In this document: one piece after another, positions 1 through 64,000 of the stretch | Numbering within the stretch: position 1 is the stretch's first letter | Layout of the letters: every line of letters begins with the position of its first letter | NCBI RefSeq assembly: GCF_001618865.1 | Contig: NZ_CP015136.1 | Coordinates: 3,383,001 to 3,447,000 of the forward strand | Length of the DNA: 64,000 nucleotides | Source: Luteitalea pratensis | GTDB taxonomy: Bacteria; Acidobacteriota; Vicinamibacteria; Vicinamibacterales; Vicinamibacteraceae | Reading direction: 5' to 3' | The notes under the pieces: model-generated | What the model saw: the letters and a program-made list of their open reading frames with translations, nothing else | Databases searched by the model: none | What the model was told of the DNA's origin: nothing | Position numbers and translations under genes: made by a program

Positions 1-196
1 CCGTCGCCGTGATTGATGGTACCGGAGGAGTTGCCGGCGGGGGAGCGCCCACCGCGGCGGGTGTCGATAGGGTCGCGCCCGTTCGCCCGCTGGTCCTCGG
101 CGACCGCCCGCTCCTGGCGGCCTTCGGCCGGTTCTCGTCGCTAGTATCCGCGTTCGCGGTCCTCTGCTTCCGGACTTTATCGAGAGCCAGCCGAAG

Positions 197-1135
197 GTGG
201 CATTCATAAGCCGCGACGGCACGGTGCGTGCAACACCGACAGTAATGCCCGACCCTGCTGCGCCGCGCAACGTCGAGTCCGCGACACCCGTCGCGCACGG
301 GGCCCTGACGCCGAAGGCGTTTGGCATCACAGACAAAGGCCGCGTGCGTCCTACGAACGAAGACCAGTTTCTCGTGGCCGAACTCAGCAAGGCGATGCGG
401 ATTCGGCAAACCAGCCTGGTCGAGCCAAGGTTGCATGTCGGTGAGGAAAGCGGCCACTTATATCTCGTCGCCGACGGCATGGGTGGCCACCGCGCCGGCG
501 AAACGGCGAGTGCGCTCACCGTCACCGCGATCGAGCAGTTCATGCTCAATTCCTTCAAGTGGTTTTTCGCGCCTGATGAGAGCGGGGGGCAGAATGTGCT
601 CGCCGAGTTTCAGGCTGCGATCGGTCAGGCCGATGCGCACGTCATGGCGGAAGCTGCCGAGCATCCCGAGCTCAGCGGCATGGGCACCACGGTCACGCTG
701 GCGTTTCACCTCGGATCGCAGGTATGCCTCGTCCACGTCGGCGACAGCCGCGGGTACCTCTATCGGGATCGCGAGCTGCAACAGGTAACGCACGACCACA
801 CCCTCGTGGCCGATCTGTTGCGCAGCGGTGCGATTCGACCAGAAGAAGCGGCGAGGTATCGGTACCGACACATCATCACGAACGTCGTGGGCGGTCAGCA
901 GGTCGGCGTCAAGGTCGAAGCACACGCCTTCGAGGTCAAGGCCCGCGATTGCCTGCTGCTCTGTTCGGATGGATTGACCGAGATGCTGACTAATGAGGCG
1001 ATCGCGCACGTGCTCGGAACGACGCCGGATCCGCAAGAGGCGGCGACCGCACTCGTGGCGCAAGCCAATGACGCTGGTGGCCGCGACAACGTGACGGTGT
1101 TGATCGTTCGATTCGATGAAGCCGGTTCCACCTAA
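197..1135 (+). CDS. PP2C-family Ser/Thr protein phosphatase
   Basis: This 312-residue protein is a metal-dependent phosphatase expected to dephosphorylate Ser/Thr phosphoproteins in the cytoplasm, so it could oppose the kinases encoded further on. Motifs occur in PP2C order: NEDQ (about 54-57), VADGMGGH (91-98), GMGTT (161-165), HVGDSRGYLYR (about 180-190), CSDGL (256-260) and GGRDNVT (294-300); the acidic residues would bind the two metal ions. Length is slightly above the usual 240-260 because of a 40-residue N-terminal extension without recognisable features. The start used is GTG 197; an in-frame ATG at 245 would remove most of the extension and may be the true start. I see no gene I can support in bases 1-196. 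Confidence 0.9.
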   Translation: MAFISRDGTVRATPTVMPDPAAPRNVESATPVAHGALTPKAFGITDKGRVRPTNEDQFLVAELSKAMRIRQTSLVEPRLHVGEESGHLYLVADGMGGHRAGETASALTVTAIEQFMLNSFKWFFAPDESGGQNVLAEFQAAIGQADAHVMAEAAEHPELSGMGTTVTLAFHLGSQVCLVHVGDSRGYLYRDRELQQVTHDHTLVADLLRSGAIRPEEAARYRYRHIITNVVGGQQVGVKVEAHAFEVKARDCLLLCSDGLTEMLTNEAIAHVLGTTPDPQEAATALVAQANDAGGRDNVTVLIVRFDEAGST

Positions 1136-1247
1136 GCGACGATCTTCTGACCCGGTTCGGCTACCGACCGGTGATCAGAATGTCCGGAACAGATGTGATC
1201 AGAATTCTCGGAACCCGCAGAACCTCACGGAACCGGAACCGCGGCAG

Positions 1248-1420
1248 GAGATCCTGGCGCTGCGCCGACGCGTAAACAAGCTCGCGGCCATCGCTTCGGC
1301 TCGCGCTCGCGCTGCGCCAGACCGCCGGGTTCGGGCTCACTTCGGCGACGATTTGCCCCACGGACGCGCCAAGGAGCGTAGCCTCCCCGCGGTGGAACAG
1401 GCCCACCAGTCGATTGGGCA
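1248..1420 (+). pseudogene. Relic of an HTH/integrase-core transposase (N-terminal part)
   Basis: Three pieces in alternating frames read EILALRRRVNKLAAI, then LRLALALRQTAGFGLTS, then LPHGRAKERSLPAVEQAHQ. Joined, they resemble the N-terminal region of helix-turn-helix transposases with a DDE integrase core, from memory of the family. Two compensating frameshifts and no catalytic domain make it a relic. A catalytic-core fragment that may belong to the same family lies at 19505-19773. The surrounding 1136-1433 holds no other gene. Confidence 0.4.
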
Positions 1421-1433
1421 GGACACCGTCACG

Positions 1434-3797
1434 TCACGGTCTCACACCCGACAAGAGCCAGATGCTGCCCTTCACGCTCTGCATGGGCAGCGCGAGCCTG
1501 CCACTGGCCACGTCGATCTCGGCACTGCCCATATTGGGATCGATACGCCTCTCGGGCGAGTTGAAATGCGTGACTTGAAACGGCTTCCCGCGCTGGGCGC
1601 CACGCGCCGGATCGATGGGCACGCCCCAGAGGTTGACATAGCCGTCAGCTCCCCGCGAAAGGAAGTACAGCGTCCGCCCATCCGGTGACCACCGAGGCTT
1701 GTCTGGCCAGACGTGATCGTCCAGTATCCGCGTCCACGTCGTCGCGCGATTGCTGTCCGCAGCCACGATCCCGATCTCGACGGTTCCGTGATTCCTCATG
1801 CGCTGGGCGACGAAACTGACCCATCGATCGTCGGGAGAGTAGCGAGCCTGCCAGAAGAACACGCCGCTCGCCTCGAGGAGTACTCGCTCGGGCCGCGTGG
1901 CCATCATGGGACCGACGGGCCAGATCGCCAACACGTTTTGGTTCATCTGGCCCTGTTCGACCCAGGATCCGAGAACGGCCTCGTCGTGCGGTGCCCAATC
2001 CCAAGGAAGCAGTCCACCTCGCCACCTGCTCACCAGACGTTCCCCGCCGTCGAGGTCGCGAACGGCCAGAGCCGATTCACGGCCGGTGGAGGGAGTTTCT
2101 CCCGTGGAACTCGATCCGGTGCGCGTCAGTAAATAGGCGATCGTGCGCGCGGTTCGGGAAATTGCGCCACCCCACGATTCCGCGAGGAACGTCGTCCGGC
2201 CGGAAGTCAGATCGATGTGAAACAGGCGGAAGTTGTTCCTCCCTGGCTCGAGCGCACCATAGCAGAGAGCCGAGCCGTCAGCCGCGAGACGGAGCGAGAC
2301 GATTGAGAGCTCGTCGTCGGTCAGCGCCCTGCCATCGCCCGTGAGCCGGGCGCGGTTGGCATCGAACGGGAACAGCCAGGCGCGGGTCGACGCCGGCGCG
2401 CTCGTGAATGCCACGCGCGTCCCGTCCGGCGACACGGCGGCGGCCTGTGCGCTCGCCGGTGCCGTGGTCAGGCGCTCCGGCGTGCGCCAACGCAGGCTCA
2501 CTGGTTCCACCGCCACACGCCACAGCGTCGGCACGCCGTCACTGTGCGCTTCGACGATCAACGCCGTGCCGGCGGAGTTCCAACTGATGCTTTGGATGGC
2601 CTCGGGGTCGAGCAACCCGAGCGGCGCTGCTGCACTCGTATCGACGGCATTCAGCGTGCGGTTGGTTCGATCGGCGACAAAGAAGCCGGTCGCCAGCTTG
2701 GGCGCGAAGACGGAGAGCCGACCCTCGGGATGGACCGCGGGCGCGATGTAGGTAGCGCGACTCAGCTCGGTTTCGAGAATTCGGCGCGGCGCCGCGCCGC
2801 CGTCCGCTGTCACGATGAACGCCGCTCGGGGCATGTCGCTATCCACGAACATGACCTCGCGGCCATTCGGCATCCACGCCGGGCGCCGTCCGTCCGGCGC
2901 GATTCGGCGGAGGGGACCACCCTTGACGTCGACCGCGAAGAGACCACCGCCGTCGACTTCGGAACGAAGGGCGAGACGTTGGCCATCGGGAGACCAGGCA
3001 GGCTGCGTCTCGTCAGCTGGCGAACTCGTCACCCGCGTTGGCTGGCCAGCATCGACGTCCTGCACCCAGATGTCGAAATTCCCGTCCCTGTTCCACGCGT
3101 ACGCGACCCGCTTGCCGTCGGGTGACCAGCTCACGTCGGTCTGTAGACCCGCGCCGTAGGTCAGCCGCGTCAGGTTGCGCAGGGGCGACGAGGAGGTACC
3201 CGAGATGACCGGTGCCGAGCGACCAAACGCAACGTAGAGCCTTGTACCCACGAGCGACAGCACAATGGCCGCTGCCACGCCCGCGTAGATGACCGTCCGT
3301 CGCGCGAAGCGCTCGGGCGCGACAAGCCGCAGCGTGGACTGCCCATCCCCAGCTGATCCCTCATCGCGCGCAGAGGGCTCGTCGCCAATTGCGCGGACCT
3401 CCGCAACGAAGCGATAGCCTCGCCGGGCGACCGTCGCGATGAACCGCTGCTCGCCCGGCGCCTCACCCAGGGCTTTCCGCACCTCGAAGATGTTCTGAGT
3501 GAGGTTCCCCTCCTCGACGGCGGTATCGGGCCACAGCCCGTTCATCAACTCCTCCTTCTCGAGGAGCCGGCCGGCGTGCTGGACCAGCAGCACCAGCGTG
3601 TCGAGCGCCTTGGCCTTGATGCCGATGGGCCCGCCGTCCCGCATCAGCAGGTGGCGTTTCGTGTCGATGCGGAACCGGTCGAACTCGTAGAAGCGAACCG
3701 GGTTAGACGCAGGCTCAGGTCCGCTGAGAAACGCTGAGGGTTTCTGAGCCTCCCGCTGAGGACTTCCGTGGTTGGTCACGCCTAGCTTCCCCCACAC
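1434..3797 (-). CDS. Membrane-anchored winged-helix regulator with TolB-like propeller
   Basis: This 787-residue protein has three parts: an OmpR/PhoB-type winged-helix DNA-binding domain (about 34-133, ending RRGYRFVAEV), one transmembrane segment (about 166-190, RTVIYAGVAAAIVLSLVG), and an extracytoplasmic region of PD40/WD40-like repeats (about 205-785, recurring SPDG with upstream W). The CadC-like layout suggests a one-component sensor whose periplasmic propeller senses a ligand and whose cytoplasmic domain binds DNA. The target is not visible. It is divergent from the metalloprotease at 3872, and the 74-bp gap must hold both promoters. The first ~30 residues look non-conserved, so the true start may be downstream. 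Confidence 0.88.
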   Translation of the reverse strand: MWGKLGVTNHGSPQREAQKPSAFLSGPEPASNPVRFYEFDRFRIDTKRHLLMRDGGPIGIKAKALDTLVLLVQHAGRLLEKEELMNGLWPDTAVEEGNLTQNIFEVRKALGEAPGEQRFIATVARRGYRFVAEVRAIGDEPSARDEGSAGDGQSTLRLVAPERFARRTVIYAGVAAAIVLSLVGTRLYVAFGRSAPVISGTSSSPLRNLTRLTYGAGLQTDVSWSPDGKRVAYAWNRDGNFDIWVQDVDAGQPTRVTSSPADETQPAWSPDGQRLALRSEVDGGGLFAVDVKGGPLRRIAPDGRRPAWMPNGREVMFVDSDMPRAAFIVTADGGAAPRRILETELSRATYIAPAVHPEGRLSVFAPKLATGFFVADRTNRTLNAVDTSAAAPLGLLDPEAIQSISWNSAGTALIVEAHSDGVPTLWRVAVEPVSLRWRTPERLTTAPASAQAAAVSPDGTRVAFTSAPASTRAWLFPFDANRARLTGDGRALTDDELSIVSLRLAADGSALCYGALEPGRNNFRLFHIDLTSGRTTFLAESWGGAISRTARTIAYLLTRTGSSSTGETPSTGRESALAVRDLDGGERLVSRWRGGLLPWDWAPHDEAVLGSWVEQGQMNQNVLAIWPVGPMMATRPERVLLEASGVFFWQARYSPDDRWVSFVAQRMRNHGTVEIGIVAADSNRATTWTRILDDHVWPDKPRWSPDGRTLYFLSRGADGYVNLWGVPIDPARGAQRGKPFQVTHFNSPERRIDPNMGSAEIDVASGRLALPMQSVKGSIWLLSGVRP

Positions 3798-3871
3798 GGC
3801 AATCGGGTTCGCGCGCTCGGCGAGCGGGCACTGCGAATTCTAACGCGCCGACGTAAGCCAGGAGGGACCAC

Positions 3872-4537
3872 ATGCTCGGTTTCATCTCTGCAATATTGAT
3901 GGCGGGTTCGACGCCGATGATGAACGAGGCGGATCCGGAATTGGCCGCAGTACGAGTGCGGGCCTACGCCGACAGACACGTCGACGCCGCCACGGCACGA
4001 CCCGCGTTGGAGGTGGCGAAGCACCTGCTGGCGTCGGCCGGACTCGTCGTGGCATGGCGTGTGTGTGATACGACGCAATCGTGCCCGGTCGAGGACACGC
4101 CGGTGCCGGAGATCGTTGTCATCCTTTCGTCCCGTGATCGGCAGCACGGCCGCGAGAACTGCGGTGTGGCCGCTCACGGTGCACGCGCCTCGTCAGGAAC
4201 CGTGATGGTCTCGGTCCCTTGCGTGGCCGGCGTCGCCTTCCGACTGACGCGACGGGCCGGAACCGGCACGAACCCACTGCTCGCAATGCCGAGGCACGAC
4301 GACCTCGTCGGAGCAGTCGTGGCGCACGAGATCGGTCACCTGCTCGGCCTTAGGCATGCGCCGTCAGGTCTGTTGCGTGCAACGCTGGACGCCGACGACC
4401 TGATCGCGCTCAGAAGGGGGACGCTGCGCTTCAGCCCAGCGGAAGAGAGCCGGATGCGGCGCGCAGTCTTGCTGGCTGGGGACGCCAGCCTACACTCGTC
4501 GGTCGCCGGAACCCGTCACGGTCCGTCGCGGCAGTGA
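3872..4537 (+). CDS. Small metzincin-like zinc metalloprotease
   Basis: A 221-residue protein with a short hydrophobic N-terminus (MLGFISAILMAGS), possibly a signal peptide. It has a clear zinc-binding motif HEIGHLLGLRH at about 152-162, matching HExxHxxGxxH of metzincins. The family's Met-turn would be expected shortly after; here the sequence is APSGLLRA, with Leu where Met is usual. A strong Shine-Dalgarno (AGGAGG) precedes ATG 3872. Substrate is unknown. The upstream divergent regulator is a plausible controller by position only. Confidence 0.75.
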   Translation: MLGFISAILMAGSTPMMNEADPELAAVRVRAYADRHVDAATARPALEVAKHLLASAGLVVAWRVCDTTQSCPVEDTPVPEIVVILSSRDRQHGRENCGVAAHGARASSGTVMVSVPCVAGVAFRLTRRAGTGTNPLLAMPRHDDLVGAVVAHEIGHLLGLRHAPSGLLRATLDADDLIALRRGTLRFSPAEESRMRRAVLLAGDASLHSSVAGTRHGPSRQ

Positions 4538-4960
4538 TGCGTGGTGTTGGTGCACGGCTGCTGGGGCGCGGCGACAATAGGAGGAGATCTGCCTGGCGTG
4601 TTGACGCCGCGCAGTGGTAAGCCAGAGCGAGAGCCGCGGCATCGCCACGGCCATCGAGTTTCGGACCGACGCCGTAGAGGAGTGATCCACAAGGGTCCAG
4701 CGGTGCGTCGACATGTCTTTGCAAAATGATTCAGCGGACGTGAATGGATGCTGAAGACCTGACCGGCACGGCTCTCAACCGGTTCTTGGTGCAGCAGGCC
4801 AGACCGCGGTCATGTCGTCTGCGGCTGCAGCGCACAAACTATAAGGACCGACAATTGGGCGGGGTTGGCCTCCATCGGCCCGTAGCCTGCGAGCGTGCGT
4901 GAGCCACGCGGTCGGCCAGGTCGGAGCGCTTCTGTGCTCCCACCTAGCCGCGCTGCAGTC
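4538..4960. other. Gap without a supportable gene; IS5-type end remnant
   Basis: No ORF here has convincing protein features. At 4543-4559 the sequence differs by two bases from GGCGTTGGTGCATGGCT, the left terminal repeat of the IS5-family element at 30707. The following bases resemble the start of the IS remnant at 38157. It looks like a decayed solo insertion-sequence end. Confidence 0.45.
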
Positions 4961-5518
4961 TCAGTGTGGGCCCGCGGTACGCACTGTGCCCGTGAAGGTT
5001 CCCCTCGTCGTGCCTGCGGCGGTGTCGTACAGCCGGCTGACGCTGAACGATCCGCTTGCATTGGCGAACCGGCCAGTGCCGCCGGTGATCGTGGCCTGTT
5101 CCTCGATGACGAAGATGGGCGTCGAGGTGTCAGCGTTGCCCGTGAAGGAGGCGATGAGCCGATCACCATTCGCGGCCGTGAACGTGTAGGTACCCGACCC
5201 TGCGGCGATCGACAGGTCGACGTCGTGGGGAACCTCCACGGTGAACCGACCGAGGTGCGTGGACACACCGGAGGCTGAGATGACGACGTGGGCGAGCGCA
5301 GGTCCCACGATGGCGAAGTCGACCGTCCCTTCGAGGGTGCCTTTGAATGGTGTCTCGGCGGTGCTCGCGGTGCCCGGTGCGCTCCCGGCGCCGATCGACG
5401 CGGTGAGCGCCGGTGCTCCCCGTTCGAGTGCCGTGGGTGACGTCGGCGACATCGGCTCGCTGCATCCGGTGGACAGGACGACAACGACAAGACCAAGGGC
5501 GGTGTGACAGGCGCGCAT
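4961..5518 (-). CDS. Secreted lipoprotein, beta-rich, unknown function
   Basis: The start is ATG 5518 behind a GAGGAG ribosome-binding site; a longer in-frame reading from 5596 adds basic residues ahead of the signal peptide and is unlikely. The 185-residue product begins with a lipoprotein signal (MRACHTALGLVVVVLSTGC), the Cys at residue 19 being the probable lipidation site. After a Ser/Pro/Thr linker the mature part alternates short beta-like stretches (TFTAANGDRLIASFTG, ITGGTGRFANASGSFSV), which resembles allene oxide cyclase-like or dirigent-type beta barrels, though I cannot name the family firmly. It diverges from the regulator at 5697 over a 178-bp gap. Confidence 0.7.
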   Translation of the reverse strand: MRACHTALGLVVVVLSTGCSEPMSPTSPTALERGAPALTASIGAGSAPGTASTAETPFKGTLEGTVDFAIVGPALAHVVISASGVSTHLGRFTVEVPHDVDLSIAAGSGTYTFTAANGDRLIASFTGNADTSTPIFVIEEQATITGGTGRFANASGSFSVSRLYDTAAGTTRGTFTGTVRTAGPH

Positions 5519-5696
5519 CGGGCATCTCCTCGAGTGGTGGCGTGATGTTGTTGGCCCACGCCGTTGTGGGGTATGCCACACTCTCTCGCATTCCACAGCG
5601 TCGCGCCATTGACGCCGCCTTGCCAGATTCCTGAACTTTCCTTGCGGCGCAAGTCACAGGGGTACAGTCACTTATGGCTACCAAGGGGTCCAGCTC

Positions 5697-8267
5697 ATGA
5701 CCGCCGCTGCGCCTGCCTCGGTCTTTCAATTCGGAGAATTCGAGCTCGACCCGGTGGCCTACGAGTTGCGCCGGCGCGGGCGGCGCCTGCGGTTAGCGCG
5801 GCAGCCGATGGACCTGCTCCTGCTCATGGTGGGACGACGCAACGAACTGGTCTCGCGCGACGACATCGCAGCCAGGCTGTGGCCGCCAGACGTCTTCCTG
5901 GACAGGGATGCGGGAATCCACACGGCCGTCTTGAGGATCCGGCAGGTGCTGCGGGACTCGCACATCAATCCGCGGTTCCTGGAGAACGTATCCGGCAAGG
6001 GCTATCGCTTCATCGCGCCCGTGGAAATCGTGCCAAGGGCGCTCTCGGTTGCACCACCCGAGTCGTCCGGCGTGCCAATCGACGTACCACCAGCACGCCG
6101 CCACAACCTGCCCGACGAGCTCACAAGCTTTGTCGGCAGACAGGAGGCGATCGCAGAACTGCGGCGGCTCCTCGGGGCCAACAGGCTGGTCTCGCTCACG
6201 GGCGCGGGCGGCGTCGGCAAGACCAGGCTCGCACTGCGGATTGCGTCAGACATCCTGCACGCGTGTCACGACGGTGTGTGGATGGTTGACCTCGGGCCGA
6301 TCACCGCGGCCGACCTCGTCCCGCAGACGGTCGCGTCCGTCTTGGGCGTGCACGAGAGCGGACAGCGAGGCGTGCGTGACGCGCTCACTGCCAGCCTGCG
6401 CCATCGACAGCTGCTCATTGTGCTGGACACCTGCGAGCACGTGCTGGACGCCTGTGCCGACCTGGTCGAAGCGCTATTGCGCGATGCCCCGGGCGTGCGG
6501 ATTCTGGCGACGACTCGCGAGCCGCTCGGCGTGCGCGGTGAGGCCGTCTTCCGCGTGCCGTCACTGACCCTGCCCGTGGGGAGCGCGGAGATCGACGGCC
6601 AGGCGCCCGAGTCGGAGGCTGTGCAACTGTTCGTCGAGCGGGCCATGACCCTCGACGCGACCTTCAATGCCAGCGAGGCAGACGCCGGAGCCATCGGGCG
6701 CATCTGTCAGAGGCTCGACGGCATGCCGCTGGCGATCGAGCTCGCGGCGGCTCGCGTGACCCTGCTGTCGCCCGCACAGATCGAGACACGCCTGCAGGAT
6801 CGCTTCAAGCTGCTGACCGGAGGTGCGCGTACGGCGGTGGCCCGTCAACGAACACTCGAGGCCGCTGTTGAGTGGAGTTGTCAGCTGCTGTCCGACTCCG
6901 AGCGCCATCTGCTCGGCCGCCTGTCGGTCTTTCCTGCGTCCTGGACGATCGAGGCGGCTGAGTCGATCTGCAGTGGCGACGGCCTGGATCCATGCGACGT
7001 ACTCGAGTTGTCGTCACGGCTGGTGGCCAAGTCGCTCGTGGGTCTCCAGCGTGATCAGGAGGGGGTGGCGCGGTTCCGCCTGCTCGAAACCGTCCGGCAG
7101 TATGCGCGGGAGCGAGTCGTGCCACCCGACGCGGGCGAGCGACTGCGGACGCGTCATGCTGGCTTCTTCGCCAACCAGTTTCGTGACGCGCTGAGCGTCC
7201 TTCGCGGCGCGGGGCAGCTTCCGTATCTCGCACAACTGCAGGCCGAGCAGGAGAACGTGCGGACGGCCCTGGAGTGGGCGCTCGCGTCGTCCGCGCTGGC
7301 CGCGCAGGGCGTCGCTTTGACCGGCAGCCTGTTCTGGTTCTGGACCAAGCGAGGCCTGTTCGAAGAGGGTAAGCAGTGGTTAGAACGTGCCCTCACCCTG
7401 GAGCCGACTGGCCTGACGCGAGCCAGGGTGTTGATCGGCCTGGCTCATATGCACTACTTCCAGGGAAGGCACGTAGCGGCGGCCGAGGCGGCCAGCGAGG
7501 CGCACGCTCTCGGTGAAACGTTGCACCACGGCTGGACGGTGTCCTTTGCGCTGTTCATGCTGGCGCTCACGTCGTTTGAACTCGGCCAGTGCGAGTGCGC
7601 TGCCGCGACTGCCATGGCGGCGCGGGCGGCAGCCGACGCCGGTGGCGATCCGATTCAGCATGGGGGGCCGCTGATGATTCTGGCCAACGTCGCGCTGCGG
7701 GCAGGCGATCGCGATCGAGCGCAGGCGTACTACGAGGAATCCATCGACGTGCATCGCCGCGAGGGGGACATCTGGGGACTCTGCATCCTACTGTCCATCG
7801 CCGCAGGTCTGCATATCCTGCAGAGGGATATGGACCGCGCGCGCGTGTACGCGACCGAAGCGATGACGCTATCGGAGGCGATGGAGGACCGGCGTGGTCT
7901 GGCCTGGGGACTCGCAGTCTGTGCTGGGCTGATGGCCGACGAGGGCCATGCCGAACTGGCCGCGCAGCTGTGGGGCGCGTCCGACGGGCTGATGGAAGCG
8001 GTGGGCGGTGCCCTTGCGCCGACCATCAGCTGGATCAGGGACAAGTATGTCGACCTCGTATGCCAGGCACTTGGCGACGCCGGCTTTGCGCGGGCGTCCG
8101 GAGTCGGCAGAGCGATGTCCGCCGCGCAGGCCCTCGAGCTTGTCCGGCAGCACGTTCTGCGGTCAGGTGCGGACCCTTCCACGCCACACATCCTCACGAG
8201 CCGGCACGCCTTATCGAGGATAGGACGGCTGGTCGTTGGAAACGAGCCGGCCCGGATGCCGCACTAA
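5697..8267 (+). CDS. Winged-helix/NB-ARC/TPR (STAND) transcriptional regulator
   Basis: This 856-residue protein resembles AfsR/SARP-related STAND regulators. Domains: winged helix (about 10-108, GKGYRFIAPVEIV), NB-ARC NTPase with P-loop GAGGVGKT at 169-176 and Walker B LLIVLD at about 239-244, sensor segment ILATTREPLGVRGE, and a C-terminal half of TPR-like helical repeats (about 500-820). Such proteins act as nucleotide-dependent switches in which the repeats sense a ligand and the winged helix binds DNA. No membrane segment is visible. The lipoprotein transcribed divergently next door is the nearest candidate target. The gene appears intact. Confidence 0.88.
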   Translation: MTAAAPASVFQFGEFELDPVAYELRRRGRRLRLARQPMDLLLLMVGRRNELVSRDDIAARLWPPDVFLDRDAGIHTAVLRIRQVLRDSHINPRFLENVSGKGYRFIAPVEIVPRALSVAPPESSGVPIDVPPARRHNLPDELTSFVGRQEAIAELRRLLGANRLVSLTGAGGVGKTRLALRIASDILHACHDGVWMVDLGPITAADLVPQTVASVLGVHESGQRGVRDALTASLRHRQLLIVLDTCEHVLDACADLVEALLRDAPGVRILATTREPLGVRGEAVFRVPSLTLPVGSAEIDGQAPESEAVQLFVERAMTLDATFNASEADAGAIGRICQRLDGMPLAIELAAARVTLLSPAQIETRLQDRFKLLTGGARTAVARQRTLEAAVEWSCQLLSDSERHLLGRLSVFPASWTIEAAESICSGDGLDPCDVLELSSRLVAKSLVGLQRDQEGVARFRLLETVRQYARERVVPPDAGERLRTRHAGFFANQFRDALSVLRGAGQLPYLAQLQAEQENVRTALEWALASSALAAQGVALTGSLFWFWTKRGLFEEGKQWLERALTLEPTGLTRARVLIGLAHMHYFQGRHVAAAEAASEAHALGETLHHGWTVSFALFMLALTSFELGQCECAAATAMAARAAADAGGDPIQHGGPLMILANVALRAGDRDRAQAYYEESIDVHRREGDIWGLCILLSIAAGLHILQRDMDRARVYATEAMTLSEAMEDRRGLAWGLAVCAGLMADEGHAELAAQLWGASDGLMEAVGGALAPTISWIRDKYVDLVCQALGDAGFARASGVGRAMSAAQALELVRQHVLRSGADPSTPHILTSRHALSRIGRLVVGNEPARMPH

Positions 8268-8355
8268 GGTTAGAGCCGAATCAGATCGGAGCGCCGGCCA
8301 CCCGGTTCGCTCGCCGCGGCGCAGCGGCGCGCCTGTAAAGGAGTACGCGTTCGAG

Positions 8356-8994
8356 CGAGTTCTACAAGTCGCGCGTCGTTCTCGTGCGCTGGATGGTGTC
8401 AACGCCGGGCGCCGATACCCCCGGGGGCATCGATACCCCCAAATCGGAAGGTACCCCCAGAAATACCCCCACGCGTTTGTGGAAGGAAGGCGGTTCGGGA
8501 AAGGAGTGGAGCAGTGCCGCGCGCCCGTGGTGGGCTGGTTTGCTAGGCGCGCTGCACGCTGAAATGCTGGACGCCCATGAACAGCCATGGACGCCTGTGT
8601 ACCGCTGTGGACGAATGGTGGAGGCGGCGGGAGTCGAAGCGCTGGCGGTAACTAGCTCGTTGACAGCAACTTGAGCGCACTGCGCACGAGTTCCGTACCC
8701 CCGTTTGTACCCCCACGCTCGGTTCGAATAAATTGGCCAAGCAGTTTGGCGGTCGTTCACATCGACGACGAGACTTTGCCCGCGAAACTGCAGGATGTCC
8801 GTGCACAGTCGCCCGGCGCATGCCATTGGTCCGAGGCTCGTGCGGTTCCATCGGGCCGCGTCGGAGTCGTCGTGCGGTCGCACTTGGAACGGCAGCACCA
8901 TGTCCAGGTTTCTCGTCGATGCCGCGGTCGCCTCTTCTCGAGTGCTGGGCGACGAGAACTCGCGCAGGAATGTGCAGAATGTCCGTGCACACAG
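8356..8994. repeat. att-like cassette, copy 1
   Basis: A non-coding cassette. Four direct repeats of GATACCCCC/GTACCCCCA start at 8414, 8432, 8451 and 8463. The core is at 8616-8638. Two further repeats start at 8695 and 8707. The left boundary carries GCGAGTTCT near 8355 and the right boundary carries AGAACTCGCGC near 8957 inside a ~40-bp repeat that continues to AATGTCCGTG. The same arrangement recurs five more times in the window. Bases 8995-9090 look like decayed sequence also found beside copy 2. No gene is supportable in 8268-9120. Confidence 0.75.
8616..8638 (-). other. att-like core: tmRNA/tRNA 3'-end sequence (copy 1)
   Basis: The plus strand reads GGTGGAGGCGGCGGGAGTC. Its complement is the 3' half of a T-arm followed by an acceptor strand CGCCTCC, a discriminator A and CCA, as at the 3' end of a tmRNA or class II tRNA. 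No 5' half of such an RNA lies nearby, so this is an attachment-site copy, not a functional RNA gene. Confidence 0.7.
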
Positions 8995-9120
8995 CGCGGC
9001 ATTGCTCAACGCCACCCACCGTGATGCAACGCATCACAACTGCCAAGCTCGGGTTCGCTTCGAAGAGTGGGTGGGCTTTCAGTGCTAGTGCCGTAAGGGT
9101 GGTGTGAGGCCCGTCATTCA

Positions 9121-11910
9121 TCATCGTCCCGACGCCGCAACACGTCGTCGCACCTCGTCGAAGAAGTTCAGCATTAGCGTTACCTGCTGCCGCGCCGGTT
9201 GCGGCGCCTCGGCCGAGAGCACCGCGGCGAAGCGCTTGCCGTCGGGCGCCAGATCGAACGTCCCGATGAGCCCGAGATTGTGCAGGCGCCGATCGGACCA
9301 CACGCGTGGCCGCCCCGCGACGAATGTGTCGTTCGTTGCGGTGTACGGGACGACCATCAGGCGGAGATCCTCCGCGCGGTAGAACAGTTCGGTCGCGGTG
9401 CGCGACCACACGGGAAATATGCCACCAGCCGTCGAAATCGACCACTGCCTGCCCGTGTCGGGAAAGGCGCGCATGTGGACTTCGTGCCGACCCGAGTCGG
9501 TCGACATGTACGCCATCCAGCGCCCATCCGGCGAGAAGGCCGGACTGGAGTTGTTCGATGTCGCCTGCTGGTAGGGCACGGCCTCAGTGATCCGCAGTCT
9601 GCCGGCGTCGACGTCGACCGCCGCGGTCTGAATGAGAAGGCCACGATCGGGCGAGACCTCGAAGAAGGCGAGCCGCTTGCCGTCCGGAGTGAACGACGTG
9701 GGGATTTGAATCGGCTTCTGGCTCGCCCACAGGGGCAGGGAGGGGCTCGCCCCGTCGGCGCGCGCCCAGAACAAGCGACCCGAGGATTGGAAGACCACGT
9801 GTTGTCCATCTGGACTCCAGACAGGATTTCTCTTGAACCCCGAGCCCGCCGTCAGTTTCGTGCGGGTCCCCCGCTGCCAGTCGTACACCCAGATGTCGGA
9901 GGTTGTTCCCTCGTTCAACTCGAAGGCGACACGGCTGCCGTCAGGCGACACGCGAGGGTACTGGTAGAACGCCGGCGCCAGGCCCATCGATTCGGTTCGT
10001 CCCGTGGCGTCCAGCCATTCGAGGACCCGGAGTCCGCTCGTCGTACCGCTCCGGTAGACCATCGTGCCGCCGCGAGACACGTCGATCTGTGCGGCTCCGA
10101 ACTCGGGGTCGGCAGCGATTCCCTCGAGCACGGGAATGGCATCACCGCGCACTTCGCGTCGCTCGAGATCGAACGGCACCACGTATAGCGTGCCCTTCGA
10201 CACGTACGCCAGGTGCCCGGTGCGCAGGTAGCGAGGCGCCATGCCTGCGTTCGGGAGCACGACCTTCTGGACGTTGCGCTCGAAGTCCATGACGGCGATG
10301 TCGGCCGAATCGAAGTTGCCTGCCGTCCGGAAGATGGTGAACAGGGCCGCGGTGCCCCCCGGCAGGAAGTGTGGCCAGCGATGTGTCCGTTCTCCGGGCG
10401 CGAGCTTCGTGGCCGGCGTGACCCTTCCTCCGTCAATCGGCACCAGCGACAACACGATGCGGCCGGGTGCATCCAGTGCCGCCACGATCGTCCCGTTCTC
10501 GCCCCAACTCCCGCCCCGGCCCGCCGGCGCGTCGCACAGCGTGACCGGCTCACCGCCAGCGATGCGAAGCTTCTTCAGCTTGCCGTCTGCAAAGAAGCCC
10601 ACCCACTCGCCGTCAGGCGAGAAGAACGGTGCATACGCAGCGGCGGTGCCGGGCAACGGAGTCGCGTCCAGTTGATCGAGGCGGCGCGTCGAGAGGCCCT
10701 GGACGCCGGCACGGTTCGTCGAGACGAACACGATGCGCTTGCCGTCTGGGTCAAGGATGAACGTGGCGCCGATGGTTGCGGCACCGGTCATGAAATCGGA
10801 GCCCAGGTCGAGCGCCATGCTGTCCGACGCGCGCAGGGGGGGCTCGGGGGGCGCACCCACACGGAACCATGCCAGGGCGGCGATCGTCGCCGCAACCATC
10901 GCCACGGCGATGGCCGCATTCGGCCACCGGAGCAGGCGACGCCGCACCGGAAGCGGGTTCGAGCCTTCGGCTGGAGAGTCCGTGCGGCTTTCGGCAACCC
11001 ATCGCAACTCGCCGCGGACATCGCCCATGTTCTGCCAGCGCTCGTCCGGAGCCTTCGCGAGACACCGCGCCACGACGTGGTCCAGCAGGCGAGGGGCCAG
11101 TGGCTGGTACAACGAGATCGGTCGCGGCTGATCTCGCAGGATCGCCCCGATGATCGCCGCGGCCGAGGGACCGTCGAATGGACGATGACCGGTCGCCATC
11201 TCGTAGACCACCGCGCCGAAGGCCCAGATGTCGCTCCGCGCGTCGGCCTCTCGGCCCTCGACCTGCTCGGGCGCCATGTAGTGCAGCGTCCCGACGAGGG
11301 TGCCCGCCGTCGTGACCGCCGGCTCGGGCGCGAGTTGCGTGACGGCTCGCCCTGCGTCCACTGTCGACGGCGCCAGCGCCTTCGCCAGGCCGAAGTCCAG
11401 CAGCTTCGCCCCGGTGCTCGTCAGCATGATGTTGGCCGGCTTGAGATCGCGATGTGTGATGTGGGCGCGATGCGTGCGCTCCATCGCGCCCGCGACCTCC
11501 TGGCCGATGCGCAGCACGTCGTCGAGCGGCAGCGGACGCGTGGTCGCGAGCCGCGCCGCCAGGGTTTGTCCCTCGAGACACGGCATCACCAGGTACAGCA
11601 GGCCGTCGTGCTCGCCGACATCGTAGACGCTGCAGATGTGCGGATCGTCGAGGGCGGCGATGGCGCGCGCCTCACGTTCGAAGCGCGCACGCAGATCGGC
11701 GTCGGCGCTGCCAGCGATGTGCGGCGCGACGACCTTGAGAGCGACAGTGCGACCGAGGCGCACGTCGCGCGCGCGGTACACCTCGCCCATGCCCCCGGAT
11801 CCGAGGTGGCTGAGGATTTCGTACGAGCCCACTCGCTCACCAAATGCGAGACGTATGCCGTTGGCCATGGTCGGCGCGCGGCCGCGGGCCTCGAGCCCGG
11901 CCTGCCTCAC
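9121..11910 (-). CDS. Ser/Thr protein kinase with TolB-like propeller
   Basis: A 929-residue PknB-type receptor kinase. The kinase domain spans about 29-300: glycine loop GSGGMG (37-42), Lys in ALKVV (59), HRDLKPAN (153-160), DFG (172-174), MAPEQ and SDIWAFG. A transmembrane segment follows near 330-350 (WPNAAIAVAMVAATIAALAWF). The C-terminal 560 residues are PD40-type propeller repeats (SPDG, TPDGKRL) expected outside the membrane. It is predicted to phosphorylate cytoplasmic targets in response to an external signal. Unlike the other kinases here it has no adjacent ECF sigma gene. GTG 11910 is the longest start; ATG 11868 (MANGIRLAFGERVGSYEI) fits the family better. Neither has a clear ribosome-binding site. 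Confidence 0.9.
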   Translation of the reverse strand: MRQAGLEARGRAPTMANGIRLAFGERVGSYEILSHLGSGGMGEVYRARDVRLGRTVALKVVAPHIAGSADADLRARFEREARAIAALDDPHICSVYDVGEHDGLLYLVMPCLEGQTLAARLATTRPLPLDDVLRIGQEVAGAMERTHRAHITHRDLKPANIMLTSTGAKLLDFGLAKALAPSTVDAGRAVTQLAPEPAVTTAGTLVGTLHYMAPEQVEGREADARSDIWAFGAVVYEMATGHRPFDGPSAAAIIGAILRDQPRPISLYQPLAPRLLDHVVARCLAKAPDERWQNMGDVRGELRWVAESRTDSPAEGSNPLPVRRRLLRWPNAAIAVAMVAATIAALAWFRVGAPPEPPLRASDSMALDLGSDFMTGAATIGATFILDPDGKRIVFVSTNRAGVQGLSTRRLDQLDATPLPGTAAAYAPFFSPDGEWVGFFADGKLKKLRIAGGEPVTLCDAPAGRGGSWGENGTIVAALDAPGRIVLSLVPIDGGRVTPATKLAPGERTHRWPHFLPGGTAALFTIFRTAGNFDSADIAVMDFERNVQKVVLPNAGMAPRYLRTGHLAYVSKGTLYVVPFDLERREVRGDAIPVLEGIAADPEFGAAQIDVSRGGTMVYRSGTTSGLRVLEWLDATGRTESMGLAPAFYQYPRVSPDGSRVAFELNEGTTSDIWVYDWQRGTRTKLTAGSGFKRNPVWSPDGQHVVFQSSGRLFWARADGASPSLPLWASQKPIQIPTSFTPDGKRLAFFEVSPDRGLLIQTAAVDVDAGRLRITEAVPYQQATSNNSSPAFSPDGRWMAYMSTDSGRHEVHMRAFPDTGRQWSISTAGGIFPVWSRTATELFYRAEDLRLMVVPYTATNDTFVAGRPRVWSDRRLHNLGLIGTFDLAPDGKRFAAVLSAEAPQPARQQVTLMLNFFDEVRRRVAASGR

Positions 11911-12296
11911 GTGCGCTGTAATGCCTACGCAATGGCCCTGATGGTACCGCAGACAGCGTGCACGCTCGCTCGATCGGCAAGCACTCGATCCGCCATCTGT
12001 GGTGCCATCCCGAGGCAGCGGTTAGATTGATGAGGTACTCGAGGAGCGCCGGGTCCAGCCGACTGGATAGGTCGGCCATGGCGGTCAGCGCGTTTCCCGT
12101 CGGGCAGGTTCTTCAACCGGTGCGAGTGCAGCAAGCCCTCGAGCACATCTTGCCGTCGTGGGTGAGAGCTGACACCCACGCGCTCGTTTGTTGCTTGCCG
12201 ATCGACCGCCAGCAGGCGCGACCCGTCGCTACGGTTTGCCACGAATGGCGGCCGAGTAGACACCGTGCTCACAGATCGTCTCCAGCCTGTAGCGCT
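11911..12296. other. Gap without a supportable gene; short dispersed repeat
   Basis: No convincing gene. Around 11965-12030 the sequence resembles a stretch at about 59440-59505: both contain GCTCGATCG, then ATC-C-CCAT-TGTGG and CCATC-CGAGG. In the plus frame both translate to a similar string (ARSIGK-SI-HLW). The origin is unknown. Confidence 0.3.
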
Positions 12297-12590
12297 TCAC
12301 CAACGACGTAGCCTGCCCTGACGGTCGGCGTCGAGCACGGCGCGTGCGACGGTGCGTCCGAGGGCGCGTCCGATGTCGTTGTCGAACCGATAATGGGCGC
12401 CGGCATACAGGCGCGACTCCGCACCTTCAGTCGCCTGCCTCGACGCTTCGGCCGCGTCCTGCGGTAGTAATGCGCCGATGGCCGTCTCCGCCGCCCCGAC
12501 CAGACACCCGTGGCCGGACGGATAGCAGCCCGTGGTGAAAGTATCGCCTGAGTCGATCGGAGGGATCGACACGATCGATCGCGCTCGATA
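12297..12590 (-). pseudogene. C-terminal remnant of a PAP2-superfamily phosphatase/haloperoxidase
   Basis: The minus strand encodes CYPSGHGCLVGAAE and, 45 residues later, ESRLYAGAHYRFDND with a following ALGRTVARAVL. These are the second and third signature motifs of PAP2 acid phosphatases and vanadium haloperoxidases (PSGH, and SR-x5-H). The upstream two thirds are missing; reading runs backward into the transposase gene at 12603, so an insertion probably removed it. A complete relative with the same fold lies at 48311. Confidence 0.6.
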
Positions 12591-12602
12591 GACTGGCTGC
12601 GC

Positions 12603-13961
12603 ATGGCCATGGGCACCCGTCAGGATGAACAACCGCCGCTGTGGATCGCGACCTCGGACCTGCCGACCGCGCCTGGACATCCGTTCTACGCGCAGTTGAA
12701 TACGGTGCTCGACGCGGCCGGCTTCGACGCCTTCGTCGAGGCCGAATGCCGCCGGTTCTACGCGGCGGTGATGGGACGCCCCGGGCTGGCGCCGGGTCGG
12801 TACTTCCGCCTGCTTCTCCTCGGGTACTTCGAGGGCCTCGGCTCCGAGCGCGGCATTGCGTGGCGGGCCGCCGATTCGCTGGCGATCCGCCGCTTCCTAC
12901 ATCTGGGGCTCGAGGACGGCACGCCGGATCATTCGACCATCTCCCGCACGCGGCGGCTGATCGACGTCGAGACCCATCGGGCGGTCTTCACGTGGGTCCA
13001 GACGCAATTGGTGGCGCACGGCCTGCGGCGCGGCGAGACCGTGGCGGTCGATGCGACCACGCTGGAAGCCAACGCGGCGATGCGCAGCATCGTGCGGCGT
13101 GACACGGGCGAGACGTATCAGGCCTACCTCACGCAGCTTGCCGCGGCGTCCGGCATCACGACGCCGACGCGCGAGGCGCTGGCGCGCTTCGATCGTCGGC
13201 GCAAGAAGCGGAGTTCCAACCAGGACTGGACGCATCCCCACGATCCCGACGCGAAGATCACCAAGATGAAGGACGGGCGGACGCACCTCGCGCACAAGGC
13301 CGAGCACGCCGTCGATGTCGACAGCGGGGCGGTCGTCTCGGTGCGCCTGGACGGGGCCGACGTCGGCGACGCCACCACGGTGATCGACACGGTCGTGGAC
13401 GCGACGACCCAACTGGAACGGGCCGGTGCGCCGCATCACCTCGATGACCTGATCGGCGACAAGGGCTACCACAGCAATCGGGCGCTCATCGACCTGGACG
13501 CGCTCAGCGTGCGTGCCTACATCGCCGAACCGGATCGGGGCCGTCGCTGCTGGCGGGCGCTGCCGGACGCGCAAGCGCTGGTCTACGCGAATCGGCGGCG
13601 TCTCCGCGGGGCGCGGGGCGGACGCCTGCGCCGGCAGCGCGCCGAGTACGTCGAGCGCTCCTTCGCGCACCTCTATGAGACCGGCGCGATGCGGCGCACG
13701 CACCTCCGTGGCCATCAGAACATCCTCAAGCGGCTCCTGGTGCATGCGGGCGCCTTCAATCTCGGGCTGATCATGCGACAGCGGATCGGCCACGGCACCC
13801 CGCGGGGCTTCCAGGGCCGTCTCGGGGTGCTGGCCGGCGTCCTCACGGCCCTCGCCGGCCTACTCGCCGACCGCTGGGTCGTCCTGCCGGGCACCGAGCC
13901 CGTGTCGATGCCCCTGCCGCCCGACACCATCGACGACCTCGCCGCTGCGATGCCGGCGTGA
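12603..13961 (+). CDS. IS1182-like DDE transposase
   Basis: A 452-residue transposase of the IS1182/IS5-related type. It has an N-terminal DUF772-like region (PGHPFYAQLN through LRLGLEDGTPDHSTISRTR), first catalytic Asp in VAVDATTLEANAAM, second Asp in LIGDKGYHSNRAL, and catalytic Glu in YVERSFAHLYETGAMRR followed by RGHQNILKRLLVHAGAFNL. The ORF is full length, so it may be active. I could not identify terminal inverted repeats by eye: left flank 12540-12602 and right flank 13962-14020 show no clear match. It probably truncated the PAP2 gene on its left. Confidence 0.85.
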   Translation: MAMGTRQDEQPPLWIATSDLPTAPGHPFYAQLNTVLDAAGFDAFVEAECRRFYAAVMGRPGLAPGRYFRLLLLGYFEGLGSERGIAWRAADSLAIRRFLHLGLEDGTPDHSTISRTRRLIDVETHRAVFTWVQTQLVAHGLRRGETVAVDATTLEANAAMRSIVRRDTGETYQAYLTQLAAASGITTPTREALARFDRRRKKRSSNQDWTHPHDPDAKITKMKDGRTHLAHKAEHAVDVDSGAVVSVRLDGADVGDATTVIDTVVDATTQLERAGAPHHLDDLIGDKGYHSNRALIDLDALSVRAYIAEPDRGRRCWRALPDAQALVYANRRRLRGARGGRLRRQRAEYVERSFAHLYETGAMRRTHLRGHQNILKRLLVHAGAFNLGLIMRQRIGHGTPRGFQGRLGVLAGVLTALAGLLADRWVVLPGTEPVSMPLPPDTIDDLAAAMPA

Positions 13962-13997
13962 GTCAGTGACTTGCGCCACGGGCTGCTAGGCTTGTCG

Positions 13998-14017
13998 CCG
14001 GGCAGTATACTACCCGG
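13998..14017. promoter_or_regulatory. 20-bp near-perfect palindrome upstream of ECF sigma gene
   Basis: CCGGGCAGTATACTACCCGG is self-complementary apart from one mismatched pair. It ends 52 bp before the probable sigma start. It could be an operator or part of the promoter of the following gene, or the end region of the preceding insertion sequence. Confidence 0.35.
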
Positions 14018-14069
14018 TGCCGCCGGGAGTCGGAGCCCTGGACGGGACCGCTTGAGGGGTTGGCGAAAC

Positions 14070-14663
14070 GTGCCAGGCGACATTACGCAACTGCTCGAGG
14101 CGTGGAGATCGGGCGATGCTGAAGCAGGTGAGCAGCTCGTGGCCCTGACATATGGCGAGCTGCGCCGAATGGCTCGCGCCCGTCTTCGGCGCGAGCGGCC
14201 CGGCCATGCCTGGCAGACAACGGCGCTCCTCCATGAGGCCTACCTGCGACTGCTGCGGCACGGTCCCGGTTTGGTCGACAATCGCGACACCTTCTTTCGG
14301 CTGATGGCCGCCGAAATGCGACGCCGCCTGGTCGACCACGGCCGTCGGCGCCTGGCTGAAAAGCGCGGTGGCGGCGCTATCCATGAACCACTGCAGACAT
14401 CGGCGACGCGTGCGGTGGCCCAGGCTCCCGAGGACATCGAGGCGATGCTGGAGCGCCTGGATCGGGCACTTGAAGAGTTGAGCAATCGTCTTCCCCGCGC
14501 TGCCCGCGTCGTTCGACTGCGGTTCCTTGACGGTCTGACGATGGAAAGCACCGCAACGGAATTGGGCCTCTCAACGGGCACCGTCAAGCGCGAGTGGACC
14601 TTCGCGCGGGCGTGGCTCGCTGCCGCCATCGAATCCGATCCGATGGCCAGCACGGAAGGATAG
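14070..14663 (+). CDS. ECF-type RNA polymerase sigma factor
   Basis: A 197-residue sigma-70 family factor of the extracytoplasmic-function type common in Acidobacteriota. Region 2 spans GDITQLLEAWRSGDAEAGEQ through DNRDTFFRLMAAEMRRRLVDHGRRR, and region 4 has a helix-turn-helix in LDGLTMESTATELGLSTGTVKREW. The start chosen is GTG 14070 because MRHGLLGLSPG upstream is unlike the family. No kinase or anti-sigma gene follows directly, unlike the sigma genes at 22834 and 37392, so it is an orphan here; an IS lies immediately upstream. Confidence 0.85.
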   Translation: MPGDITQLLEAWRSGDAEAGEQLVALTYGELRRMARARLRRERPGHAWQTTALLHEAYLRLLRHGPGLVDNRDTFFRLMAAEMRRRLVDHGRRRLAEKRGGGAIHEPLQTSATRAVAQAPEDIEAMLERLDRALEELSNRLPRAARVVRLRFLDGLTMESTATELGLSTGTVKREWTFARAWLAAAIESDPMASTEG

Positions 14664-14900
14664 TTCTCCTTCAGGCGTCGGGCACCCCGCCGACGCGCAC
14701 CTCCCCGCCCCGCCAAACGCCGGAAGGTGGCGCGCTACTCGCGCGCGGGCGTTCGATGATCCATTTTCCGATTGTTTGCGCCATTGGAGGTAGAGCGCGT
14801 TCCCCGCCAACCAACGACGTCGTCAGGCATGGGAGCGCGCGCCGCGTCTCGAAGGCCATCCGACGGGCGGCGCAAGCTGTGTCCGTGAAGAGGGAGTGTT

Positions 14901-15272
14901 ATGCGACAGCATCGTCAGCGAACAAGCCATTGGGTCCACAACGGGGTCGCTTTCGCCCTGACAGCACTGCTGGGCGGCCTGCTGACTGCCTCATCCGTCG
15001 CTGCGATTGATCAGCCTCATCGTGGTTGCGGCGGCGGCTTCGAACTTGGCAGCCTGACATTCGCTGCGAGCATCCAGCTCCCGCGCATCCAGGCTGCCTT
15101 GCAGGAGGGCATCTACGATACGGCGGAATTCGCTTCCCTCTTTGACGTAATCGATCAGAACGGCGATGGGCTTGTGTGCTTCCAGGATGTGGGCGCATTG
15201 AACGACGGTGCGGGCAAGTGGCAGTTCTTCTACAACGCGGTCGACAACAATTCCGCGCACGAGGACTGGTAA
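14901..15272 (+). CDS. Small secreted protein with EF-hand-like loop
   Basis: 123 residues. There is an N-terminal signal peptide (about 1-36; hydrophobic core VAFALTALLGGLLTASSVAA). An EF-hand-like calcium-binding loop is visible at DVIDQNGDGLVCFQD (about 82-96), with Asp/Asn/Asp/Gly spacing typical of dockerin or EF-hand loops. The rest is not recognised. GGGAG precedes ATG 14901. Confidence 0.65.
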   Translation: MRQHRQRTSHWVHNGVAFALTALLGGLLTASSVAAIDQPHRGCGGGFELGSLTFAASIQLPRIQAALQEGIYDTAEFASLFDVIDQNGDGLVCFQDVGALNDGAGKWQFFYNAVDNNSAHEDW

Positions 15273-15485
15273 TTTCAACTCGGATTTGCGGCGCTCGCAG
15301 CCAGGGAGCGTCGCACTCGCATCGCTGATACGGGTTGTGAGGAGTTGGTGCGTCCGGGTGTCTACGCTTCACTCGCGACGCCTTCGGCGAAGCGTCTGCG
15401 GGAGACTCGCCGCGAGGCGTGCCATGGGTCGCGGCGGCTCTAACGCGCCACATCCCACGAATGCGTTCGGGATACGGGAGGCCTG

Positions 15486-15842
15486 ATGCTGTTGCCGCGT
15501 CGTGCCCCGCGCCGCGCGCTGACTGCCCGCGTCGCGCCAGTGGGTCGGGGCACCGAGCGCCTCGCGGCGGCCGCGGCCACGGTCATCGTGATCGTCACCG
15601 ATGCCGAACAGCCGGTGGGCCTGGACGATGGCGCGCTCTCGCAGTTGTTCGGGTTGACGCCCGCGGAGTCGCGCCTGGCGCGGTTGCTCGCGGAAGGGCG
15701 GGACGTCACGGAAGCCGCGACCATGCTCGGCCTGACGATCGGCACCGTTCGCACCCGGCTCAAGACGGTGCTGCACAAGACCGGCACACGCCGGCAGTCG
15801 GCGCTCGTGCAGGTGTTGCGGGCGGCGAGTAACGCTGGCTGA
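15486..15842 (+). pseudogene. C-terminal fragment of a LuxR-type HTH regulator
   Basis: 118 residues carrying an intact LuxR/GerE helix-turn-helix (FGLTPAESRLARLLAEG, then GLTIGTVRTRLKTVLHKTG). The N-terminal 50 residues resemble the segment just ahead of the HTH in longer acidobacterial LuxR proteins (ARVAPVG, then VIVIVTDAEQP). The expected 200-250-residue sensory part is missing upstream, so this is most likely a truncated gene. A free-standing small HTH protein remains possible. Confidence 0.5.
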
Positions 15843-15869
15843 TTGCTTCACTCCCAAATGGGACTCGCC

Positions 15870-15902
15870 GCGCCGTGGCCATCTTTTCCATAGTCACGGC
15901 GC
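15870..15902. promoter_or_regulatory. 8-bp inverted repeat upstream of fibre-like gene
   Basis: GCGCCGTG and CACGGCGC form a perfect inverted repeat separated by 17 bases, lying between the LuxR fragment and the next gene. It could be an operator or a weak terminator; there is no T-tract. Confidence 0.3.
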
Positions 15903-15998
15903 ACTACCAGTGATGGTGTACCTGCTCTGGCTGTGTAGATGCGGCCGGTGAGGCGTTCATCCGATGGCCAAGCGCCTCGGAACAGGGAAGGACCCCGC

Positions 15999-18612
15999 AT
16001 GTATCGGATCACGAGAGACGCCGCACCGCTGTTGGCGTATGTCACGAAGCTGCTGCTCACCGCCGGTCTCGTTCTGGGACCTGCCGTCGCCGCAAACGCA
16101 GACGACATCTATTGGTCCACCAGCGCCGACCGGTCTGGCAGCGTCCTGCTGAACGGCGCGACCGTGCAGGGCAACGTCTACGTGGTATTCGCGCCGAGCA
16201 CCTTGTCGGTGAGTCAGATCGAGGACGTGGAGTTCTTCGTCGACGGCACCCAGGTGGGTAAGGACGTGCGTACTCCCTACGACCTCGCCGGCGGCTCGGT
16301 CAGCGCAGCCAAACCGTACGATACCGTCAGAGAACTCGTCGATGGCCAGCACTCGATCCAGGCGGTCGTGACGCTCAGCGATCGCACGACCCGAACCTTT
16401 GCAGCATCCTTTCACGTCAACAATGCCTCCGCGCCCGTCGCCTGGGGACGCCCTGCGCATCCTCAGCGTGACCGTCGACGCCTCGACACGGACACTCACG
16501 CTGCTCGGCTACAACTTCAACAGGGGGGGCGACGCGATTGTCTCGCTGGACCTGCAGCCGCTGCCCGTGACCGGTGGGGCAGACGACTGGTTGACGGCGA
16601 CGCTGCCGCGCAGATGCGCGGATGGCGATCACACCGTCAATGTCAGCACGGACGGCACCTTTGCGCCCGGCCTCTCCGACGACGACCATGCCGAACTGCT
16701 CGTCACGTTCGGTGCTGTGGGACCGCAGGGGCCTGCCGGTCCGGAGGGGCCGCCGGGCCCGACCGATCTGGTCGCGCTCGACGCGCGCTACTCACCAATG
16801 GGTCATGGTCATGCGGTGAACCAAGTGGCGGGAGCCGCGACGCTCGGCGCGAACTCCTTCAACGGCAACCAGAACATCAACGGTCTGCTGACCGCGACGT
16901 TCGGACAGTTCTCTGGGGTGTTCTCATCGGTGAATACGCCCGGCAGCACGGCGCTTCGGGGCTCTTCCACTGTCACCGTCGGCCAGGGTTTCGGGGTGGC
17001 GGGGGTAACCTCGGCCAGTGTCAACCTGAGCGCAGGTGTCTACGGCGCCGCGCTGCACCCTACCGCCTTCACCCATGGGGTCTTCGGCGAAAGTCTGGGC
17101 AGCGGCCCCGCGATCCGTGGAATTGGTCGCAATGCCGTGAGTGGAGTGGGCATCGACGGTACGTCAGAAGGCACTGCGGGCGTGGGTGTCATAGGGCAGG
17201 TCATCGCGTCGACGGGCACGGGCACAGGTGTGCTCGGATCCGTTAACAGCCCGAACGCGACGGCCGCGGTGTTCCAGAACAACGGCGGCGGTACGCTGAT
17301 CATCGGCAGGGCCGGTGGCGACAAGTTCCGCGTCGACGGCTCGGGGACGGTCTTCGCCAACGACTACCGCGATCTTGCAGGCAACCCCATCGTCACCAAC
17401 ACCGGCGACATCACCGGTGTCTCGGCTGGCGCCGGCTTGTCCGGAGGCGGCGCGTCCGGAGCTGTCACTCTGTGGCTCGACACCACCTTCACCAACGCGC
17501 TCTACGCCCCGCTCTCCCACGGTCATTCCGTTGCGGCGATTAGCGGCGCTGCGACACTCGCCACCAACACGTTCTCCGGGACGCAGACGATCGGCGGCAA
17601 TCTCGAGCTCGGCACGTCGAGCTCCACGAGTGGCAACATCACCAAGAACGGCTCGACGTTCCTCCACGCGCCTGGGGCCTCGAACGTCTTTCTCGGCAGT
17701 GGCGCCGGCAATGCCGGTGTGTCGGGCGGGCTCAATTCGGGCATCGGCGCCGAGGCACTTGCGGCCATCGGCTCCGGACACAGCAACGCCGCCGTCGGAT
17801 ACCGCGCCCTGCAGTTCACGAGCTCTGGGCTGGCCAATGCGGCGCTCGGGTCTGAAGCGCTCCGCGCCAACACCACGGGCAGCTCGAACGCCGCCGTGGG
17901 GCAGGGCTCCCTGCGGCAGAACACGATAGGTGGGCAGAACGTGGCGGTCGGTTCCAATACCCTCAGCACGAACGGCGTTGGACGCGAGAATACCGCCTTG
18001 GGCCAAGGGGCATTGTTCGCGAACTCGTCGGGCGTCGCCAATACGGCGGTCGGACAGTCCGCCGGCTCCAACGCCACGATCGGGTCGAACAACATCTATC
18101 TTGGTGCGGGCGTGCTCGGCGCGGCCGGTGAGTCGAACACGATGTACCTCGGCTTGCAGGGAACGCAGACGCGGGCGTTCGTCGCCGGGGTCCGCGGCGT
18201 GACGACACTCAACGCCGATGCCATTCCCGTGATGGTGGACTCGGCAGGTCAATTCGGCACGGTGTCGTCGTCGCGGCGGGCGAAGGAAGACATCCACGAC
18301 ATGGGCGACCGAAGCCGACGCGTCCTCGCTCTTCGTCCGGTCACGTTCCGCTATACACAGGCTTACCGCGACGGCGCGAAGCCTCTTCAGTTCGGGCTCA
18401 TCGCCGAGGAAGTCGCCGACGTCTTTCCAGATCTGGCGGTGCGCAATTCCGCCGGCGACATCGAGACCGTGCACTACGAGACGCCCAACGTGCTCCTGTT
18501 GAACGAGGTACAGCGGCAGCAACAGGAACTCGCCGAGCAGCGTAACCGGATCGAGCAACTGGAGAAGCGACTCGAAGCAGTGCTGTCGGCGCGGATTCCG
18601 AGTCGGCGCTGA
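15999..18612 (+). pseudogene. Frameshifted secreted collagen-like/S74 fibre protein
   Basis: Two overlapping frames make one protein of about 870 residues. Frame one (ATG 15999, GGAAGGA upstream) encodes a signal peptide (LLLTAGLVLGPAVAANA) and an Ig-like domain ending FHVNNASAPV. Near 16425-16445 reading must shift to the frame that continues PGDALRILSVTVDA to 18612. That frame has a collagen-like linker (GPQGPAGPEGPPGPTD), glycine-rich beta-helix repeats, NTA-x-G-x-AL type head repeats as in phage fibres and trimeric adhesins, and a C-terminal peptidase S74/intramolecular chaperone domain (SSRRAKEDIHDM, FGLIAEEVADVFPDL, then a coiled coil). The likely job is a surface fibre that trimerises through S74. 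A single-base indel, a real mutation or a sequencing error would explain the shift. Confidence 0.7.
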
Positions 18613-18838
18613 GGATCGCCGACCGCGGGCCGTCTCCCCTCACAGGCTCGCGCGGTGGCCAGGCCACGCCCGCCGTGCGTGGGCGTGATCCGATTCGGTG
18701 GACGGGTTGACCACGCCGCTTGAGCGGAGAGCCGGCGCTCGAATGCTGCGCGTGAATAGTCCCGTCGTCACGTCGGTCCGGTGAGTCAGAGGCCCGTGGG
18801 CGCCCCGGGCCTCGAGCGCCCCGTAAGATTCCTGCACG

Positions 18839-19500
18839 CGAGCGAGTTCTAGGAGTAGGCAGCGATAAGCGTAGCGGGCTCCTGCGGCGAAGGCGAGGGT
18901 GCGATGGTAGCGATTGGGCTACGGGGGCGCGGCGATACCCCCAGGGCATCGATACCCCCAAATCGCCACGTACTCCCAAAAGTCCCCCCGCCGCGCACGG
19001 GTGCGAGGCGGACTCTGGCAGCCACCTGCGCTACCAACCGACCAAAAGGTCGTGAATTGTTAGGAAAGTGTTGAGGCAGAGCCGGACGTCCATGGATTGC
19101 CATGGACGCCTACGGACAACTCTGGACAAATGGTGGAGGCGGCGGGAGTCGAATGGCCACTTTGTAAATCAATGACCAACAGCTACTTAACTGTTGCTGC
19201 TGCTGAGATCCATACCCCCAGATATACCCCCACAGTAAGCTCGATACTCTTTTGTCCAGCGCGCTCTCGCCGGTAATGGCCTGAGACGCAGCGACTTCGA
19301 GTCAATCGCGGAGCAGTACCGGGTGGTGCCCAGCCCGACCCTCCTTAGTTCGGCACGTAAAAAGTACCGCGGCTGAGCCGGCGCCATGCCTGCAGCAGAA
19401 TCATGTCTGTATTCGGCGGCATGCTCGCGGTACTCGTCCTGTGGACTTTCCCGTCCTGGCTGACGAGAACTCCCGCGCGGAAGTGCGGAATGTCCGTGGA
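18839..19500. repeat. att-like cassette, copy 2
   Basis: Left repeats start at 18934 and 18951 (GATACCCCC), 18970 (GTACTCCCA) and 18982 (GTCCCCCC). The core is 19131-19153. Right repeats ATACCCCCA start at 19212 and 19224. A 9-bp perfect hairpin CGTCCATGG/CCATGGACG lies at 19087-19108, 22 bases from the core. The left end carries GCGAGTTCT near 18839 and the right end AGAACTC near 19461. About 80 bp left of the core (19010-19090) is nearly identical to copy 4. Nothing coding is supportable in 18613-19504. Confidence 0.75.
19131..19153 (-). other. att-like core: tmRNA/tRNA 3'-end sequence (copy 2)
   Basis: Same core as copy 1 (GGTGGAGGCGGCGGGAGTC on the plus strand) with full CCA complement. 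It is followed by unrelated bases after GTCGAA, so homology to the RNA gene stops inside the T-loop. Confidence 0.7.
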
Positions 19501-19504
19501 CACA

Positions 19505-19773
19505 GCCGTGCACCAACGCCACCAGCAGACAGCGCATCACTCGTGTGGCGAGCAGTGCGTCGATCTGAGCGCTTGCGTTCTCCACTCCGCGTCCGCCAGC
19601 ACGACTGGGACACGTGTTGACGCCGTTGCGCCCTGACTGGCGGTGAGGAGTACGGCCACGCTGTGGCCCGGTGCGAACGCAGCGGCCACGTGTAATCCCA
19701 GAATCCGCCGCGAGAAGTTGTCGATCGCAGGGTGGCTTCCCGCGCTCGTCTTTCGCCGACACGATGGCGACAA
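19505..19773 (-). pseudogene. Integrase-core transposase fragment (frameshifted)
   Basis: The minus strand reads AIDNFSRRILGLHVAAAF, then VAVLLTASQGATAS and PVVLADAEW, matching the catalytic-core start of DDE integrase-type transposases (the Asp of IDNFSRR and of LADAE). It then shifts frame to GVENASAQIDALLATRVMRCLL. The fragment is cut where the ~40-bp repeat of cassette 2 begins. It may be the partner of the N-terminal relic at 1248. Confidence 0.55.
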
Positions 19774-19827
19774 TGCGCGGGTCAGACTGCAAAATGTCCG
19801 TGCAGAGAGCTGGGTGGGCAGTCGGGG

Positions 19828-22764
19828 TTAGCGCGGCGGATGGGGGGCGAGCCGCTCAAGCTCCTGGAACCAATTGAGGATGATGCGCAACTCGATCGGC
19901 CCTTCCATTGCCCTTGGTGAGAGCATCAGAAAGCGACGTCCGTCAGGCAAAGGCATGATCCTGTGCTGAGCATCACGTCGTTCGTTCAGAGGTCGCGTGT
20001 AACCCACGCGCAGGCCCGGGTGGGTCTGGACATCGGCGACCATCATTCGACCTGCACTTAGAAACAGGAGCTGCCCGCCGGTGATCCATGCAGGCCTGTC
20101 CCCTTCCTCCGCAGAGATAGCGGTCCGAGGGCCGGGCCCGGGAAACGGCTGCACGTAGACGTGGCTGACACCGCCGTCGTCGGCCTCGAAGGCGATGAAT
20201 CGGCCATCAAGAGAAAACCTCGCCTCCCGCTCGTTGGACGGACTGGAGAGGAGTGGCATCGCCTTGCCATCCGAGTAAATCCAGACGTCCGTATCGCCGC
20301 GATTCGTGTACTCGCTGAACAGAAGCGATTGGCCATCCGGAGACCAGTCCTCGAGCATCAGCGACGATCGGCCACGCATCAGCAACTCCGCGGAGCCAGT
20401 CCCATCCGCACGCTTCCGATAAACCGAGCTGTCGCCGGGCGTCGACCAGTAGGTGATGAATCTACCGTCCCGGCTCCAGATCGGCTGAAAGCTGTCGCCC
20501 TCGGGGACGAGCAGGCGCTTTGCACCGCGCTCCAGATCGAGCACCCACACCTGCACCTTCGTTCCTTCCACGAGATCACCCGCTACCTCCAGGCCATCCG
20601 GCGAGAGGGCAGCGGTATAAAATGGCACTCGCCCGCCGGGCACGGGAGTGGCGTTCCCGTCGCGGTCCAGCCAGCGGAGTCCTGCCTCCTGGACACGGTT
20701 GGCGGCTATGTAGATAACGGTGCCGTTATCGGACAGCGCCACGTTCGAGTGCCGACCGTCGTGATCGATGCCATGCAGGACGGGAGTGGGATCACCAACG
20801 GGCTCGAATCGCTGGTTCACTGGCACGGCCCGTAGCGCGTCGCCGTCCGAGAACACGAGATGGCCCGTCCCGGTGTAGCGCGCCACGACGTTGCTGCCAC
20901 CGCGCAGCAATCGTCGCCTCTTTCCCGTCTCACGCGACAGCACATCGAGCCAAGTTCCGCCGTCGCCAGCGCTTGCGACGAGAAGATCATTGCTACCCGG
21001 TACTCGCCCTCGCAGTGAAATCAATTCGCCGTCGGAGCGATCCCGCACGGCGATCGCTGTGGGCGTGCCGCCGCTCGCGGGGATCGACCAGAGTTCACCC
21101 AGTTGATTGCCACCTTCGATCACGATCTCGTCGTTGGAGGTCCAGAGCGCAACGATCGGAACGAGCGTCTGAGCAATTGCGATCGGAGGACCGCCCGCGA
21201 GCGACACTTTGCGGAGGGTGCGATCTTCCGCTCGCCAGAAGCCGATCCACTGGCCGTCTGGTGAGAAGAACGGCGTGGTCGCTTGCTCGGTACCAGGAAT
21301 GGGCCGGGTGTCGAACCCAGACAGCTCGCGCAGAAAGAGTTGGGATCGTCCGTTGCCGCGGGCGCGGAAGACGAGCCGCGTGCCGTCGGGCGAGAGGGCG
21401 AACGGCGTGAAGAACCTGTCCACCGGAAGTCGAAGATTCTCGGCCGTGTCACCCTCGATCTTCAGGGACAGCCGGGCGACGGCGCTCGCCCTGTGCGCGG
21501 TTGGCCAATATCCTCCGAACCAGGAAGCCAATCGCGTGGCGATTGCAAGAAGTGCCGCCGCACCCAGGAGGAGGGCAGCAGCAGTCTTCCAAGTGAGCCG
21601 CTCCCGACGGTGGGCCGACGGTTCCGCGGCTCCATCGGCCGCGAATCTCGTCGATGCGATCGGCTTGCTGGCGTCCTCGAGCTCGATCAGCGCGTCGGCG
21701 ATGTCGTGCAACCGCTTGTGTGGATCCTTTCGCAGGCAGCGCTCGAGCAACCTTCGGACCGGCGGGGGTGTCTGCCCAGCGGGCAGCGCAGCCCAATCGG
21801 GCTCGTGTTCCAGAATGCGGACGAACGTGTCCGACATCGTCTCGCCGCCAAATGGCGGGTGGCCTGCCAGCATTTCGTAAAGGACGCAACCGAACGACCA
21901 GACGTCCGTGCGCTTGTCCACCACCTGGCCGCGCGCCTGCTCGGGGCTCATGTAGGCCGGCGTTCCGAGGATGCGCCCGTCCGCTGTGTCGTCACCCCAG
22001 TCCGAGGGAGGGTGAGTCAGGTCACGGTCCCGCCGGAGTGTCATCGTCTTGCCGAGGCCAAAGTCGAGCACCTTCGCGCGCGTATCGCTCGATAGAGGCC
22101 CAGATGCGGTCGTGGCACCCTGCAGCACGATGTTCCGCGGCTTCAGGTCCCGGTGGACGACGCCGTTCTCGTGTGCCGCGTCGAGCGCTTCGGCAAGCTG
22201 GCGCCCAACCGCGATTGCATCGGGGATGGGCAGCGGTCCGCGCGCGAGACGATCGGCAAGGGTAGGGCCCTCGACCAACTCGAGGATCAAGGCCGCGACC
22301 CCATCGATGTCCTCGAGACCGTAGATCGCGCCAATGTGGGGATGATTGAGAGTGGCGAGGAGGCGGGCTTCGCGCGCGAAGCGGGAGCGACGCTCGGGGT
22401 CTCCGGTGAAGTGTGACGGCAGGATCTTGATCGCGACGTCGCGTCCGAGCTTGCTGTCGTGCGCCCGATAGACCTCGCCCATCCCGCCGGCGCCGAGGAG
22501 CGCGACGATCGTATATGGCCCGAGTTGACGGCCCATCATCTGAGTTCTGTCACGCGTTCGCGCAAGGCCCCCTGCCGCAACCGCCGCGGGTGTTTCTAGG
22601 AAACGGGCCGCATCGAACTCGTACCGGAGCAGCGACTCCACTTCCTCGCGAAGCGCGTGATCTCCTTTGCATGCGTGCTCCAGGAACCCGCGGCGCTCCT
22701 CGGGCGCACACTCCAGCGCCCGATCGTGCAGATCAGCAATGCGGTCTCGGGACCCGGGATCCAT
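19828..22764 (-). CDS. Ser/Thr protein kinase with TolB-like propeller
   Basis: A 978-residue kinase with an N-terminal helical extension (about 1-75, ALECAPEERRGFLEHAC) typical of kinases paired with ECF sigma factors. Kinase domain about 83-350: GAGGMG (91-96), Lys in AIKIL (113), HRDLKPRN (204-211), DFG (234-236), YMSPEQ and TDVWSFG. One transmembrane helix (about 395-420, AAALLLGAAALLAIATRLA) and a large PD40 propeller to the end follow. The sigma gene at 22834-23439 lies 69 bp upstream on the same strand, so the two probably form an operon, a very common acidobacterial pairing. All catalytic residues are present. Confidence 0.92.
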   Translation of the reverse strand: MDPGSRDRIADLHDRALECAPEERRGFLEHACKGDHALREEVESLLRYEFDAARFLETPAAVAAGGLARTRDRTQMMGRQLGPYTIVALLGAGGMGEVYRAHDSKLGRDVAIKILPSHFTGDPERRSRFAREARLLATLNHPHIGAIYGLEDIDGVAALILELVEGPTLADRLARGPLPIPDAIAVGRQLAEALDAAHENGVVHRDLKPRNIVLQGATTASGPLSSDTRAKVLDFGLGKTMTLRRDRDLTHPPSDWGDDTADGRILGTPAYMSPEQARGQVVDKRTDVWSFGCVLYEMLAGHPPFGGETMSDTFVRILEHEPDWAALPAGQTPPPVRRLLERCLRKDPHKRLHDIADALIELEDASKPIASTRFAADGAAEPSAHRRERLTWKTAAALLLGAAALLAIATRLASWFGGYWPTAHRASAVARLSLKIEGDTAENLRLPVDRFFTPFALSPDGTRLVFRARGNGRSQLFLRELSGFDTRPIPGTEQATTPFFSPDGQWIGFWRAEDRTLRKVSLAGGPPIAIAQTLVPIVALWTSNDEIVIEGGNQLGELWSIPASGGTPTAIAVRDRSDGELISLRGRVPGSNDLLVASAGDGGTWLDVLSRETGKRRRLLRGGSNVVARYTGTGHLVFSDGDALRAVPVNQRFEPVGDPTPVLHGIDHDGRHSNVALSDNGTVIYIAANRVQEAGLRWLDRDGNATPVPGGRVPFYTAALSPDGLEVAGDLVEGTKVQVWVLDLERGAKRLLVPEGDSFQPIWSRDGRFITYWSTPGDSSVYRKRADGTGSAELLMRGRSSLMLEDWSPDGQSLLFSEYTNRGDTDVWIYSDGKAMPLLSSPSNEREARFSLDGRFIAFEADDGGVSHVYVQPFPGPGPRTAISAEEGDRPAWITGGQLLFLSAGRMMVADVQTHPGLRVGYTRPLNERRDAQHRIMPLPDGRRFLMLSPRAMEGPIELRIILNWFQELERLAPHPPR

Positions 22765-22833
22765 AGGCCTGCCTCCCGGTCAGGGGGTCCAACCCGAAAA
22801 GACGCGAAGAACCGCCCCACCACCTGTGATGCG

Positions 22834-23439
22834 TCAGCGGCCAGTGCTGTTGCGCGAAAGCTCTCGCAGTAGCCAGTTCTTCGCGAACTTCCAGTCCCTC
22901 ATCACAGTCTCAGGAGAAACCTTCAACACCTCGGCCGTTTCCTCGACGCCCATCCCACCGAAGAACCGAAGCTCGACGACTTGGCTCTTTCGCTCGTACT
23001 GCGCCGCAAGCGCTCGAAGCGCATCGTCGATGTCTATCAGATCATCGGGCGTGTCGCTCGTGACGGCCAGGTTCTCATCGAACGTCAGGCGACGGAGTGC
23101 ACCACCGCGCTTCTGGTTCTGTTGGGCCCTGGCGTAATCCACGAGCACGCGCCGCATGAGCCGCGCAGCCATCGCAAAGAAGTGCGCGCGATCCTGCCAC
23201 TGCACCCGCCGAATATCCACCAGCCTGAGGTAGACCTCGTTGACCAGCGCGGTGGCCTGGAGAACGTGGTCCGGACGTTCCCCCGCCATGTGGCGCTTCG
23301 CGAGGCGCCGCAACTCGCCGTGCACGAGCGGGAGCAACCGTTCCACGGCTCCCGGGGCGCCGCCCCTCCATTCCATCAGAAGGGCTGTCACGTCGTGGGT
23401 TCTGTCATCAGACACGGGCCCGCCCATTCTACCTGCCAT
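22834..23439 (-). CDS. ECF-type RNA polymerase sigma factor
   Basis: About 200 residues with sigma region 2 (HDVTALLMEWRGGAPGAVER, WQDRAHFFAMAARLMRRVLVDYAR) and region 4 helix-turn-helix (FFGGMGVEETAEVLKVSPETVMRDWKFAK). The start is uncertain: ATG 23439 or ATG 23427 both fit; an extension to 23646 has atypical sequence and is rejected. It heads the operon with the kinase downstream. Confidence 0.88.
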   Translation of the reverse strand: MAGRMGGPVSDDRTHDVTALLMEWRGGAPGAVERLLPLVHGELRRLAKRHMAGERPDHVLQATALVNEVYLRLVDIRRVQWQDRAHFFAMAARLMRRVLVDYARAQQNQKRGGALRRLTFDENLAVTSDTPDDLIDIDDALRALAAQYERKSQVVELRFFGGMGVEETAEVLKVSPETVMRDWKFAKNWLLRELSRNSTGR

Positions 23440-23652
23440 CACATGACAGGTGTTCGTGTCGATTTGCGCCTCTCTTCCCGACGGGGGCGTTGGGTTCCCG
23501 GGGAACGGCGCCAAGCCTCGGGAACAAGCGTCTTCCAGCGGCGATAACGTTGACGAGACGCGGTCCATGAACGGTGGGCCCCAGATCCCAGCCGGCGGCG
23601 GTCCGGTCAGTGTGTAGTGTTTGTCACAGCTCGGCGGTCCCGGCAATGCCCA

Positions 23653-23671
23653 GATGATGATGATGATGATG
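23653..23671. repeat. GAT trinucleotide microsatellite
   Basis: Six consecutive GAT units between the sigma gene (minus strand) and the plus-strand gene at 23836. Simple repeats of this length are uncommon in GC-rich bacteria and can vary by slippage; here it is intergenic. Confidence 0.6.
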
Positions 23672-23835
23672 CGGGTCGGCGAATTCTTCTGATCCGACCC
23701 AGTCGCAAAGGTACGCCGCGAGATCGCGAGCGTAGTTTATGTCACTAGCTGGACGTGCTGGCCCTTTGGTCAGACTCCAGAGTTCGCGTGGGGATTGTGG
23801 CGACGAGGCATTTCGCGCTCGCTCTTAGGAGAGGA

Positions 23836-24711
23836 ATGTCAATGGCACAGGTAAGAGGAGATTCGTCGGTTGCAGGTCAAGTCGCAGTATTCGGTGGAAG
23901 CGTTGTCGCTCGCGGGGTTGAGGGCCATAGCACTAACGATCATGGCGTCGTTGGAGTGACCTTTGGTCCTGGCACCGGGGTGTTCGGCGTCGGTACCAAA
24001 GGCCGCGGAGTCGAGGGCGAGAGTACCGAGAATCACGCCATTGTTGGCACCAGCAAGGGGATAGGCACTGGGGTCTTTGGCGTTGGTACCAAGGGTCGGG
24101 GGGTTGAGGGCCAGAGCACCGAGAACCATGCCATTGTCGGCACCAGCAAGGGGACGGGCGCCGGGGTATTTGGCATTGCTGAGAAGGGCAACGGCGTCGA
24201 AGGCCACAGCACCAATCAGATCGGTGTGTTTGGAAAGGGCGGGCGCCTGGCTGGCAAGTTCGAAGGCGACGTCGAGGTGACCGGCGATATCCGGCTGGCC
24301 AATGCCGACTGCGCCGAGGACTTCACCGTTCATGGCGCGCAGGACGTCGAGCCAGGCACGGTGATGGTCCTCGAGAATGGCGGCACCGTGAGACCCAGCG
24401 ATCAGGCATTCGACACGCGAGTGGCCGGCGTTGTGTCCGGCGCAGGCACGTACAAGCCGGCACTCGTTCTCGACAGGCGTGCCGACAGTGCACACCGGCA
24501 GCCGATTGCCCTGATGGGCAAGGTGTTCTGCAAGGTAGATGCAACCTTCGGCGCGATTGGCGTCGGTGACCTGCTGACCTCATCGCCGACGCCCGGGCAT
24601 GCCATGAGGGCGGCTGATGCGAGCAGGTCGTTCGGCGCCGTCCTCGGCAAGGCGCTTCATCCGCTCGCGAGTGGACAAGGGCTGATCCCGATCCTCGTCA
24701 CCCTGCACTGA
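23836..24711 (+). CDS. Repeat-containing fibre-like protein, phage-tail-type C-terminus
   Basis: 291 residues from ATG 23836, preceded by AGGAGAGGA. Residues 25-117 are three 31-residue repeats built on GRGVEGxSTENHAIVGTSK and GTGVFGVGTK, followed by a partial unit, giving a repetitive beta-type fold. The C-terminal part (DVEVTGDIRLANADCAEDF, GTVMVLENGGTVRPS, GDLLTSSPTPGHAM, SFGAVLGKAL) resembles conserved C-terminal domains of secreted or phage-fibre-like proteins with a late signature 'GKAL'. No signal peptide is visible. It heads a plus-strand block with the next four genes; gaps are 67, 97, -4 and 1 bases. Confidence 0.7.
   Translation: MSMAQVRGDSSVAGQVAVFGGSVVARGVEGHSTNDHGVVGVTFGPGTGVFGVGTKGRGVEGESTENHAIVGTSKGIGTGVFGVGTKGRGVEGQSTENHAIVGTSKGTGAGVFGIAEKGNGVEGHSTNQIGVFGKGGRLAGKFEGDVEVTGDIRLANADCAEDFTVHGAQDVEPGTVMVLENGGTVRPSDQAFDTRVAGVVSGAGTYKPALVLDRRADSAHRQPIALMGKVFCKVDATFGAIGVGDLLTSSPTPGHAMRAADASRSFGAVLGKALHPLASGQGLIPILVTLH
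23908..24186 (+). repeat. Three tandem 93-bp in-frame repeats
   Basis: Units 23908-24000, 24001-24093 and 24094-24186 encode near-identical 31-residue motifs, with a degenerate partial fourth unit after them. Nucleotide similarity between units two and three is high, so copy number may vary between strains. Confidence 0.75.
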
Positions 24712-24778
24712 GCGGTTCATTGGTGCGCCTCACGACGGCAGTCGCTGTCCTGGGTGCTCGTCCTACGGAGTCACGATC

Positions 24779-26068
24779 ATGCCTGCAATGCATTGCCGTT
24801 CGGTGTTCGGTCACGCCGCCGCGTCCTTCGAGGATGTGCGGGCGTCGGTGGGCGTGCCGCGTACCGCGTCGGTCCGACAGATGGCTGACCTGTACGTGCG
24901 CGAAGTGGTGTTTGACGAGCCAATCGTGACCTCGGACGGCGTCGCGCTCGGCGGACATCACCGCGTGACCATCCAACGCGATGGCAGGTACCGCTATCAG
25001 GGCCACTTCCGCGCTACGGGGTTTCCGTCCTTCGACGTCGCGATCCTGACGACTGTCGGGTACACCATTCCGATCCCGGGTGTGCCGACGCCGGCCGCTG
25101 CCCAAGTGGCCTTCGCGGCGCAAGGACGTGTTCACGGCACCAACGAGGCTGGCGACCGTGAGCACACGTGGGACACGGAGGGAGTGGCGCCGCTGCTCGC
25201 CGCCGAGTGGCAGGGCGTGCGGCGCGGACAACTGAACCGGCATCTCGAGTTCGACACGGATTGGTTCGGACCGGCAGGGGACGTCGTCGGGTTTCTCGCG
25301 CAAGTGGTCGCGTTGGGCGCCACCTTCGGCGCCGCCGGTGTCGCCATCGTCATCGTTGGTGAGGCCGCCGATTTGCTGGACGTCGAACAGATTGTGCTGC
25401 CCGGGATCGTGGGTGTGGTCTTTGCGGGAGGGGCAGCATATGTGCTCGGCCCGAGCGCACTGATTCCAGGCTTCATCGTCGGGGCCGCCGTGACCGCGGC
25501 GCTGATCACCCAACGGCCCATCTTCCCGCACGAGGAGGCGTTCGCCATCGAGGTCTTCGGGCCCACGCTGCCGTTCGACCGCATCCGGCTCACCAATCTC
25601 GTCGGGTTCGGCGACCGTCCGTTCACCGCACCAGGACCGGGCGGCGTCATCCTGGTGAACCTCGGCAAGGGGTTCGACAACCCGACGACGTACAGCGGCA
25701 AAGGTGGTGACGAAGAGGGCCTCAGCGCGCCCGGTCAGCTGTTCATTCACGAGCTCACCCACGCGTGGCAGATCGCCAACGAGTCGTTCACCCCCGAGTA
25801 CTACTGCCGCGCCGTGGCCACATCGACCGGCACACTCGGCGGCGACATGTCGACCTACGGCTATGGCCCTGCCGGACCATCGTGGGGTTCGTTCGGCACC
25901 GAGCAGCAGGGCAGCATCGTGGATCAGTGGTTCGCCGGGAGTACCGATCCTGACGAAAGAAGTCAGCAGCAGCGCCCCTACCGGGCCAAGGACGACGACG
26001 AGCAGGGCGCGGCGCAGAATCCGTACTACAGGTACATCCGGGACAACATCCGCGCTCGCGTCGCCTGA
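24779..26068 (+). CDS. Membrane protein with HELTHAWQ zincin-like motif
   Basis: 429 residues. Two or three hydrophobic helices lie centrally (about 175-250: VVGFLAQVVALGATFGAAGVAI, IVLPGIVGVVFAGGAAYVLG, ALIPGFIVGAAVTAALI). A zinc-binding-like motif FIHELTHAWQIANE follows at about 323-336, as in DUF4157-type and other HExxH proteins. The C-terminus is charged and hydrophilic. The biochemical role is unknown; a metallopeptidase or structural zinc protein is possible. Its place directly ahead of the LodA/LodB pair suggests, without proof, a role in processing or export of that system. Confidence 0.65.
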   Translation: MPAMHCRSVFGHAAASFEDVRASVGVPRTASVRQMADLYVREVVFDEPIVTSDGVALGGHHRVTIQRDGRYRYQGHFRATGFPSFDVAILTTVGYTIPIPGVPTPAAAQVAFAAQGRVHGTNEAGDREHTWDTEGVAPLLAAEWQGVRRGQLNRHLEFDTDWFGPAGDVVGFLAQVVALGATFGAAGVAIVIVGEAADLLDVEQIVLPGIVGVVFAGGAAYVLGPSALIPGFIVGAAVTAALITQRPIFPHEEAFAIEVFGPTLPFDRIRLTNLVGFGDRPFTAPGPGGVILVNLGKGFDNPTTYSGKGGDEEGLSAPGQLFIHELTHAWQIANESFTPEYYCRAVATSTGTLGGDMSTYGYGPAGPSWGSFGTEQQGSIVDQWFAGSTDPDERSQQQRPYRAKDDDEQGAAQNPYYRYIRDNIRARVA

Positions 26069-26165
26069 CGCGTCCGCGTCTCCGGGACGACGGGGCGAGC
26101 GCGGCGCGCAAGGTCCGATGCAACACGACGCACGCGAAGTGGGCAGCGCGTAGAGGCGCGCAGCA

Positions 26166-27722
26166 ATGGCGATCACGTTTCGTATCCACCCGGCAATCGG
26201 CATCGCACGCGTCGGTGACAGCCCCGATGAGTTCTTCGTCGGGCCAGAATCGCCCGGTGAGGGCCCCGCACTGAACTCCCCGGATGGCGCCTCCTCGAGT
26301 CCAGGGACCTACAAGGACGCCCAGCACAGGATCAAGCGCCAGGGGGCGCGCTTTCGCATCTACGCCTGTACCGAGGACGCTTCGGGTCTGCTGACGGCCG
26401 CCCGGGAGGTCACCGCCAGCGAAGCCAGCATCGAGTGGGAAGTCCATCTCGTCAACGGCAAGGCGGCGGGGCCGAGATTGAACGGCAAGGGCCGTCGCAA
26501 TGCGGATCAGCCCGAATCTGCCCTGGTGATCGACGCGGGCCCGAACCGCATCACCGGCGTGAATCGCCCGTCGGCGGCCATGCACGGGACGTTCCAGACG
26601 ACCTTCGACGTCCAGCTTGGCGACCTGCTCACGGACAGCGCCGGGCGCTTGATCGTGCTTGGCGGACACGGCCGATCACAATCGCTGCCTGGGAGGCCGC
26701 TCCCCGACTTCGCCGACAACGACGGCTGGTGTGACGATACCGCCGACGGTCCGGTGCGGGCCATGGTGCATCTGCACGGCGCTGCATCCGCAGTGGCTGC
26801 GACGCCGGCCTGGGTGGTCGTGGCACCGCCGGACTTCGCGCCGCCTCTCGGCAACGTCGTCACGTTGTACGACGCCGTGTTCGACGTGATGGCGCGACGC
26901 GATCCGGCACTTGCGGTCAGCGACGCGGCGACCGTCTCGTTCACGCGGCACATCTACCCGGTCCTGCGCTGCGTCTCGCAGCTGCATCACGTCAGCGAGC
27001 TCGCGGCGCGTCGTCATGGTCCCGGAGGGTCGCAGCACTTCCTCTCTCGCCTGACGGAGTTGTCGAGCGCGCTGAGCCAGCACGAAGATGCGAGGCGCGA
27101 GATCTTCGAGGCGCTGAGATCGCCGAGAACCGGCATCGGCCGCATGCCGAAGGTGCCCAGCCTGGCGCTCCAGAAGGCGCCGGGCACGACACTCACCGAA
27201 GTGCAGTACGCCCGCATGGAGCGCTGGGCGAGCGGCCGGTTCGAGCCGGATTGGCCTGGCCGGGAACCCGCACCGCTCGCGCTCGAGGAGCTGCCTGAGA
27301 CCGAGCGTCCGCACGCTCTCGATCGCGCGGCGCTGGACGCGTGTGTCGGCGGCCCCTTCTTCCCGGGCATCGAAGTCAGCCGGCTCGTGCTGGACGACCG
27401 CATCTACGACGCTGCCAACGCCTTCCGGATCGATCCGCAGCTGGCCCCCGGTACGCTGACAGCTCCGATGGCCGTGCCCTGGCAGGCCGACTTCAACGAC
27501 TGCAATGTCGACGGCGCCGACTGGTGGCCCGCGCAGCGTCCGAACCAGATTCAGCGCGGCGGGGAACGCCATGCGGATTGGGTGCCGCCGGAATGGAGCG
27601 GCCCAGGGACTGAGCGGCACCGCGCCATGGTCGAGAAGTGGGCAGAGCTGGGCTTCGTCGTCGCGCGGACGGTGGACGGCGCTGTCCAATACGTCGAGGA
27701 GGAACGTTTCATCACACCATGA
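26166..27722 (+). CDS. LodA-like quinoprotein amino-acid oxidase (CTQ family)
   Basis: 518 residues matching the LodA/GoxA family, which oxidise lysine epsilon-amino or glycine amino groups using a self-derived cysteine tryptophylquinone. Family hallmarks: N-terminal FRIHPAIGIARVGDS, central GRLIVLGGHG, CVGGPFFPGIE (Cys near 395, probable cofactor Cys), VPWQADFNDC (Trp near 441, probable cofactor Trp) and WWPAQRPNQI. Assigning the cofactor residues is from family knowledge. It is shorter than LodA of Marinomonas (about 726) and lacks long insertions. The stop overlaps the start of the LodB-like gene by 4 bases, so they are translationally coupled. Substrate cannot be read from sequence. Confidence 0.85.
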   Translation: MAITFRIHPAIGIARVGDSPDEFFVGPESPGEGPALNSPDGASSSPGTYKDAQHRIKRQGARFRIYACTEDASGLLTAAREVTASEASIEWEVHLVNGKAAGPRLNGKGRRNADQPESALVIDAGPNRITGVNRPSAAMHGTFQTTFDVQLGDLLTDSAGRLIVLGGHGRSQSLPGRPLPDFADNDGWCDDTADGPVRAMVHLHGAASAVAATPAWVVVAPPDFAPPLGNVVTLYDAVFDVMARRDPALAVSDAATVSFTRHIYPVLRCVSQLHHVSELAARRHGPGGSQHFLSRLTELSSALSQHEDARREIFEALRSPRTGIGRMPKVPSLALQKAPGTTLTEVQYARMERWASGRFEPDWPGREPAPLALEELPETERPHALDRAALDACVGGPFFPGIEVSRLVLDDRIYDAANAFRIDPQLAPGTLTAPMAVPWQADFNDCNVDGADWWPAQRPNQIQRGGERHADWVPPEWSGPGTERHRAMVEKWAELGFVVARTVDGAVQYVEEERFITP

Positions 27723-28915
27723 GCGTCACGCCACCCTATTGCGACGTCGTCGTGCTGGGAGGGGGGCCCGCTGGTGCCGCCACGGCGCTGACCCTTGCCC
27801 GGGCGGGACGGTCGGTGGTCGTGGTGGAGAAGTCGCGCTACGAGGCCGCCAACGTGGGCGAGATCTTGCCGCCCAGGGCGCGTCCCTGGCTCGAGCAACT
27901 GGGCGTGTGGCGTCAGTTCGTGGCCGATGGCCATCGGCCGTCGCCCGCGGTGCTCTCGGCGTGGGGAGACGCCGAACTGAGGGCGACACAGCACGTGTTC
28001 AGCCCGTATGGGTCCGGGTGGCACCTGGACCGCCGCCGCTTCGATGCGATGCTGGGCGAGGCCGCTCGCCGCGCCGGAGCGTACGTGCGCTGCGGCGTGA
28101 CGGCGCGAACAGGCCAGTCGCTTGGCCCTGACGAGTGGCGGCTGGAACTGACGCCGGCGCTCCGACACGGCAGCCGCGAGCACCTGCACGCGTCGTACGT
28201 CGTCGATGCCACGGGACGGGTCGCGGCATGGGCGCGCACCCAGGGTGCAAGGCGGATCAACGCGGATCGCCTCGTGGCCATGGCCGGCGTGCTGGTGCAC
28301 GGCGTCGAGCCACACGGCCGATCCCGCCGCGATTCAGCCTCGGGTGCTGACGATGGGTGCACGCTCGTAGAGGCGTCGGCGGACGGTTGGTGGTACACCG
28401 CGGGCCTGCCTACAGGCCGTACCATCGCTTCTTACGTCACCGACGTCGATCTGCTGCCGCCGCACCGCCGCGCTTGGCGCGCGTTTTGGCACGGCCGTCT
28501 TCGAGACACGCGGCACACGTACGCGCGCCTCCGGTCACTCCAACTCACGGCGGCCCTGCGTGTCGTCGCCGCGAACAGTTCTCGTCTCGATCATGCGAGC
28601 GGTCCCGGCTGGCTGGCCGTCGGCGACGCCGCGATCGCTTTCGACCCGCTGTCGTCGCGCGGGCTGACGCAGGCCCTGGCGTCAGCGGTGTCGGCCGGCG
28701 ATCGGCTGCATCGTCATCTGGACGGTCAGTCCGACGCGATCGGCGACTGGGAACACGCAGGGCAAGCCGCACACGAGCGATACCTGCGACATCGTACGAA
28801 CAACTACGCGCTCGAGCAGCGCTGGCCTGACTCGGTGTTCTGGCGGCGCCGCCACGCTGCGCGCCTGCCGGCAGGCGCGCATGCGCGTCGGACCGGCACG
28901 ACAGGAGACGATTGA
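27719..28915 (+). CDS. LodB-like FAD-dependent oxidoreductase
   Basis: 398 residues from ATG 27719, overlapping the LodA-like stop (ATGA). The N-terminus carries the dinucleotide-binding motif VVVLGGGPAGAATALTLARAG with VVVVEK, and a second FAD motif GWLAVGDAAIAFDPLSSRGL occurs at about 305-325, as in tryptophan-halogenase-like flavoproteins. LodB partners are needed to form the cysteine tryptophylquinone in LodA proteins, so this is the likely maturation factor for the upstream gene. Both nucleotide-binding signatures are intact. Confidence 0.85.
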   Translation: MSVTPPYCDVVVLGGGPAGAATALTLARAGRSVVVVEKSRYEAANVGEILPPRARPWLEQLGVWRQFVADGHRPSPAVLSAWGDAELRATQHVFSPYGSGWHLDRRRFDAMLGEAARRAGAYVRCGVTARTGQSLGPDEWRLELTPALRHGSREHLHASYVVDATGRVAAWARTQGARRINADRLVAMAGVLVHGVEPHGRSRRDSASGADDGCTLVEASADGWWYTAGLPTGRTIASYVTDVDLLPPHRRAWRAFWHGRLRDTRHTYARLRSLQLTAALRVVAANSSRLDHASGPGWLAVGDAAIAFDPLSSRGLTQALASAVSAGDRLHRHLDGQSDAIGDWEHAGQAAHERYLRHRTNNYALEQRWPDSVFWRRRHAARLPAGAHARRTGTTGDD

Positions 28916-28916
28916 C

Positions 28917-29705
28917 ATGAAGAAAATCACCAGTCACGGACGTCGAGAGTTCCTGCAGGGCGGCGCCGCCATGCTCGCCGTCGCCACCTGGATGCCAGAC
29001 GGTGTAACGCTTCAGCGCCAGGATCGAACGGCGGTACACGGGATGCTGCTCGTGGGCGAGGAAACGGCCTTCCTGTCGCACCTTCCGATGTTCTCTGCGC
29101 CGCACGACTTCCAGGCGATCCTGGAGGCACGATTCACCAAGGCCGGTAGCAATCCACAAGCCGACTACTTCGCCGATCGCAAACGTACCGGCATAAGAAT
29201 TTACTCGCTCGAGCCGGCGCGGTTTGTGCTGCCGCAACTCGTCGCCGCCGAGCCACTCCGCTCGTTCAAGGGCAATCTGTATCGTGGCCATTTCGAGCGG
29301 TTTTCGAGCCAGGCCGCCAAGGATGCCGCGCGCATCGCGCAGGATGTCGACGTGACGGTGACCGGCGTCGTCACGTTCCGGCAGTTCGTGCCGGAGGCGA
29401 GCAGGACTGCGCAGCTGGAGTACCTGGTCTTCGGCAAGGGGCGCGAGCGCTTCCTGGCGCACGGGATCAGCGCCGCGCCAGATTTCGATCAGGTCCTGCG
29501 AGTGGCGCTTGATCCCGAGTTGACCGATCGCGAGATCGTCAAGGGCGTGCGCATCCAGATCCCGGACAGGGCGAATGCGTCGAAGGACCGGATCCGCGGT
29601 ACCGATGCAGTGTCAGCCCGGCTGGTGTCGGACGGAATAGCGTCGCGGACGTTGCAGCTCAGGCCGGGCGACGAACTCTACTTCGAAGAGAACGAACTCG
29701 CCTGA
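28917..29705 (+). CDS. Tat-exported protein linked to LodA/LodB
   Basis: 262 residues from ATG 28917, one base after the LodB-like stop. The N-terminus SHGRREFLQGGAAMLAVATW is a twin-arginine signal. The mature part is not a family I recognise; it contains a segment GVVTFRQFVPEASRTAQLEYLVFGKG. Export in folded form suggests a cofactor or complex partner; spacing implies co-expression with the oxidase. Alternatives are a periplasmic chaperone or a separate enzyme. Confidence 0.65.
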   Translation: MKKITSHGRREFLQGGAAMLAVATWMPDGVTLQRQDRTAVHGMLLVGEETAFLSHLPMFSAPHDFQAILEARFTKAGSNPQADYFADRKRTGIRIYSLEPARFVLPQLVAAEPLRSFKGNLYRGHFERFSSQAAKDAARIAQDVDVTVTGVVTFRQFVPEASRTAQLEYLVFGKGRERFLAHGISAAPDFDQVLRVALDPELTDREIVKGVRIQIPDRANASKDRIRGTDAVSARLVSDGIASRTLQLRPGDELYFEENELA

Positions 29706-29961
29706 CGTGATCGCCGCTGCGATCCGATCCCTTCTATCGTCCCGTCTCTGTACGTTCGGGAGCCGCAAGCGCTCTATCGGTGCAGGCAGTCACACGGACA
29801 AGGGCGGGGCTGCACGGCAATGACCGGAGGCGAGGTCGGGTGTGTTCGTGCGTTGCCGGCTCATGTGAGACTGATTGTGCAACTCGAGCGAGCCCGTCGC
29901 ATTGCTACAGTGGTCGATGGGCGTCTCTCATCTCGAGCGGTATGAGGTGGCCCCGAAGCGC

Positions 29962-30706
29962 GGCGTTGGTGCATGGCTTGGACCGTTGAGGCCGTCGAAG
30001 CCGCTGGCATGTCGGCGGCCCGCCGCGGCATGATCGTGCGATGAAGTCGCGGGTGCATCCCACGTACAAGACGCACTATCGGGTGGGGAATTGGCGGGCG
30101 TACGAGTGCGCCCTCGTCAGTCGGGGCGACGTGACGCTGTGGCTGTCGCCCGAGGCCAGGGCTGCCTGGATCGTCCCGCCGTCCGGTCAGCCGGGCGGGC
30201 AGCAGCGGTTTTCAGACGTGGCCATCGAAACCGTGCTCACGCTCCGGCTGCTGTTCCGCATGCCATTGCGCCAGACGGAGGGTTTCGTCCGGTCAATCCT
30301 GACCGTGATGCGCGCCGGTCTCGACGCTCCTGACCACACGACGCTCTCCCGCCGGAGTCAGCTGTTGGACGTGGTGCACAACATCCCAGCCACAGGGCCG
30401 CTGCATGTAATCGTCGATCGCACAGGACTCTCAGTGGTGGGCGAAGGGGAGTGGGCCGCCACGAAACATGGCGGACGGGGCAGACGAGGCTGGAAGAAGC
30501 TGCATCTGGGTGTCGGCCGCTCCGGTGTGACCGTCGCGCACGTGCTGACCGAAGCGACGGTCGATGATGCGATCGATCTGATCGGGGCCGCCGTTGGCGA
30601 TATTGCCAGCGTCACGGCGGACGCCGCCTACGACACAGTCGCCTTCTATGAGGCCGCGAGTGGGCGACACGCGCAGGTCGTCGTCCCGCCCATCACGACG
30701 GCAAGG
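29962..30706 (+). mobile_element. IS5-family element, copy A, truncated
   Basis: The left terminal repeat GGCGTTGGTGCATGGCT is at 29962-29978. Transposase starts at 30041. The element ends where copy B begins at 30707, and its own 3' part and right terminal repeat are absent. Upstream, 29706-29961 holds no supportable gene. Confidence 0.8.
30041..30706 (+). pseudogene. IS5-family transposase, 3'-truncated
   Basis: It aligns residue by residue with the intact transposase at 30796 from MKSRVHPTYKTHYRVGNW to VVVPPITTA (about residue 222), including the first two catalytic regions (VIVDRTGLS and VTADAAYDT). The C-terminal part with the catalytic Glu is lost; the reading frame continues into the left end of the inserted copy B. 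The coding difference from copy B (several dozen substitutions) shows they are different members of one family. Confidence 0.85.
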
Positions 30707-31792
30707 GGCGTTGGTGCATGGCTGACACCGTCCCGTAGTGGGTCGGGTGTTGGAGCCGCTGGCATGTCGGCGGCCTGCGGCGGCATGATCGTGGGATGAA
30801 GTCGCGCGTGCATCCCACGTACAAGACGCACTATCGGGTGGGGAACTGGCGGGTGTACGAGCGCGCCCTCGTCAGTCGGGGCGACGTGACGCTGTGGCTG
30901 TCGCCCGGCGCCAGGGCTGCCTGGATCGTCCCGCCGTCCGGTCGACCGGGCGGGCAGCAGCGCTTCTCGAATCTGGCGATCGAGACTGCCCTGACCCTCC
31001 GACTCGTGTTTCGCTTGCCCTTGCGCCAGACGGAGGGCTTCGTCCGGTCGATCTTGACCGTGATGCGCGCCGGTCTCGACGCCCCGGACCACACGACACT
31101 CTCCCGACGGAGTCAACGGCTGGACGTCACGGTGGGCAACCTTCCGGCGAAGGGACCGCTGCATCTGATTGTCGACAGCACAGGGCTGTCAGCGGTGGGT
31201 GAAGAGGAGTGGGCCGCCGTGAAACATGGCGGCAATGGCACGCGAGGCTGGAAGAAGCTCCATCTGGGTGTCGACCGCTCCGGCGTGATCGTCGCGCATC
31301 TGCTGACCGAGGCGACGGTCGACGACGCGACTGTGGGTATCCATCTGATTGGGGCGACAGCTGGCGACGTGACCAGCGTCACGGCGGACGCGGCCTACGA
31401 CACGGTCGCGTTCTACGAGGCCGCCGGCGCGCGCGACGCGCAGGTGGTGGTGCCGCCGACCAGGACGGCGAAGGTATCGCGCCGCGGACCTCGCTCGAGT
31501 GCGCGCGATCGCACGATCACCGACGTGGAAAGGCTCGGCCGGCGCCACTGGAAGAAGGCCTCTGGCTACCATCGGCAGGCCCGCGTCGAGAACGCCTTCT
31601 TCCGCTACAAGTCCATCATCGGCGATCGCCTTCGTGCTCGGAGTCGAGGTGGTCGGGAGGCCGAGGCGAGCCTTGCCTGCCGCGTCCTGAATCGAATGAC
31701 CGCGCTTGGAAGGCCCGAGTCGTCCGCGATCAATCGGTGACCAGCCGTGGTTTGGGCGGCTGCGCGTCCAGATTGAGCCATGCACCAACGCC
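30707..31792 (+). mobile_element. IS5-family element, copy B, complete
   Basis: Perfect 17-bp terminal inverted repeats GGCGTTGGTGCATGGCT (30707-30723) and AGCCATGCACCAACGCC (31776-31792) bound a 1086-bp element with one transposase gene. It lies inside copy A. No target duplication is obvious, possibly because copy A's other half has been lost. Confidence 0.9.
30796..31740 (+). CDS. IS5-family transposase
   Basis: 314 residues, a DDE transposase. The first catalytic Asp is in LIVDSTGLSAVGE (about 113-125), the second in VTADAAYDTVAFYEA, and the Glu in RQARVENAFFRYKSIIGD. The N-terminal region (NWRVYERALVSRGDVTLWLS) is typical of IS5-group proteins. The frame is intact and both element ends are present, so the copy may be mobile. 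It is the reference for the decayed fragments at 38157, 41067 and 57840. Confidence 0.92.
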   Translation: MKSRVHPTYKTHYRVGNWRVYERALVSRGDVTLWLSPGARAAWIVPPSGRPGGQQRFSNLAIETALTLRLVFRLPLRQTEGFVRSILTVMRAGLDAPDHTTLSRRSQRLDVTVGNLPAKGPLHLIVDSTGLSAVGEEEWAAVKHGGNGTRGWKKLHLGVDRSGVIVAHLLTEATVDDATVGIHLIGATAGDVTSVTADAAYDTVAFYEAAGARDAQVVVPPTRTAKVSRRGPRSSARDRTITDVERLGRRHWKKASGYHRQARVENAFFRYKSIIGDRLRARSRGGREAEASLACRVLNRMTALGRPESSAINR

Positions 31793-31857
31793 GCGGTGCG
31801 AGGCTCAGCCGCTTGGTGTCCGCGGACCTTCGTGCAAATGACGGGCAAGAGCATCGA

Positions 31858-32345
31858 CCACGAGAACTCGCGCAGGAGTGTGCGGAATGTCCGTGTACGC
31901 AGCCTGGCGCCGCGCACGGCTGGCGGGAGGAGTCGGCGCGGATCGGCTGGACGCCCATGGATGTCCATGGACGCCTGTGGACCGCTGTGGACAATTGGTG
32001 GAGGCGGCGGGAGTCGAACGGAGAATTTCTAAGACGCTTATCGACAACAACTTACGCTTGTTGCTGTTGAGATCCGTACCCCCAGATGTACCCCCACGCT
32101 CGGTCCGATACTTTGCCCCAGCAGGCACGGGCCGGCAAAGGCTTGAGCCGTCAAGACTTCCACGTCAATTGCTGGCACTGGGCCGGGGCTGAGGTCAGCA
32201 AACGCGCGCCCTATGGGGGCTCGTGAATCGGACCGCGGCTGAGCCGGCGCCACGCCTGTGGCAGAACGATTTCTACGACCGGCTGCATGCTCGCGGTCGT
32301 CGTCCCTCGACGTGTGGCTAACGAGAACTCGCGCGAGAGTTCGGA
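31858..32345. repeat. att-like cassette, copy 3 (left arm missing)
   Basis: It begins with the ~40-bp repeat (ACGAGAACTCGCGC at 31859, AATGTCCGTG at about 31886). The core is 31996-32018. Right repeats GTACCCCCA start at 32076 and 32088, 57 bases past the core. The left four-site arm seen in copies 1, 2, 5 and 6 is absent. A second AGAACTCGCGC occurs at about 32331. No gene is supportable in 31793-32502. Confidence 0.7.
31996..32018 (-). other. att-like core: tmRNA/tRNA 3'-end sequence (copy 3)
   Basis: Identical to the copy 1 core over GGTGGAGGCGGCGGGAGTC. The palindrome-like CCATGGATGTCCATGG lies just to its left. Confidence 0.7.
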
Positions 32346-32502
32346 CTGTGCGTCGAGACAGCTCGGACGCGCAACTGAATTGCGAGTGTCTGAACGGCCG
32401 TGATCCCTATTTACTCCGTTTGGGACGTTGGTAAGTGGCGGGCGAGTCACATGGCAGTGCCCGTCGGTGTTCTTCCACCACTAGTGCCAAACGGAGACGA
32501 TC

Positions 32503-34734
32503 ATGCTTGCCCGACCCTACCGGCTCATCGCTGTCGTCCTTTCGCTCGTGCTGCTGAGCACACTTGGCATGCGGGCGACCGAGGTGCAACCCGTCTTCGA
32601 CCTCAGCGGGCCTCGGAGTGGACCCTTCCCCAGTGATCTCTTTACGGTGGCCGACGCCACACAGTTGACCGGGCTCAGAGTCAATCTGCCCAAGCCCGAT
32701 TGCCAGGAGCGTCCTTCGGACTGCGAGGACCTCGACGTGATCAACACGCTCGACGGATTCAACGTGCAGCCGCGACTCTCGATTCCGTTCACTGGCGAAA
32801 TCGACCCGCGGTCGGTGACCAGCGAGACCGTGTTCCTGCTCGAACTCGCGTGCCCGCGCGACCCCAGTGGCGGCGACGCGTGCGACGAAGGCCCAGCGCC
32901 GCGACGAGTCGGCGTGGACCAAGTGGTGTGGGATCCCGCGACGCACTCGTTGCACGTGGAATCCGACGCCCTCCTGAAGCAGCACACGCGCTATGCGCTG
33001 ATTGTGACACGCGGCGTGCGCTCCGCTGCGGGCGGCCCGGTCACCGCCGCGCCCGAGTTCCGGGGGTTCCGCCAGACCGTTGCGGGAGCCTACAAGGACA
33101 GCCTGCTCGACGCCGTCCGCGCCGCGCGGAAGTCGGGCGTGACTGCAGACGACATCGCCGTCGCGAGTGTGTTCACGACCCAGAGCGTTACCGCCGTCCT
33201 CGAGAAGATCCGCGACCAGATCAAGGTATCCACGCCGGATCCGGTGGACTTCAACCTTGTACCGGGTGGCGGTCGCGCCGTCTTCCCGCTGCACGAGGTG
33301 GCAGCGGTTATCTTGACGCAGCAGACGCGAACGGCTCCGGCGTTCACCACGGCCAGCTTCGGTTTGGCCGATCTCCGAGCCCGCCCAGGTGCCGTGGGTA
33401 GCGTCGCGTTCGGGAAGTTCGCCGCCCGTGACTACCGGGTGCACCCCGGTGACTACATCGCGCCGATCGGCACGCGCACCGGTACGCCAAGCATCACCGG
33501 GGTGAACGAGATTTACTTTACTCTGATCGTGCCCGCCGGCACTCCGCCGCCAGATGGGTGGCCGGTCGTGATTGCGGGACATGGTGGGGGCGGCAACAAG
33601 GAAGGCTTCACGTTGGGTGTCGCAAGTCCGCTGGCGGCACACCTGGCGCAGCGTGGCATGGCGACCATCGCCATCAACGCACCGGGCCACGGCTTTGGTG
33701 GGCTCGGGACTCTCACGGTCAACCGCAGCGACGGTACGTCCGTGACGTTCTCCGCAGGTGGGCGGGGGATCGACCAGAACGGCGACGGGCTCATCGAGGG
33801 AAGGGAAGGCATCCGCGCCGCGCAGCCGCGCACGATCATCGACGACGCGGATGGCTTCCGGCAGACGGTTGCCGACCTGATGCAGCTGGTTCGTCAGATC
33901 GAAACGGGCGTCGACCTGGATGGCGATTCATTGTCCGACCTGAGTCGCTCGCGGATCTACTACGTGGCGCAGTCGCTGGGCGGCGTGTATGGAGCGGTCT
34001 TCATGGCCGTCGAGCCGAATGTCAGCGCCGGTGTCCTCAACGCCGCCGGAGGCCCACGCACGATGCGAACGCTCACGACGCGTGGCGACCGCGCCGTCGT
34101 CGGATCGTTCCTCGGGGCGCGTGCGCCTTCCCTGATCAACGTGCCCGGTGTCACACACATCGAACAGGTTGCCGTGCCACTCCCCCCGCACTACCACGAG
34201 AATCTGCCGCTTCGCGACGCGGAAGCGTACAGTGTTCACCTGGCGGACGGAGCGATTGAGACGATCCAGTCGCCAGTCACGAATGCTTCGCCTGGTGCGC
34301 TGGATATTCAGGAACAATTGGATCGCACTGAATGGGTCATGCAATCGGCCAGCCCCGTTGCCTATGCGCCGTACCTCCGCGGCGCGCCACTCGCAGGCAT
34401 GCAGCCCAAGCGCCTGATCGTGCAGTTCGCCAAGGGCGACCAGACGATGCCGAATCCGGCCACGACGGCGCTGCTGCGCGCCGGGGAATTGAGAGATCGC
34501 GCCACGCTCTACCGGCACGACCTGGCGTTTGCCGAGAATCCGGCCTTGCCGCGGGACCCACACGGGTTCATGCCGGTGATTGGCCTGTTCGGGGCGATTG
34601 CGCGCGGCGCGCAGGAACAGATCGCCGTGTTCTTCGAGTCGGACGGTCAGCTGACGATCCACCCTGAGCCCGCCCGCCTCTTCGAAGTGGAGCTCACAGG
34701 GCGGTTGCCGGAGGGACTGCACTTCGTGAGGTGA
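32503..34734 (+). CDS. Secreted alpha/beta-hydrolase with Ig-like N-terminal domain
   Basis: 743 residues. Signal peptide (LIAVVLSLVLLSTLGMRA), an N-terminal region with Big_5/Ig-like features (LSIPFTGEIDPRSVTSETVFLL, then HTRYALIVTRGVRSAAGGPV), and a C-terminal alpha/beta-hydrolase fold: oxyanion segment VVIAGHGGGGNKEGF, then the nucleophile elbow IYYVAQSLGGVYGAVF, which fits G/A-x-S-x-G with Ser near 490. The catalytic Asp and His are not certain (candidates DQTMPNP and DPHGFMP). The product is probably an exported esterase or lipase; substrate unknown. Confidence 0.75.
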   Translation: MLARPYRLIAVVLSLVLLSTLGMRATEVQPVFDLSGPRSGPFPSDLFTVADATQLTGLRVNLPKPDCQERPSDCEDLDVINTLDGFNVQPRLSIPFTGEIDPRSVTSETVFLLELACPRDPSGGDACDEGPAPRRVGVDQVVWDPATHSLHVESDALLKQHTRYALIVTRGVRSAAGGPVTAAPEFRGFRQTVAGAYKDSLLDAVRAARKSGVTADDIAVASVFTTQSVTAVLEKIRDQIKVSTPDPVDFNLVPGGGRAVFPLHEVAAVILTQQTRTAPAFTTASFGLADLRARPGAVGSVAFGKFAARDYRVHPGDYIAPIGTRTGTPSITGVNEIYFTLIVPAGTPPPDGWPVVIAGHGGGGNKEGFTLGVASPLAAHLAQRGMATIAINAPGHGFGGLGTLTVNRSDGTSVTFSAGGRGIDQNGDGLIEGREGIRAAQPRTIIDDADGFRQTVADLMQLVRQIETGVDLDGDSLSDLSRSRIYYVAQSLGGVYGAVFMAVEPNVSAGVLNAAGGPRTMRTLTTRGDRAVVGSFLGARAPSLINVPGVTHIEQVAVPLPPHYHENLPLRDAEAYSVHLADGAIETIQSPVTNASPGALDIQEQLDRTEWVMQSASPVAYAPYLRGAPLAGMQPKRLIVQFAKGDQTMPNPATTALLRAGELRDRATLYRHDLAFAENPALPRDPHGFMPVIGLFGAIARGAQEQIAVFFESDGQLTIHPEPARLFEVELTGRLPEGLHFVR

Positions 34735-34806
34735 CGGAGGCTCGAGCGATTTGGGGCAGAAGGAGGTGGGGCATCCATATGGGTGCCCTGCCCCTACCGC
34801 CGGCGA

Positions 34807-37395
34807 TCATGGCGGCAGTCCAGCGCGTCGCAGGAGCGCCTGGAACCGTGGATGCGAATGCACCCGATCGAACGTCGGATTGACCGTGAGAAACCAGGCC
34901 CCGCCGCTGGTGAACCCTCGTTCGAGCCATTCCAGTGCCTGATCCTCGTCGCCGAGACTGAGCGACATGACGGCCATCGCGTAAGGCGGAGCAAATCCCT
35001 TCTTCAGGTCGCTGGCGAGCTGCCGGGACTCGGCAATCGCCTCCTCTCGCCGGCCGGCCAGCGCATAGGCGCGGACCAGGCCGACCCGCGGCATCGCGCC
35101 ACCCGTCGCCCCGGCCTTCCGGAACTCGTCGATGGCCTTGGCGTACGCGCCTGTCTCCACCAGCGCCGTCCCCAGGTGCAGGTGCGCGAGCGCGAAGGTC
35201 GGGTCCATGTCCAGCACCTTCCTGTACTGCGCGATCGCCGCATCGTACTGGCGAGCGAAGTACAGGAGTCGTCCGACCTCGGTGTTGACGATCAGCGAAA
35301 GGGGATCGAGCGCCTGCGCGCGGCGGATGGCCGTCATCGCCTCGTCGAGCCGGCCGACGTTGGCCAGGTACATGGCCTGCCAGTGATGCGCGGTCGCGTA
35401 GTTTGGGTTCAAAGCGATGGCCCGCGTGAAGGCGGCGTCGGCCGCCTGCCACTCGAACCGTTGCGTGCGGAGTTGACCGAGCGACGTGTGCGCTTCGGCG
35501 AGGCGCTCGTCGAGCTTCAGTGCCTGCTTCGCCGCGGCCTCCGCCTGCGGCAGTGTCTGCTCTGGTGACCGCACGCCGTAGGCGCGAAGGATCAAGTAGG
35601 CGTCGGCCAGCCCGGCGTGCGCGAGCGCGAAGGTGGGATCTGCGTCGATGGCGCTCTGGAAGTGCCCAATCGACCGAGTGACCGCCTCCGCCGTGCGCTT
35701 GTTCCAGAAATACCGACCCTCCAGATAGTGCCGGTAGGCCACCGCGTTCGTCGTGTGCGTCCGTGCAAGGCTGTACTGCTGGTCTCCCGTCAGCCGGACG
35801 TGCAGTTCACGGGACACGGCCTGCGCCAGGTCGCTTGGCAACGCGAAAAGCTCGGCACGTGGCCTGCTGTACTCACCTCCCCACAGCCGTGAACCGTCCT
35901 GGACGTTCACCAGCTCGAGGCGAACGACCATCCTGTCCGCCTCCTGCACGACCTGCCCCGTCACGACACCCGCCACCTGCAGCGCGCGCCCGACATCACG
36001 CGGGTCGACAGTGGACCCCCGGTACGTGGCCATGGTGCTGCGGGCCATCACGCGCAACTGCGGCAACTGCGACAGACGACCGGTCACACTCTCGCCGATA
36101 CCCTCCGCGAGGACCTCGAGTTCCGCAGGCCTACTGTCATGGGTGAAAGGAAGCACGGCGATTGAGTCGATGGCAACCGCATCACCCGTCAGCGGGCGCC
36201 ATCCATTGAAGGCTGCAACGAGGAGAACCACGGTCATGACAGCCAGGACGAGTGCGCCCAAGCCTCTCCAGTGAACCCAGGAGTGGCGTCGCCGAGCCCC
36301 GGAGGACCCGCTTGGGGCTTCCGGTGCAGGGACGAGAGGTGCCGTCACCGACACGTGCCCCAATGCGAGTAGTACTTCGTCGAACGACTGATAGCGGTGT
36401 GCGGCGTCCTTGGCGAGCGCGCGATCGAGGATGTCTGCCAGTGCAGCGGGGATCAGCGGATTGACGCTCTGGGCAGGTGGGTGAGGTTCGTTGATGACCG
36501 CATACATGGTCTCGGCCGTGGAGCGCCGTTCGAATGGCACCTGTCCGGTAGCCATCTCGTACAATACCGTGCCGAACGAGAAGATGTCACTCCGCGCATC
36601 GACGGGCTCGCCGCGCGCCTGCTCGGGTGCCATGTACGAGGGCGTGCCAAACAACGCACCGTGCCCGGTCAGCGTCGGCGCACCTGCCTCGTTGCCCGAG
36701 TTCAACAATCTGGAAATGCCGAAGTCGAGGACCTTCGCCTGACCCGCCGGCGTCACCATGATGTTGGCCGGCTTGATGTCGCGGTGAACGATGCCGGCTG
36801 CATGCGCGGCCCGGAGTGCGTCCGCCATTTGTGCGGCGATCGCGAGCAACGGCTGCTCGCTGAGCGCGCCGTGCGTCAGGACGTGTTGTAGCGTCTCGCC
36901 CGAAACGTATTGCATGCTGATATAGGGCGTGCCCTCGATCTCCCCGACGCCATAGATCGTGCAGATGTTCGGATGGTCCAGGACCGCCGCCATCCGAGCC
37001 TCGCGCACGAAGCGCGCCCGGGACGTGGCGTCGTTCATCAGAGCAGGCGCAACGAACTTGATCGCGACGTTGCGGCCCAGGCTGGTGTCCTCCGCGAGAT
37101 AGACATCACTCATCCCACCACGGCCAAGCAACGCCAGGATGCGGTAGGCATCGACGGTCGTTCCCACCCGCGCCGCGCGCGGTTCTTCGCCGGGTAGCGT
37201 TGATGCACGCAAGCTCAGTGGCGCTTCGAGGAAATCGGCTGCTTGTGCGTCAGAGCCCAGCAGTGCGTCCACGTCTGCGAGAAGCGAGCGATCTGCTGCG
37301 CAGGCTTGCTCCAGGAAGGCCGCCCGTCGGCCCTCTTCACAGTGCAGGGCCGCGTCGAACACCTCCTTCACGACCTGCCAACGCTCGGGAGTCAT
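34807..37395 (-). CDS. Ser/Thr protein kinase with TolB-N-like and TPR domains
   Basis: 862 residues from ATG 37395; the start overlaps the sigma gene stop (ATGA), so the two are coupled. Order: N-terminal helical extension (CEEGRRAAFLEQACAADRS), kinase domain about 83-350 with GRGGMS (91-96), Lys in AIKFV (113), HRDIKPAN (204-211), DFG (224-226) and SYMAPEQ; a transmembrane helix (about 382-405, GALVLAVMTVVLLVAAF); a SIAVLPF-type domain (about 415-540, AGVVTGQVVQEADRMVVRLELV); then about eight TPR repeats to the C-terminus. It is a receptor kinase whose outer part probably binds proteins rather than small ligands. Confidence 0.92.
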   Translation of the reverse strand: MTPERWQVVKEVFDAALHCEEGRRAAFLEQACAADRSLLADVDALLGSDAQAADFLEAPLSLRASTLPGEEPRAARVGTTVDAYRILALLGRGGMSDVYLAEDTSLGRNVAIKFVAPALMNDATSRARFVREARMAAVLDHPNICTIYGVGEIEGTPYISMQYVSGETLQHVLTHGALSEQPLLAIAAQMADALRAAHAAGIVHRDIKPANIMVTPAGQAKVLDFGISRLLNSGNEAGAPTLTGHGALFGTPSYMAPEQARGEPVDARSDIFSFGTVLYEMATGQVPFERRSTAETMYAVINEPHPPAQSVNPLIPAALADILDRALAKDAAHRYQSFDEVLLALGHVSVTAPLVPAPEAPSGSSGARRRHSWVHWRGLGALVLAVMTVVLLVAAFNGWRPLTGDAVAIDSIAVLPFTHDSRPAELEVLAEGIGESVTGRLSQLPQLRVMARSTMATYRGSTVDPRDVGRALQVAGVVTGQVVQEADRMVVRLELVNVQDGSRLWGGEYSRPRAELFALPSDLAQAVSRELHVRLTGDQQYSLARTHTTNAVAYRHYLEGRYFWNKRTAEAVTRSIGHFQSAIDADPTFALAHAGLADAYLILRAYGVRSPEQTLPQAEAAAKQALKLDERLAEAHTSLGQLRTQRFEWQAADAAFTRAIALNPNYATAHHWQAMYLANVGRLDEAMTAIRRAQALDPLSLIVNTEVGRLLYFARQYDAAIAQYRKVLDMDPTFALAHLHLGTALVETGAYAKAIDEFRKAGATGGAMPRVGLVRAYALAGRREEAIAESRQLASDLKKGFAPPYAMAVMSLSLGDEDQALEWLERGFTSGGAWFLTVNPTFDRVHSHPRFQALLRRAGLPP

Positions 37396-37967
37396 TGCGG
37401 CCAGCCTCGCGCAATTTCCTTGTAAAGCCAAGCCCTGGCCGATCTCCATTCGCGTTTGACTGTGCCTGCCGAGATGCCGAGGACTTCGCCGGTTTCCTCG
37501 ACGGACAGGCCGCCGAAAAATCGCAGTTCCACGATGCGGCCCTGGCGCGGATCCATGGCGGCGAGCTTCACCATCGCGGCGTCCAGGGCGACGAGTTCCG
37601 CCGACCGTTCGTCGGACAACACGGTCGCGTCGTCGATGGCCACGTGCAGGGCCCCGCCGCCGCGCTTGCCGGCGCGGATGTGGCGGGCCCTCTGCAGAAC
37701 AATGCGACGCATCAGACAGGCCGCGATGCCGAAGAAGTGGGCGCGGTTCTGCCAATCGACCACACGTTGGTCGACCAGCTTGACGAACGCCTCGTGCACC
37801 AGTGCCGTGGGCTGCAATGTGGCACGGCGCTCGCGCGAGAGCTGACCACGGGCGAGACGCTTCAGCTCCGCGTAGACCAGCGGGAGCAACTGCTCGAGGG
37901 CTTCTCGATCGCCGCCGTTCCAGGCGACGAGAAGCTGCGTGACCGTCGGCGAATACCTGCCATTCAT
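37392..37967 (-). CDS. ECF-type RNA polymerase sigma factor
   Basis: 191 residues from ATG 37967. Region 2: TVTQLLVAWNGGDREALEQ and WQNRAHFFGIAACLMRRIVL. Region 4: RFFGGLSVEETGEVLGISAGTVKREWRSARAW. It overlaps the downstream kinase gene by four bases, giving the second sigma-kinase operon in the window. Confidence 0.9.
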   Translation of the reverse strand: MNGRYSPTVTQLLVAWNGGDREALEQLLPLVYAELKRLARGQLSRERRATLQPTALVHEAFVKLVDQRVVDWQNRAHFFGIAACLMRRIVLQRARHIRAGKRGGGALHVAIDDATVLSDERSAELVALDAAMVKLAAMDPRQGRIVELRFFGGLSVEETGEVLGISAGTVKREWRSARAWLYKEIARGWPQ

Positions 37968-38156
37968 GTCAGGCCGATGGGTGAGATTTCGAGTATAGAT
38001 CGGCATGCCGCACCGGGGCCTCACAGCCTCGGACAGCGAATCGACACTCGATCGGCAGGCGGGCAGTCAGTTGGTGAGCCCAGCTCGTGTATGGGCGCGC
38101 GCGGGTTAGCGAGCGTCCGAGCGCTGGGGGATACATCGCGGACGGGTGATGGTCCG

Positions 38157-38815
38157 GCGCGGCGTTGGTGCACGGCTGCTGGGCCCGCCGATAGGCCGGA
38201 TGTCGAGCGGCTGTCGTGTCGACTGCCGCGCCGGATGATCGTGCGATGACGTCGCGGGTGATCCCACGTAAAGGACTCGCGGGCCCGATCCACCGCGCGC
38301 CACTGGCTGTTCCGCACGCGCTCGACTGCGTCGCGACGGTGCGTTGCCTGGTGGCGTTCTAGTCGACGAGCACAACCGCGTGCGGCAGCACGCGGCCACA
38401 TGCCAGACGAGATGTACGTCGGGGCAGGGGACGCGATCCCGGCCGAACTCGCGGCACGCTCGGACGCCGCGCGGCGAGCACGCCTGCAGGCCAACCGTTC
38501 GCGCGTTCTCTGGCCTGGATGACGAGAACTCGCGCAGGAAAGTTGGGAATGTCCGTGCACTCAGCCCGGCAGAAGGTCTCGGGCTACCACCGCAGGCCCG
38601 CGTCGAGAACGCCTTCTTCCGCTACAAGTCTCCATCATTGGCGATGACCTTCGCGCCCGGAGTGTCAGTGGCCGGGATGTCGAGGCGAGCCTTGCGTGCC
38701 GCATCCTGAACCAAATGACCGCGCTTGGGAGGCCCGAGTCGCACGCGATCAGTCGTGGACGAGACCGCGACTTGAAGGACCTGCGACCCAGTGTGAGCCA
38801 TGCACCGACGCCGCG
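38157..38815 (+). mobile_element. IS5-family remnant with internal deletion and foreign insert
   Basis: The left end (38157-38173, one base off the 17-bp terminal repeat) is followed by the decayed transposase start near 38245 (ATGACGTCGCGGGTG). Unrelated sequence fills about 38275-38519. The ~40-bp repeat lies at 38521-38560. The transposase C-terminus resumes at about 38575 (GYHRQ, then RVENAFFRYKS in decayed frames) and runs to about 38760. The right terminal repeat is near 38797-38815. The two ends belong together but the middle was deleted and replaced. Confidence 0.65.
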
Positions 38816-38862
38816 CCATGCTCTCAAGGGCGCGGTAATTGTGATAGGCCTGAAGTTTGGGA

Positions 38863-39339
38863 TTAAGCGTCTGGTGGCTGCTGGTCGTGACTGCGCCGGT
38901 CGTTCCTCAGGCGCATGTGCAGGAGAGGATATGGCCGCCCCGTGTCGTCCAACTCCGACCTCCCGTCGACTACGAATCCGCAGCCCTCGTAGAATCGCCG
39001 GGCGGCGTGATTCTGCTCATTGACATCGGTCGTGAGCTCACCACGAAGGTTCCGGGCGTGTTGAACGAGTTGGCGACCGGCACCGCGCCCTTGAAATTCC
39101 GGCGCGAGAAACAGTGCCTCCATCTTGCTCCCGGAGAGGCCCATGAAACCCATCACCGCGCCATCGCCGGAGCACACGACCCAGAATTCGGGTTCGCTCG
39201 ACGCCAGGTAGTCCTTGACCAACGGGATGAACGACTGCATATCTTCCATCGACACGAAATCGTGCGTGGCGCGTACCGACCGCAGCCAGATATCGAAGAG
39301 CACATCGCGATCGGCCGGCACTGCCCTGCGAGTGTTCAT
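38863..39339 (-). CDS. GNAT-family N-acetyltransferase
   Basis: About 158 residues. GNAT hallmarks are KMEALFLAPEFQGRGAGRQLVQHA (motif A, acetyl-CoA binding Q/RxxGxG/A) and the late EQNHAARRFYEGCGF (motif B), close to YjaB-type acetyltransferases. The substrate is unknown. The start is ATG 39339; GTG 39345 is two codons upstream in frame. It abuts the M20 peptidase remnant that ends at about 39336. Confidence 0.85.
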   Translation of the reverse strand: MNTRRAVPADRDVLFDIWLRSVRATHDFVSMEDMQSFIPLVKDYLASSEPEFWVVCSGDGAVMGFMGLSGSKMEALFLAPEFQGRGAGRQLVQHARNLRGELTTDVNEQNHAARRFYEGCGFVVDGRSELDDTGRPYPLLHMRLRNDRRSHDQQPPDA

Positions 39340-39750
39340 CGCCACGTCATCCCAGGCAGCGCCAATCGCTGTTCGCCGAGTTCACGCTGAGCGGAGGCTG
39401 TCGTCGACCCGAGTGCTCGGGCTGTGGTGAGCGCCCGCTTGATGAACCGGCGACGGTTGTCGGGGAGTGACACACTGGCGGGACTCACGACACCAAAAGC
39501 CCGGAAGCTGTGACCGCCAGGGCCCGTGAACGTTACGCGATACCGTTTGCTGCCGAGCGCCCCATTTGTGAGTTCGCTCTGATCGAGGCCGTCAATATCA
39601 CCCTCTCCCTCTTCGCCAACGTTTCCAACGAACAGGATGTCAGCATCTGTCGGAATCCTCGCCGCATTCATCGCTCGCACGAGCGTCAGCAGCAACGCCA
39701 AGGCGCGGCTGTTGTCTCCGACGCCAAGCGCGAAGAGCTTTGTGCCCTGA
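39336..39750 (-). pseudogene. Peptidase M20 (tripeptide aminopeptidase-like) remnant
   Basis: The minus strand encodes KLFALGVGDNSRALALLL, then TDADILFVGNVGEEGEGD, and then skips to SKRYRVTFTGPGGHSFRAFG. These match zinc-peptidase M20 motifs (GVGDNS, GNVGEEGxGD, GPGGHS). The segment normally between them and the N-terminal third are missing. The 5' cut lies at a copy of AGAACTCGCGC (about 39760). Nothing is supportable in 39770-39990. Confidence 0.65.
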
Positions 39751-39990
39751 TCATGGCGAGAACTCGCGCGAGAAGGTACGCAATGTTGTTGGAACGAGCC
39801 TCGCAGAGCGTGGCCGCGGGCAGGCCACAACACGCCGCGCACCGCCTCCACCTGCAACCCACGGTGCACCCTCCGCTGATACGATTGGCACATAAAGAAG
39901 CCCAGACATCGGCTGTGCGAAAGGTGCTTCGCACGCGCTGCGCGTGTTCCATCTGCGTTCGTGAACAGGGGATCCCAAGCGGAGTGAGTC

Positions 39991-41010
39991 ATGTGGAAGA
40001 TGCTGACCGTGGCCGTGGTCGTTGGTTGGCTGGGCGGTGCGGGTGCGCAGTCGCTCCTGGCGCAGAGCGCCGACGTGCGGGAACTGCTCGTAGTGGGGGA
40101 GAAGAGCGGTGCGCTGCTGGCCATCATCGACCCCGCTACCCTGGAGATCGTAACGCGGGTCGGGGCGAACCCGGATCCGCACGAAGTCGCTACCGACGGC
40201 CGGCACGCGTACGTCTCCAACTCCGGAGCGCGGGCAATCACGGTGATCGACCTCGTGACTCGAGAGCAGGTGAAGGAGATCGACCTCGGACCGTTGGGGG
40301 CGGTGCACGGTCTCTGTTTCGCGGCTGGGAAGCTGTACTTCGCCAACGAGGGCACGCGCATCATCGGTCGATACGACCCGGCCTCGCGCCAGATCGAGTG
40401 GGTGCTCGGGACGGGCAGGCCGCAGTCCCACATGATTGTGACCTCGCGGGACGGGAGCCGGATCTTCACCACTGAAACGGGCCCGGGGACGGCCACCCTC
40501 TTCCAGCGGGACGTGCGCCCCGGCGCTGAGGGTGCCGCTGCGACAGGCGGCGACTGGGTGATGCGGGTGATTCCGACAGGTTCGGGTGCCGAAGGGCTGG
40601 ATCTATCGCCTGACGAGCGGGAGTTGTGGGTGGCCAACGTGCGCGACCGGACCCTCTCCGTGATCGATGTGGCCTCCGCCGAAGTGGTTCACACGATTCA
40701 GTTGCCGACCACGTATGCCAACCGCCTCAAGTTCACTCCCGATGGCCGCCACGTGCTGGTGGCGGATCTCCGCGGTCGCGAGGTGATCGTCTACGACGCG
40801 GTGGCCCGGCGGGAGGTACGGCGGATCGACGTCGGCGGCGGCAGCGAGGGGATGCAGATGACCCCGGATGGGCGGAGCGCATTCGTGGCGGTCAGCGCCA
40901 TGAACAAAGTGGCGGTGGTTGACCTGGCGAGCTTTTCCGTCATTGCGGAGATCAGCGGACTGAACAACCCGGATGGAATGAGCTGGGTGCGACCGGGTGC
41001 GGCCCGGTAG
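39991..41010 (+). CDS. Secreted YVTN/YncE-type beta-propeller protein
   Basis: 339 residues with a signal peptide (LTVAVVVGWLGGAGAQSLLAQ) and repeated propeller blades of the YVTN/40-residue type (AYVSNSGARAITVIDLVT, LWVANVRDRTLSVIDVAS, VLVADLRGREVIVYDAVAR, AFVAVSAMNKVAVVDLASF). Such proteins are secreted or periplasmic binding propellers of mostly unknown ligand. The gene is complete. Confidence 0.85.
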   Translation: MWKMLTVAVVVGWLGGAGAQSLLAQSADVRELLVVGEKSGALLAIIDPATLEIVTRVGANPDPHEVATDGRHAYVSNSGARAITVIDLVTREQVKEIDLGPLGAVHGLCFAAGKLYFANEGTRIIGRYDPASRQIEWVLGTGRPQSHMIVTSRDGSRIFTTETGPGTATLFQRDVRPGAEGAAATGGDWVMRVIPTGSGAEGLDLSPDERELWVANVRDRTLSVIDVASAEVVHTIQLPTTYANRLKFTPDGRHVLVADLRGREVIVYDAVARREVRRIDVGGGSEGMQMTPDGRSAFVAVSAMNKVAVVDLASFSVIAEISGLNNPDGMSWVRPGAAR

Positions 41011-41066
41011 CCGTGTTGTGCGCCAGGACATTTCCGCACGCCGCAGCGCGAGTTGTGCCAAGTTGT

Positions 41067-41280
41067 GGCGTTGGTGCATGGTTGCGGCCACCCCGGTCAG
41101 TCGGCCGGCGGTTGGACCGGGTGCGGTGGCGACCCGTCACGCCGCATGATCGTGCGATGAAGTCGGGCGTGCATCCGACGTACAAGACACACTATCGGGT
41201 GGGGAATTGGCGGGTGTACGAACGCGCCCTCGTCAGTCGTGGCGACGTGACGCTGTGGCTGTCGCCAGCCGCCAGACTGA
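41067..41280 (+). mobile_element. IS5-family 5' remnant
   Basis: The left end GGCGTTGGTGCATGG is followed at 41158 by ATGAAGTCGGGCGTGCATCC and a transposase N-terminus with few changes (KTHYRVGNWRVYERALVSRG, DVTLWLSPAAR). It stops at about residue 39, where cassette 4 sequence begins. No 3' half follows; one lies 16.6 kb away at 57840. Confidence 0.8.
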
Positions 41281-41304
41281 TGGGCACGCCCGCGTCCCGG
41301 CTGG

Positions 41305-41690
41305 CTGACCAGAACCCGCGCGTGAAAGTGCCGAATGTCCGTGGACACAGCCCGGGTGCGAGGCGGACGCTGGCAGCCACCTGCGCTACCAACCGACCAA
41401 AAGGTCGTGAATTGTTAGGAAAGTGTTGAGGCAGAGCCGGACGTCCATGGATTGCCATGGACGCCGACGGACAACTCTGGACGAATGGTGGAGGCGGCGG
41501 GAGTCGAATGGTTAAAGTCTAACCCACTGACATACAGCGACTTACATCATGTTGCTGCTGAGATCCGTACCCCCAGATGTACCCCCACACTGGGCTTGAT
41601 ACGTTTCGCCAGCACGTACTCGCCGGTAATGGCCTGACGCGCAAGGACTTCCACGTGAACCGCTGGGCACAGGACTCCGAGTCTGCGTCC
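41305..41690. repeat. att-like cassette, copy 4 (left arm missing)
   Basis: It begins with a copy of the ~40-bp repeat (AGAACCCGCGC at about 41308, AATGTCCGTG at about 41333). Hairpin CGTCCATGG/CCATGGACG lies at 41442-41463. The core is 41486-41508. Right repeats GTACCCCCA start at 41567 and 41579, 58 bases past the core. The stretch from about 41350 to the core is nearly identical to copy 2. The left four-site arm is absent, as in copy 3. Confidence 0.75.
41486..41508 (-). other. att-like core: tmRNA/tRNA 3'-end sequence (copy 4)
   Basis: Same core sequence as copies 1-3, with CCA complement, sharing its left flank with copy 2. Confidence 0.7.
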
Positions 41691-41727
41691 GAGCGTCGGT
41701 CCATCGCCTGCCACGCTGCGCCGTGTG

Positions 41728-44700
41728 TCAAAACAGGAACTTTACGCCGAACTGCATCTGGCGCGGCGTGCTCACGGTCGACCTGATCGTGCCGAAGTCG
41801 GTGCTTCCCAACTCTGCGTTCGGCAGATCGAAGGACGGATGGTTCGTGAGATTGAAAACCTCCCAGCGAATCTGCAGCCGGCGAGTGCCTCCCAAGCGAA
41901 TGTCTTTCGTCAGAGCGGCGTCGAGATTGAAGTACCCGGGACCGAGCAGCGTATTTCGCCCCAGGTCACCGTAGCGGTACGTACCGTCGGCGCTGCGCGG
42001 TATGGCGAACGCCGCGGGACTCAGCCACGCGTCAGCCGTCGGATGTGCCACGGTTGGATCACCCACCAGATCGGGCCGCCAGACGCTGCTGCCAACCGTG
42101 ACTCCGAGGCGATTGGTGGGGTCGAGCACCGTGACGTCGAAGTGGGCCCCTGACTGCGCCGAGACGATCGCTGACAACTGCCAGTCGCCGAGCAGGACGC
42201 CCAGAGGACCTTCGCGCTGCAACCAGCGGCGACCGGCACCGAACGGGAGATCGACGGCTGCGTGTGCAACCAGCCGGTGCCGCCGATCGAAGGCTGAATT
42301 CCCTCGATCGCCCTGAAGGTTGCGCCAGTCCTGGATCACCATGAAGGAGGAGTTCCCTTCACCCCCGGCGAGTTCAAGCACGTCGTCAATCGAGTGGCTC
42401 CAGGTGTAGGACAAGGAGCCTTGCCAACCGTGGCTCAGGCGCTTGTCCATCGTGGTCTGCAGGCCGTGGTAGCTGGCGCTCCCCAACGAGTCAGCCATCG
42501 TGATCGCACCCAGCGAGGGAATCATCCTTCGGTCGCGTTCGGTGAGGCTGTCGCCGGGTCCCGCGGCGTTCATGTTGTAAGAGCGTTGCAGGTGACGCGA
42601 CGATGAGCCGACGTATGCGGTCGTCACAACCCACGATGGCCCGAGCTGCCGCTGTACGTTCAGATTCCACTGCGAGATCGTGGGCGTGGTGAAGTCTGGG
42701 CTCCAGACGTTCCACGAAAGATTCGCGGGCATCTGTGTTGCGCTTCCGAGCAGGCTTGCATCGATCCCGTCCGTCAGCTGGCCGGCCGACGCTGTTGGGC
42801 TCGAGGGCACGGTCACCTCGCGTGACTGAGGCCAGTTGTTGAGCAGATGCACAACCGGGGCGTAACCTTTCGGCGATCCGTAGAACAGTCCCCACGCGGC
42901 CCGCGCCGTCCAGACCTGTGCGGGCTGGTAAGCCAGGCCGATCCGCGGCGCCCAGTTGTTGGTATCGGTGCGAACGAGCGCCCTATCCGACCACGACCGG
43001 CCGAACTGCCCGGCCCGGATCACCCGCACCTCGGGAAACACCAAGGAATCGAGTGCACTCATCCGATCGAGGGCGTCGAACCTGGGACTCGCCAGTTCAT
43101 ATCGCAGCCCCAGATTGAGCGTCAGCTGCCGGGCGATGCGCCAGTCATCCTGCGCGTAGAACATGTAGTCGCGCTCACGCAGGTTTCCGAATTGGACCGT
43201 GCTGAACTGACGGCCGCTGGTCATACCCAGCAAGAAGTCACCGAAACTCGAGCCTGTGAATTTGCCGTTGAAGTTGAAGATGCCGCGGGCGTGCTGGGCG
43301 CCGACGCTGTCGGACCTGACCCACCGCAGATCCGCGCCTGTCTTGATGGTGTGCGCGCCCCTGGCGATCGAGAGATTGTCGAGCACCTGGAATGTTCCGG
43401 CCGTCTTGTCGTTCGGGTTGAACTGAAACTCACCAAGCGGCGCGTACGAGAGGTCTCCCCCCAGGTTGATGCGAGACAGCCCTTCGATCCCAGGCACGCT
43501 CTCGACGTGTAATCCGTAGTCGTCATTCGGATAGCCGCGGCCAAGCGGTTGCTTGTTGGTCCTGAGGCTGTTGACGCCCAGGCGTATTTCGTGGACGACG
43601 GATGACCCGAAGACATGCGTTTCCGAGAGCGCGACGTTATACGCCGTGTTGTCATCGCGGGAGAAGTCGTTGTTGCTGCCGCCGATGCCGGGCACCGGAA
43701 ACGACCCGAGCCGCTCGCCGCTGAAGGCCATCCAGCTGCCGCGGACAAACATGCGGTCTCGAGAAGAGAGCATGTGGTCCAGGCGCATGTCGTACTGGCC
43801 GCGCAGCCGCTTGTGTGCCGGGTTGGACGAGTGATTGGCACGCGTCGTCCCCTCGAAGTTCGGTGCGGGCCAGAGATCCAGCAACCGCGCTGCAACCGGA
43901 TCCCATCGGTCGCGCGGGATGCTGTTTCCCGGAAAAGGAGCGCGCGTCGCCGGATCGAGGACAACGACGACTCCCGGATCGAAGGTCCCGTCCCGTTCAG
44001 CGAGCGCCGGCACCGTCAGGAGGCGGTTTTCGGCGGTGTTCACGCTGCTGATTTCAAGGCTGGCGAAATAGAAGGTGCGACTCCTGAGAATGGGCCCGCC
44101 GAACGTGAATCCGAACTGGTGCTGTTGCAGCGCGTCCGGGTCCGCCTTGCCATCGCCCGAGCGATCGAAGTAGTCGAAGGCGTCGCGGGCGTCGAAGATG
44201 TCATGGCGGAAGAATTCGTGCGCCGTGCCGTGGATGTCTTTGGTTCCCGATTTGATGCTGACGTTGACCACGGCTCCGGCGCCGCGCCCGAACTCGGCGG
44301 TGTAGTTGCTCGTTTGAACCTGGAACTCCTGGACCGCGTCGATATTCGGCACCAGTACCTGCGCCTTCCGGTCCTGGAAGCCCATCACCTGCGAGTTGTT
44401 TGTCGACGCCGTCGAGCAGGAAGTTGTTCTGGACCGCCCATTGCCCATTACTGTTGAAACCGGACTCCCGTTGAACGTGGCCGAACGCGGGCAGCACTCC
44501 TGCGGCGAGCGTCGCCAGCTGCGAAAAGTTCCGGCCGTTCAGCGGCAGCTGACCGATCTGCGAAGCGCCGATCGTATGCGACAGGGAGGACGTGTCGGTC
44601 TGGAGAAGCGGCGCCGGGCTGCGAACCGAAATCGTATCGTTGACGGCTCCCAGTTCGAGCTGAACGTCCAGCCGCGCGCGGGTGTTCGCGTGAACCTGGA

Positions 44701-44971
44701 TCGGGTCGCTGACCGCCCGCTTGAATCCGGGGACTTCGATTGAGACCCGATACAGCCCGATGACGAGCGGGGCCAGCACGTAGTGGCCGTCGGCGTTCGT
44801 CCTGGTCTGGATGGTCACCCCGGTCTCGGCCGTGGCCGTGATGGTGACGGCAGGGACGAGCGCGTCGGTCGGGTCCGTGACCCGGCCCGCGATCATCCCC
44901 TGGTCCTGCTGCGCGGAAGCCGGCGCGACCGCCAGGGCCAGCAACGAGAGGCCGATAGTAACCCGCGTCAG
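41728..44971 (-). pseudogene. Oar-like TonB-dependent receptor, frameshifted
   Basis: About 1080 residues when two frames are joined. N-terminal frame: hydrophobic signal (TIGLSLLALAVAPASAQ), carboxypeptidase-regulatory-like domain (MIAGRVTDPTDALVPAVTIT), and plug start (IGQLPLNGRNFSQLATLAAG, NNFLLDGVD). The frame breaks near 44400: GVDNNSQVMGF is restored if one A is removed. The long frame carries plug and barrel (VQEFQVQTSNYTAEFGRGAG, GFTFGGP) to a C-terminal aromatic end QMQFGVKFLF. Such receptors sit in the outer membrane and import large ligands. There is no ATG, GTG or TTG at the expected start; CTG 44971 is the best in-frame option. The regulator gene just upstream ends at 44968 on the same strand. 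Confidence 0.8.
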
Positions 44972-46905
44972 CGTCCCACCCGGCTTAAGATGGCCTGGAA
45001 TGCCGGTTCCGACGCGATCGTCTTGAACGGCGGATATTGGTTGAACTGTCCCAGTTCCATCGCGTGATCTTCGAATGCGCGCTGCACGGCAGCCAGGGCA
45101 GGCGCTCTTTCGCCGAGCGCGTCGTGAATCAAGCCGATGCCGAACCAGGAGACGTACTGATCCTGCTTGTGGGCCTCGAGCTCCTTCAGCACCTGGCGAG
45201 CGTCCTCCGCACGCCCGGCCACAGCGTAGGCATAGCCCAGGTAGGCCTCGACCCGTGAATTGTGTCCCTGCGCCGGCCGTGCGGCGACTTCGAGCTCCGG
45301 GATCGCGTCGGTGGGACGGCCCATCGCCACCAGGGTGACCCCAATTTGAAAGCGGACACGACGGTTCGCAGGGCTCACCTCCAGCGCACGGCGCAATTCC
45401 CTGATGGCACGGTCGTATTCGCCCGCGGCCCGACACGCGGTGCCGACGCTCACCTGTGCGCCCACCGAGAGTGGATCGAGCGCGCGTCCGCGCTCCGCCG
45501 CGGCAATAGCCTCCTGGAAGCGTCCACGGCGGATCAGTGAGTTGCTGATCGCTTCAGGAGCGTCATCGAGACCGCTCAGGATTGTGGCCCGCTCCAACGC
45601 CTTGTCGCCCTCCTCCCAACGCCAGTGATACAGGTGGAGGACCAGGCCCAGCGCCCGGTGCGCCCTGGCAAGGTTGTCGTCGAGCTGCAGCGCCTTGCGC
45701 GCGGCCGCTTCCGCCTTCGGAACGACCTGGTGCGGCGAGTAGGGACCGCCGTAGAGGAATTGCACCTGCACCAGCGCGAGCTCGGCCCACGCTGCAGCAA
45801 AGTCGGGCTGGATGGCGACCGCTTCCTCGAGATACCCGACGGCCCTGCGGAAACTTTCGTGTCGCTGCAGACCTGTCGCCCTGAGGCCGAGGAGGTATGC
45901 CTCGTACGCCTTCGGATTGATGGTCTGTGCGCGCGATGCAGCCGGCCGCCGCCGCCCGGCCGCGACGGCCACGTCCGACGCGATCTGTTGCTGCAGGGCG
46001 AATACCCTGCTTATGTCGCCTTCGTATACATGCGCCCAGAGATCGCGATCGGTCGCCGCACGAATCAGTTTCACCGTGATCCGAATGGCGTCGCCGGATC
46101 TCTGCACGGTGCCCTCCACGACGCCCTCGACATTGTCGAGCTCCGTCCGGATCTGCGGAAGTCGCTTGACCGTCTGTTTGTATTGCCGCGCCGACGTTCG
46201 TGAGATCACGTCGACGCCTTCGACCTGGGCGAGATGCGCCGTGACCGCATCGGTCACGCTGTCGGCGAAGACGTCCTCCGCACGGTCTCCCGTCAGGTTC
46301 TCGAACGGGAGCACCACGAGGGACCGGATCGGTACTTCGGCCGTGGCGGCGTCCCGAGGCCTGAGCAGCCCGCCGCGGTAGGCAACTGCCGCCATCCCGA
46401 ATAGCAGGACGAACAGGAGCGCAGCCGCACGCCAGGGACGCGCGCGCGACGGCGGGTTGATCCGCGCAGGCACGGGCAGAGGCTCGGCCGGCGAGACGGG
46501 TGTCACGTCAACGGCCAGCACCGGCAGCAGCGCGACCGGACGTTCCCGCGGATCCGCCGGCGGCGCCGAACCCCCGACGGGCGCCACGAAGCGGTAGCCG
46601 TGCCGCGGCACCGTCTCGACGAACCGCGGATTGTCCGCCGAGTCGTCCAGCGCCTCTCGTAGCTTCCGCACCGCGCTGTTCAGGCCGACATCGAAGTCGA
46701 CAAACGTATCCGCGGTCCACAGCAACTGGCGGAGCTCGTCGCGCGTGACCAATTCACCGGGGCGCAGCAGGAGCGCTCGCAGTATCTGGAAGGACTGGTC
46801 GGGAAGACGGATCTTGAGGCCGTGCCGACGAAGCTCTCCCGATCGGACGTCGAGTTCGAATACTCCGAAGCGAAACACGCGCGCGTCCGGCGTCGGGGAA
46901 TGCAT
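44968..46905 (-). CDS. Membrane winged-helix regulator with TolB-N-like and TPR domains
   Basis: 645 residues from ATG 46905, preceded by AGAAGGGGG; the longer frame to 47229 runs through the promoter region and is rejected. Order: winged helix (about 9-105, ending PRHGYRFVAPVGG), transmembrane helix (about 165-185, AALLFVLLFGMAAVAY), SLVVLPFENLTGDRAEDVFAD domain (about 205-330), then TPR repeats to the end. This is the CadC-like layout with a protein-binding outer part. It probably controls the adjacent receptor and/or the divergent secreted genes. Its 5' end and promoter are duplicated at 49.7-50.2 and 52.1-52.5 kb. Confidence 0.9.
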   Translation of the reverse strand: MHSPTPDARVFRFGVFELDVRSGELRRHGLKIRLPDQSFQILRALLLRPGELVTRDELRQLLWTADTFVDFDVGLNSAVRKLREALDDSADNPRFVETVPRHGYRFVAPVGGSAPPADPRERPVALLPVLAVDVTPVSPAEPLPVPARINPPSRARPWRAAALLFVLLFGMAAVAYRGGLLRPRDAATAEVPIRSLVVLPFENLTGDRAEDVFADSVTDAVTAHLAQVEGVDVISRTSARQYKQTVKRLPQIRTELDNVEGVVEGTVQRSGDAIRITVKLIRAATDRDLWAHVYEGDISRVFALQQQIASDVAVAAGRRRPAASRAQTINPKAYEAYLLGLRATGLQRHESFRRAVGYLEEAVAIQPDFAAAWAELALVQVQFLYGGPYSPHQVVPKAEAAARKALQLDDNLARAHRALGLVLHLYHWRWEEGDKALERATILSGLDDAPEAISNSLIRRGRFQEAIAAAERGRALDPLSVGAQVSVGTACRAAGEYDRAIRELRRALEVSPANRRVRFQIGVTLVAMGRPTDAIPELEVAARPAQGHNSRVEAYLGYAYAVAGRAEDARQVLKELEAHKQDQYVSWFGIGLIHDALGERAPALAAVQRAFEDHAMELGQFNQYPPFKTIASEPAFQAILSRVGR

Positions 46906-46944
46906 GGCCCCCTTCTGAGCGAATGGAGCGCAGTGTACCCCGTC

Positions 46945-47085
46945 CTTCGCCAAATACCAATCAGGCGCGGATCTAAATCCTTGTTTCGCAGCGACTTGCG
47001 AAGTGACATCGAAAACAGCCGCCAGCCATTGTCGCGGCGCTGCAGACCGAGGCATGGTTGGCGCGCCGAACGTGATGGCTTCGGA
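46945..47085. promoter_or_regulatory. Divergent promoter module, copy P1
   Basis: Non-coding sequence between the regulator and the plus-strand gene at 47172. It contains conserved blocks GCGGATCTAAATCCTTGTTT and AAGTGACATCGAAAACAGCC that are nearly identical at 50007-50155 and 52360-52500. It presumably holds promoters for both directions, and operator sites for the regulator are plausible. The GGATCTAAATCC block is palindromic (GGAT-CTAA-ATCC). Confidence 0.6.
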
Positions 47086-47171
47086 TTCCCTCAGCGAAGC
47101 TGCTCTGCTGCTGTGGCGTGAGTAGCGTGATCGGGGCGCCAGCCGCTGTCCCGTTGACAAGGAGAACAACG

Positions 47172-47708
47172 ATGTTTGACTCAGCTCACGCGAACGGTCG
47201 ATGGTCATCCGCAGTACGCATCGCCACAACGGCCTTGATCACGGCGCTTCTGGTCGCGACCACCACGATGGCGAGTGCTCAAGGCACAAATGCTGGCGGC
47301 ACGAACCACAAGGCGTTGGTCGGCAGCTGGCTGGAAACGGTGACGTTCCCGCCAGAGACTGGCCGCCCGCCGCTGAAATCCCTTGGCAGCTTTCACGAAG
47401 ACCACACCATGGTCTGTAGCGATCAGGGCGCGGTCACGACGGAGCCACCTTCCGTGTTCACCTCGTGTCATGGAGCCTGGTCGCACCTGGAGGAGCGCAA
47501 GTTCGCATATACGTCGTTCGAGCTGATCTCGGACCTGGCAGGAAGCCTCCTCGGGTACCTCAAGGTGCGAGGCATCTACACGGTGTCTCAGTCCGGGAAT
47601 GACTACACCGGCACCTCGCTGGCGCAGATCCTCGACGTTGACGGCAACGTCGTCTTCTCCGCCGAAGTGACGAACGCAGGGAAGCGAATCCTGGTCGAAC
47701 TGCCCTGA
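47172..47708 (+). CDS. Secreted protein, unknown function (lipocalin-like)
   Basis: 178 residues from ATG 47172, behind AAGGAGA. Signal peptide (VRIATTALITALLVATTTMASAQG), then a domain with KALVGSWLETVTFPPETGRPP at its start and YTGTSLAQILDVDGN near its end, resembling lipocalin-like or DUF-type beta-barrel proteins. First gene downstream of promoter copy P1. No catalytic motif is visible. Confidence 0.7.
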   Translation: MFDSAHANGRWSSAVRIATTALITALLVATTTMASAQGTNAGGTNHKALVGSWLETVTFPPETGRPPLKSLGSFHEDHTMVCSDQGAVTTEPPSVFTSCHGAWSHLEERKFAYTSFELISDLAGSLLGYLKVRGIYTVSQSGNDYTGTSLAQILDVDGNVVFSAEVTNAGKRILVELP

Positions 47709-47779
47709 GGTTGTGCAGTCGACGATTGCCACGGCCCGGCGATGCTAGCGTCGTCTCCGGTAGAACGCGGGGAGGCATC

Positions 47780-48277
47780 ATGTTCAAGTTGGATCTCATG
47801 ACCACAACACGGCACGCGGCAACGCCTCTGATGAGCATGTTCATGCTCATCGCGGCCCTCAGTGCGGGCGCATGTGGAGGAGGCGGTTCGTCGCCGACGG
47901 CACCCTCGGCGCCCACGGCAACCGCCGCCCCCAACCCAACCCCGCCAGCCTCGCCGACCATGCTCGCAGTGTTCAAGGATCCTGCGTCGTCGTTTTCAAC
48001 GTCGGACGTGCGGGATGCTCAGGGGCGGGTTGTGCGATTCGACATCCCGACCAATTCGCTCGTGTGGACCGCTGATGGACGCATGTTCACAGGCTATCCG
48101 GTCCTCGACACCTACTACATCCGCCAGGATAAGTTCTTCCAGGTTCGCTTCGGCACCAACAATGGGGAGCAGCGCGCCTATTTCACCGAAGCCGGCCGCG
48201 GAACACTCTGCGACATCCAGGCGGTAGGAGCGGGCGTGGTCATCACTGCGACGGACCTGCCGGTGCCGAAATCGTAG
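47780..48277 (+). CDS. Small lipoprotein, unknown function
   Basis: 165 residues from ATG 47780, behind GGAGG. Lipoprotein signal with lipobox-like LSAGAC, then a low-complexity linker rich in Ala, Pro and Thr, then a C-terminal domain (VRDAQGRVVRFDIPTNSLVW, FFQVRFGTNNGEQRAYF) of unknown fold. The gap from the preceding gene is 71 bp on the same strand, suggesting co-transcription. Confidence 0.65.
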   Translation: MFKLDLMTTTRHAATPLMSMFMLIAALSAGACGGGGSSPTAPSAPTATAAPNPTPPASPTMLAVFKDPASSFSTSDVRDAQGRVVRFDIPTNSLVWTADGRMFTGYPVLDTYYIRQDKFFQVRFGTNNGEQRAYFTEAGRGTLCDIQAVGAGVVITATDLPVPKS

Positions 48278-48310
48278 CGTTCGCGCGGCCTTCAACTCGA
48301 GGAAACCCCG

Positions 48311-49561
48311 ATGGCCAACTGCCTCCGGCTTCTGATCGCATGCGCTCTCGTCGGGATCCCCTCCGCGGCGCACGGCGACGTCATCACCGACTGGAACACT
48401 GCAGCACTGAACGCAATCAGGGTGAACCGGACGTCGCCGCCGGTTGCGTCGCGCGCGCTCGCGATCCTTCACGCGTCGATGTACGACGCGGTGAACGGTA
48501 TCAGCCGGAGCCATGAGCCCTACTTGGTCCAGAGCGCTGTTCCGTCCAGTGCGTCCAAAGAAGCGGCCGCCGCGGCTGCAGGACGGCGCGTGCTGATGAC
48601 GCTGTTTTCCCGAGAGCCGCACCGATTCGACCAGCTTTACCTCGTAACGCTCGCCGGCATACCGGACGGCCCGCATAAACGCGCCGGTATTGCGTGGGGT
48701 GAATATGTGGCCGCCCAGATTCTCGCAGCGCGAGACAACGATGGGTCCGCCGCGATAGTTCCTGTGCCTGAAGGCGGTGCTCCTGGCGCGTGGGTGGCAA
48801 TGCCGCTCCCATACCTTCTCCCCCAGTGGGCATTCGTGCGGCCGTTTACGATGCCGGCGAGTGACTCTTTTCGGCCGGGTGGGCCGCCAGCGCTGGACAG
48901 TGCGCGGTACGTGGCTGATTTCAACGAAGTGAAGACGCTTGGCGCCGCCGTGGGCTCTACTCGCACCGTTGACCAGACTTTGATCGCCCTGTTCTGGGCG
49001 GACGGTGCCGGAACCGAGACACCTCCCGGACACTGGAACAGCATCGCGCAAGTGGCTGCGGGGATGTCGGGCAATACCTTGGAACAAGACGCCCGGTTGT
49101 TTGCGTTGCTGAACATGGCCATGGCGGACGCGGCAATTTGCGCGTGGGACGCCAAGTATCAGTACATGTTTTGGCGTCCGATCACCGCCGTTCGAAACGC
49201 AGACGACGATGGCAACCCTGCGACCGCTTCAGACGCAGCGTGGCAGTCGTTGATCGCCACGCCGCCGTTTCCAGAGTATGTGTCCGGGCACAGCGCGTTC
49301 AGTGGTGCTGCCGCCACCATCCTGACCAGGTTTTTCGCTTCCGATGAGGTCACCTTCTCCACGCGGTCGGATTTTCTGCCTGGCGTTGTGTGGCAGTTCA
49401 CCAGTTTCTCCGCTGCCGCGCGTCAAGCCGCGGAGAGTCGCGTGTACGGAGGGATTCATTTCAGGAGCGCGAGCGAGGACGGGTTAGCCGGAGGAATTGG
49501 GATCGGCAACTGGGTGGCCGACTTCTTCCTGCAGCCGAAAGGAAACCGTTCGCGGAAGTAG
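48311..49561 (+). CDS. Vanadium-dependent haloperoxidase/PAP2-superfamily protein
   Basis: 416 residues with a signal peptide (LRLLIACALVGIPSAAHG). Phosphate/vanadate-binding motifs are in order: KYQYMFWRPITAVR (about 277-290), EYVSGHSAFSGAA (about 323-335) and ESRVYGGIHFRSASEDGLAGG (about 377-397), i.e. K-x6-RP, PSGH-like with the Pro replaced by Val, and SR-x5-H. Family members oxidise halides with peroxide or act as acid phosphatases; sequence alone does not separate these. It lies 33 bases after the small lipoprotein and could share its transcript. Confidence 0.85.
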   Translation: MANCLRLLIACALVGIPSAAHGDVITDWNTAALNAIRVNRTSPPVASRALAILHASMYDAVNGISRSHEPYLVQSAVPSSASKEAAAAAAGRRVLMTLFSREPHRFDQLYLVTLAGIPDGPHKRAGIAWGEYVAAQILAARDNDGSAAIVPVPEGGAPGAWVAMPLPYLLPQWAFVRPFTMPASDSFRPGGPPALDSARYVADFNEVKTLGAAVGSTRTVDQTLIALFWADGAGTETPPGHWNSIAQVAAGMSGNTLEQDARLFALLNMAMADAAICAWDAKYQYMFWRPITAVRNADDDGNPATASDAAWQSLIATPPFPEYVSGHSAFSGAAATILTRFFASDEVTFSTRSDFLPGVVWQFTSFSAAARQAAESRVYGGIHFRSASEDGLAGGIGIGNWVADFFLQPKGNRSRK

Positions 49562-49689
49562 GTTGGCGCGCCTGACCCTGTGTGAATCGCAGTCGCCTGC
49601 TGCGCCGGAAGCGGCAGCAGCAACTCATGCGCGATGACCTGTGAATGACGGCGAGGTCGGCCAGCGACACGGTTGTCACGTGAACTGCC

Positions 49690-50006
49690 TGCGTCGGCGG
49701 CCGATCGACCGGACGTTCCCGTGGATCCGCCGGCGGTGCCGAACCCCCGACGGGCGCCACGGAGCAGTAGCCGTGCCGCGGCACCGTCTCGACGAACTGC
49801 GGATTGTCCGCAGAGTCGTCCAGCGCCCCTCGTAGCTTCCGCCACGCTGTTCAGGCCGACATCGAAGTCGACAAGCGTATCCGCGGTCCACAGCAACTGG
49901 CGAAGCTCGTCGCGCGTGACCAATTCACCGGGGCGCAGGAGGGGCGCTTGCAGGATCTGGAAGGCCGGGTCGGGAAGACGGATCTTGAGGCCTTTCCGAC
50001 GAAGCT
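49690..50006 (-). pseudogene. Winged-helix regulator 5' fragment, second copy
   Basis: On the minus strand it parallels the start of the gene at 44968-46905 (LVTRDELRQLLWTADT, VDFDVGLNSV, MPRHGY with VAPVGGSAPPADPRERPV), with indels that break the frame and the first ~25 codons deleted. The sensor half is absent. The conserved promoter copy P2 directly follows. This is a partial duplication of the regulator's 5' end. Nothing else is supportable in 49562-50207. Confidence 0.8.
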
Positions 50007-50155
50007 CTCCCGACCTTCGCAGAATACCAATCAGGCGCCAATCTAAATCCTTGTTTCGCAGCTACTTGCCAAGTGACATCGAAAACAGCCGCCAGCCATT
50101 GTCGCGGCGCTGCGGACCGAGGCATGGTTGGCGCGCCGAACGTGATGGCCAGCGG
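50007..50155. promoter_or_regulatory. Divergent promoter module, copy P2
   Basis: Nearly identical to 46945-47085 over about 140 bases, including ATCTAAATCCTTGTTTCGCA and GACATCGAAAACAGCCGCCA. It sits directly upstream of the plus-strand gene at 50208. Confidence 0.6.
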
Positions 50156-50207
50156 GGCACACCCCATTGCGTCGCTTACGGTCCCCAGTGCCCAACGGAA
50201 GGAACTC

Positions 50208-51419
50208 ATGAAGAACGCGCGTCTCCTGGTCTTTGTCGCCTTGCCACTTCTGTTCATCGCGCCGGGTCTGCCCGGGTCGCGGCTTTCGGCGGACTACGAT
50301 CAAACCACCGAGGCCATCGCTGGTGAACAGAGCGCTGCGGTCGTGTCAACGATTGCGTTCACCAGCACGCGCGACAACCACGGCCAACCTTGGGCGGTTC
50401 CGCCGATCGTCGGAGGAGAGATCTACTTCATCGACTACATGACGGATGGCAGCTTCTCCGTGCCCCGGCGGGTGACGTCGAATACCTACACCGACATCTT
50501 CCCGGCGTTGTCGCCCGACGGCCGGGGAAAGATCGTCTTTGACAGCAATCGGTTCAGTGCCCCTTCAGAGCCGGTCAACACCTCAGACCTGTTCGTGATG
50601 AACCACGACGGGACCGAGCCGTTGTTCTTGACACGGGGCGGATCGCCGACCTGGTCGCCAGGCGGTGCGGATGGTCAGCCGGCGCGAATGATCGCATTCC
50701 ACGCGTCGGCGCCGGGTGTCGGACTGCCGATCAACCGCTTCCCAGGATCGGCCACCGTGGACAGCGACATCTTCGTGGTGAACGTCGACGACGTGCTCGA
50801 ACACGGTGCCGTGCCGCAGAATCTCACCATCGACCGGGCGGCGACGGTGGACGATGATCCGAACTGGTCACCCGATGGCCGACGAATCATCTTCACCAGT
50901 TACGTCCCCGACCCATCCACCAACGTGACGTCGGCCGAAATCTACATCATGAACGCCGACGGGACCGGCGAGCCGCAGCAACTCACCGGGTTGGGTAATC
51001 CAATCGTGGGTGGCGTGGCAATCATGGGTGGCGAATTTGGTGACGCTGAGAAGATCGAGAAGCGCGGTCCCGCCTGGTCTCCTGATGGCACGCGCATTCT
51101 GTTTGCGTGCAGGCCGCTAGCACTCCTCCCCATTCCCGTCGAGCGATGGGTGCCCACGACGCCTTTCGAGATCTGCGTGATGGACGCGGTCGCCAATAGT
51201 CCGATAACGCAACTCACCCTGAACAACATCGACGAGTTGACGCCGACTTGGTCGCCGGACGGCCGGCAGATCGTCTTCCACCGGGCCCCGTCCAACCAGC
51301 TCTGGGTCATGCGAGCCGACGGCACGAACCTGGTGCCGCTCGCCGAAGCGGCGTCCTCGGGGTTCAACCTCCTGGCGACGAGCTGGGGCGTCGTCAAGGT
51401 GGACAATCGCGCGCGGTAG
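50208..51419 (+). CDS. Secreted TolB-like PD40 propeller protein
   Basis: 403 residues from ATG 50208, behind AAGGAA. Signal peptide (LLVFVALPLLFIAPGLPGS), then PD40/TolB repeats (IFPALSPDGRGKIVFDSNR, DDPNWSPDGRRIIFTSYV, YIMNADGTGEPQQLT, LTPTWSPDGRQIVFHRA). The product is expected to be secreted or periplasmic; its ligand is unknown. It is placed behind promoter copy P2 and is paralogous in layout to 52536. Confidence 0.85.
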   Translation: MKNARLLVFVALPLLFIAPGLPGSRLSADYDQTTEAIAGEQSAAVVSTIAFTSTRDNHGQPWAVPPIVGGEIYFIDYMTDGSFSVPRRVTSNTYTDIFPALSPDGRGKIVFDSNRFSAPSEPVNTSDLFVMNHDGTEPLFLTRGGSPTWSPGGADGQPARMIAFHASAPGVGLPINRFPGSATVDSDIFVVNVDDVLEHGAVPQNLTIDRAATVDDDPNWSPDGRRIIFTSYVPDPSTNVTSAEIYIMNADGTGEPQQLTGLGNPIVGGVAIMGGEFGDAEKIEKRGPAWSPDGTRILFACRPLALLPIPVERWVPTTPFEICVMDAVANSPITQLTLNNIDELTPTWSPDGRQIVFHRAPSNQLWVMRADGTNLVPLAEAASSGFNLLATSWGVVKVDNRAR

Positions 51420-51533
51420 CACGACTGGATGTTCGACTTGGTGAACGTGGTGTAGCGGTCACCATACATATCGCGATCACGAGATCGCGGGCGCCAACGA
51501 CAACCGTCGGATTCATCACAAGGAGATCACGCC

Positions 51534-52118
51534 ATGTCTGTCCTCGTCATCACCTCGAGGTTCGCGCTTGCCGTTGTTGCTGCGACAGCGGTCTCGGCCT
51601 GCTCCGGCGAGTCGCCAGTCGCGCCGACGTCCGCCGTTGTTGGGGCGGCCGCCGAGCACAACGCGAGGCCCGGTCAGGGTGTCCCTGGTACGTATGAGCT
51701 CACGTTCACCACCTACCGCATCAACACCTTGACCGAGGTGTCGAGTCTGGTTGTGAGCAGCGAGGAACTGACCCTCAAGGCGTACGTCACGGACAGCGCC
51801 GGCCAGCCCGCGACGGCGGGCAGCGTGACCTTCGAGTACTGCTCATACAAGAAGGGGCCCGCCAACGACATCAGCCGACCGGACGAGGCACCGCTCGAAG
51901 CCTGCGCGGAAGGCACCGGAAGTTGGGCGCGGCTAGCCTCGATCTCGGTGACTGAGCAGCGCTGTCCGCGTCTAGGTATCGGCTACGCCTGCTACAACTT
52001 CGGCATCGTACGGATCCCCAGAGAGGTCGGCTTCCGCATGCGCTACGACCCGAAGAACAGCGGCATCGCGAGCGGGGGAACCTTGCCGAAGAACTTCGTG
52101 TGGGTCGCGGCCTCCTGA
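51534..52118 (+). CDS. Putative lipoprotein with Ig-like domain
   Basis: 194 residues with a signal peptide (VITSRFALAVVAATAVSAC; Cys 23 a likely lipidation site). The rest has Ig-like features (LTLKAYVTDSAGQPATAGSVTFEYC), as in bacterial Ig-like repeats, and four to six cysteines that may form disulfides. Function unknown. It follows 50208 by 114 bp on the same strand. Confidence 0.7.
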   Translation: MSVLVITSRFALAVVAATAVSACSGESPVAPTSAVVGAAAEHNARPGQGVPGTYELTFTTYRINTLTEVSSLVVSSEELTLKAYVTDSAGQPATAGSVTFEYCSYKKGPANDISRPDEAPLEACAEGTGSWARLASISVTEQRCPRLGIGYACYNFGIVRIPREVGFRMRYDPKNSGIASGGTLPKNFVWVAAS

Positions 52119-52147
52119 GCGGTCGCGCAAATCAGGACCGCAACGAA

Positions 52148-52330
52148 TAGCAACTGGCGAAGCTCGTCGCGCGTGACCAATTCACCGGCGCGCAGCAGGA
52201 GCGCTCGCAGGATCTGGAAGGACTGGTCGGGAAGACGGATCTTGAGGCCGTGCCGAGGAAGCTCTCCCGATCGGACGTCGAGCTTGAATACCCCGGAGCG
52301 AAACACGCGCGGTGTCGGGGAACGGCTCGC
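52148..52330 (-). pseudogene. Winged-helix regulator 5' fragment, third copy
   Basis: The minus strand encodes PRVFRSGVFKLDVRSGEL, LKIRLPDQSFQILRALLL and ELVTRDELRQLL, matching the first 70 codons of the regulator at 44968-46905. It then breaks into unrelated sequence at about 52148. It keeps the N-terminus that copy two lacks. Confidence 0.8.
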
Positions 52331-52359
52331 TTCTGAGCGTAGGGAGCGCAGTGTACCCC

Positions 52360-52500
52360 GTCCTTCGCTGAATCCCAATCAGGCGCGGATCTAAATCCTT
52401 GTTTCGCAGCTACTTGCCAAGTGACATCAAGAACAGCCGCCAGCCATTGTCGCGGCGCTGCGGACCAAGGCATGGTTGTCGCGCCGAACGTGATGGCCAA
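52360..52500. promoter_or_regulatory. Divergent promoter module, copy P3
   Basis: It matches copies P1 and P2 closely (GGATCTAAATCCTTGTTTCG, GCCAGCCATTGTCGCGGCGC) and precedes the plus-strand gene at 52536. Confidence 0.6.
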
Positions 52501-52535
52501 CAGGTAACCGCGTCGTTTCAGCCACAGGAGTAATC

Positions 52536-53594
52536 ATGAAGACCACCGGACACGAACACCCTCGCCTGCTCGTTTCGACCCTCGCCGTTCTCTCGGTGGC
52601 CTGGCTTGCCGCGCCGCTTGCGGGCCAGGAAGACGCCAACGACGGCTTCATCCTGTTCACCACCGACCGCGACAATCCCTCTGACGCGGGCATGTGCCGC
52701 AACTGCGAAGACATCTACGTGATGTCGCCCGATGGAACGAACCCGACCCGCCTCACGCATGGTGGCGGAGCCCCAACCGATGCGGCTGCCTACAACAGCG
52801 GTGGCGCCGACTGGTCCCACAGCAAGAAGCTGGTCGCGTTCCAGAGCAATCGAGTGAATCGTGTTCCGCAGATTTACCTGATGAACCTCGACGGCAGTGA
52901 ACAGCAGGTTCTGGTCAGCCTTCCAGGTGGCGCGGCATTCCCGAGCTTCTCGCAAACTGGCAACGAGCTCTGTTTCCAAAGCCAGGCGAGCCCGAAGGAC
53001 ATCTACATCGTGAACGTCCATGGCACCGGTCTGACCAACCTCACTGAGCCCTACCGAAAGCCCGGGCCGCTCGGAGAACCGCCCCCGTTGACCGGCGACA
53101 GCAGCCGCTGCGACTGGTCACCAAAGCGGAATGCGATCGCATTCATGAATGGTGATGATGGCGCCCAGGAGATCTTCGCGCTCGACGCGGATGGAACCGG
53201 CCTCCGCAGATTGACGACCGCCAGCGGCAGCGACGCCAACCCGGCATTCTCGCCTCAGGGTGACCTGATCGCGTTCGAGAGCAATCGCGATGGCACACCC
53301 GAGATTTACCTGATGAACGCCGACGGCACTGGAATCCCGCAGCGACTGACCGACTTCAGCGCCGAGCCGACGCCGAGCAACGTCAACGTCAGCAAGCCGA
53401 CCTGGTCACCTATGGGAGATCGGATCGCGTTCCACCGCCGTGTCGGCGCACAGGGTGTGCGCGGGCACCTCGAGGTCTACACGATGAACGCTGACGGCAC
53501 CAACGTCTCGCAGATCACGTTCACGACGCCGTCGCCAGGCTTCAGCGGCTTTCCGAGCTGGGGCAAGTGGTCGGCGGACAGCATCCCGCAGTAG
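52536..53594 (+). CDS. Secreted TolB-like PD40 propeller protein
   Basis: 352 residues with a signal peptide (LLVSTLAVLSVAWLAAPLAG) and a chain of TolB/PD40 blades (IYVMSPDGTNPTRLTHGG, QIYLMNLDGSEQQVL, ANPAFSPQGDLIAFESNR, EIYLMNADGTGIPQRLTD, EVYTMNADGTNVSQITF). Predicted to be periplasmic or secreted. The gene follows promoter copy P3 and lies 28 bases ahead of a third PD40 gene. Confidence 0.87.
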   Translation: MKTTGHEHPRLLVSTLAVLSVAWLAAPLAGQEDANDGFILFTTDRDNPSDAGMCRNCEDIYVMSPDGTNPTRLTHGGGAPTDAAAYNSGGADWSHSKKLVAFQSNRVNRVPQIYLMNLDGSEQQVLVSLPGGAAFPSFSQTGNELCFQSQASPKDIYIVNVHGTGLTNLTEPYRKPGPLGEPPPLTGDSSRCDWSPKRNAIAFMNGDDGAQEIFALDADGTGLRRLTTASGSDANPAFSPQGDLIAFESNRDGTPEIYLMNADGTGIPQRLTDFSAEPTPSNVNVSKPTWSPMGDRIAFHRRVGAQGVRGHLEVYTMNADGTNVSQITFTTPSPGFSGFPSWGKWSADSIPQ

Positions 53595-53622
53595 CTCGCA
53601 CCCGAACGTTCCTGGAGGAGTC

Positions 53623-55404
53623 ATGAAGAAACTGGGTGTCATCTCGGTTGTTCTCGGTGTGGGAGCCTTCGGCGGATACTTCTCAAGAAGAATTCTGGGA
53701 TGGCACGTGATCGCCGCGGTGCTGCTTGCGACCCACATCGGCAGTTCTTATGCAGCGGCCCAGGTGCCGGTGGGCACGATCGCCTTTGAAGCCTGTTTCT
53801 TTCAATGGGATCTCAACGAATTCTATTGTGTGACGTACCTTGGCACCGGCCACTCATTCATCGACTACGCCAAAAACCCGACGTGGTCCCCTGACGGATC
53901 CCGGATCGCGTTCGCCAGTCCGACGGGCATTTCCATCGTCAACGTTCGCGACTGGTCGACCGTAAGGCTGTCTGTGGCTGGTGAATCCCCAGCCTGGTCA
54001 CCCGATGGCTCAAAGCTCGCGTTTTCGGCAGGCGAATTGTACGTGATGAACAGTGACGGATCGAACGTGGTCCAACTGACACACGGCGTCGGCTTCCTCG
54101 GTGAGTCGGCCTGGTCGCCCGATGGGCAGACAATCGCTTTCGACTGCGAGATCGAGACGGCGAATCGGGACATCTGTGTCATCCATGCGGACGGTACGGG
54201 CCTGACGCGGTTGACCACGGACGTGAACTACGATGCCGCGCCCGCGTTTTCGCCGGACGGCCTGAAGATCGCGTTCGCCGTCGCCGATCCAGATTATTGG
54301 CCCTCGAGCCCTTCGAGGTCGCCGACCGTCTTCGCCATGAACGCGGATGGCACCGGCAGGATGCCGATAGGTCCCGGTGACCACCCCGCCTGGTCGCCCG
54401 ACGGAGCGCGGATCGCGGTCGCGCTCGGTACCGTTGGCTGCCCCGAGGAGATGTTCCGCTGCATGATTATCGCCACCATGAACGCGGATGGCACTGCAGT
54501 CGCAACCGTGGGCGGTTTTGGAGATCGTCCTGCGTGGGGAGTCGCCTCAGGCCCGATCGCCTGGATGATCGCTAACTGTCGTCTCTCCCCGTGCACGTTC
54601 GACGCGTCCGGCTCGTTTGGCGGCGATCGCGGCTTCGCGGGCTATACCTGGGACTTCGGCGATGGGACGAACGGATCCGGACAGGCCGTGAGCCATGAGT
54701 ACGCCGCGTATGGAACGTACTCGGTGAAGCTCACGGTGACCGATACGGCAGGAGTCACGGCCACTCACGCTGTCACGGTCGTTCACGCGAACGTACCTCC
54801 CACTCCGTCGTTCGCGGTGGCCTGCAGTGGTCTGACATGCGCGGTCGACGCGAGCGCGTCGTTCGACGGGAACGGCTCGCTCACGGGTTATTTGTGGACC
54901 TTTGGGGATGGCACCGGCGGAACCGGCGTAACGGCGAGCCACACCTACACCTCCAGTGGTTCCTACCCTGTGCGTCTGTCCGTGACTGACAACGATGGCG
55001 CGTCGACAGCGTTGACCCGATTCATCACCGTATCCGCACCGGTGCCGCCCCCGCCCCTGCCGCCCCCGCCGGCGCCATTGCACGTCGGCAATCTGCACGG
55101 CGCGAGTACCAGCTTCCGGAATGCGTGGACGGCCACCGCGACGGCCACCATCCACGACGGCGGCCATGCCAATCAGGCCAACGTGGTGGTGAGCGGTGCG
55201 TGGAGCGATGGCGGCACAAGGTCGTGCACGACAAATCAGGACGGCCGCTGCATCGTGACGCGGACCGACATCGGCAAGAGGACGAGCAGCATCAGTTTCA
55301 CCGTCACGGGCGTGGCGAGACCGATGTATGTCTACGATTCCCAGCAGAATCACGACCCTGATGGGAACAGCAACGGCACCAGGATCACGCTGGTCAAACC
55401 CTGA
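53623..55404 (+). CDS. Secreted PD40-propeller protein with two PKD domains
   Basis: 593 residues: N-terminal signal or anchor (about 20-47, ILGWHVIAAVLLATHIGSSYAAA), TolB-like propeller blades to about residue 310 (NPTWSPDGSRIAFASP, AAPAFSPDGLKIAFAVAD), two PKD domains (about 325-390, GYTWDFGDGTNGSGQAVSHEY; about 400-470, GYLWTFGDGTGGTGVTASHTY), a Pro-rich linker and a C-terminal Ig-like/carbohydrate-type beta domain. PKD domains mediate extracellular protein or polysaccharide contacts. The gene is 28 bp after the preceding PD40 gene; GGAGGAG precedes ATG 53623. Confidence 0.85.
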   Translation: MKKLGVISVVLGVGAFGGYFSRRILGWHVIAAVLLATHIGSSYAAAQVPVGTIAFEACFFQWDLNEFYCVTYLGTGHSFIDYAKNPTWSPDGSRIAFASPTGISIVNVRDWSTVRLSVAGESPAWSPDGSKLAFSAGELYVMNSDGSNVVQLTHGVGFLGESAWSPDGQTIAFDCEIETANRDICVIHADGTGLTRLTTDVNYDAAPAFSPDGLKIAFAVADPDYWPSSPSRSPTVFAMNADGTGRMPIGPGDHPAWSPDGARIAVALGTVGCPEEMFRCMIIATMNADGTAVATVGGFGDRPAWGVASGPIAWMIANCRLSPCTFDASGSFGGDRGFAGYTWDFGDGTNGSGQAVSHEYAAYGTYSVKLTVTDTAGVTATHAVTVVHANVPPTPSFAVACSGLTCAVDASASFDGNGSLTGYLWTFGDGTGGTGVTASHTYTSSGSYPVRLSVTDNDGASTALTRFITVSAPVPPPPLPPPPAPLHVGNLHGASTSFRNAWTATATATIHDGGHANQANVVVSGAWSDGGTRSCTTNQDGRCIVTRTDIGKRTSSISFTVTGVARPMYVYDSQQNHDPDGNSNGTRITLVKP

Positions 55405-55808
55405 GGGACACACGCGAACGATGCGACGCGCAAGACGCGCGTCTATTGGTCGCCCTTACCTCGCCGCATATGCGCGCCGTGCCAGCTCTGCTCGACGGCA
55501 TTGCGTCTCTGCACGACCGACTCGAGTGACCAGTGTGTGTTCGCAAAGTTGGGTATACCGCGCAAGGCGACCACAGTGACCTTGACCGTGACAATTCATG
55601 GCGCGGCCGTTTGGGGAGTCGGACCTTTTCCGGATTGCGTATGCCTTCGAACAGGGGGCGCGGCTGATGGTAAGCGCGTCTACACGTCGGCCAGTAATCA
55701 CTATCCTGAGGTGATAGCACCAAATCGCGAATCACGATCCGTCGACAGTAGGTCGCGTGTAGTCCGGAGGCCGTGCTCATTCAAGCACGCTGTGGCGTGG
55801 AGACTTCC
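55405..55808. other. Gap without a supportable gene
   Basis: About 400 bases between the PKD protein and the amidohydrolase. Short ORFs on both strands lack domain features, ribosome-binding sites and similarity to neighbours. It probably carries the promoter for the amidohydrolase gene. Confidence 0.5.
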
Positions 55809-57785
55809 ATGAAGAGTAAGCAGAGGCATGCGGCATTCTCTTGTGCGGCGGTTCTGGCGGTGATGACGACGACTGCCGACCAATCGGTCGTCGCAACATC
55901 GTCGGGCGCGATCCTTTTGGAGGGAACCGTCGTCACGATGAATGCCGCACGCGAGGTCATTCCCAACGGCCGCGTGCTGGTGCGCGATGGCCGCATCGTC
56001 GCGGTGTGGCGAGGATCAGCGCCGCCACAGGGAGTCGATGTGGCCGACGCCGTACGCGCGCCTCTTGGCGAGCATGCATACATTTATCCGGGGTTGATCA
56101 ATCTGCACGACCATCCGTTCTTTGGCGTGCTACCGCTGTGGCAGCCACCCCGTTCTCATGTACAGCCGGCGATGGGCAGACCACTCGGCACGGAGCCCTA
56201 CGGCAATCGTTATCAGTGGAACCAAGTGGCCCTGACACAACCCGAGGAGGCAGCCCGCTTGGTCTCGAACCCCTCGACGATGCTCACAGACGGCGCGGCT
56301 CTCGCCAGCTTGGTTGACGTGATCAAGTTCGCCAAGGCGCGCATGATTCTCGGCGGCACCACGACGACGCAAGGTGCGGGATCGAATGCCGCCTACGACT
56401 CGCTTCTCGCCCGGACCGTCGAAAGCGCCAATTTCGGTCGACGACGGATCTTCAGTCGTGTCGGCTCAATCGGGTCGCTGAGCTCGAGTGATCAGGCGCT
56501 GCTGCAAGGCGGGATGGCTGCTGGACTCGTCGATGCATGGTTGATCCACCTCGCGGAAGGCGTTCGAGATGCCGATCGTCGCGCCGGCGATGTCACGTCA
56601 TCGCGTGCGGAATTCACGGAGCTCAAGGCACGGCAGCTCCTGAGCGATGCGACCGTCGTCCTTCACGGCGTAGGCCTCGAGCCACAGGATTTTGTCGAGA
56701 TGGCGCATGCTCGCCCAGCGCGCGCCGATGGCGCTGGTGACGGACGTGGGGCGAAGCTGGTGTGGTCGCCGCTCTCGAACCTGCTGCTCTATGGAACGAC
56801 GACGGCAATCTATGATGCGCTTGCGGCCGGCGTCCTCGTCTCGCTGGGGACCGATTGGGCTCCGAGTGGATCGGCAAACCTGCTGACCGAGCTGAAAGTT
56901 GCCGACCGCACGCTGCGAGACGTGTTGCTGCTGGGCGGCCGCCGCGACATTGTCCCGTGGTTGGCGGTGTCGGGCGCGAAAGACGCCGGCGCGAAGGAGC
57001 GCGCGTTGGATCAACTGCTCGTTGAGATGGTAACGATCAACCCGGCGTTGGCGGTACGCTGGGATGATCAGGTCGGCTCGATCGAAGCTGGAAAGGTCGC
57101 CGACATTCTGGTTATCGATACCAAGCCACTGCCCGAGATTCCACGGGGTATACCCGCGTCGCCGTATCGACGACTGATCGATGCGACCGAGCGTAATGTG
57201 TCGCTGGTGATGGTCGGAGGAGCCGCGCAGGCAGGCGATGTCGCCGTGATGTCAGCCCTCAAGCCTGGGGACTTCGATGTTGTCGCCGGTGGTGCCGGTT
57301 GTTTTGAAAAGGCCATCGATGTCACTGCGCCAGCACTGCCTGGAGGTAGTGACAGCTTCGACCAGGTGGTGGCCGGCATTACCGAGGCCTTGCGTGCGCT
57401 CGGTGGCGATCACCCGCCCGCCGGGGGTGGGCCCTCGTCGCCGTTTGCGAATACGTGGAGTTACCTCAAGGCGCGAATTCCTGGCGCAAGTGATTTGCCG
57501 GATCTGACGTTCAATCTCGGTCTCGCCTTTTATTTCGGGAGCACGGCGGATGGACGAGTCAACCTGGAAGCGATCAGGCCGCCAGCGCTTTTTACGGTCG
57601 ATGACCATTGGTGGTTCGCGACGCTCGCGTCGGTGCGTGATTCGGTTAGTGATTTGACGGCCGATACGGACCCGCCGTACGCACTCTATCTCTCGAACTC
57701 GAATCAGGAGACGGCATTTGGAAGTCCGTTCGCGGCTGACCTGCTTCACAACCGTTGGTACGAGGTGCCATGCGGTGTTCACTAA
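55809..57785 (+). CDS. Amidohydrolase-superfamily metal-dependent hydrolase
   Basis: 658 residues from ATG 55809 with a probable signal peptide (SCAAVLAVMTTTADQSVVA). Amidohydrolase motifs: YPGLINLHDHPFFG (HxH metal site), DAWLIHLAEG, VVLHGVG, SLGTDWAPSGSANLL (catalytic Asp) and the closing GSIEAGKVADILVID. The core is close to cytosine-deaminase/imidazolonepropionase-like members, while the last ~190 residues are an extra domain. Substrate is unknown. Confidence 0.82.
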   Translation: MKSKQRHAAFSCAAVLAVMTTTADQSVVATSSGAILLEGTVVTMNAAREVIPNGRVLVRDGRIVAVWRGSAPPQGVDVADAVRAPLGEHAYIYPGLINLHDHPFFGVLPLWQPPRSHVQPAMGRPLGTEPYGNRYQWNQVALTQPEEAARLVSNPSTMLTDGAALASLVDVIKFAKARMILGGTTTTQGAGSNAAYDSLLARTVESANFGRRRIFSRVGSIGSLSSSDQALLQGGMAAGLVDAWLIHLAEGVRDADRRAGDVTSSRAEFTELKARQLLSDATVVLHGVGLEPQDFVEMAHARPARADGAGDGRGAKLVWSPLSNLLLYGTTTAIYDALAAGVLVSLGTDWAPSGSANLLTELKVADRTLRDVLLLGGRRDIVPWLAVSGAKDAGAKERALDQLLVEMVTINPALAVRWDDQVGSIEAGKVADILVIDTKPLPEIPRGIPASPYRRLIDATERNVSLVMVGGAAQAGDVAVMSALKPGDFDVVAGGAGCFEKAIDVTAPALPGGSDSFDQVVAGITEALRALGGDHPPAGGGPSSPFANTWSYLKARIPGASDLPDLTFNLGLAFYFGSTADGRVNLEAIRPPALFTVDDHWWFATLASVRDSVSDLTADTDPPYALYLSNSNQETAFGSPFAADLLHNRWYEVPCGVH

Positions 57786-57839
57786 TCTAGTCCCACCGAC
57801 GGCGCCCTGGCCGGCAGCAACCGTTCTCGGATGTGGAAG

Positions 57840-58095
57840 CGCTCGGGCGGCATCAACGGAAGAAGGTCGCGGGCAGGCGCGCGTCGAGAACGCCTTCCTC
57901 CGCTCAAGTCAATCATTGGCGATGGGCTTGGTGCCCGCAGTGTCGGTGGCCGGGATGTCGAGGCGAGCCTGGCGTGCCGCATCCTGAACCAGATGACCAC
58001 GCTTGGCAGGCCCGAGTCGCACGCGATCAGTGGTTGACCAGAGGGCGACTTGAAGGACCCGCGATCCAGTGTGAGCCATGCACCAACGGCCCTGC
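57840..58095 (+). mobile_element. IS5-family 3' remnant
   Basis: The transposase C-terminus begins near 57831 (DVEALGRHQRKKVAG, then ARVENAFLRS in a shifted frame) and continues to the decayed end (GRPESHAISG). The right terminal repeat GAGCCATGCACCAACG is at about 58075-58090. It lacks a 5' half, which is present as a separate remnant at 41067-41280. Confidence 0.75.
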
Positions 58096-58230
58096 GTAGG
58101 CGCACCCGCCGCAGATCCCGTGACAACTTCAACGCCCGAGCCGTCCGCCTGGTGTTCGACGGCAAGACGTTGGCGGCCGTCGCCCGCGAACTCGACTCGA
58201 GTCGGCCACCGGCGGTGGGGAGACTGACTT
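58095..58230 (+). pseudogene. Relic of an IS3-type OrfA (HTH) protein
   Basis: The plus strand reads RRRSRDNFNARAVRLVFDGK then TLAAVARELDSS, resembling the N-terminal HTH of IS3-family OrfA proteins. It starts directly at the IS5 right end and stops where cassette 5 begins. Frame continuity is short and the remainder is absent. Confidence 0.45.
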
Positions 58231-58720
58231 GCCTGGCGAGTTCTGGACCAGTGAAAGTCCAAGGACGCTGTGCCGGGCGCGCCCAAGCGGGAGCTGACTG
58301 TAAGAATTGGCCTGAGACGCGAGTTCTAGTGGGTAAGGGAGCGCTATTGAGGCCAGTGGCGGGGTACTGGGGAGCAGGGCAGGCGGTTTGTCGATACCCC
58401 CGGGGCATCGATACCCCCAATTAGCCGGGTACCCCCAGCAGTACCCCCGGGCGCACACGGGTAGGAGCCAGAAGCTGGGGGCCGCGTGAGCCGCCGGCCG
58501 ACCGGAAGCGGCGAATTGTTGAAGATTTTGTGAGGCAGAACCGGACGTCATGGACAACCATGGACGCCTGCGGACAACTCTGGACAAATGGTGGAGCGGC
58601 GGGAGTCCAACGACGCCATTCTAAGCCACTGACGCACAATGATCTACATGTCATGGCTGCTGGGCTTAGTCCCCCCAGATGTACCCCCACACTCGGCTTG
58701 ATGGTTCCGCCAGTGGGTGG
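58226..58720. repeat. att-like cassette, copy 5
   Basis: Left part: GCGAGTTCTGGACCAGTGAA at 58226 and a second GCGAGTTCT near 58318. Left repeats start at 58393, 58410, 58429 and 58441. A damaged hairpin precedes the core at 58589-58610. Right repeats are a damaged AGTCCCCCCA near 58669 and GTACCCCCA at 58681. The core is one base shorter and has one substitution relative to the others, so this copy is decayed. No gene is supportable in 57786-58917 beyond the relics. Confidence 0.7.
58589..58610 (-). other. att-like core: tmRNA/tRNA 3'-end sequence (copy 5, decayed)
   Basis: TGGTGGAGCGGCGGGAGTCC differs from the other cores by loss of one G and a C for G near the end. Confidence 0.6.
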
Positions 58721-58917
58721 GACGCCGACAACGCCTTCAGTCCCAAAGACTTTCACGACACTCGTTGATGCCGACTGGATCAACGCCTGGGTGACCGCAT
58801 CCGAGCAAGGCGAATCCCTGGCACCAAGCCAGACTTCGCTCACGCTTCGCGCGAGCTTCGGCAATGCCGACCAGACCAGCTTCGATCCCTTGTTGGGCCG
58901 CTCGTGGCCGCGGCGAT

Positions 58918-59376
58918 TCAGTTCTTCTTGCGCGCCGCCTCGAGCTTCGTCCATGACTCCGGGGAGAAGGTCGTGTTGAAGAACGTGATCTTGCCATTCT
59001 GAATGACGGCGTCCTGCTTGACTTCGAGCGGTGAGACACCAAGCTTCTGCCAGTCATCTCGATAGACCTGGCCAGACCAAACCAGCTTATTGCCCTGTGC
59101 CTGCCGCGTGGCTGCCTCCTCACGCTGCTGCCTGTCGATTTGATCGGCGATCCACCCGCGAACCTGCTCCTTGCCGACAAGCACCCGACCGCTCGACGTG
59201 CCCACCACGGCATCGTCGGCGAACAGCGCCATCACCGCATCCGCGTCACGTGCTGCAAGAGCCGCTTCACGAGCCTTCAGTATCGACTCGCCGTCTCCAC
59301 CCTGCGCGTAAGCAAGCAATCCAAGACCGACCGTGACGGCTAGGCACGCCCACAGCGTGTGACATCGTCGTGCCAT
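58918..59376 (-). CDS. Secreted SnoaL/NTF2-like protein
   Basis: 152 residues from ATG 59376, behind GGAGG. Signal peptide (LWACLAVTVGLGLLAYAQGG), then an NTF2/SnoaL-like fold (ILKAREAALAARDADAVMAL, FADDAVVGTSSGRVLVGKEQ, with VSPLEVKQDAVIQNGKI near the end). These small alpha+beta barrels bind hydrophobic ligands or act as isomerases; no specific activity can be inferred. Confidence 0.75.
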   Translation of the reverse strand: MARRCHTLWACLAVTVGLGLLAYAQGGDGESILKAREAALAARDADAVMALFADDAVVGTSSGRVLVGKEQVRGWIADQIDRQQREEAATRQAQGNKLVWSGQVYRDDWQKLGVSPLEVKQDAVIQNGKITFFNTTFSPESWTKLEAARKKN

Positions 59377-59573
59377 TGCAAGCCTCCGTCGAACTGTGCC
59401 CCCGGGCCACAATGAGCGAAGAATGTCTCTTATGCAGCCCGGCTCGATCGATTGGTAAAAAATCCATCCACCATTTGTGGCCCCATCACGAGGTAGTTGG
59501 TAGCGTTGGCGGTTTGCCTGGTGAATACCGTGTTCGGACCAGCGGATACTTCGCTCCAGTGGACGATCGTTCG

Positions 59574-60611
59574 CTATGAGGTGTTCGTGGTCGGCGCGTA
59601 ACGTTGACCCGCCCGGACGTGCACGCCATCGCGCGCCACCTTGACCTTGATCGCGCGCGTTTCGGGGTGCTTCCTGCCGGGTCGCGGATCCGTCTGCGCG
59701 TACGCGATGCGGCAGTACCGACGGCTGTCCTCGATCATCTGCGACAGGCCGACCGTGAGGTCGTTCGTCCAGCGGGTCTGGATGCCCCCTGTGTTCAGGG
59801 CGAGCACCGCGAGGCTGCCCGTGAGGTCGTCGTCCAGTACGGCGGCCGGTGCCAGCCCGGGAGTGATCGCTGCATTGCCAGCAGCACGAAGACCTCGCGG
59901 GTCGATCGTGTAAATGGCGACGTTGGCCAGCGCGGCCTTGCGAATGACCTCGAGGTATTCGTCATACCCGTTGTGTGCGTCGCGCCTGAACTGGGGCTCG
60001 CGGTTGAGGGGACGAGGTCCTTCGCTGATCAGCAACACTGAACGACGCTCGGCGTCGGAGCGCATGCTTCCGGCCACCCTCGCCAGACATTCCATGGCCA
60101 GGCGGGTCCGCATCTCGAGCTCGCCAGGCACGAGTGACGCCATCTGTTGCTGACCACGCGTGCCACTGACGAACACACGCGCGGCCTCACGGTCCGTCGT
60201 GAAATCGAGGGAGGCGTTCGGGAGGCCCGTGGTCACGACGGCGACCCGATCGTAGTCGCCGAGGCGATCGATGAAGGCCAGCGCGGTGTCGATGGTCTGC
60301 GGTGTCCGTGTCGGATCGATGTGCAGGTTGTCGATGACCACCGCGAAATCACGCCGCTGCGCGGGCCCGTTCACGAGACCGAGGTCGACGTATTCGAACG
60401 CGACCAGGGGTTGCCTGACACCGTTATCGAGCACCGTGACCTCGTCGGCCCGCAGGTCGGCGACGGGGTGGCCGTCGCGCGTCACCACGGCCGACACTTC
60501 GACGAGCGTCGTTCTGGATCGGAACGACGGTTGCGCGCGCCCGGGCGCCTGTCCGTGGCTCCCGACCTGAAGGGCGAGCACACCCATGAGCGCGGCGGCG
60601 GACACGCGCAA
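59574..60611 (-). CDS. Secreted VWFA-related domain protein
   Basis: 345 residues beginning TTG 60611 behind AGGAGG (GTG 60605 is an in-frame alternative). Signal peptide (VSAAALMGVLALQVGSHGQA), then the acidobacterial VWFA-related domain: RTTLVEVSAVVTRDGHPVAD, FAVVIDNLHIDPTRTPQTID (in place of the classical DxSxS metal site), DYDRVAVVTTGL, and ending DGVHVRAGQRYAP. Such proteins are widespread and of unknown function in this phylum. No operon partner is visible. Confidence 0.82.
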   Translation of the reverse strand: MRVSAAALMGVLALQVGSHGQAPGRAQPSFRSRTTLVEVSAVVTRDGHPVADLRADEVTVLDNGVRQPLVAFEYVDLGLVNGPAQRRDFAVVIDNLHIDPTRTPQTIDTALAFIDRLGDYDRVAVVTTGLPNASLDFTTDREAARVFVSGTRGQQQMASLVPGELEMRTRLAMECLARVAGSMRSDAERRSVLLISEGPRPLNREPQFRRDAHNGYDEYLEVIRKAALANVAIYTIDPRGLRAAGNAAITPGLAPAAVLDDDLTGSLAVLALNTGGIQTRWTNDLTVGLSQMIEDSRRYCRIAYAQTDPRPGRKHPETRAIKVKVARDGVHVRAGQRYAPTTNTS

Positions 60612-60764
60612 GGCAGCCTCCTGGCGATGCTGGTTAGTAGCCGACAGGATGGCACATTTGCGCCTCTCTTTTTGAACTGTTCAGTCCAAATCTCCCTACA
60701 CCGGTCGGTGACCGGCCGTGGGTTGACGCAAGACCCATAATGCACACTACGCCCGGGGATGACC

Positions 60765-61207
60765 ATGAAGTGTGCACTTGCCTTCGATAGTGGCTGGCGC
60801 GCGTGCCTGTCGGTGGTCCTGATGGCGGTACTGGTGTGCGGGTTGGCGCCCAGGATGCCTCAGCGCAGAGTTCCGCGTGGGCTCGCGCGGTAGATGCCTA
60901 CCTCGCGGGTGCACAGAGCAGTGTGAGCGCTGTGTTGCACCTGTCCGCCGACGCAGTCACGACCCAGTCGCGCGAGTCGCTCGACGCGTGGATGGCGCAG
61001 GCCCGCGCTGCCGAAGTCGGCGTAAACGCGCACGAGGAGCGGCGCCTTGCCGTTCGCCGGGTACAGGCGGCGGCACTGCTCCCACTCGAGATTCTGTCCT
61101 TGCTCTCGACGCGCATGCGACTGCTCCCACCCATGAGGGCGTACGAGACCGCCTCGATGGACGCGTACCTCATCAGCTGCAGGCGAACTCGCGTGCCTTC
61201 AGCCTGA
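60765..61207 (+). pseudogene. Frameshifted secreted TPR-like protein fragment
   Basis: A first frame gives a signal-like start (MKCALAFDSGW, LSVVLMAVLVCG). After a shift near 60840 the second frame continues VGAQDASAQSSAWARAVDAY and LAGAQSSVSAVLHLSAD, resembling secreted helical/TPR-like proteins with W-A-x-A-V-x-A-Y. The end near 61207 meets cassette 6. Low confidence. Confidence 0.35.
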
Positions 61208-61225
61208 GTGCTTGACCTGACGCGC

Positions 61226-61438
61226 GTGACGAGTTCTGGACCAGTGGACGTCTAGAGACGCCGCGCCGGCGTCTTGACTCTGCTCGCAAGTCGGAGCGCG
61301 GTCGTAAGAATTCGCCGAAGGCGCGAGTTCTGATAGGTAAGGAGGGACTTGCGGCGAGTAGCACAGTAGTGACGCGAAGGCCGGCGGGTTGTCGATACCC
61401 CCAGGGCATCGAATACCCCCAAATCGCCGCGTACCCCC
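61226..61438. repeat. att-like cassette, copy 6, left part
   Basis: Starts with GAGTTCTGGACCAGTG, as in copy 5, has a GCGAGTTCT near 61325, and carries left repeats GATACCCCC at 61394, GAATACCCCC at 61411 and GTACCCCC at 61431. The fourth left repeat lies beyond the IS21 insertion (63523). Removing the IS and one CCCCC restores the 12-bp spacing of the last two sites. Confidence 0.7.
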
Positions 61439-61508
61439 TGTCAACGCCGGCCGAAAATCTGACAGATCCGCCGATTGAAAATCTGACAGATCGACGAGGG
61501 GACGAGCC

Positions 61509-62342
61509 TCAGGACGTCGCGACCTCCTGCCGGGGGCGCCGGCGGCGAGCCGCCGGCGCGTCGTCGTGCGTGGCGTGCAGGGTCTGCCAGAGCTCGGTGT
61601 GCTGCCGCATGCGGTAGCTGTTGCCGCGAATCGTGACCAGATGACAGTGGTGGACGAGGCGATCGATCAGCGCCGCGGCCATGACCTCATCACCGAAGAC
61701 CTCGCCCCATTCTTCAAAGCCCTTGTTGGAGGTCAGCACCGTCGAGGCGTGCTCGTAGCGGCGGGTCATCAGCTGGAAGAAGAGCATCGCGCCGGTGCGG
61801 CTAATCGGCAGGTAGCCGATCTCGTCGACGACGAGCACCGCCGGATGCGTGAGGATCTTGAGGCGACTCTGGAGACGGCCCGCCGCCTGCGCTTCTTCGA
61901 GCGACGTGATGAGGTCCGCGAGGGTCCCGTAGTAGACGCGTCGGCCGCTTTGCGCCGCCGCGATCGCGAGGCTGATCGCGAGGTGCGTCTTGCCGACGCC
62001 CGGTGGGCCGAGGAAGATGACATTTTCCCGGCGCTCGACAAAGCCGAGCTCGTGCAGGCTCTCGATCTGGTCCCGCCGCAGCGACGGCTGAAACGTGAAG
62101 TCGAAGTCGTGGAGCTGCTTGACGGCCGGCAGTCGACTGGAGCGCATCGCCGCCTGCAGCCGTCGGTTGTTGCGCAGCTGAATCTGCGCGGTCAGTAGCT
62201 GCTCAATCGCATCGGGCGCCGTCAGCGCACCGCCGTCGATATCCCGCAGGATCGTGTCGAGCGCTTCCAAAGCGCCGGGCATGCGCAGGTCGGCCAGGAT
62301 GTGCCGGAGGCGATCACGGCGCGAGAGGGGAAGGGTCTTCAT
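61509..62342 (-). CDS. istB: IS21 helper ATPase IstB
   Basis: 277 residues from ATG 62342. AAA+ ATPase: Walker A GPPGVGKTHLAI (about 113-124), Walker B VLVVDEIGYL, and the IstB tail ALIDRLVHHCHLVTIRGNSYR. It assists target selection by IstA. The start overlaps the istA stop by four bases (ATGA), giving coupled translation. Confidence 0.92.
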   Translation of the reverse strand: MKTLPLSRRDRLRHILADLRMPGALEALDTILRDIDGGALTAPDAIEQLLTAQIQLRNNRRLQAAMRSSRLPAVKQLHDFDFTFQPSLRRDQIESLHELGFVERRENVIFLGPPGVGKTHLAISLAIAAAQSGRRVYYGTLADLITSLEEAQAAGRLQSRLKILTHPAVLVVDEIGYLPISRTGAMLFFQLMTRRYEHASTVLTSNKGFEEWGEVFGDEVMAAALIDRLVHHCHLVTIRGNSYRMRQHTELWQTLHATHDDAPAARRRRPRQEVATS

Positions 62343-63376
62343 GCGAGACCTCCCGTGAGCTGGGCGTAGGCCGCCAGCGGGCGCTTCTCGACCGGCACCA
62401 CCGGCGGCACGCGTCGTACGGCCGCCGACGTCACCGCCGGCGCATCGAGCACCAGCGACGTGTAGCGGCGTGCGGGCAGCGGCAGGAGCAACCGTCGCTC
62501 GTCGCGCTCGAAGCGCTCGCGTGGTGCCTCCTGCGTGGTGGCATGGCGCCGCGCATTGGCGACGCGCTCCAGCCAATCGGCGCACTGCTGCGCCAAGTCG
62601 GCGTCATTGAGGAACGTGCGGCCGTACACGAGATTCTCTCGGACGTAGCGCACCGGACGCTCCACCTTGCCCTTGGTCTGGGCGCGATAGGGCCGACACG
62701 CGCGCGGCGTGAAGCCCCAATGGTGCGCAAAGCGGAGGAACTCGAGATTGCGCACCAGGGCCCCACCCTGGAGACGCAAGTCGCGCGTGATCACCGTTTT
62801 CATCTGATCAAACAGGAGCTCCTGCGGCACGCCGCCCATCGCCAGAAACGCGTCCTCGAGTCCAGTGACCAACGTGTGCATGTCTTGGCGCGCACCGAAG
62901 CGACACCACAGCAGCCGCGAGTAGCCGAGGACCACCAGCAAGGCGTAGCGCTTGCCCCACGGGAACTGGAACTCCGCGAAGTCCACCTGCGCTTGGCGAC
63001 CGGCCGGTGTCTCGAAGCGCACCACCGGCGCTGGCGGCGGGACGGGCCGCAGCTGCCGCACCAGCGCGGTGAGCTGGGAATACCCGCCGGTGTACCCGGC
63101 GGCGCGGATCTCCTCGGGCAGTCGCACGGCCGACAGCGCGGGATACGCCGCGAGGCGGACCTCGATGATCGATCGGTACCGATCCAGCTTGGTCCGGATT
63201 GGCCGGCGCGGACCGTACGGCACCGGGGTGTCGTCCAGCTCACGATCGAGATCGCCGTCACGAATCCAGCGGTGGATCGTGTCGCGACTGACGCCCAGCT
63301 CGCGCGCCAGGGCGCTCTTGCTCTTGCCGTGCTCGAGATAATGCCGGAGCAGCATCCGGGTCTCCCGTCCGAACAT
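62339..63376 (-). CDS. istA: IS21 transposase IstA
   Basis: 345 residues. An N-terminal HTH (KSALARELGVSRDTIHRWI, about 19-37) and a DDE integrase core (QAQVDFAEF, ELLFDQMKTV and KGKVERPVRYVRENL giving Asp, Asp and Glu) are visible. The IS21 arrangement with istB directly after it is complete, so the element could be active. Confidence 0.92.
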   Translation of the reverse strand: MFGRETRMLLRHYLEHGKSKSALARELGVSRDTIHRWIRDGDLDRELDDTPVPYGPRRPIRTKLDRYRSIIEVRLAAYPALSAVRLPEEIRAAGYTGGYSQLTALVRQLRPVPPPAPVVRFETPAGRQAQVDFAEFQFPWGKRYALLVVLGYSRLLWCRFGARQDMHTLVTGLEDAFLAMGGVPQELLFDQMKTVITRDLRLQGGALVRNLEFLRFAHHWGFTPRACRPYRAQTKGKVERPVRYVRENLVYGRTFLNDADLAQQCADWLERVANARRHATTQEAPRERFERDERRLLLPLPARRYTSLVLDAPAVTSAAVRRVPPVVPVEKRPLAAYAQLTGGLA

Positions 63377-63513
63377 CGCGCCTCCGCTGGTGGGAGACGC
63401 ATGGTGAAGGAATCACCGGCCGGGAGCCACGCTCGCAGCCGGCAGCCAGGTCGCGCTGCCGACTGTCAGATTTTCACCCGCCACAACTGTCAGATTTACC
63501 ACCGGCGCCAACA

Positions 63514-63700
63514 CCCCCAGAAGTACTCCCGCCGAGCACGTGTAGGAGGTCGACGCTAGCAGCTGGCCGCGGCGCCGACGGGCGAGAAAGTGGTGAATTG
63601 TTCGGGATTCGTGAGGCAGAGCCAGACGTCCATGGATCACCATGGACGCCTTCGGACAACTCTGGACGAATAGTGGAGGCGGCGGGAGTCGAACCCGTTC
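63514..63700. repeat. att-like cassette, copy 6, right part with core
   Basis: Contains the fourth left repeat (AAGTACTCCC, 63521-63530), the hairpin CGTCCATGG/CCATGGACG at 63627-63648 and the core at 63671-63697. The right-hand repeats seen 57-61 bases beyond the other cores are absent; a different sequence follows. Confidence 0.7.
63671..63697 (-). other. att-like core: tmRNA/tRNA 3'-end sequence (copy 6, longest)
   Basis: GTGGAGGCGGCGGGAGTCGA followed by ACCCG. It reaches further into the RNA gene than the other copies: the complement reads CGGG, TTCGACT loop, CCCG, i.e. most of a T-arm. The CCA complement is changed (TAGTGG rather than TGGTGG). This copy could be a hybrid junction between island and chromosome or between two islands. 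Confidence 0.65.
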
Positions 63701-63887
63701 TGGCGCTTCACCGTAACTTATTGATGGTGTTGGACTTGTGGCACAACTCTAACGGCGTCAACGGGTTACCTGTTGTCCTCCATTCCACCCTTGTCAACTG
63801 GTTTCCACACGATTCGACCTGAGTCGTGCAACAGGCGAGCAACAGGCGAGCAACAGAAATCGCCTGCCGCCAAGGAGAACAAGGGTG

Positions 63888-64000
63888 ATGTACACGTTCA
63901 ACGATCAACTCACGACGGACCAGAAACTCGCGCTGCTTGATGAATGGATCGCGGGCACCATGAAGGCTGTGGCCGACTCGGCACCGGACGGAGACCATCC
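63888..64000 (+). CDS. Start of an unidentified gene (partial at window end)
   Basis: ATG 63888 has AAGGAG 11 bases upstream. The 37 visible codons start MYTFNDQLTTDQKLALLDEW. The family is not recognisable; the gene continues beyond the window. It follows short direct repeats of GCAACAGGCGA (about 63828-63855). It is immediately right of the copy 6 core, so it may be the first gene of the next island or of the chromosome. Confidence 0.45.
   Translation, partial: MYTFNDQLTTDQKLALLDEWIAGTMKAVADSAPDGDH

Follow-up and report, generated by a model that had tools for sequence, protein, structure and literature searches.

The question raised by this locus is why a set of short repeats recurs, in near-fixed positions, around successive copies of one short core in the chromosome of Luteitalea pratensis. 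Six such copies lie in the stretch of DNA analysed here (64,000 nucleotides; hereafter the window), and the first-pass annotation had read the repeats as arm-type sites belonging to an integrase that it did not name. As argued here, the repeats very probably recur because at least 15 gene islands are stacked end to end beside ssrA.

The att core, TGGTGGAGGCGGCGGGAGTCGAA, matches as its reverse complement the last 23 bp of ssrA (the tmRNA 3′ end), and an intact tmRNA gene, detected by ARAGORN on the minus strand, begins at the last core (position 3450224 of the single 7,480,314-bp contig of this genome, equivalent to window position 67224 and just outside the 64-kb window). Between 3242296 and 3450224 there are 15 cores with no more than one mismatch, another that differs by a deletion plus a mismatch, and a further, doubtful one, all in a single orientation, such that at least 16 same-strand island junctions span 208 kb, the six window copies being part of a larger array whose units range from 3.6 to 31 kb. 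A further core at 3137205, together with scattered arm repeats, gives the zone a length of 313 kb. A search of the genome with the 16 kb to the left of the array in the sister genome G001 did not locate the left border. The latter genome is colinear with L. pratensis from the core outward past ssrA (2313968 aligning with 3450223; 71–83% identity over 15 kb), but on the island side this colinearity is absent, save for att junctions and a few island pieces. Since the core is the end of the tmRNA gene, the copies share one orientation and synteny breaks at the core, the junctions are site-specific insertion points stacked at ssrA. A core formed by the 3′ end of a tRNA or tmRNA gene is typical of P4-type attP sites, and tandem islands bounded by direct repeats of ssrA are the arrangement described in Dehalococcoides. 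There was no Rfam match within the window, and one att block searched against each of the plasmid and phage collections gave no match.

Around these cores lie copies of a G/ATACCCCC repeat, counted here as TACCCCC units in a scan of every core. At copy 1 four repeats on the plus strand (8414–8470) lie in the right end of the island to the left, on what would be the integrase side, with spacings of 18, 18 and 12 bp, and end 145 bp before the core (8616–8638, minus strand, as tmRNA is read), while a distal pair (8695–8714, plus strand) lies in the left end of the island to the right. Copies 2 and 5 have the same layout, with quartets (18934–18989, the last two units degenerate, and 58393–58448, both plus strand) spaced 17, 18 and 12 bp that end 141 and 140 bp, respectively, before cores on the minus strand at 19131–19153 and 58589–58610, the latter with one base deleted and one changed; their distal pairs, on the plus strand, are at 19212–19231 and, with one mismatch, 58669–58688. 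Copies 3 and 4 (cores 31996–32018 and 41486–41508, minus strand) lack the left repeats and retain the distal pair (32076–32095 and 41567–41586, plus strand). At copy 6 the first three repeats (61394–61438, plus strand) are separated from the fourth by an IS21-type element inserted on the minus strand into the arm sites (61445–63507; IstB 61509–62342, rve transposase 62339–63376), and the last two units (63511–63530, plus strand), although degenerate, are still 140 bp before the core (63671–63693, minus strand, one mismatch), which has no right pair and is followed by a right side of another att type. The next core is that at 67224, the 3′ end of the intact tmRNA gene.

The geometry that had been proposed is thus largely borne out. 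The left repeats of copies 1, 2, 5 and 6 end 140–145 bp before the core, as claimed, and the right pair of copies 1–5 is always 12 bp apart, starting 57, 59, 58, 59 and 59 bp after it. Of the left spacings given earlier as 17–18, 19 and 12 bp the outer values are correct, whereas the middle one is 18, and the statement that the arrangement surrounds every core holds for copies 1, 2 and 5, but not for copies 3 and 4, without left repeats, or copy 6, without the right pair, as the annotation's own list of copies already implied. Spacing within the quartet hardly varies, as the annotation had supposed; the distance to the core is less constant, as at two junctions outside the window the quartet lies 129 bp from the core, and is therefore narrow rather than fixed.

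These placements are far from what random positions give. When 17 cores were taken within a 340-kb region, 46 of the 54 forward-strand occurrences of TACCCCC fell in the two expected intervals around them, and the other strand of the region held 6 in all. Quartets with at most two mismatches are present at 8/17 junctions versus 2/2816 random places, and right pairs with at most one mismatch at 12/17 versus 4/2816; arm repeats on both sides of a core, here eight left quartets and twelve right pairs over the 17 junctions, are a feature of P4-type attP sites. Across copies the repeats show a similarity of 0.96–1.00; the DNA separating the later left repeats scores 0.68–0.73 and that preceding the core block 0.35, a comparison that is biased because the repeats were picked by consensus. 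With that bias, such conservation of the arms would suit recent function. A coding origin of the repeats, raised earlier as one of two observations that would overturn the proposal, was ruled out, as no reading frame stays open throughout the copies and the repeats shift in phase from one to another. When collections of genome contigs and viral contigs were scanned for three TACCCCC units about 18 bp apart, the matches were nearly all tandem repeats of 18-nt period, for the most part apparently coding.

The units delimited by these cores carry diverse cargo. Unit 1 (8616–19131), with type A ends on both sides, encodes a Ser/Thr kinase with PD40 repeats, a transposase, an ECF sigma factor and an S74-peptidase-domain protein, and no integrase. 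Unit 2 (19131–31996) contains a kinase with an ECF sigma factor, the lysine epsilon-oxidase LodA with its FAD partner, and two IS transposases. A kinase and ECF sigma factor are again present in unit 3 (31996–41486), together with a GNAT acetyltransferase and a beta-propeller protein, while unit 4 (41486–58589) encodes an outer-membrane beta-barrel, a regulator with TPR, PAP2, PD40/PKD proteins and an amidohydrolase; both units are without an integrase. Unit 5 extends from 58589 to 63671. No phage structural gene, as would mark a prophage, was found among 40 window proteins scanned with Pfam, neither conjugation nor integrase genes were seen in the window units, and the ten proteins considered as possible defence cargo gave only generic kinase and TPR matches. 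The units are thus bounded by att sites and lack integrase and transfer genes, as cis-mobilizable elements (CIMEs) do, judged from the 40 predicted window proteins against Pfam and an integrase profile scan of all frames. Two tandem DDE transposase genes occupy 29994–31048, with 89% identity over 300 nt, and a related fragment lies at 41141–41275.

The annotation had argued from the two-sided arms that each cassette is a whole attP rather than a half site, which it considered odd and attributed to a cassette-borne or tandemly duplicated attP. Such a layout, however, is expected in any tandem array: islands of a single att type that follow one another in the same orientation will meet at junctions with the layout of attP, each junction being a composite of two neighbours' ends, the right end of the first island and the left end of the second. 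It could be argued that the arm–core–arm block is nevertheless the repeated unit, each cassette bearing its own complete attP, and the presence of arms on both sides at several window junctions is in keeping with this. A composite attP, in contrast, predicts that halves of different types will be found together, and this is what is seen. The junction at 3287431 joins a GCAACAG-type left half, and that at 3277041 an ACTTAGA-type left half, to a TACCCCC right half, while at 2280644 in G001 and in a contig of G004 TACCCCC left halves are paired with right halves of another type. Distances among left halves and those among right halves of the same junctions are likewise uncorrelated (r = −0.05, 10 junctions, 64% of shuffles as high), although the left and right ends of the same island are equally flat (r = −0.19, n = 9), so that the correlation test is weak and the mixed junctions constitute the stronger evidence. 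As tandem integration predicts the whole pattern with no special unit, and the mixed junctions largely refute a self-contained attP, we regard that explanation as very improbable. Marginally less probable still is segmental duplication, in which the junctions multiplied by homologous recombination as copies of one region. Some flanks are indeed alike over hundreds of bases, as at 3259513 and 3414996 (88% over 756 bp), but cargo differs between islands, homology at most junctions stops a few hundred bp from the core, all cores share one orientation, and the repeated sequence coincides exactly with the end of the tmRNA.

What kind of integrase would recognize these arms was examined by searching for the arm pair, GTACCCCCANNNGTACCCCCA, in 2.9 million viral contigs. 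The pair was found in 41, which include several fragments or repeats of another kind, and in eight of these an integrase lies no more than 165 bp away (in seven, within 20 bp; in the eighth, L314, the match to the P4 profile is weak). The reversed motif, used as a control, occurred in 7 viral contigs, none with an integrase. All five TACCCCC-associated integrases that were run on Pfam contain PF13356 (Arm-DNA-bind_3), PF22022 (Phage_int_M) and PF00589 (Phage_integrase), the build of P4-type enzymes, in which DUF4102 is the arm-binding domain (PMC8138268). In two other acidobacterial genomes the repeats precede tRNA-Ser, and in one of them an integrase adjoins the repeats; the 12-bp TACCCCC pair beside PF13356 integrases is thus what a P4-type attP would display. 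A second viral search, in which the tRNA/tmRNA end TGGTGGAG was required 100–130 bp downstream of the pair, returned ten contigs, all with a gap of 112–114 bp; six clearly contain ssrA ends, two of these being tmRNAs by ARAGORN. P4-type integrases with TACCCCC arms that target ssrA thus exist. Two other viral contigs have both arms around a core, the phage form. The annotation's reading of the repeats as arm-type sites on either side of an att core is therefore supported, and the integrase it had left unnamed can be placed in the P4-type (PF13356) class by motif, 12-bp spacing, orientation, distance and target. On this comparative evidence the TACCCCC repeats are predicted arm-type sites of a P4-type (Arm-DNA-bind_3/DUF4102) tyrosine integrase. 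Counting against this assignment, the distances differ somewhat, left arms lying 129–145 bp from the core in the array versus 112–114 bp in the viral relatives. The TACCCCC pair at 12 bp can serve as a marker for att sites of P4-type integrases even where the gene has been lost, so that orphan islands can be located and delimited.

In L. pratensis the gene would be expected, from the geometry, just to the left of the quartet on the minus strand, a place occupied in the window by ordinary cargo. No P4-type integrase, intact or decayed, was detected in the 340 kb by protein and profile searches of all frames, and none that is cognate was found beside any TACCCCC pair in the genome, so that the P4 assignment is based on motif and geometry. 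The genome encodes four Arm-DNA-bind integrases, two of which were assigned to loci by our own profile rather than by a listed Pfam hit, and the flanks examined contain no TACCCCC pair. P4-type elements carry the integrase gene beside the integrase-side arm, where here there is none; these are thus orphan sites rather than a complete element. The only tyrosine integrase remnants in the 340 kb are small C-terminal pieces at about 3287000–3287400 and at 3310072.

These remnants belong to a family of 370-aa tyrosine integrases, present in 42/193 genomes of the bacterial class, whose genes often abut ssrA or a tRNA gene; an intact member is located at ssrA in G001. Among the loci of this family (L229, L231, L235, L236, L240–L242, L246, L255 and L258) some abut ssrA and others a tRNA-Asp-like end. 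It could thus be proposed that a member of this family with altered arm specificity, rather than a P4-type enzyme, was the integrase of the TACCCCC sites. The family is known in G001, G002 and some 40 relatives, it uses the same ssrA core in the same genus, its arm pairs are also 12 bp apart, with other motifs (TGGAGAA, TGGAGAC, TGGCAAC and GCAACAG), and its decayed pieces lie in the array. Its integrase genes, however, have a 3′ end that abuts the core, with arms about 50 bp from it; the remnants are confined to junctions at which the left flank is not TACCCCC-type; and in other bacteria TACCCCC lies beside PF13356 integrases in matching orientation and order. We therefore consider this proposal unlikely. 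At least two integrase families have thus used the ssrA site in the genus, and the varying arm motif of the 370-aa family makes it a possible system in which to study changes in arm specificity. A serine integrase for the type A units was also considered and rejected, as these units lack a serine recombinase. Indeed, instead of the serine recombinase module of Dehalococcoides islands, the array contains a single small resolvase, in the ssrA-proximal island. This protein (PF00239; 3447648–3448025, about 64648–65025 in window numbering and outside it) has a related stretch, 81% identical over 386 bp, in G001, close to the left end of the ssrA island that carries the integrase there.

The locus is very probably a tandem array of islands at the ssrA 3′ end, with TACCCCC repeats as P4-type arm sites, built by an integrase that has been lost or acts in trans. 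Its observed basis comprises the identity of the core, the intact tmRNA gene, the common orientation, the break in synteny, the geometry of the arms and the occurrence of the motif beside P4-type integrases and ssrA elsewhere. Also in its favour are the mixed-type junctions and the smaller ssrA arrays that G001 and G002 have, with an integrase adjoining ssrA. Each site would be a junction between islands, the 23-bp tmRNA end having been copied at each integration, with four arm sites towards the expected position of the integrase gene and two on the far side. The array would have grown by accretion, a P4-type enzyme integrating islands site-specifically time after time; that enzyme would since have been lost, or be supplied in trans by a visiting phage or element. 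As no P4-type gene or remnant was found in the 340 kb and the four Arm-DNA-bind integrases of the genome lack such arms, the present units look like integrase-less, cis-mobilizable islands. A large array of integrase-less islands beside one tmRNA gene is thus described for a phylum abundant in soil, which raises the testable question of how such islands persist and move.

The closest precedent is provided by the ssrA islands of Dehalococcoides, which follow the gene in tandem on its downstream side and are delimited by 20-bp direct repeats of the ssrA 3′ end; of 31 islands, 15 have no module for integration and have been put forward as cis-mobilizable through accretion (McMurdie et al. 2011, PMC3146451). 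Those islands, however, have a serine recombinase module (DsiA/DsiB) and lie less than 100 kb from ssrA (PMC3146451), whereas here the arm sites are those of a tyrosine, putatively P4-type, enzyme, 16 same-strand junctions extend over 208 kb and no such integrase was found. Pseudomonas IntY islands are likewise located at the tmRNA 3′ end, flanked by direct repeats and without genes for self-transfer, but each has its own intY and alpA, and the word ‘tandem’ is absent from the text describing them (PMC12595487). Integrase-less units between att sites, and tandem arrays formed by repeated site-specific integration, are known from CIMEs and from the accretion of ICEs, IMEs and SGI1 (PMC5704250, PMC2297512); the present array differs in having at least 15 units of several att types at one site.

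The IntS protein of ICEMlSymR7A is, we presume, a P4-type (IntSXT; DUF4102, PF13356) integrase. Its attP has five arm sites in 283 bp (PMC11963761), and the junctions described here are similar in having several arm sites around a core within about 280–300 bp; they differ in the arm motif, TGKTGGTATC there and TACCCCC here, and in having no adjoining integrase gene.

A stronger version of the tandem-array explanation, and one compatible with it, is an integron-like platform: islands would always enter at ssrA and, as cassettes, would still come and go by means of an integrase acting in trans. The array is orphan, orderly and on one strand, and the arm sites are largely intact in many copies despite the absent integrase. 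An island at another array position in the sister species G001 matches the left end of unit 5 (58589) with 88% identity over 837 bp, which suggests that units have been transferred and hints at mobilization by a related element. Weighing against continued use, nothing points to excision at present or to a source of an integrase acting in trans, some sites are decayed or hit by an IS (copies 3–6), the islands, at 3.6–31 kb, are far larger than integron cassettes, and there is no intact integrase gene at ssrA nor, as an integron would have, an intact tyrosine recombinase anywhere in the array. The platform is thus a possibility to be entertained, though an unlikely one. We can offer only tentatively, as a rather improbable extension, that ssrA is a standing platform in this genus at which many integrase-less islands with intact att sites are added, reordered and lost by the P4-type integrases of passing phages; if true, part of the accessory genome of the host would be managed by borrowed enzymes.

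Three further features accompany the att sites. Far from the array, at 2079336–2079536, there is a lone perfect ssrA core (2079514; L001, L046) with a TACCCCC-type left half and no tmRNA, which could be a secondary site or the product of a rearrangement. The 72 bp before each TACCCCC-type core (window 8545–8615 and equivalents) form a conserved block with repeated CATGGAC/GGAC units, GGACGTCCATGGAnnnCCATGGACGCC...CTCTGGACGAA, which are perhaps sites for accessory factors. Finally, a 57-nt repeat, DENSRR-NVR when read as peptide, is present at window positions 8761, 8945, 19456, 19760, 31853, 38515 and 41301; at cores 1 and 2 it is found about 325 bp to the right, at the arm-less copies 3 and 4 it immediately adjoins the truncated left flank, and it may mark the end points of deletions.

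Follow-up and report, generated by a model that had tools for sequence, protein, structure and literature searches.

A candidate control region repeated together with the 5' part of a winged-helix regulator gene in front of exported-protein genes of Luteitalea pratensis

Introduction

How does near-identical non-coding DNA come to stand upstream of different genes of one genome, and does it bring those genes under common control? The question is raised by the soil bacterium Luteitalea pratensis, whose genome is a single contig of 7,480,314 bases. In the stretch analysed here (bases 3,383,001-3,447,000, 64,000 nucleotides, hereafter the window), a 141-bp non-coding block is present three times within 6 kb, before the genes that begin at 47172, 50208 and 52536. 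A previous sequence-only reading had proposed that a promoter/operator module was duplicated and thereby placed three gene groups under one regulator, forming a regulon built by copying control DNA. The features of the locus are listed in Table 1, in window coordinates unless a second cluster, L027, is named.

Table 1. Features of the repeated units and their surroundings.
Feature	Position	Strand	Basis
Intact winged-helix (Trans_reg_C)/TPR regulator gene, 645 codons, CadC/HilA-like layout	44968..46905	-	Pfam, hydropathy
Regulator part present again in copy 2	46479..46842	-	blastn self-comparison, alignment; in copy 3 only from 46721 on
Block 1, non-coding control region	46939-47079	.	alignment; no codon-position bias
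Core copy 1	47015..47039	.	pattern search
ECF sigma-factor gene, 5' end fragment	47076..47153	-	91% to L027 8056-8133
Exported-protein gene 1, without Pfam family	47172..47708	+	ORF, hydrophobic N-terminus
Lipoprotein-like gene, without Pfam family	47780..48277	+	ORF, in-frame ATG
PAP2/vanadium-chloroperoxidase-like gene	48311..49561	+	Pfam PAP2 3.1e-9
Broken regulator fragment, copy 2	49653..50013	-	blastn self-comparison, alignment
Block 2	50009-50149	.	self-comparison, core search
Core copy 2	50085-50109	.	pattern search
PD40 beta-propeller exported protein	50208..51419	+	Pfam PD40 1.9e-23
End remnant of halocyanin/cupredoxin-like gene	51421..51458	+	87% to L027 8983-9020
Segment with lipoprotein gene 51534-52118	51423..52146	+	92.4% to L027 11658-12381
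Broken regulator fragment, copy 3	52149..52356	-	blastn self-comparison, alignment
Block 3	52357-52497 (feature to 52499)	.	self-comparison, core search
Core copy 3	52433-52457	.	pattern search
PD40 beta-propeller exported protein	52536..53594	+	Pfam; 52602-53644 is 87% to L027 9102-10144
PD40/PKD exported protein	53623..55404	+	Pfam
Amidohydrolase gene start	55798..56136	+	89% to L027 12384-12725; Pfam

The repeated unit

The three 141-bp copies align without gaps and differ at 8 (copies 1 and 2), 10 (copies 1 and 3) and 9 (copies 2 and 3) positions, which bears out the earlier description of about 140 bp of near-identical non-coding DNA at three places. In a whole-genome search the window copies match one another with E values of 3e-57 or lower, and chance is therefore excluded as the origin of their likeness. 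Strong matches genome-wide amount to four places (E < 1e-8), all others having E values of at least 0.29. The fourth place, at bases 992,303-992,373, holds the one further copy that a search for additional blocks, suggested by the sequence-only reading, brought to light; it is diverged. Short matches (27-36 bp, E 0.001-0.006) also occur in three relatives, one in each, among 60 genomes including this one, but the flanking DNA has no longer resemblance and they were set aside.

Each block is joined leftward to a minus-strand piece of the same winged-helix gene, intact once and broken twice, as had been described. The repeated unit carries up to 364 bp from the 5' part of this winged-helix/TPR gene and consists mostly of regulator coding sequence, not only of the 140 bp. 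The earlier observation is thus confirmed, and larger than first described. The second copy of the regulator part is 91% identical to 46479-46842 over 364 columns; its frame is broken or shifted and the start-bearing segment of about 100 bp is gone. The third copy, from 52149 through block 3, is 90.5% identical to 46721-47079 over 359 columns, and it has lost the start codon and has short gaps. On the right, block 1 stops at the sigma-factor fragment. Copies 2 and 3 may share a few extra bases there, and the right edge is not quite common to all three.

The regulator and the genes behind the blocks

Membrane one-component regulators of the CadC/ToxR type have an N-terminal winged helix, a membrane segment, and a C-terminal sensor-like domain. 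The window regulator resembles them in its N-terminal winged helix (Pfam Trans_reg_C at residues 31-106; 57.4 bits against a gathering cut-off of 26.2, which places it among OmpR/CadC-type proteins), in one predicted transmembrane segment at the hydropathy peak from residue 163, and in a C-terminal sensor-like domain. It departs from CadC in that its C-terminal part is made of TPRs and in that it scores 44.3 bits with the NCBIfam CadC model (NF007540), far below the cut-off of 400; its score with the NCBIfam HilA model is likewise far below cut-off. No close orthologues were found, the best matches being 31-40% identical. Because the gene is divergent from block 1, the winged-helix protein would be the natural candidate reader of the window copies.

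Behind the regulator gene lies a TonB-dependent-receptor-like gene (41728-45010, minus strand) that is split by a frame change near 44425. A gene of this kind lies behind the regulator in both clusters, and the counterpart at L027 3403-6684 is a single open frame of 1093 codons. The split gene in the window may be broken or may reflect a sequencing error.

To the right of each block stands a plus-strand gene (ATG at 47172, 50208 and 52536), and its product appears to be exported, judging by eye from the hydrophobic N-terminus without a signal-peptide tool; this agrees with the sequence-only reading. The same near-identical upstream DNA precedes genes that are themselves different. The 47172 product and the PD40 proteins belong to no common family, and the 50208 and 52536 products are identical at 112 of 290 aligned residues. 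The gene at 47172 has a paralogue in the same genome, 68% identical in DNA (G000:C1:2608340-2608746, G000 being this genome). The PD40/PKD gene is probably co-transcribed with 52536.

Other features of the neighbourhood were also recorded. The lipoprotein-like family of 51534-52118 (L027 11740-12354) occurs twice in this genome and in 0 of 6 relatives of the genus and family. At 55593-55656, a 64-bp exact copy of a piece of a reading frame (G000:C1:4810179-4810242) stands alone between two genes; from its translation, we take the source frame to be amidase-like.

The fourth site and the second cluster

The fourth block lies 2.44 Mb from the window, before the paralogous gene cluster L027, and is older than the three window copies. 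It sits between an ECF sigma-factor gene on the minus strand (L010 754-1350, intact, with Pfam Sigma70_r2 and r4) and a plus-strand pair comprising a weakly halocyanin-like gene followed by a PD40 gene. The PD40 protein of this pair is 81% identical to the 52536 product. At the fourth site this counterpart is the second gene of a probable operon, whereas in the window 52536 directly follows block 3.

The two clusters share several further pieces, namely the lipoprotein segment (92.4%), the amidohydrolase start (89%), and the 5' end of the sigma gene, of which the window keeps 78 bp, abutting block 1. In L027 the lipoprotein stretch lies directly beside the amidohydrolase stretch, whereas in the window 3.65 kb (52147-55797) separate the two, an interval occupied by the third regulator fragment, block 3, and the PD40 and PKD genes. 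The amidohydrolase stretch of L027 looks like a remnant because no plus-strand ORF of at least 180 aa starts there. In both clusters the same cupredoxin-like gene end (L027 11658-11700) precedes the lipoprotein gene, an older fusion scar common to the two.

The 25-bp core

The four-way block alignment has 73 invariant columns of 120, with a longest run of 17 (permutation P 0.0044, in a test that treats columns as exchangeable and ignores the close kinship of copies 1-3). Within it lies a 25-bp core, ACAGYCGCCAGCCATTGTCGCGRCG, which matches 4 sites in the genome perfectly. Allowing as many as three mismatches added no site in this genome and gave none in 6 relatives, and the reversed pattern used as a control gave 0 matches. 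The degenerate core pattern had no match in a genome contig collection from which this genome may be absent. All four cores precede plus-strand genes, at distances of 132, 98, 78 and 59 bp from the ATG for copies 1, 2, 3 and the fourth, respectively. The term regulon implies many sites and is too broad for four core sites, three of them within 6 kb.

The older core differs from the window cores at two positions, C to T and G to A, and these occupy mirrored places in a 5-bp dyad (GYCGC, 11 bp, GCGRC). The dyad was noticed after the fact and serves as a lead towards a symmetric candidate binding site. An ECF-type reading, attempted by eye, was rejected because the core has the wrong spacing for it. 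The sigma-70 scan returned no promoter above threshold in the three regions, and the terminator scan was negative. A minus-strand sigma-70-like match seen by eye near 46931-46966 (TTGGTA, 17 bp, TACACT) agrees at 8 of 12 positions, below the scan threshold, and was not retained.

Was control DNA brought to older genes?

Homologues of two of the downstream genes carry different upstream DNA. In the relative G003, the orthologue of 50208 (75% aa identity over the best segment) has no block in its 115 bp of upstream DNA, where 74 of 300 shuffles score as well. The paralogue of 47172 in the same genome has none in about 840 bp upstream, where 279 of 300 shuffles score as well. The G003 gene has a dS of 0.69, and given this distance and only 115 bp of upstream DNA, an old control region could be unrecognisable there. 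Among the best 80 of 330 loci with relatives of 50208, the top one is 49% identical and its contig begins inside the gene, so that it offers no upstream DNA. 

Synonymous divergence gives some indication of relative age. The dS is 0.38 between the PD40 gene 52536 and its L027 counterpart and 0.14 for the lipoprotein pair, and it falls to 0.03-0.10 for the regulator fragments, over only 40 codons. Because the fragment values lie below the other two, the block copies look younger than the surrounding gene duplications; the relative timing of events in the two clusters is unrooted. Gene conversion could have evened the copies out and given them a false youth.

These comparisons support one part of the sequence-only reading, namely that control DNA was copied. 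The other part, a single regulator for the three gene groups, is not supported; it is weakened because a sigma gene, not the winged-helix gene, adjoins the fourth site.

Explanations for the copies

The explanation we favour, with moderate confidence, is that local duplication led to promoter capture in a mosaic gene cluster with a history of repeated shuffling. Two local duplications would have copied the control region between the CadC-like membrane regulator and its divergent exported-protein gene, through recombination with left ends inside the regulator gene. A promoter or operator for the plus strand would have travelled with the copied piece, the 25-bp core being its probable centre. 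The three gene sets (47172, 50208, 52536) would then respond together; that the operon at the fourth site joins them is a weaker expectation. Candidate readers of the core are the winged-helix protein, the ECF sigma factor encoded at the fourth site, and a third factor. A broader version, which we hold to be doubtful, sees the core as a stable hub of exported-protein clusters at four sites in two clusters 2.44 Mb apart, around which the adjoining regulator gene (for an ECF sigma factor or a membrane winged-helix protein) and the downstream genes are exchanged, so that a small regulon grows by hub copying and neighbour swaps.

A serious rival, possible though rather unlikely, is that the copies are passive and recent leftovers of repeated duplication, deletion, and exchange within a paralogous cluster, with no common regulation. 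Conservation of the block does not exceed that of the broken regulator fragments: differences number 9/141 against 9/122 between copies 2 and 3 (Fisher P 0.81) and 8/141 against 30/361 between copies 1 and 2 (Fisher P 0.35). Block and dead coding pieces have changed equally, and hence there is no sign of selection on the block. The surroundings, too, are rich in fragments, such as the sigma-gene piece, the cupredoxin-like gene end, and the 64-bp exact copy from 4.81 Mb. However, every surviving copy directly precedes an open exported-protein gene, and the much older fourth copy keeps the core with only two differences; the case for a function of the block rests on these two points. Transposase genes and fragments elsewhere in the window could suggest that the block belongs, as its end or its body, to a transposon-like promoter spreader. 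This reading is already disfavoured and very unlikely, since the left ends differ (49653 and 52149), shared terminal (inverted) repeats were looked for at the copies and not found, the genome has only four sites, and searches of 72,556 plasmid and 50,697 phage records gave no match.

Two further readings, both highly improbable, concern what the block itself encodes. It could be coding, as an N-terminal extension of the winged-helix protein or a leader peptide: in each of the three copies a minus-strand frame runs through the block without a stop, and the regulator frame is open to 47229. Against this, differences summed over the three pairs are spread 8/8/11 among the codon positions, 16 codon differences are non-synonymous against 5 synonymous, a gap of one base interrupts the fourth copy, and the Pfam domain of the regulator is complete without the block. 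It could instead act as an RNA element in the 5' leader, of thermosensor or riboswitch type, and the mirrored differences between old and new cores in the dyad would speak for it. Yet the folding z-scores of the four copies are -1.93, -1.21, 0.79 and 0.30, the structures differ among them, and Rfam gave no match up to E 1.

Relation to known systems

Events in which control DNA is copied or exchanged between genes go by the names promoter propagation, horizontal regulatory transfer, or regulatory switching (PMC9944727, citing Matus-Garcia 2012 and Oren 2014). The window resembles promoter propagation in having near-identical control DNA before different genes of one genome, with other DNA in that place in a relative. 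It differs in that the copies drag along a regulator 5' end, are local, and form a mosaic with a second cluster. Promoter capture brings a new gene under a promoter through duplication or deletion (PMC11111574, citing the citrate case of Blount 2012). The favoured explanation shares with it an illegitimate duplication that would join an existing promoter, here a candidate one, to another gene. Unlike the case described there, the event in the window was not caught in the act. A simple tandem duplication of the whole unit was rejected, as it would need later deletions because the genes behind the blocks are not mutual copies of comparable age.

The process, re-wiring by duplication of promoter DNA, is already known, and the locus is a probable, fresh and unusually legible case of it. 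Most known examples of promoter capture come from laboratory evolution or are inferred by comparing strains. Here one genome holds the donor (intact regulator with block), two recipients, and an older fourth copy, and the broken ends of the regulator serve as tracers, so that both the order of events and any gain of co-regulation are testable in one organism.

A search for literature joining acidobacteria, winged helix, tetratricopeptide, and TonB-dependent found none. Soil acidobacteria are described as rich in paralogous genes and mobile elements (PMC5900883). In the window, transposase genes or fragments are repeated at 30041-31740, 38592-38810 and 57822-58109 (Pfam DDE_Tnp_1_5 for 30041-30799), a sign of an insertion-sequence-rich neighbourhood.
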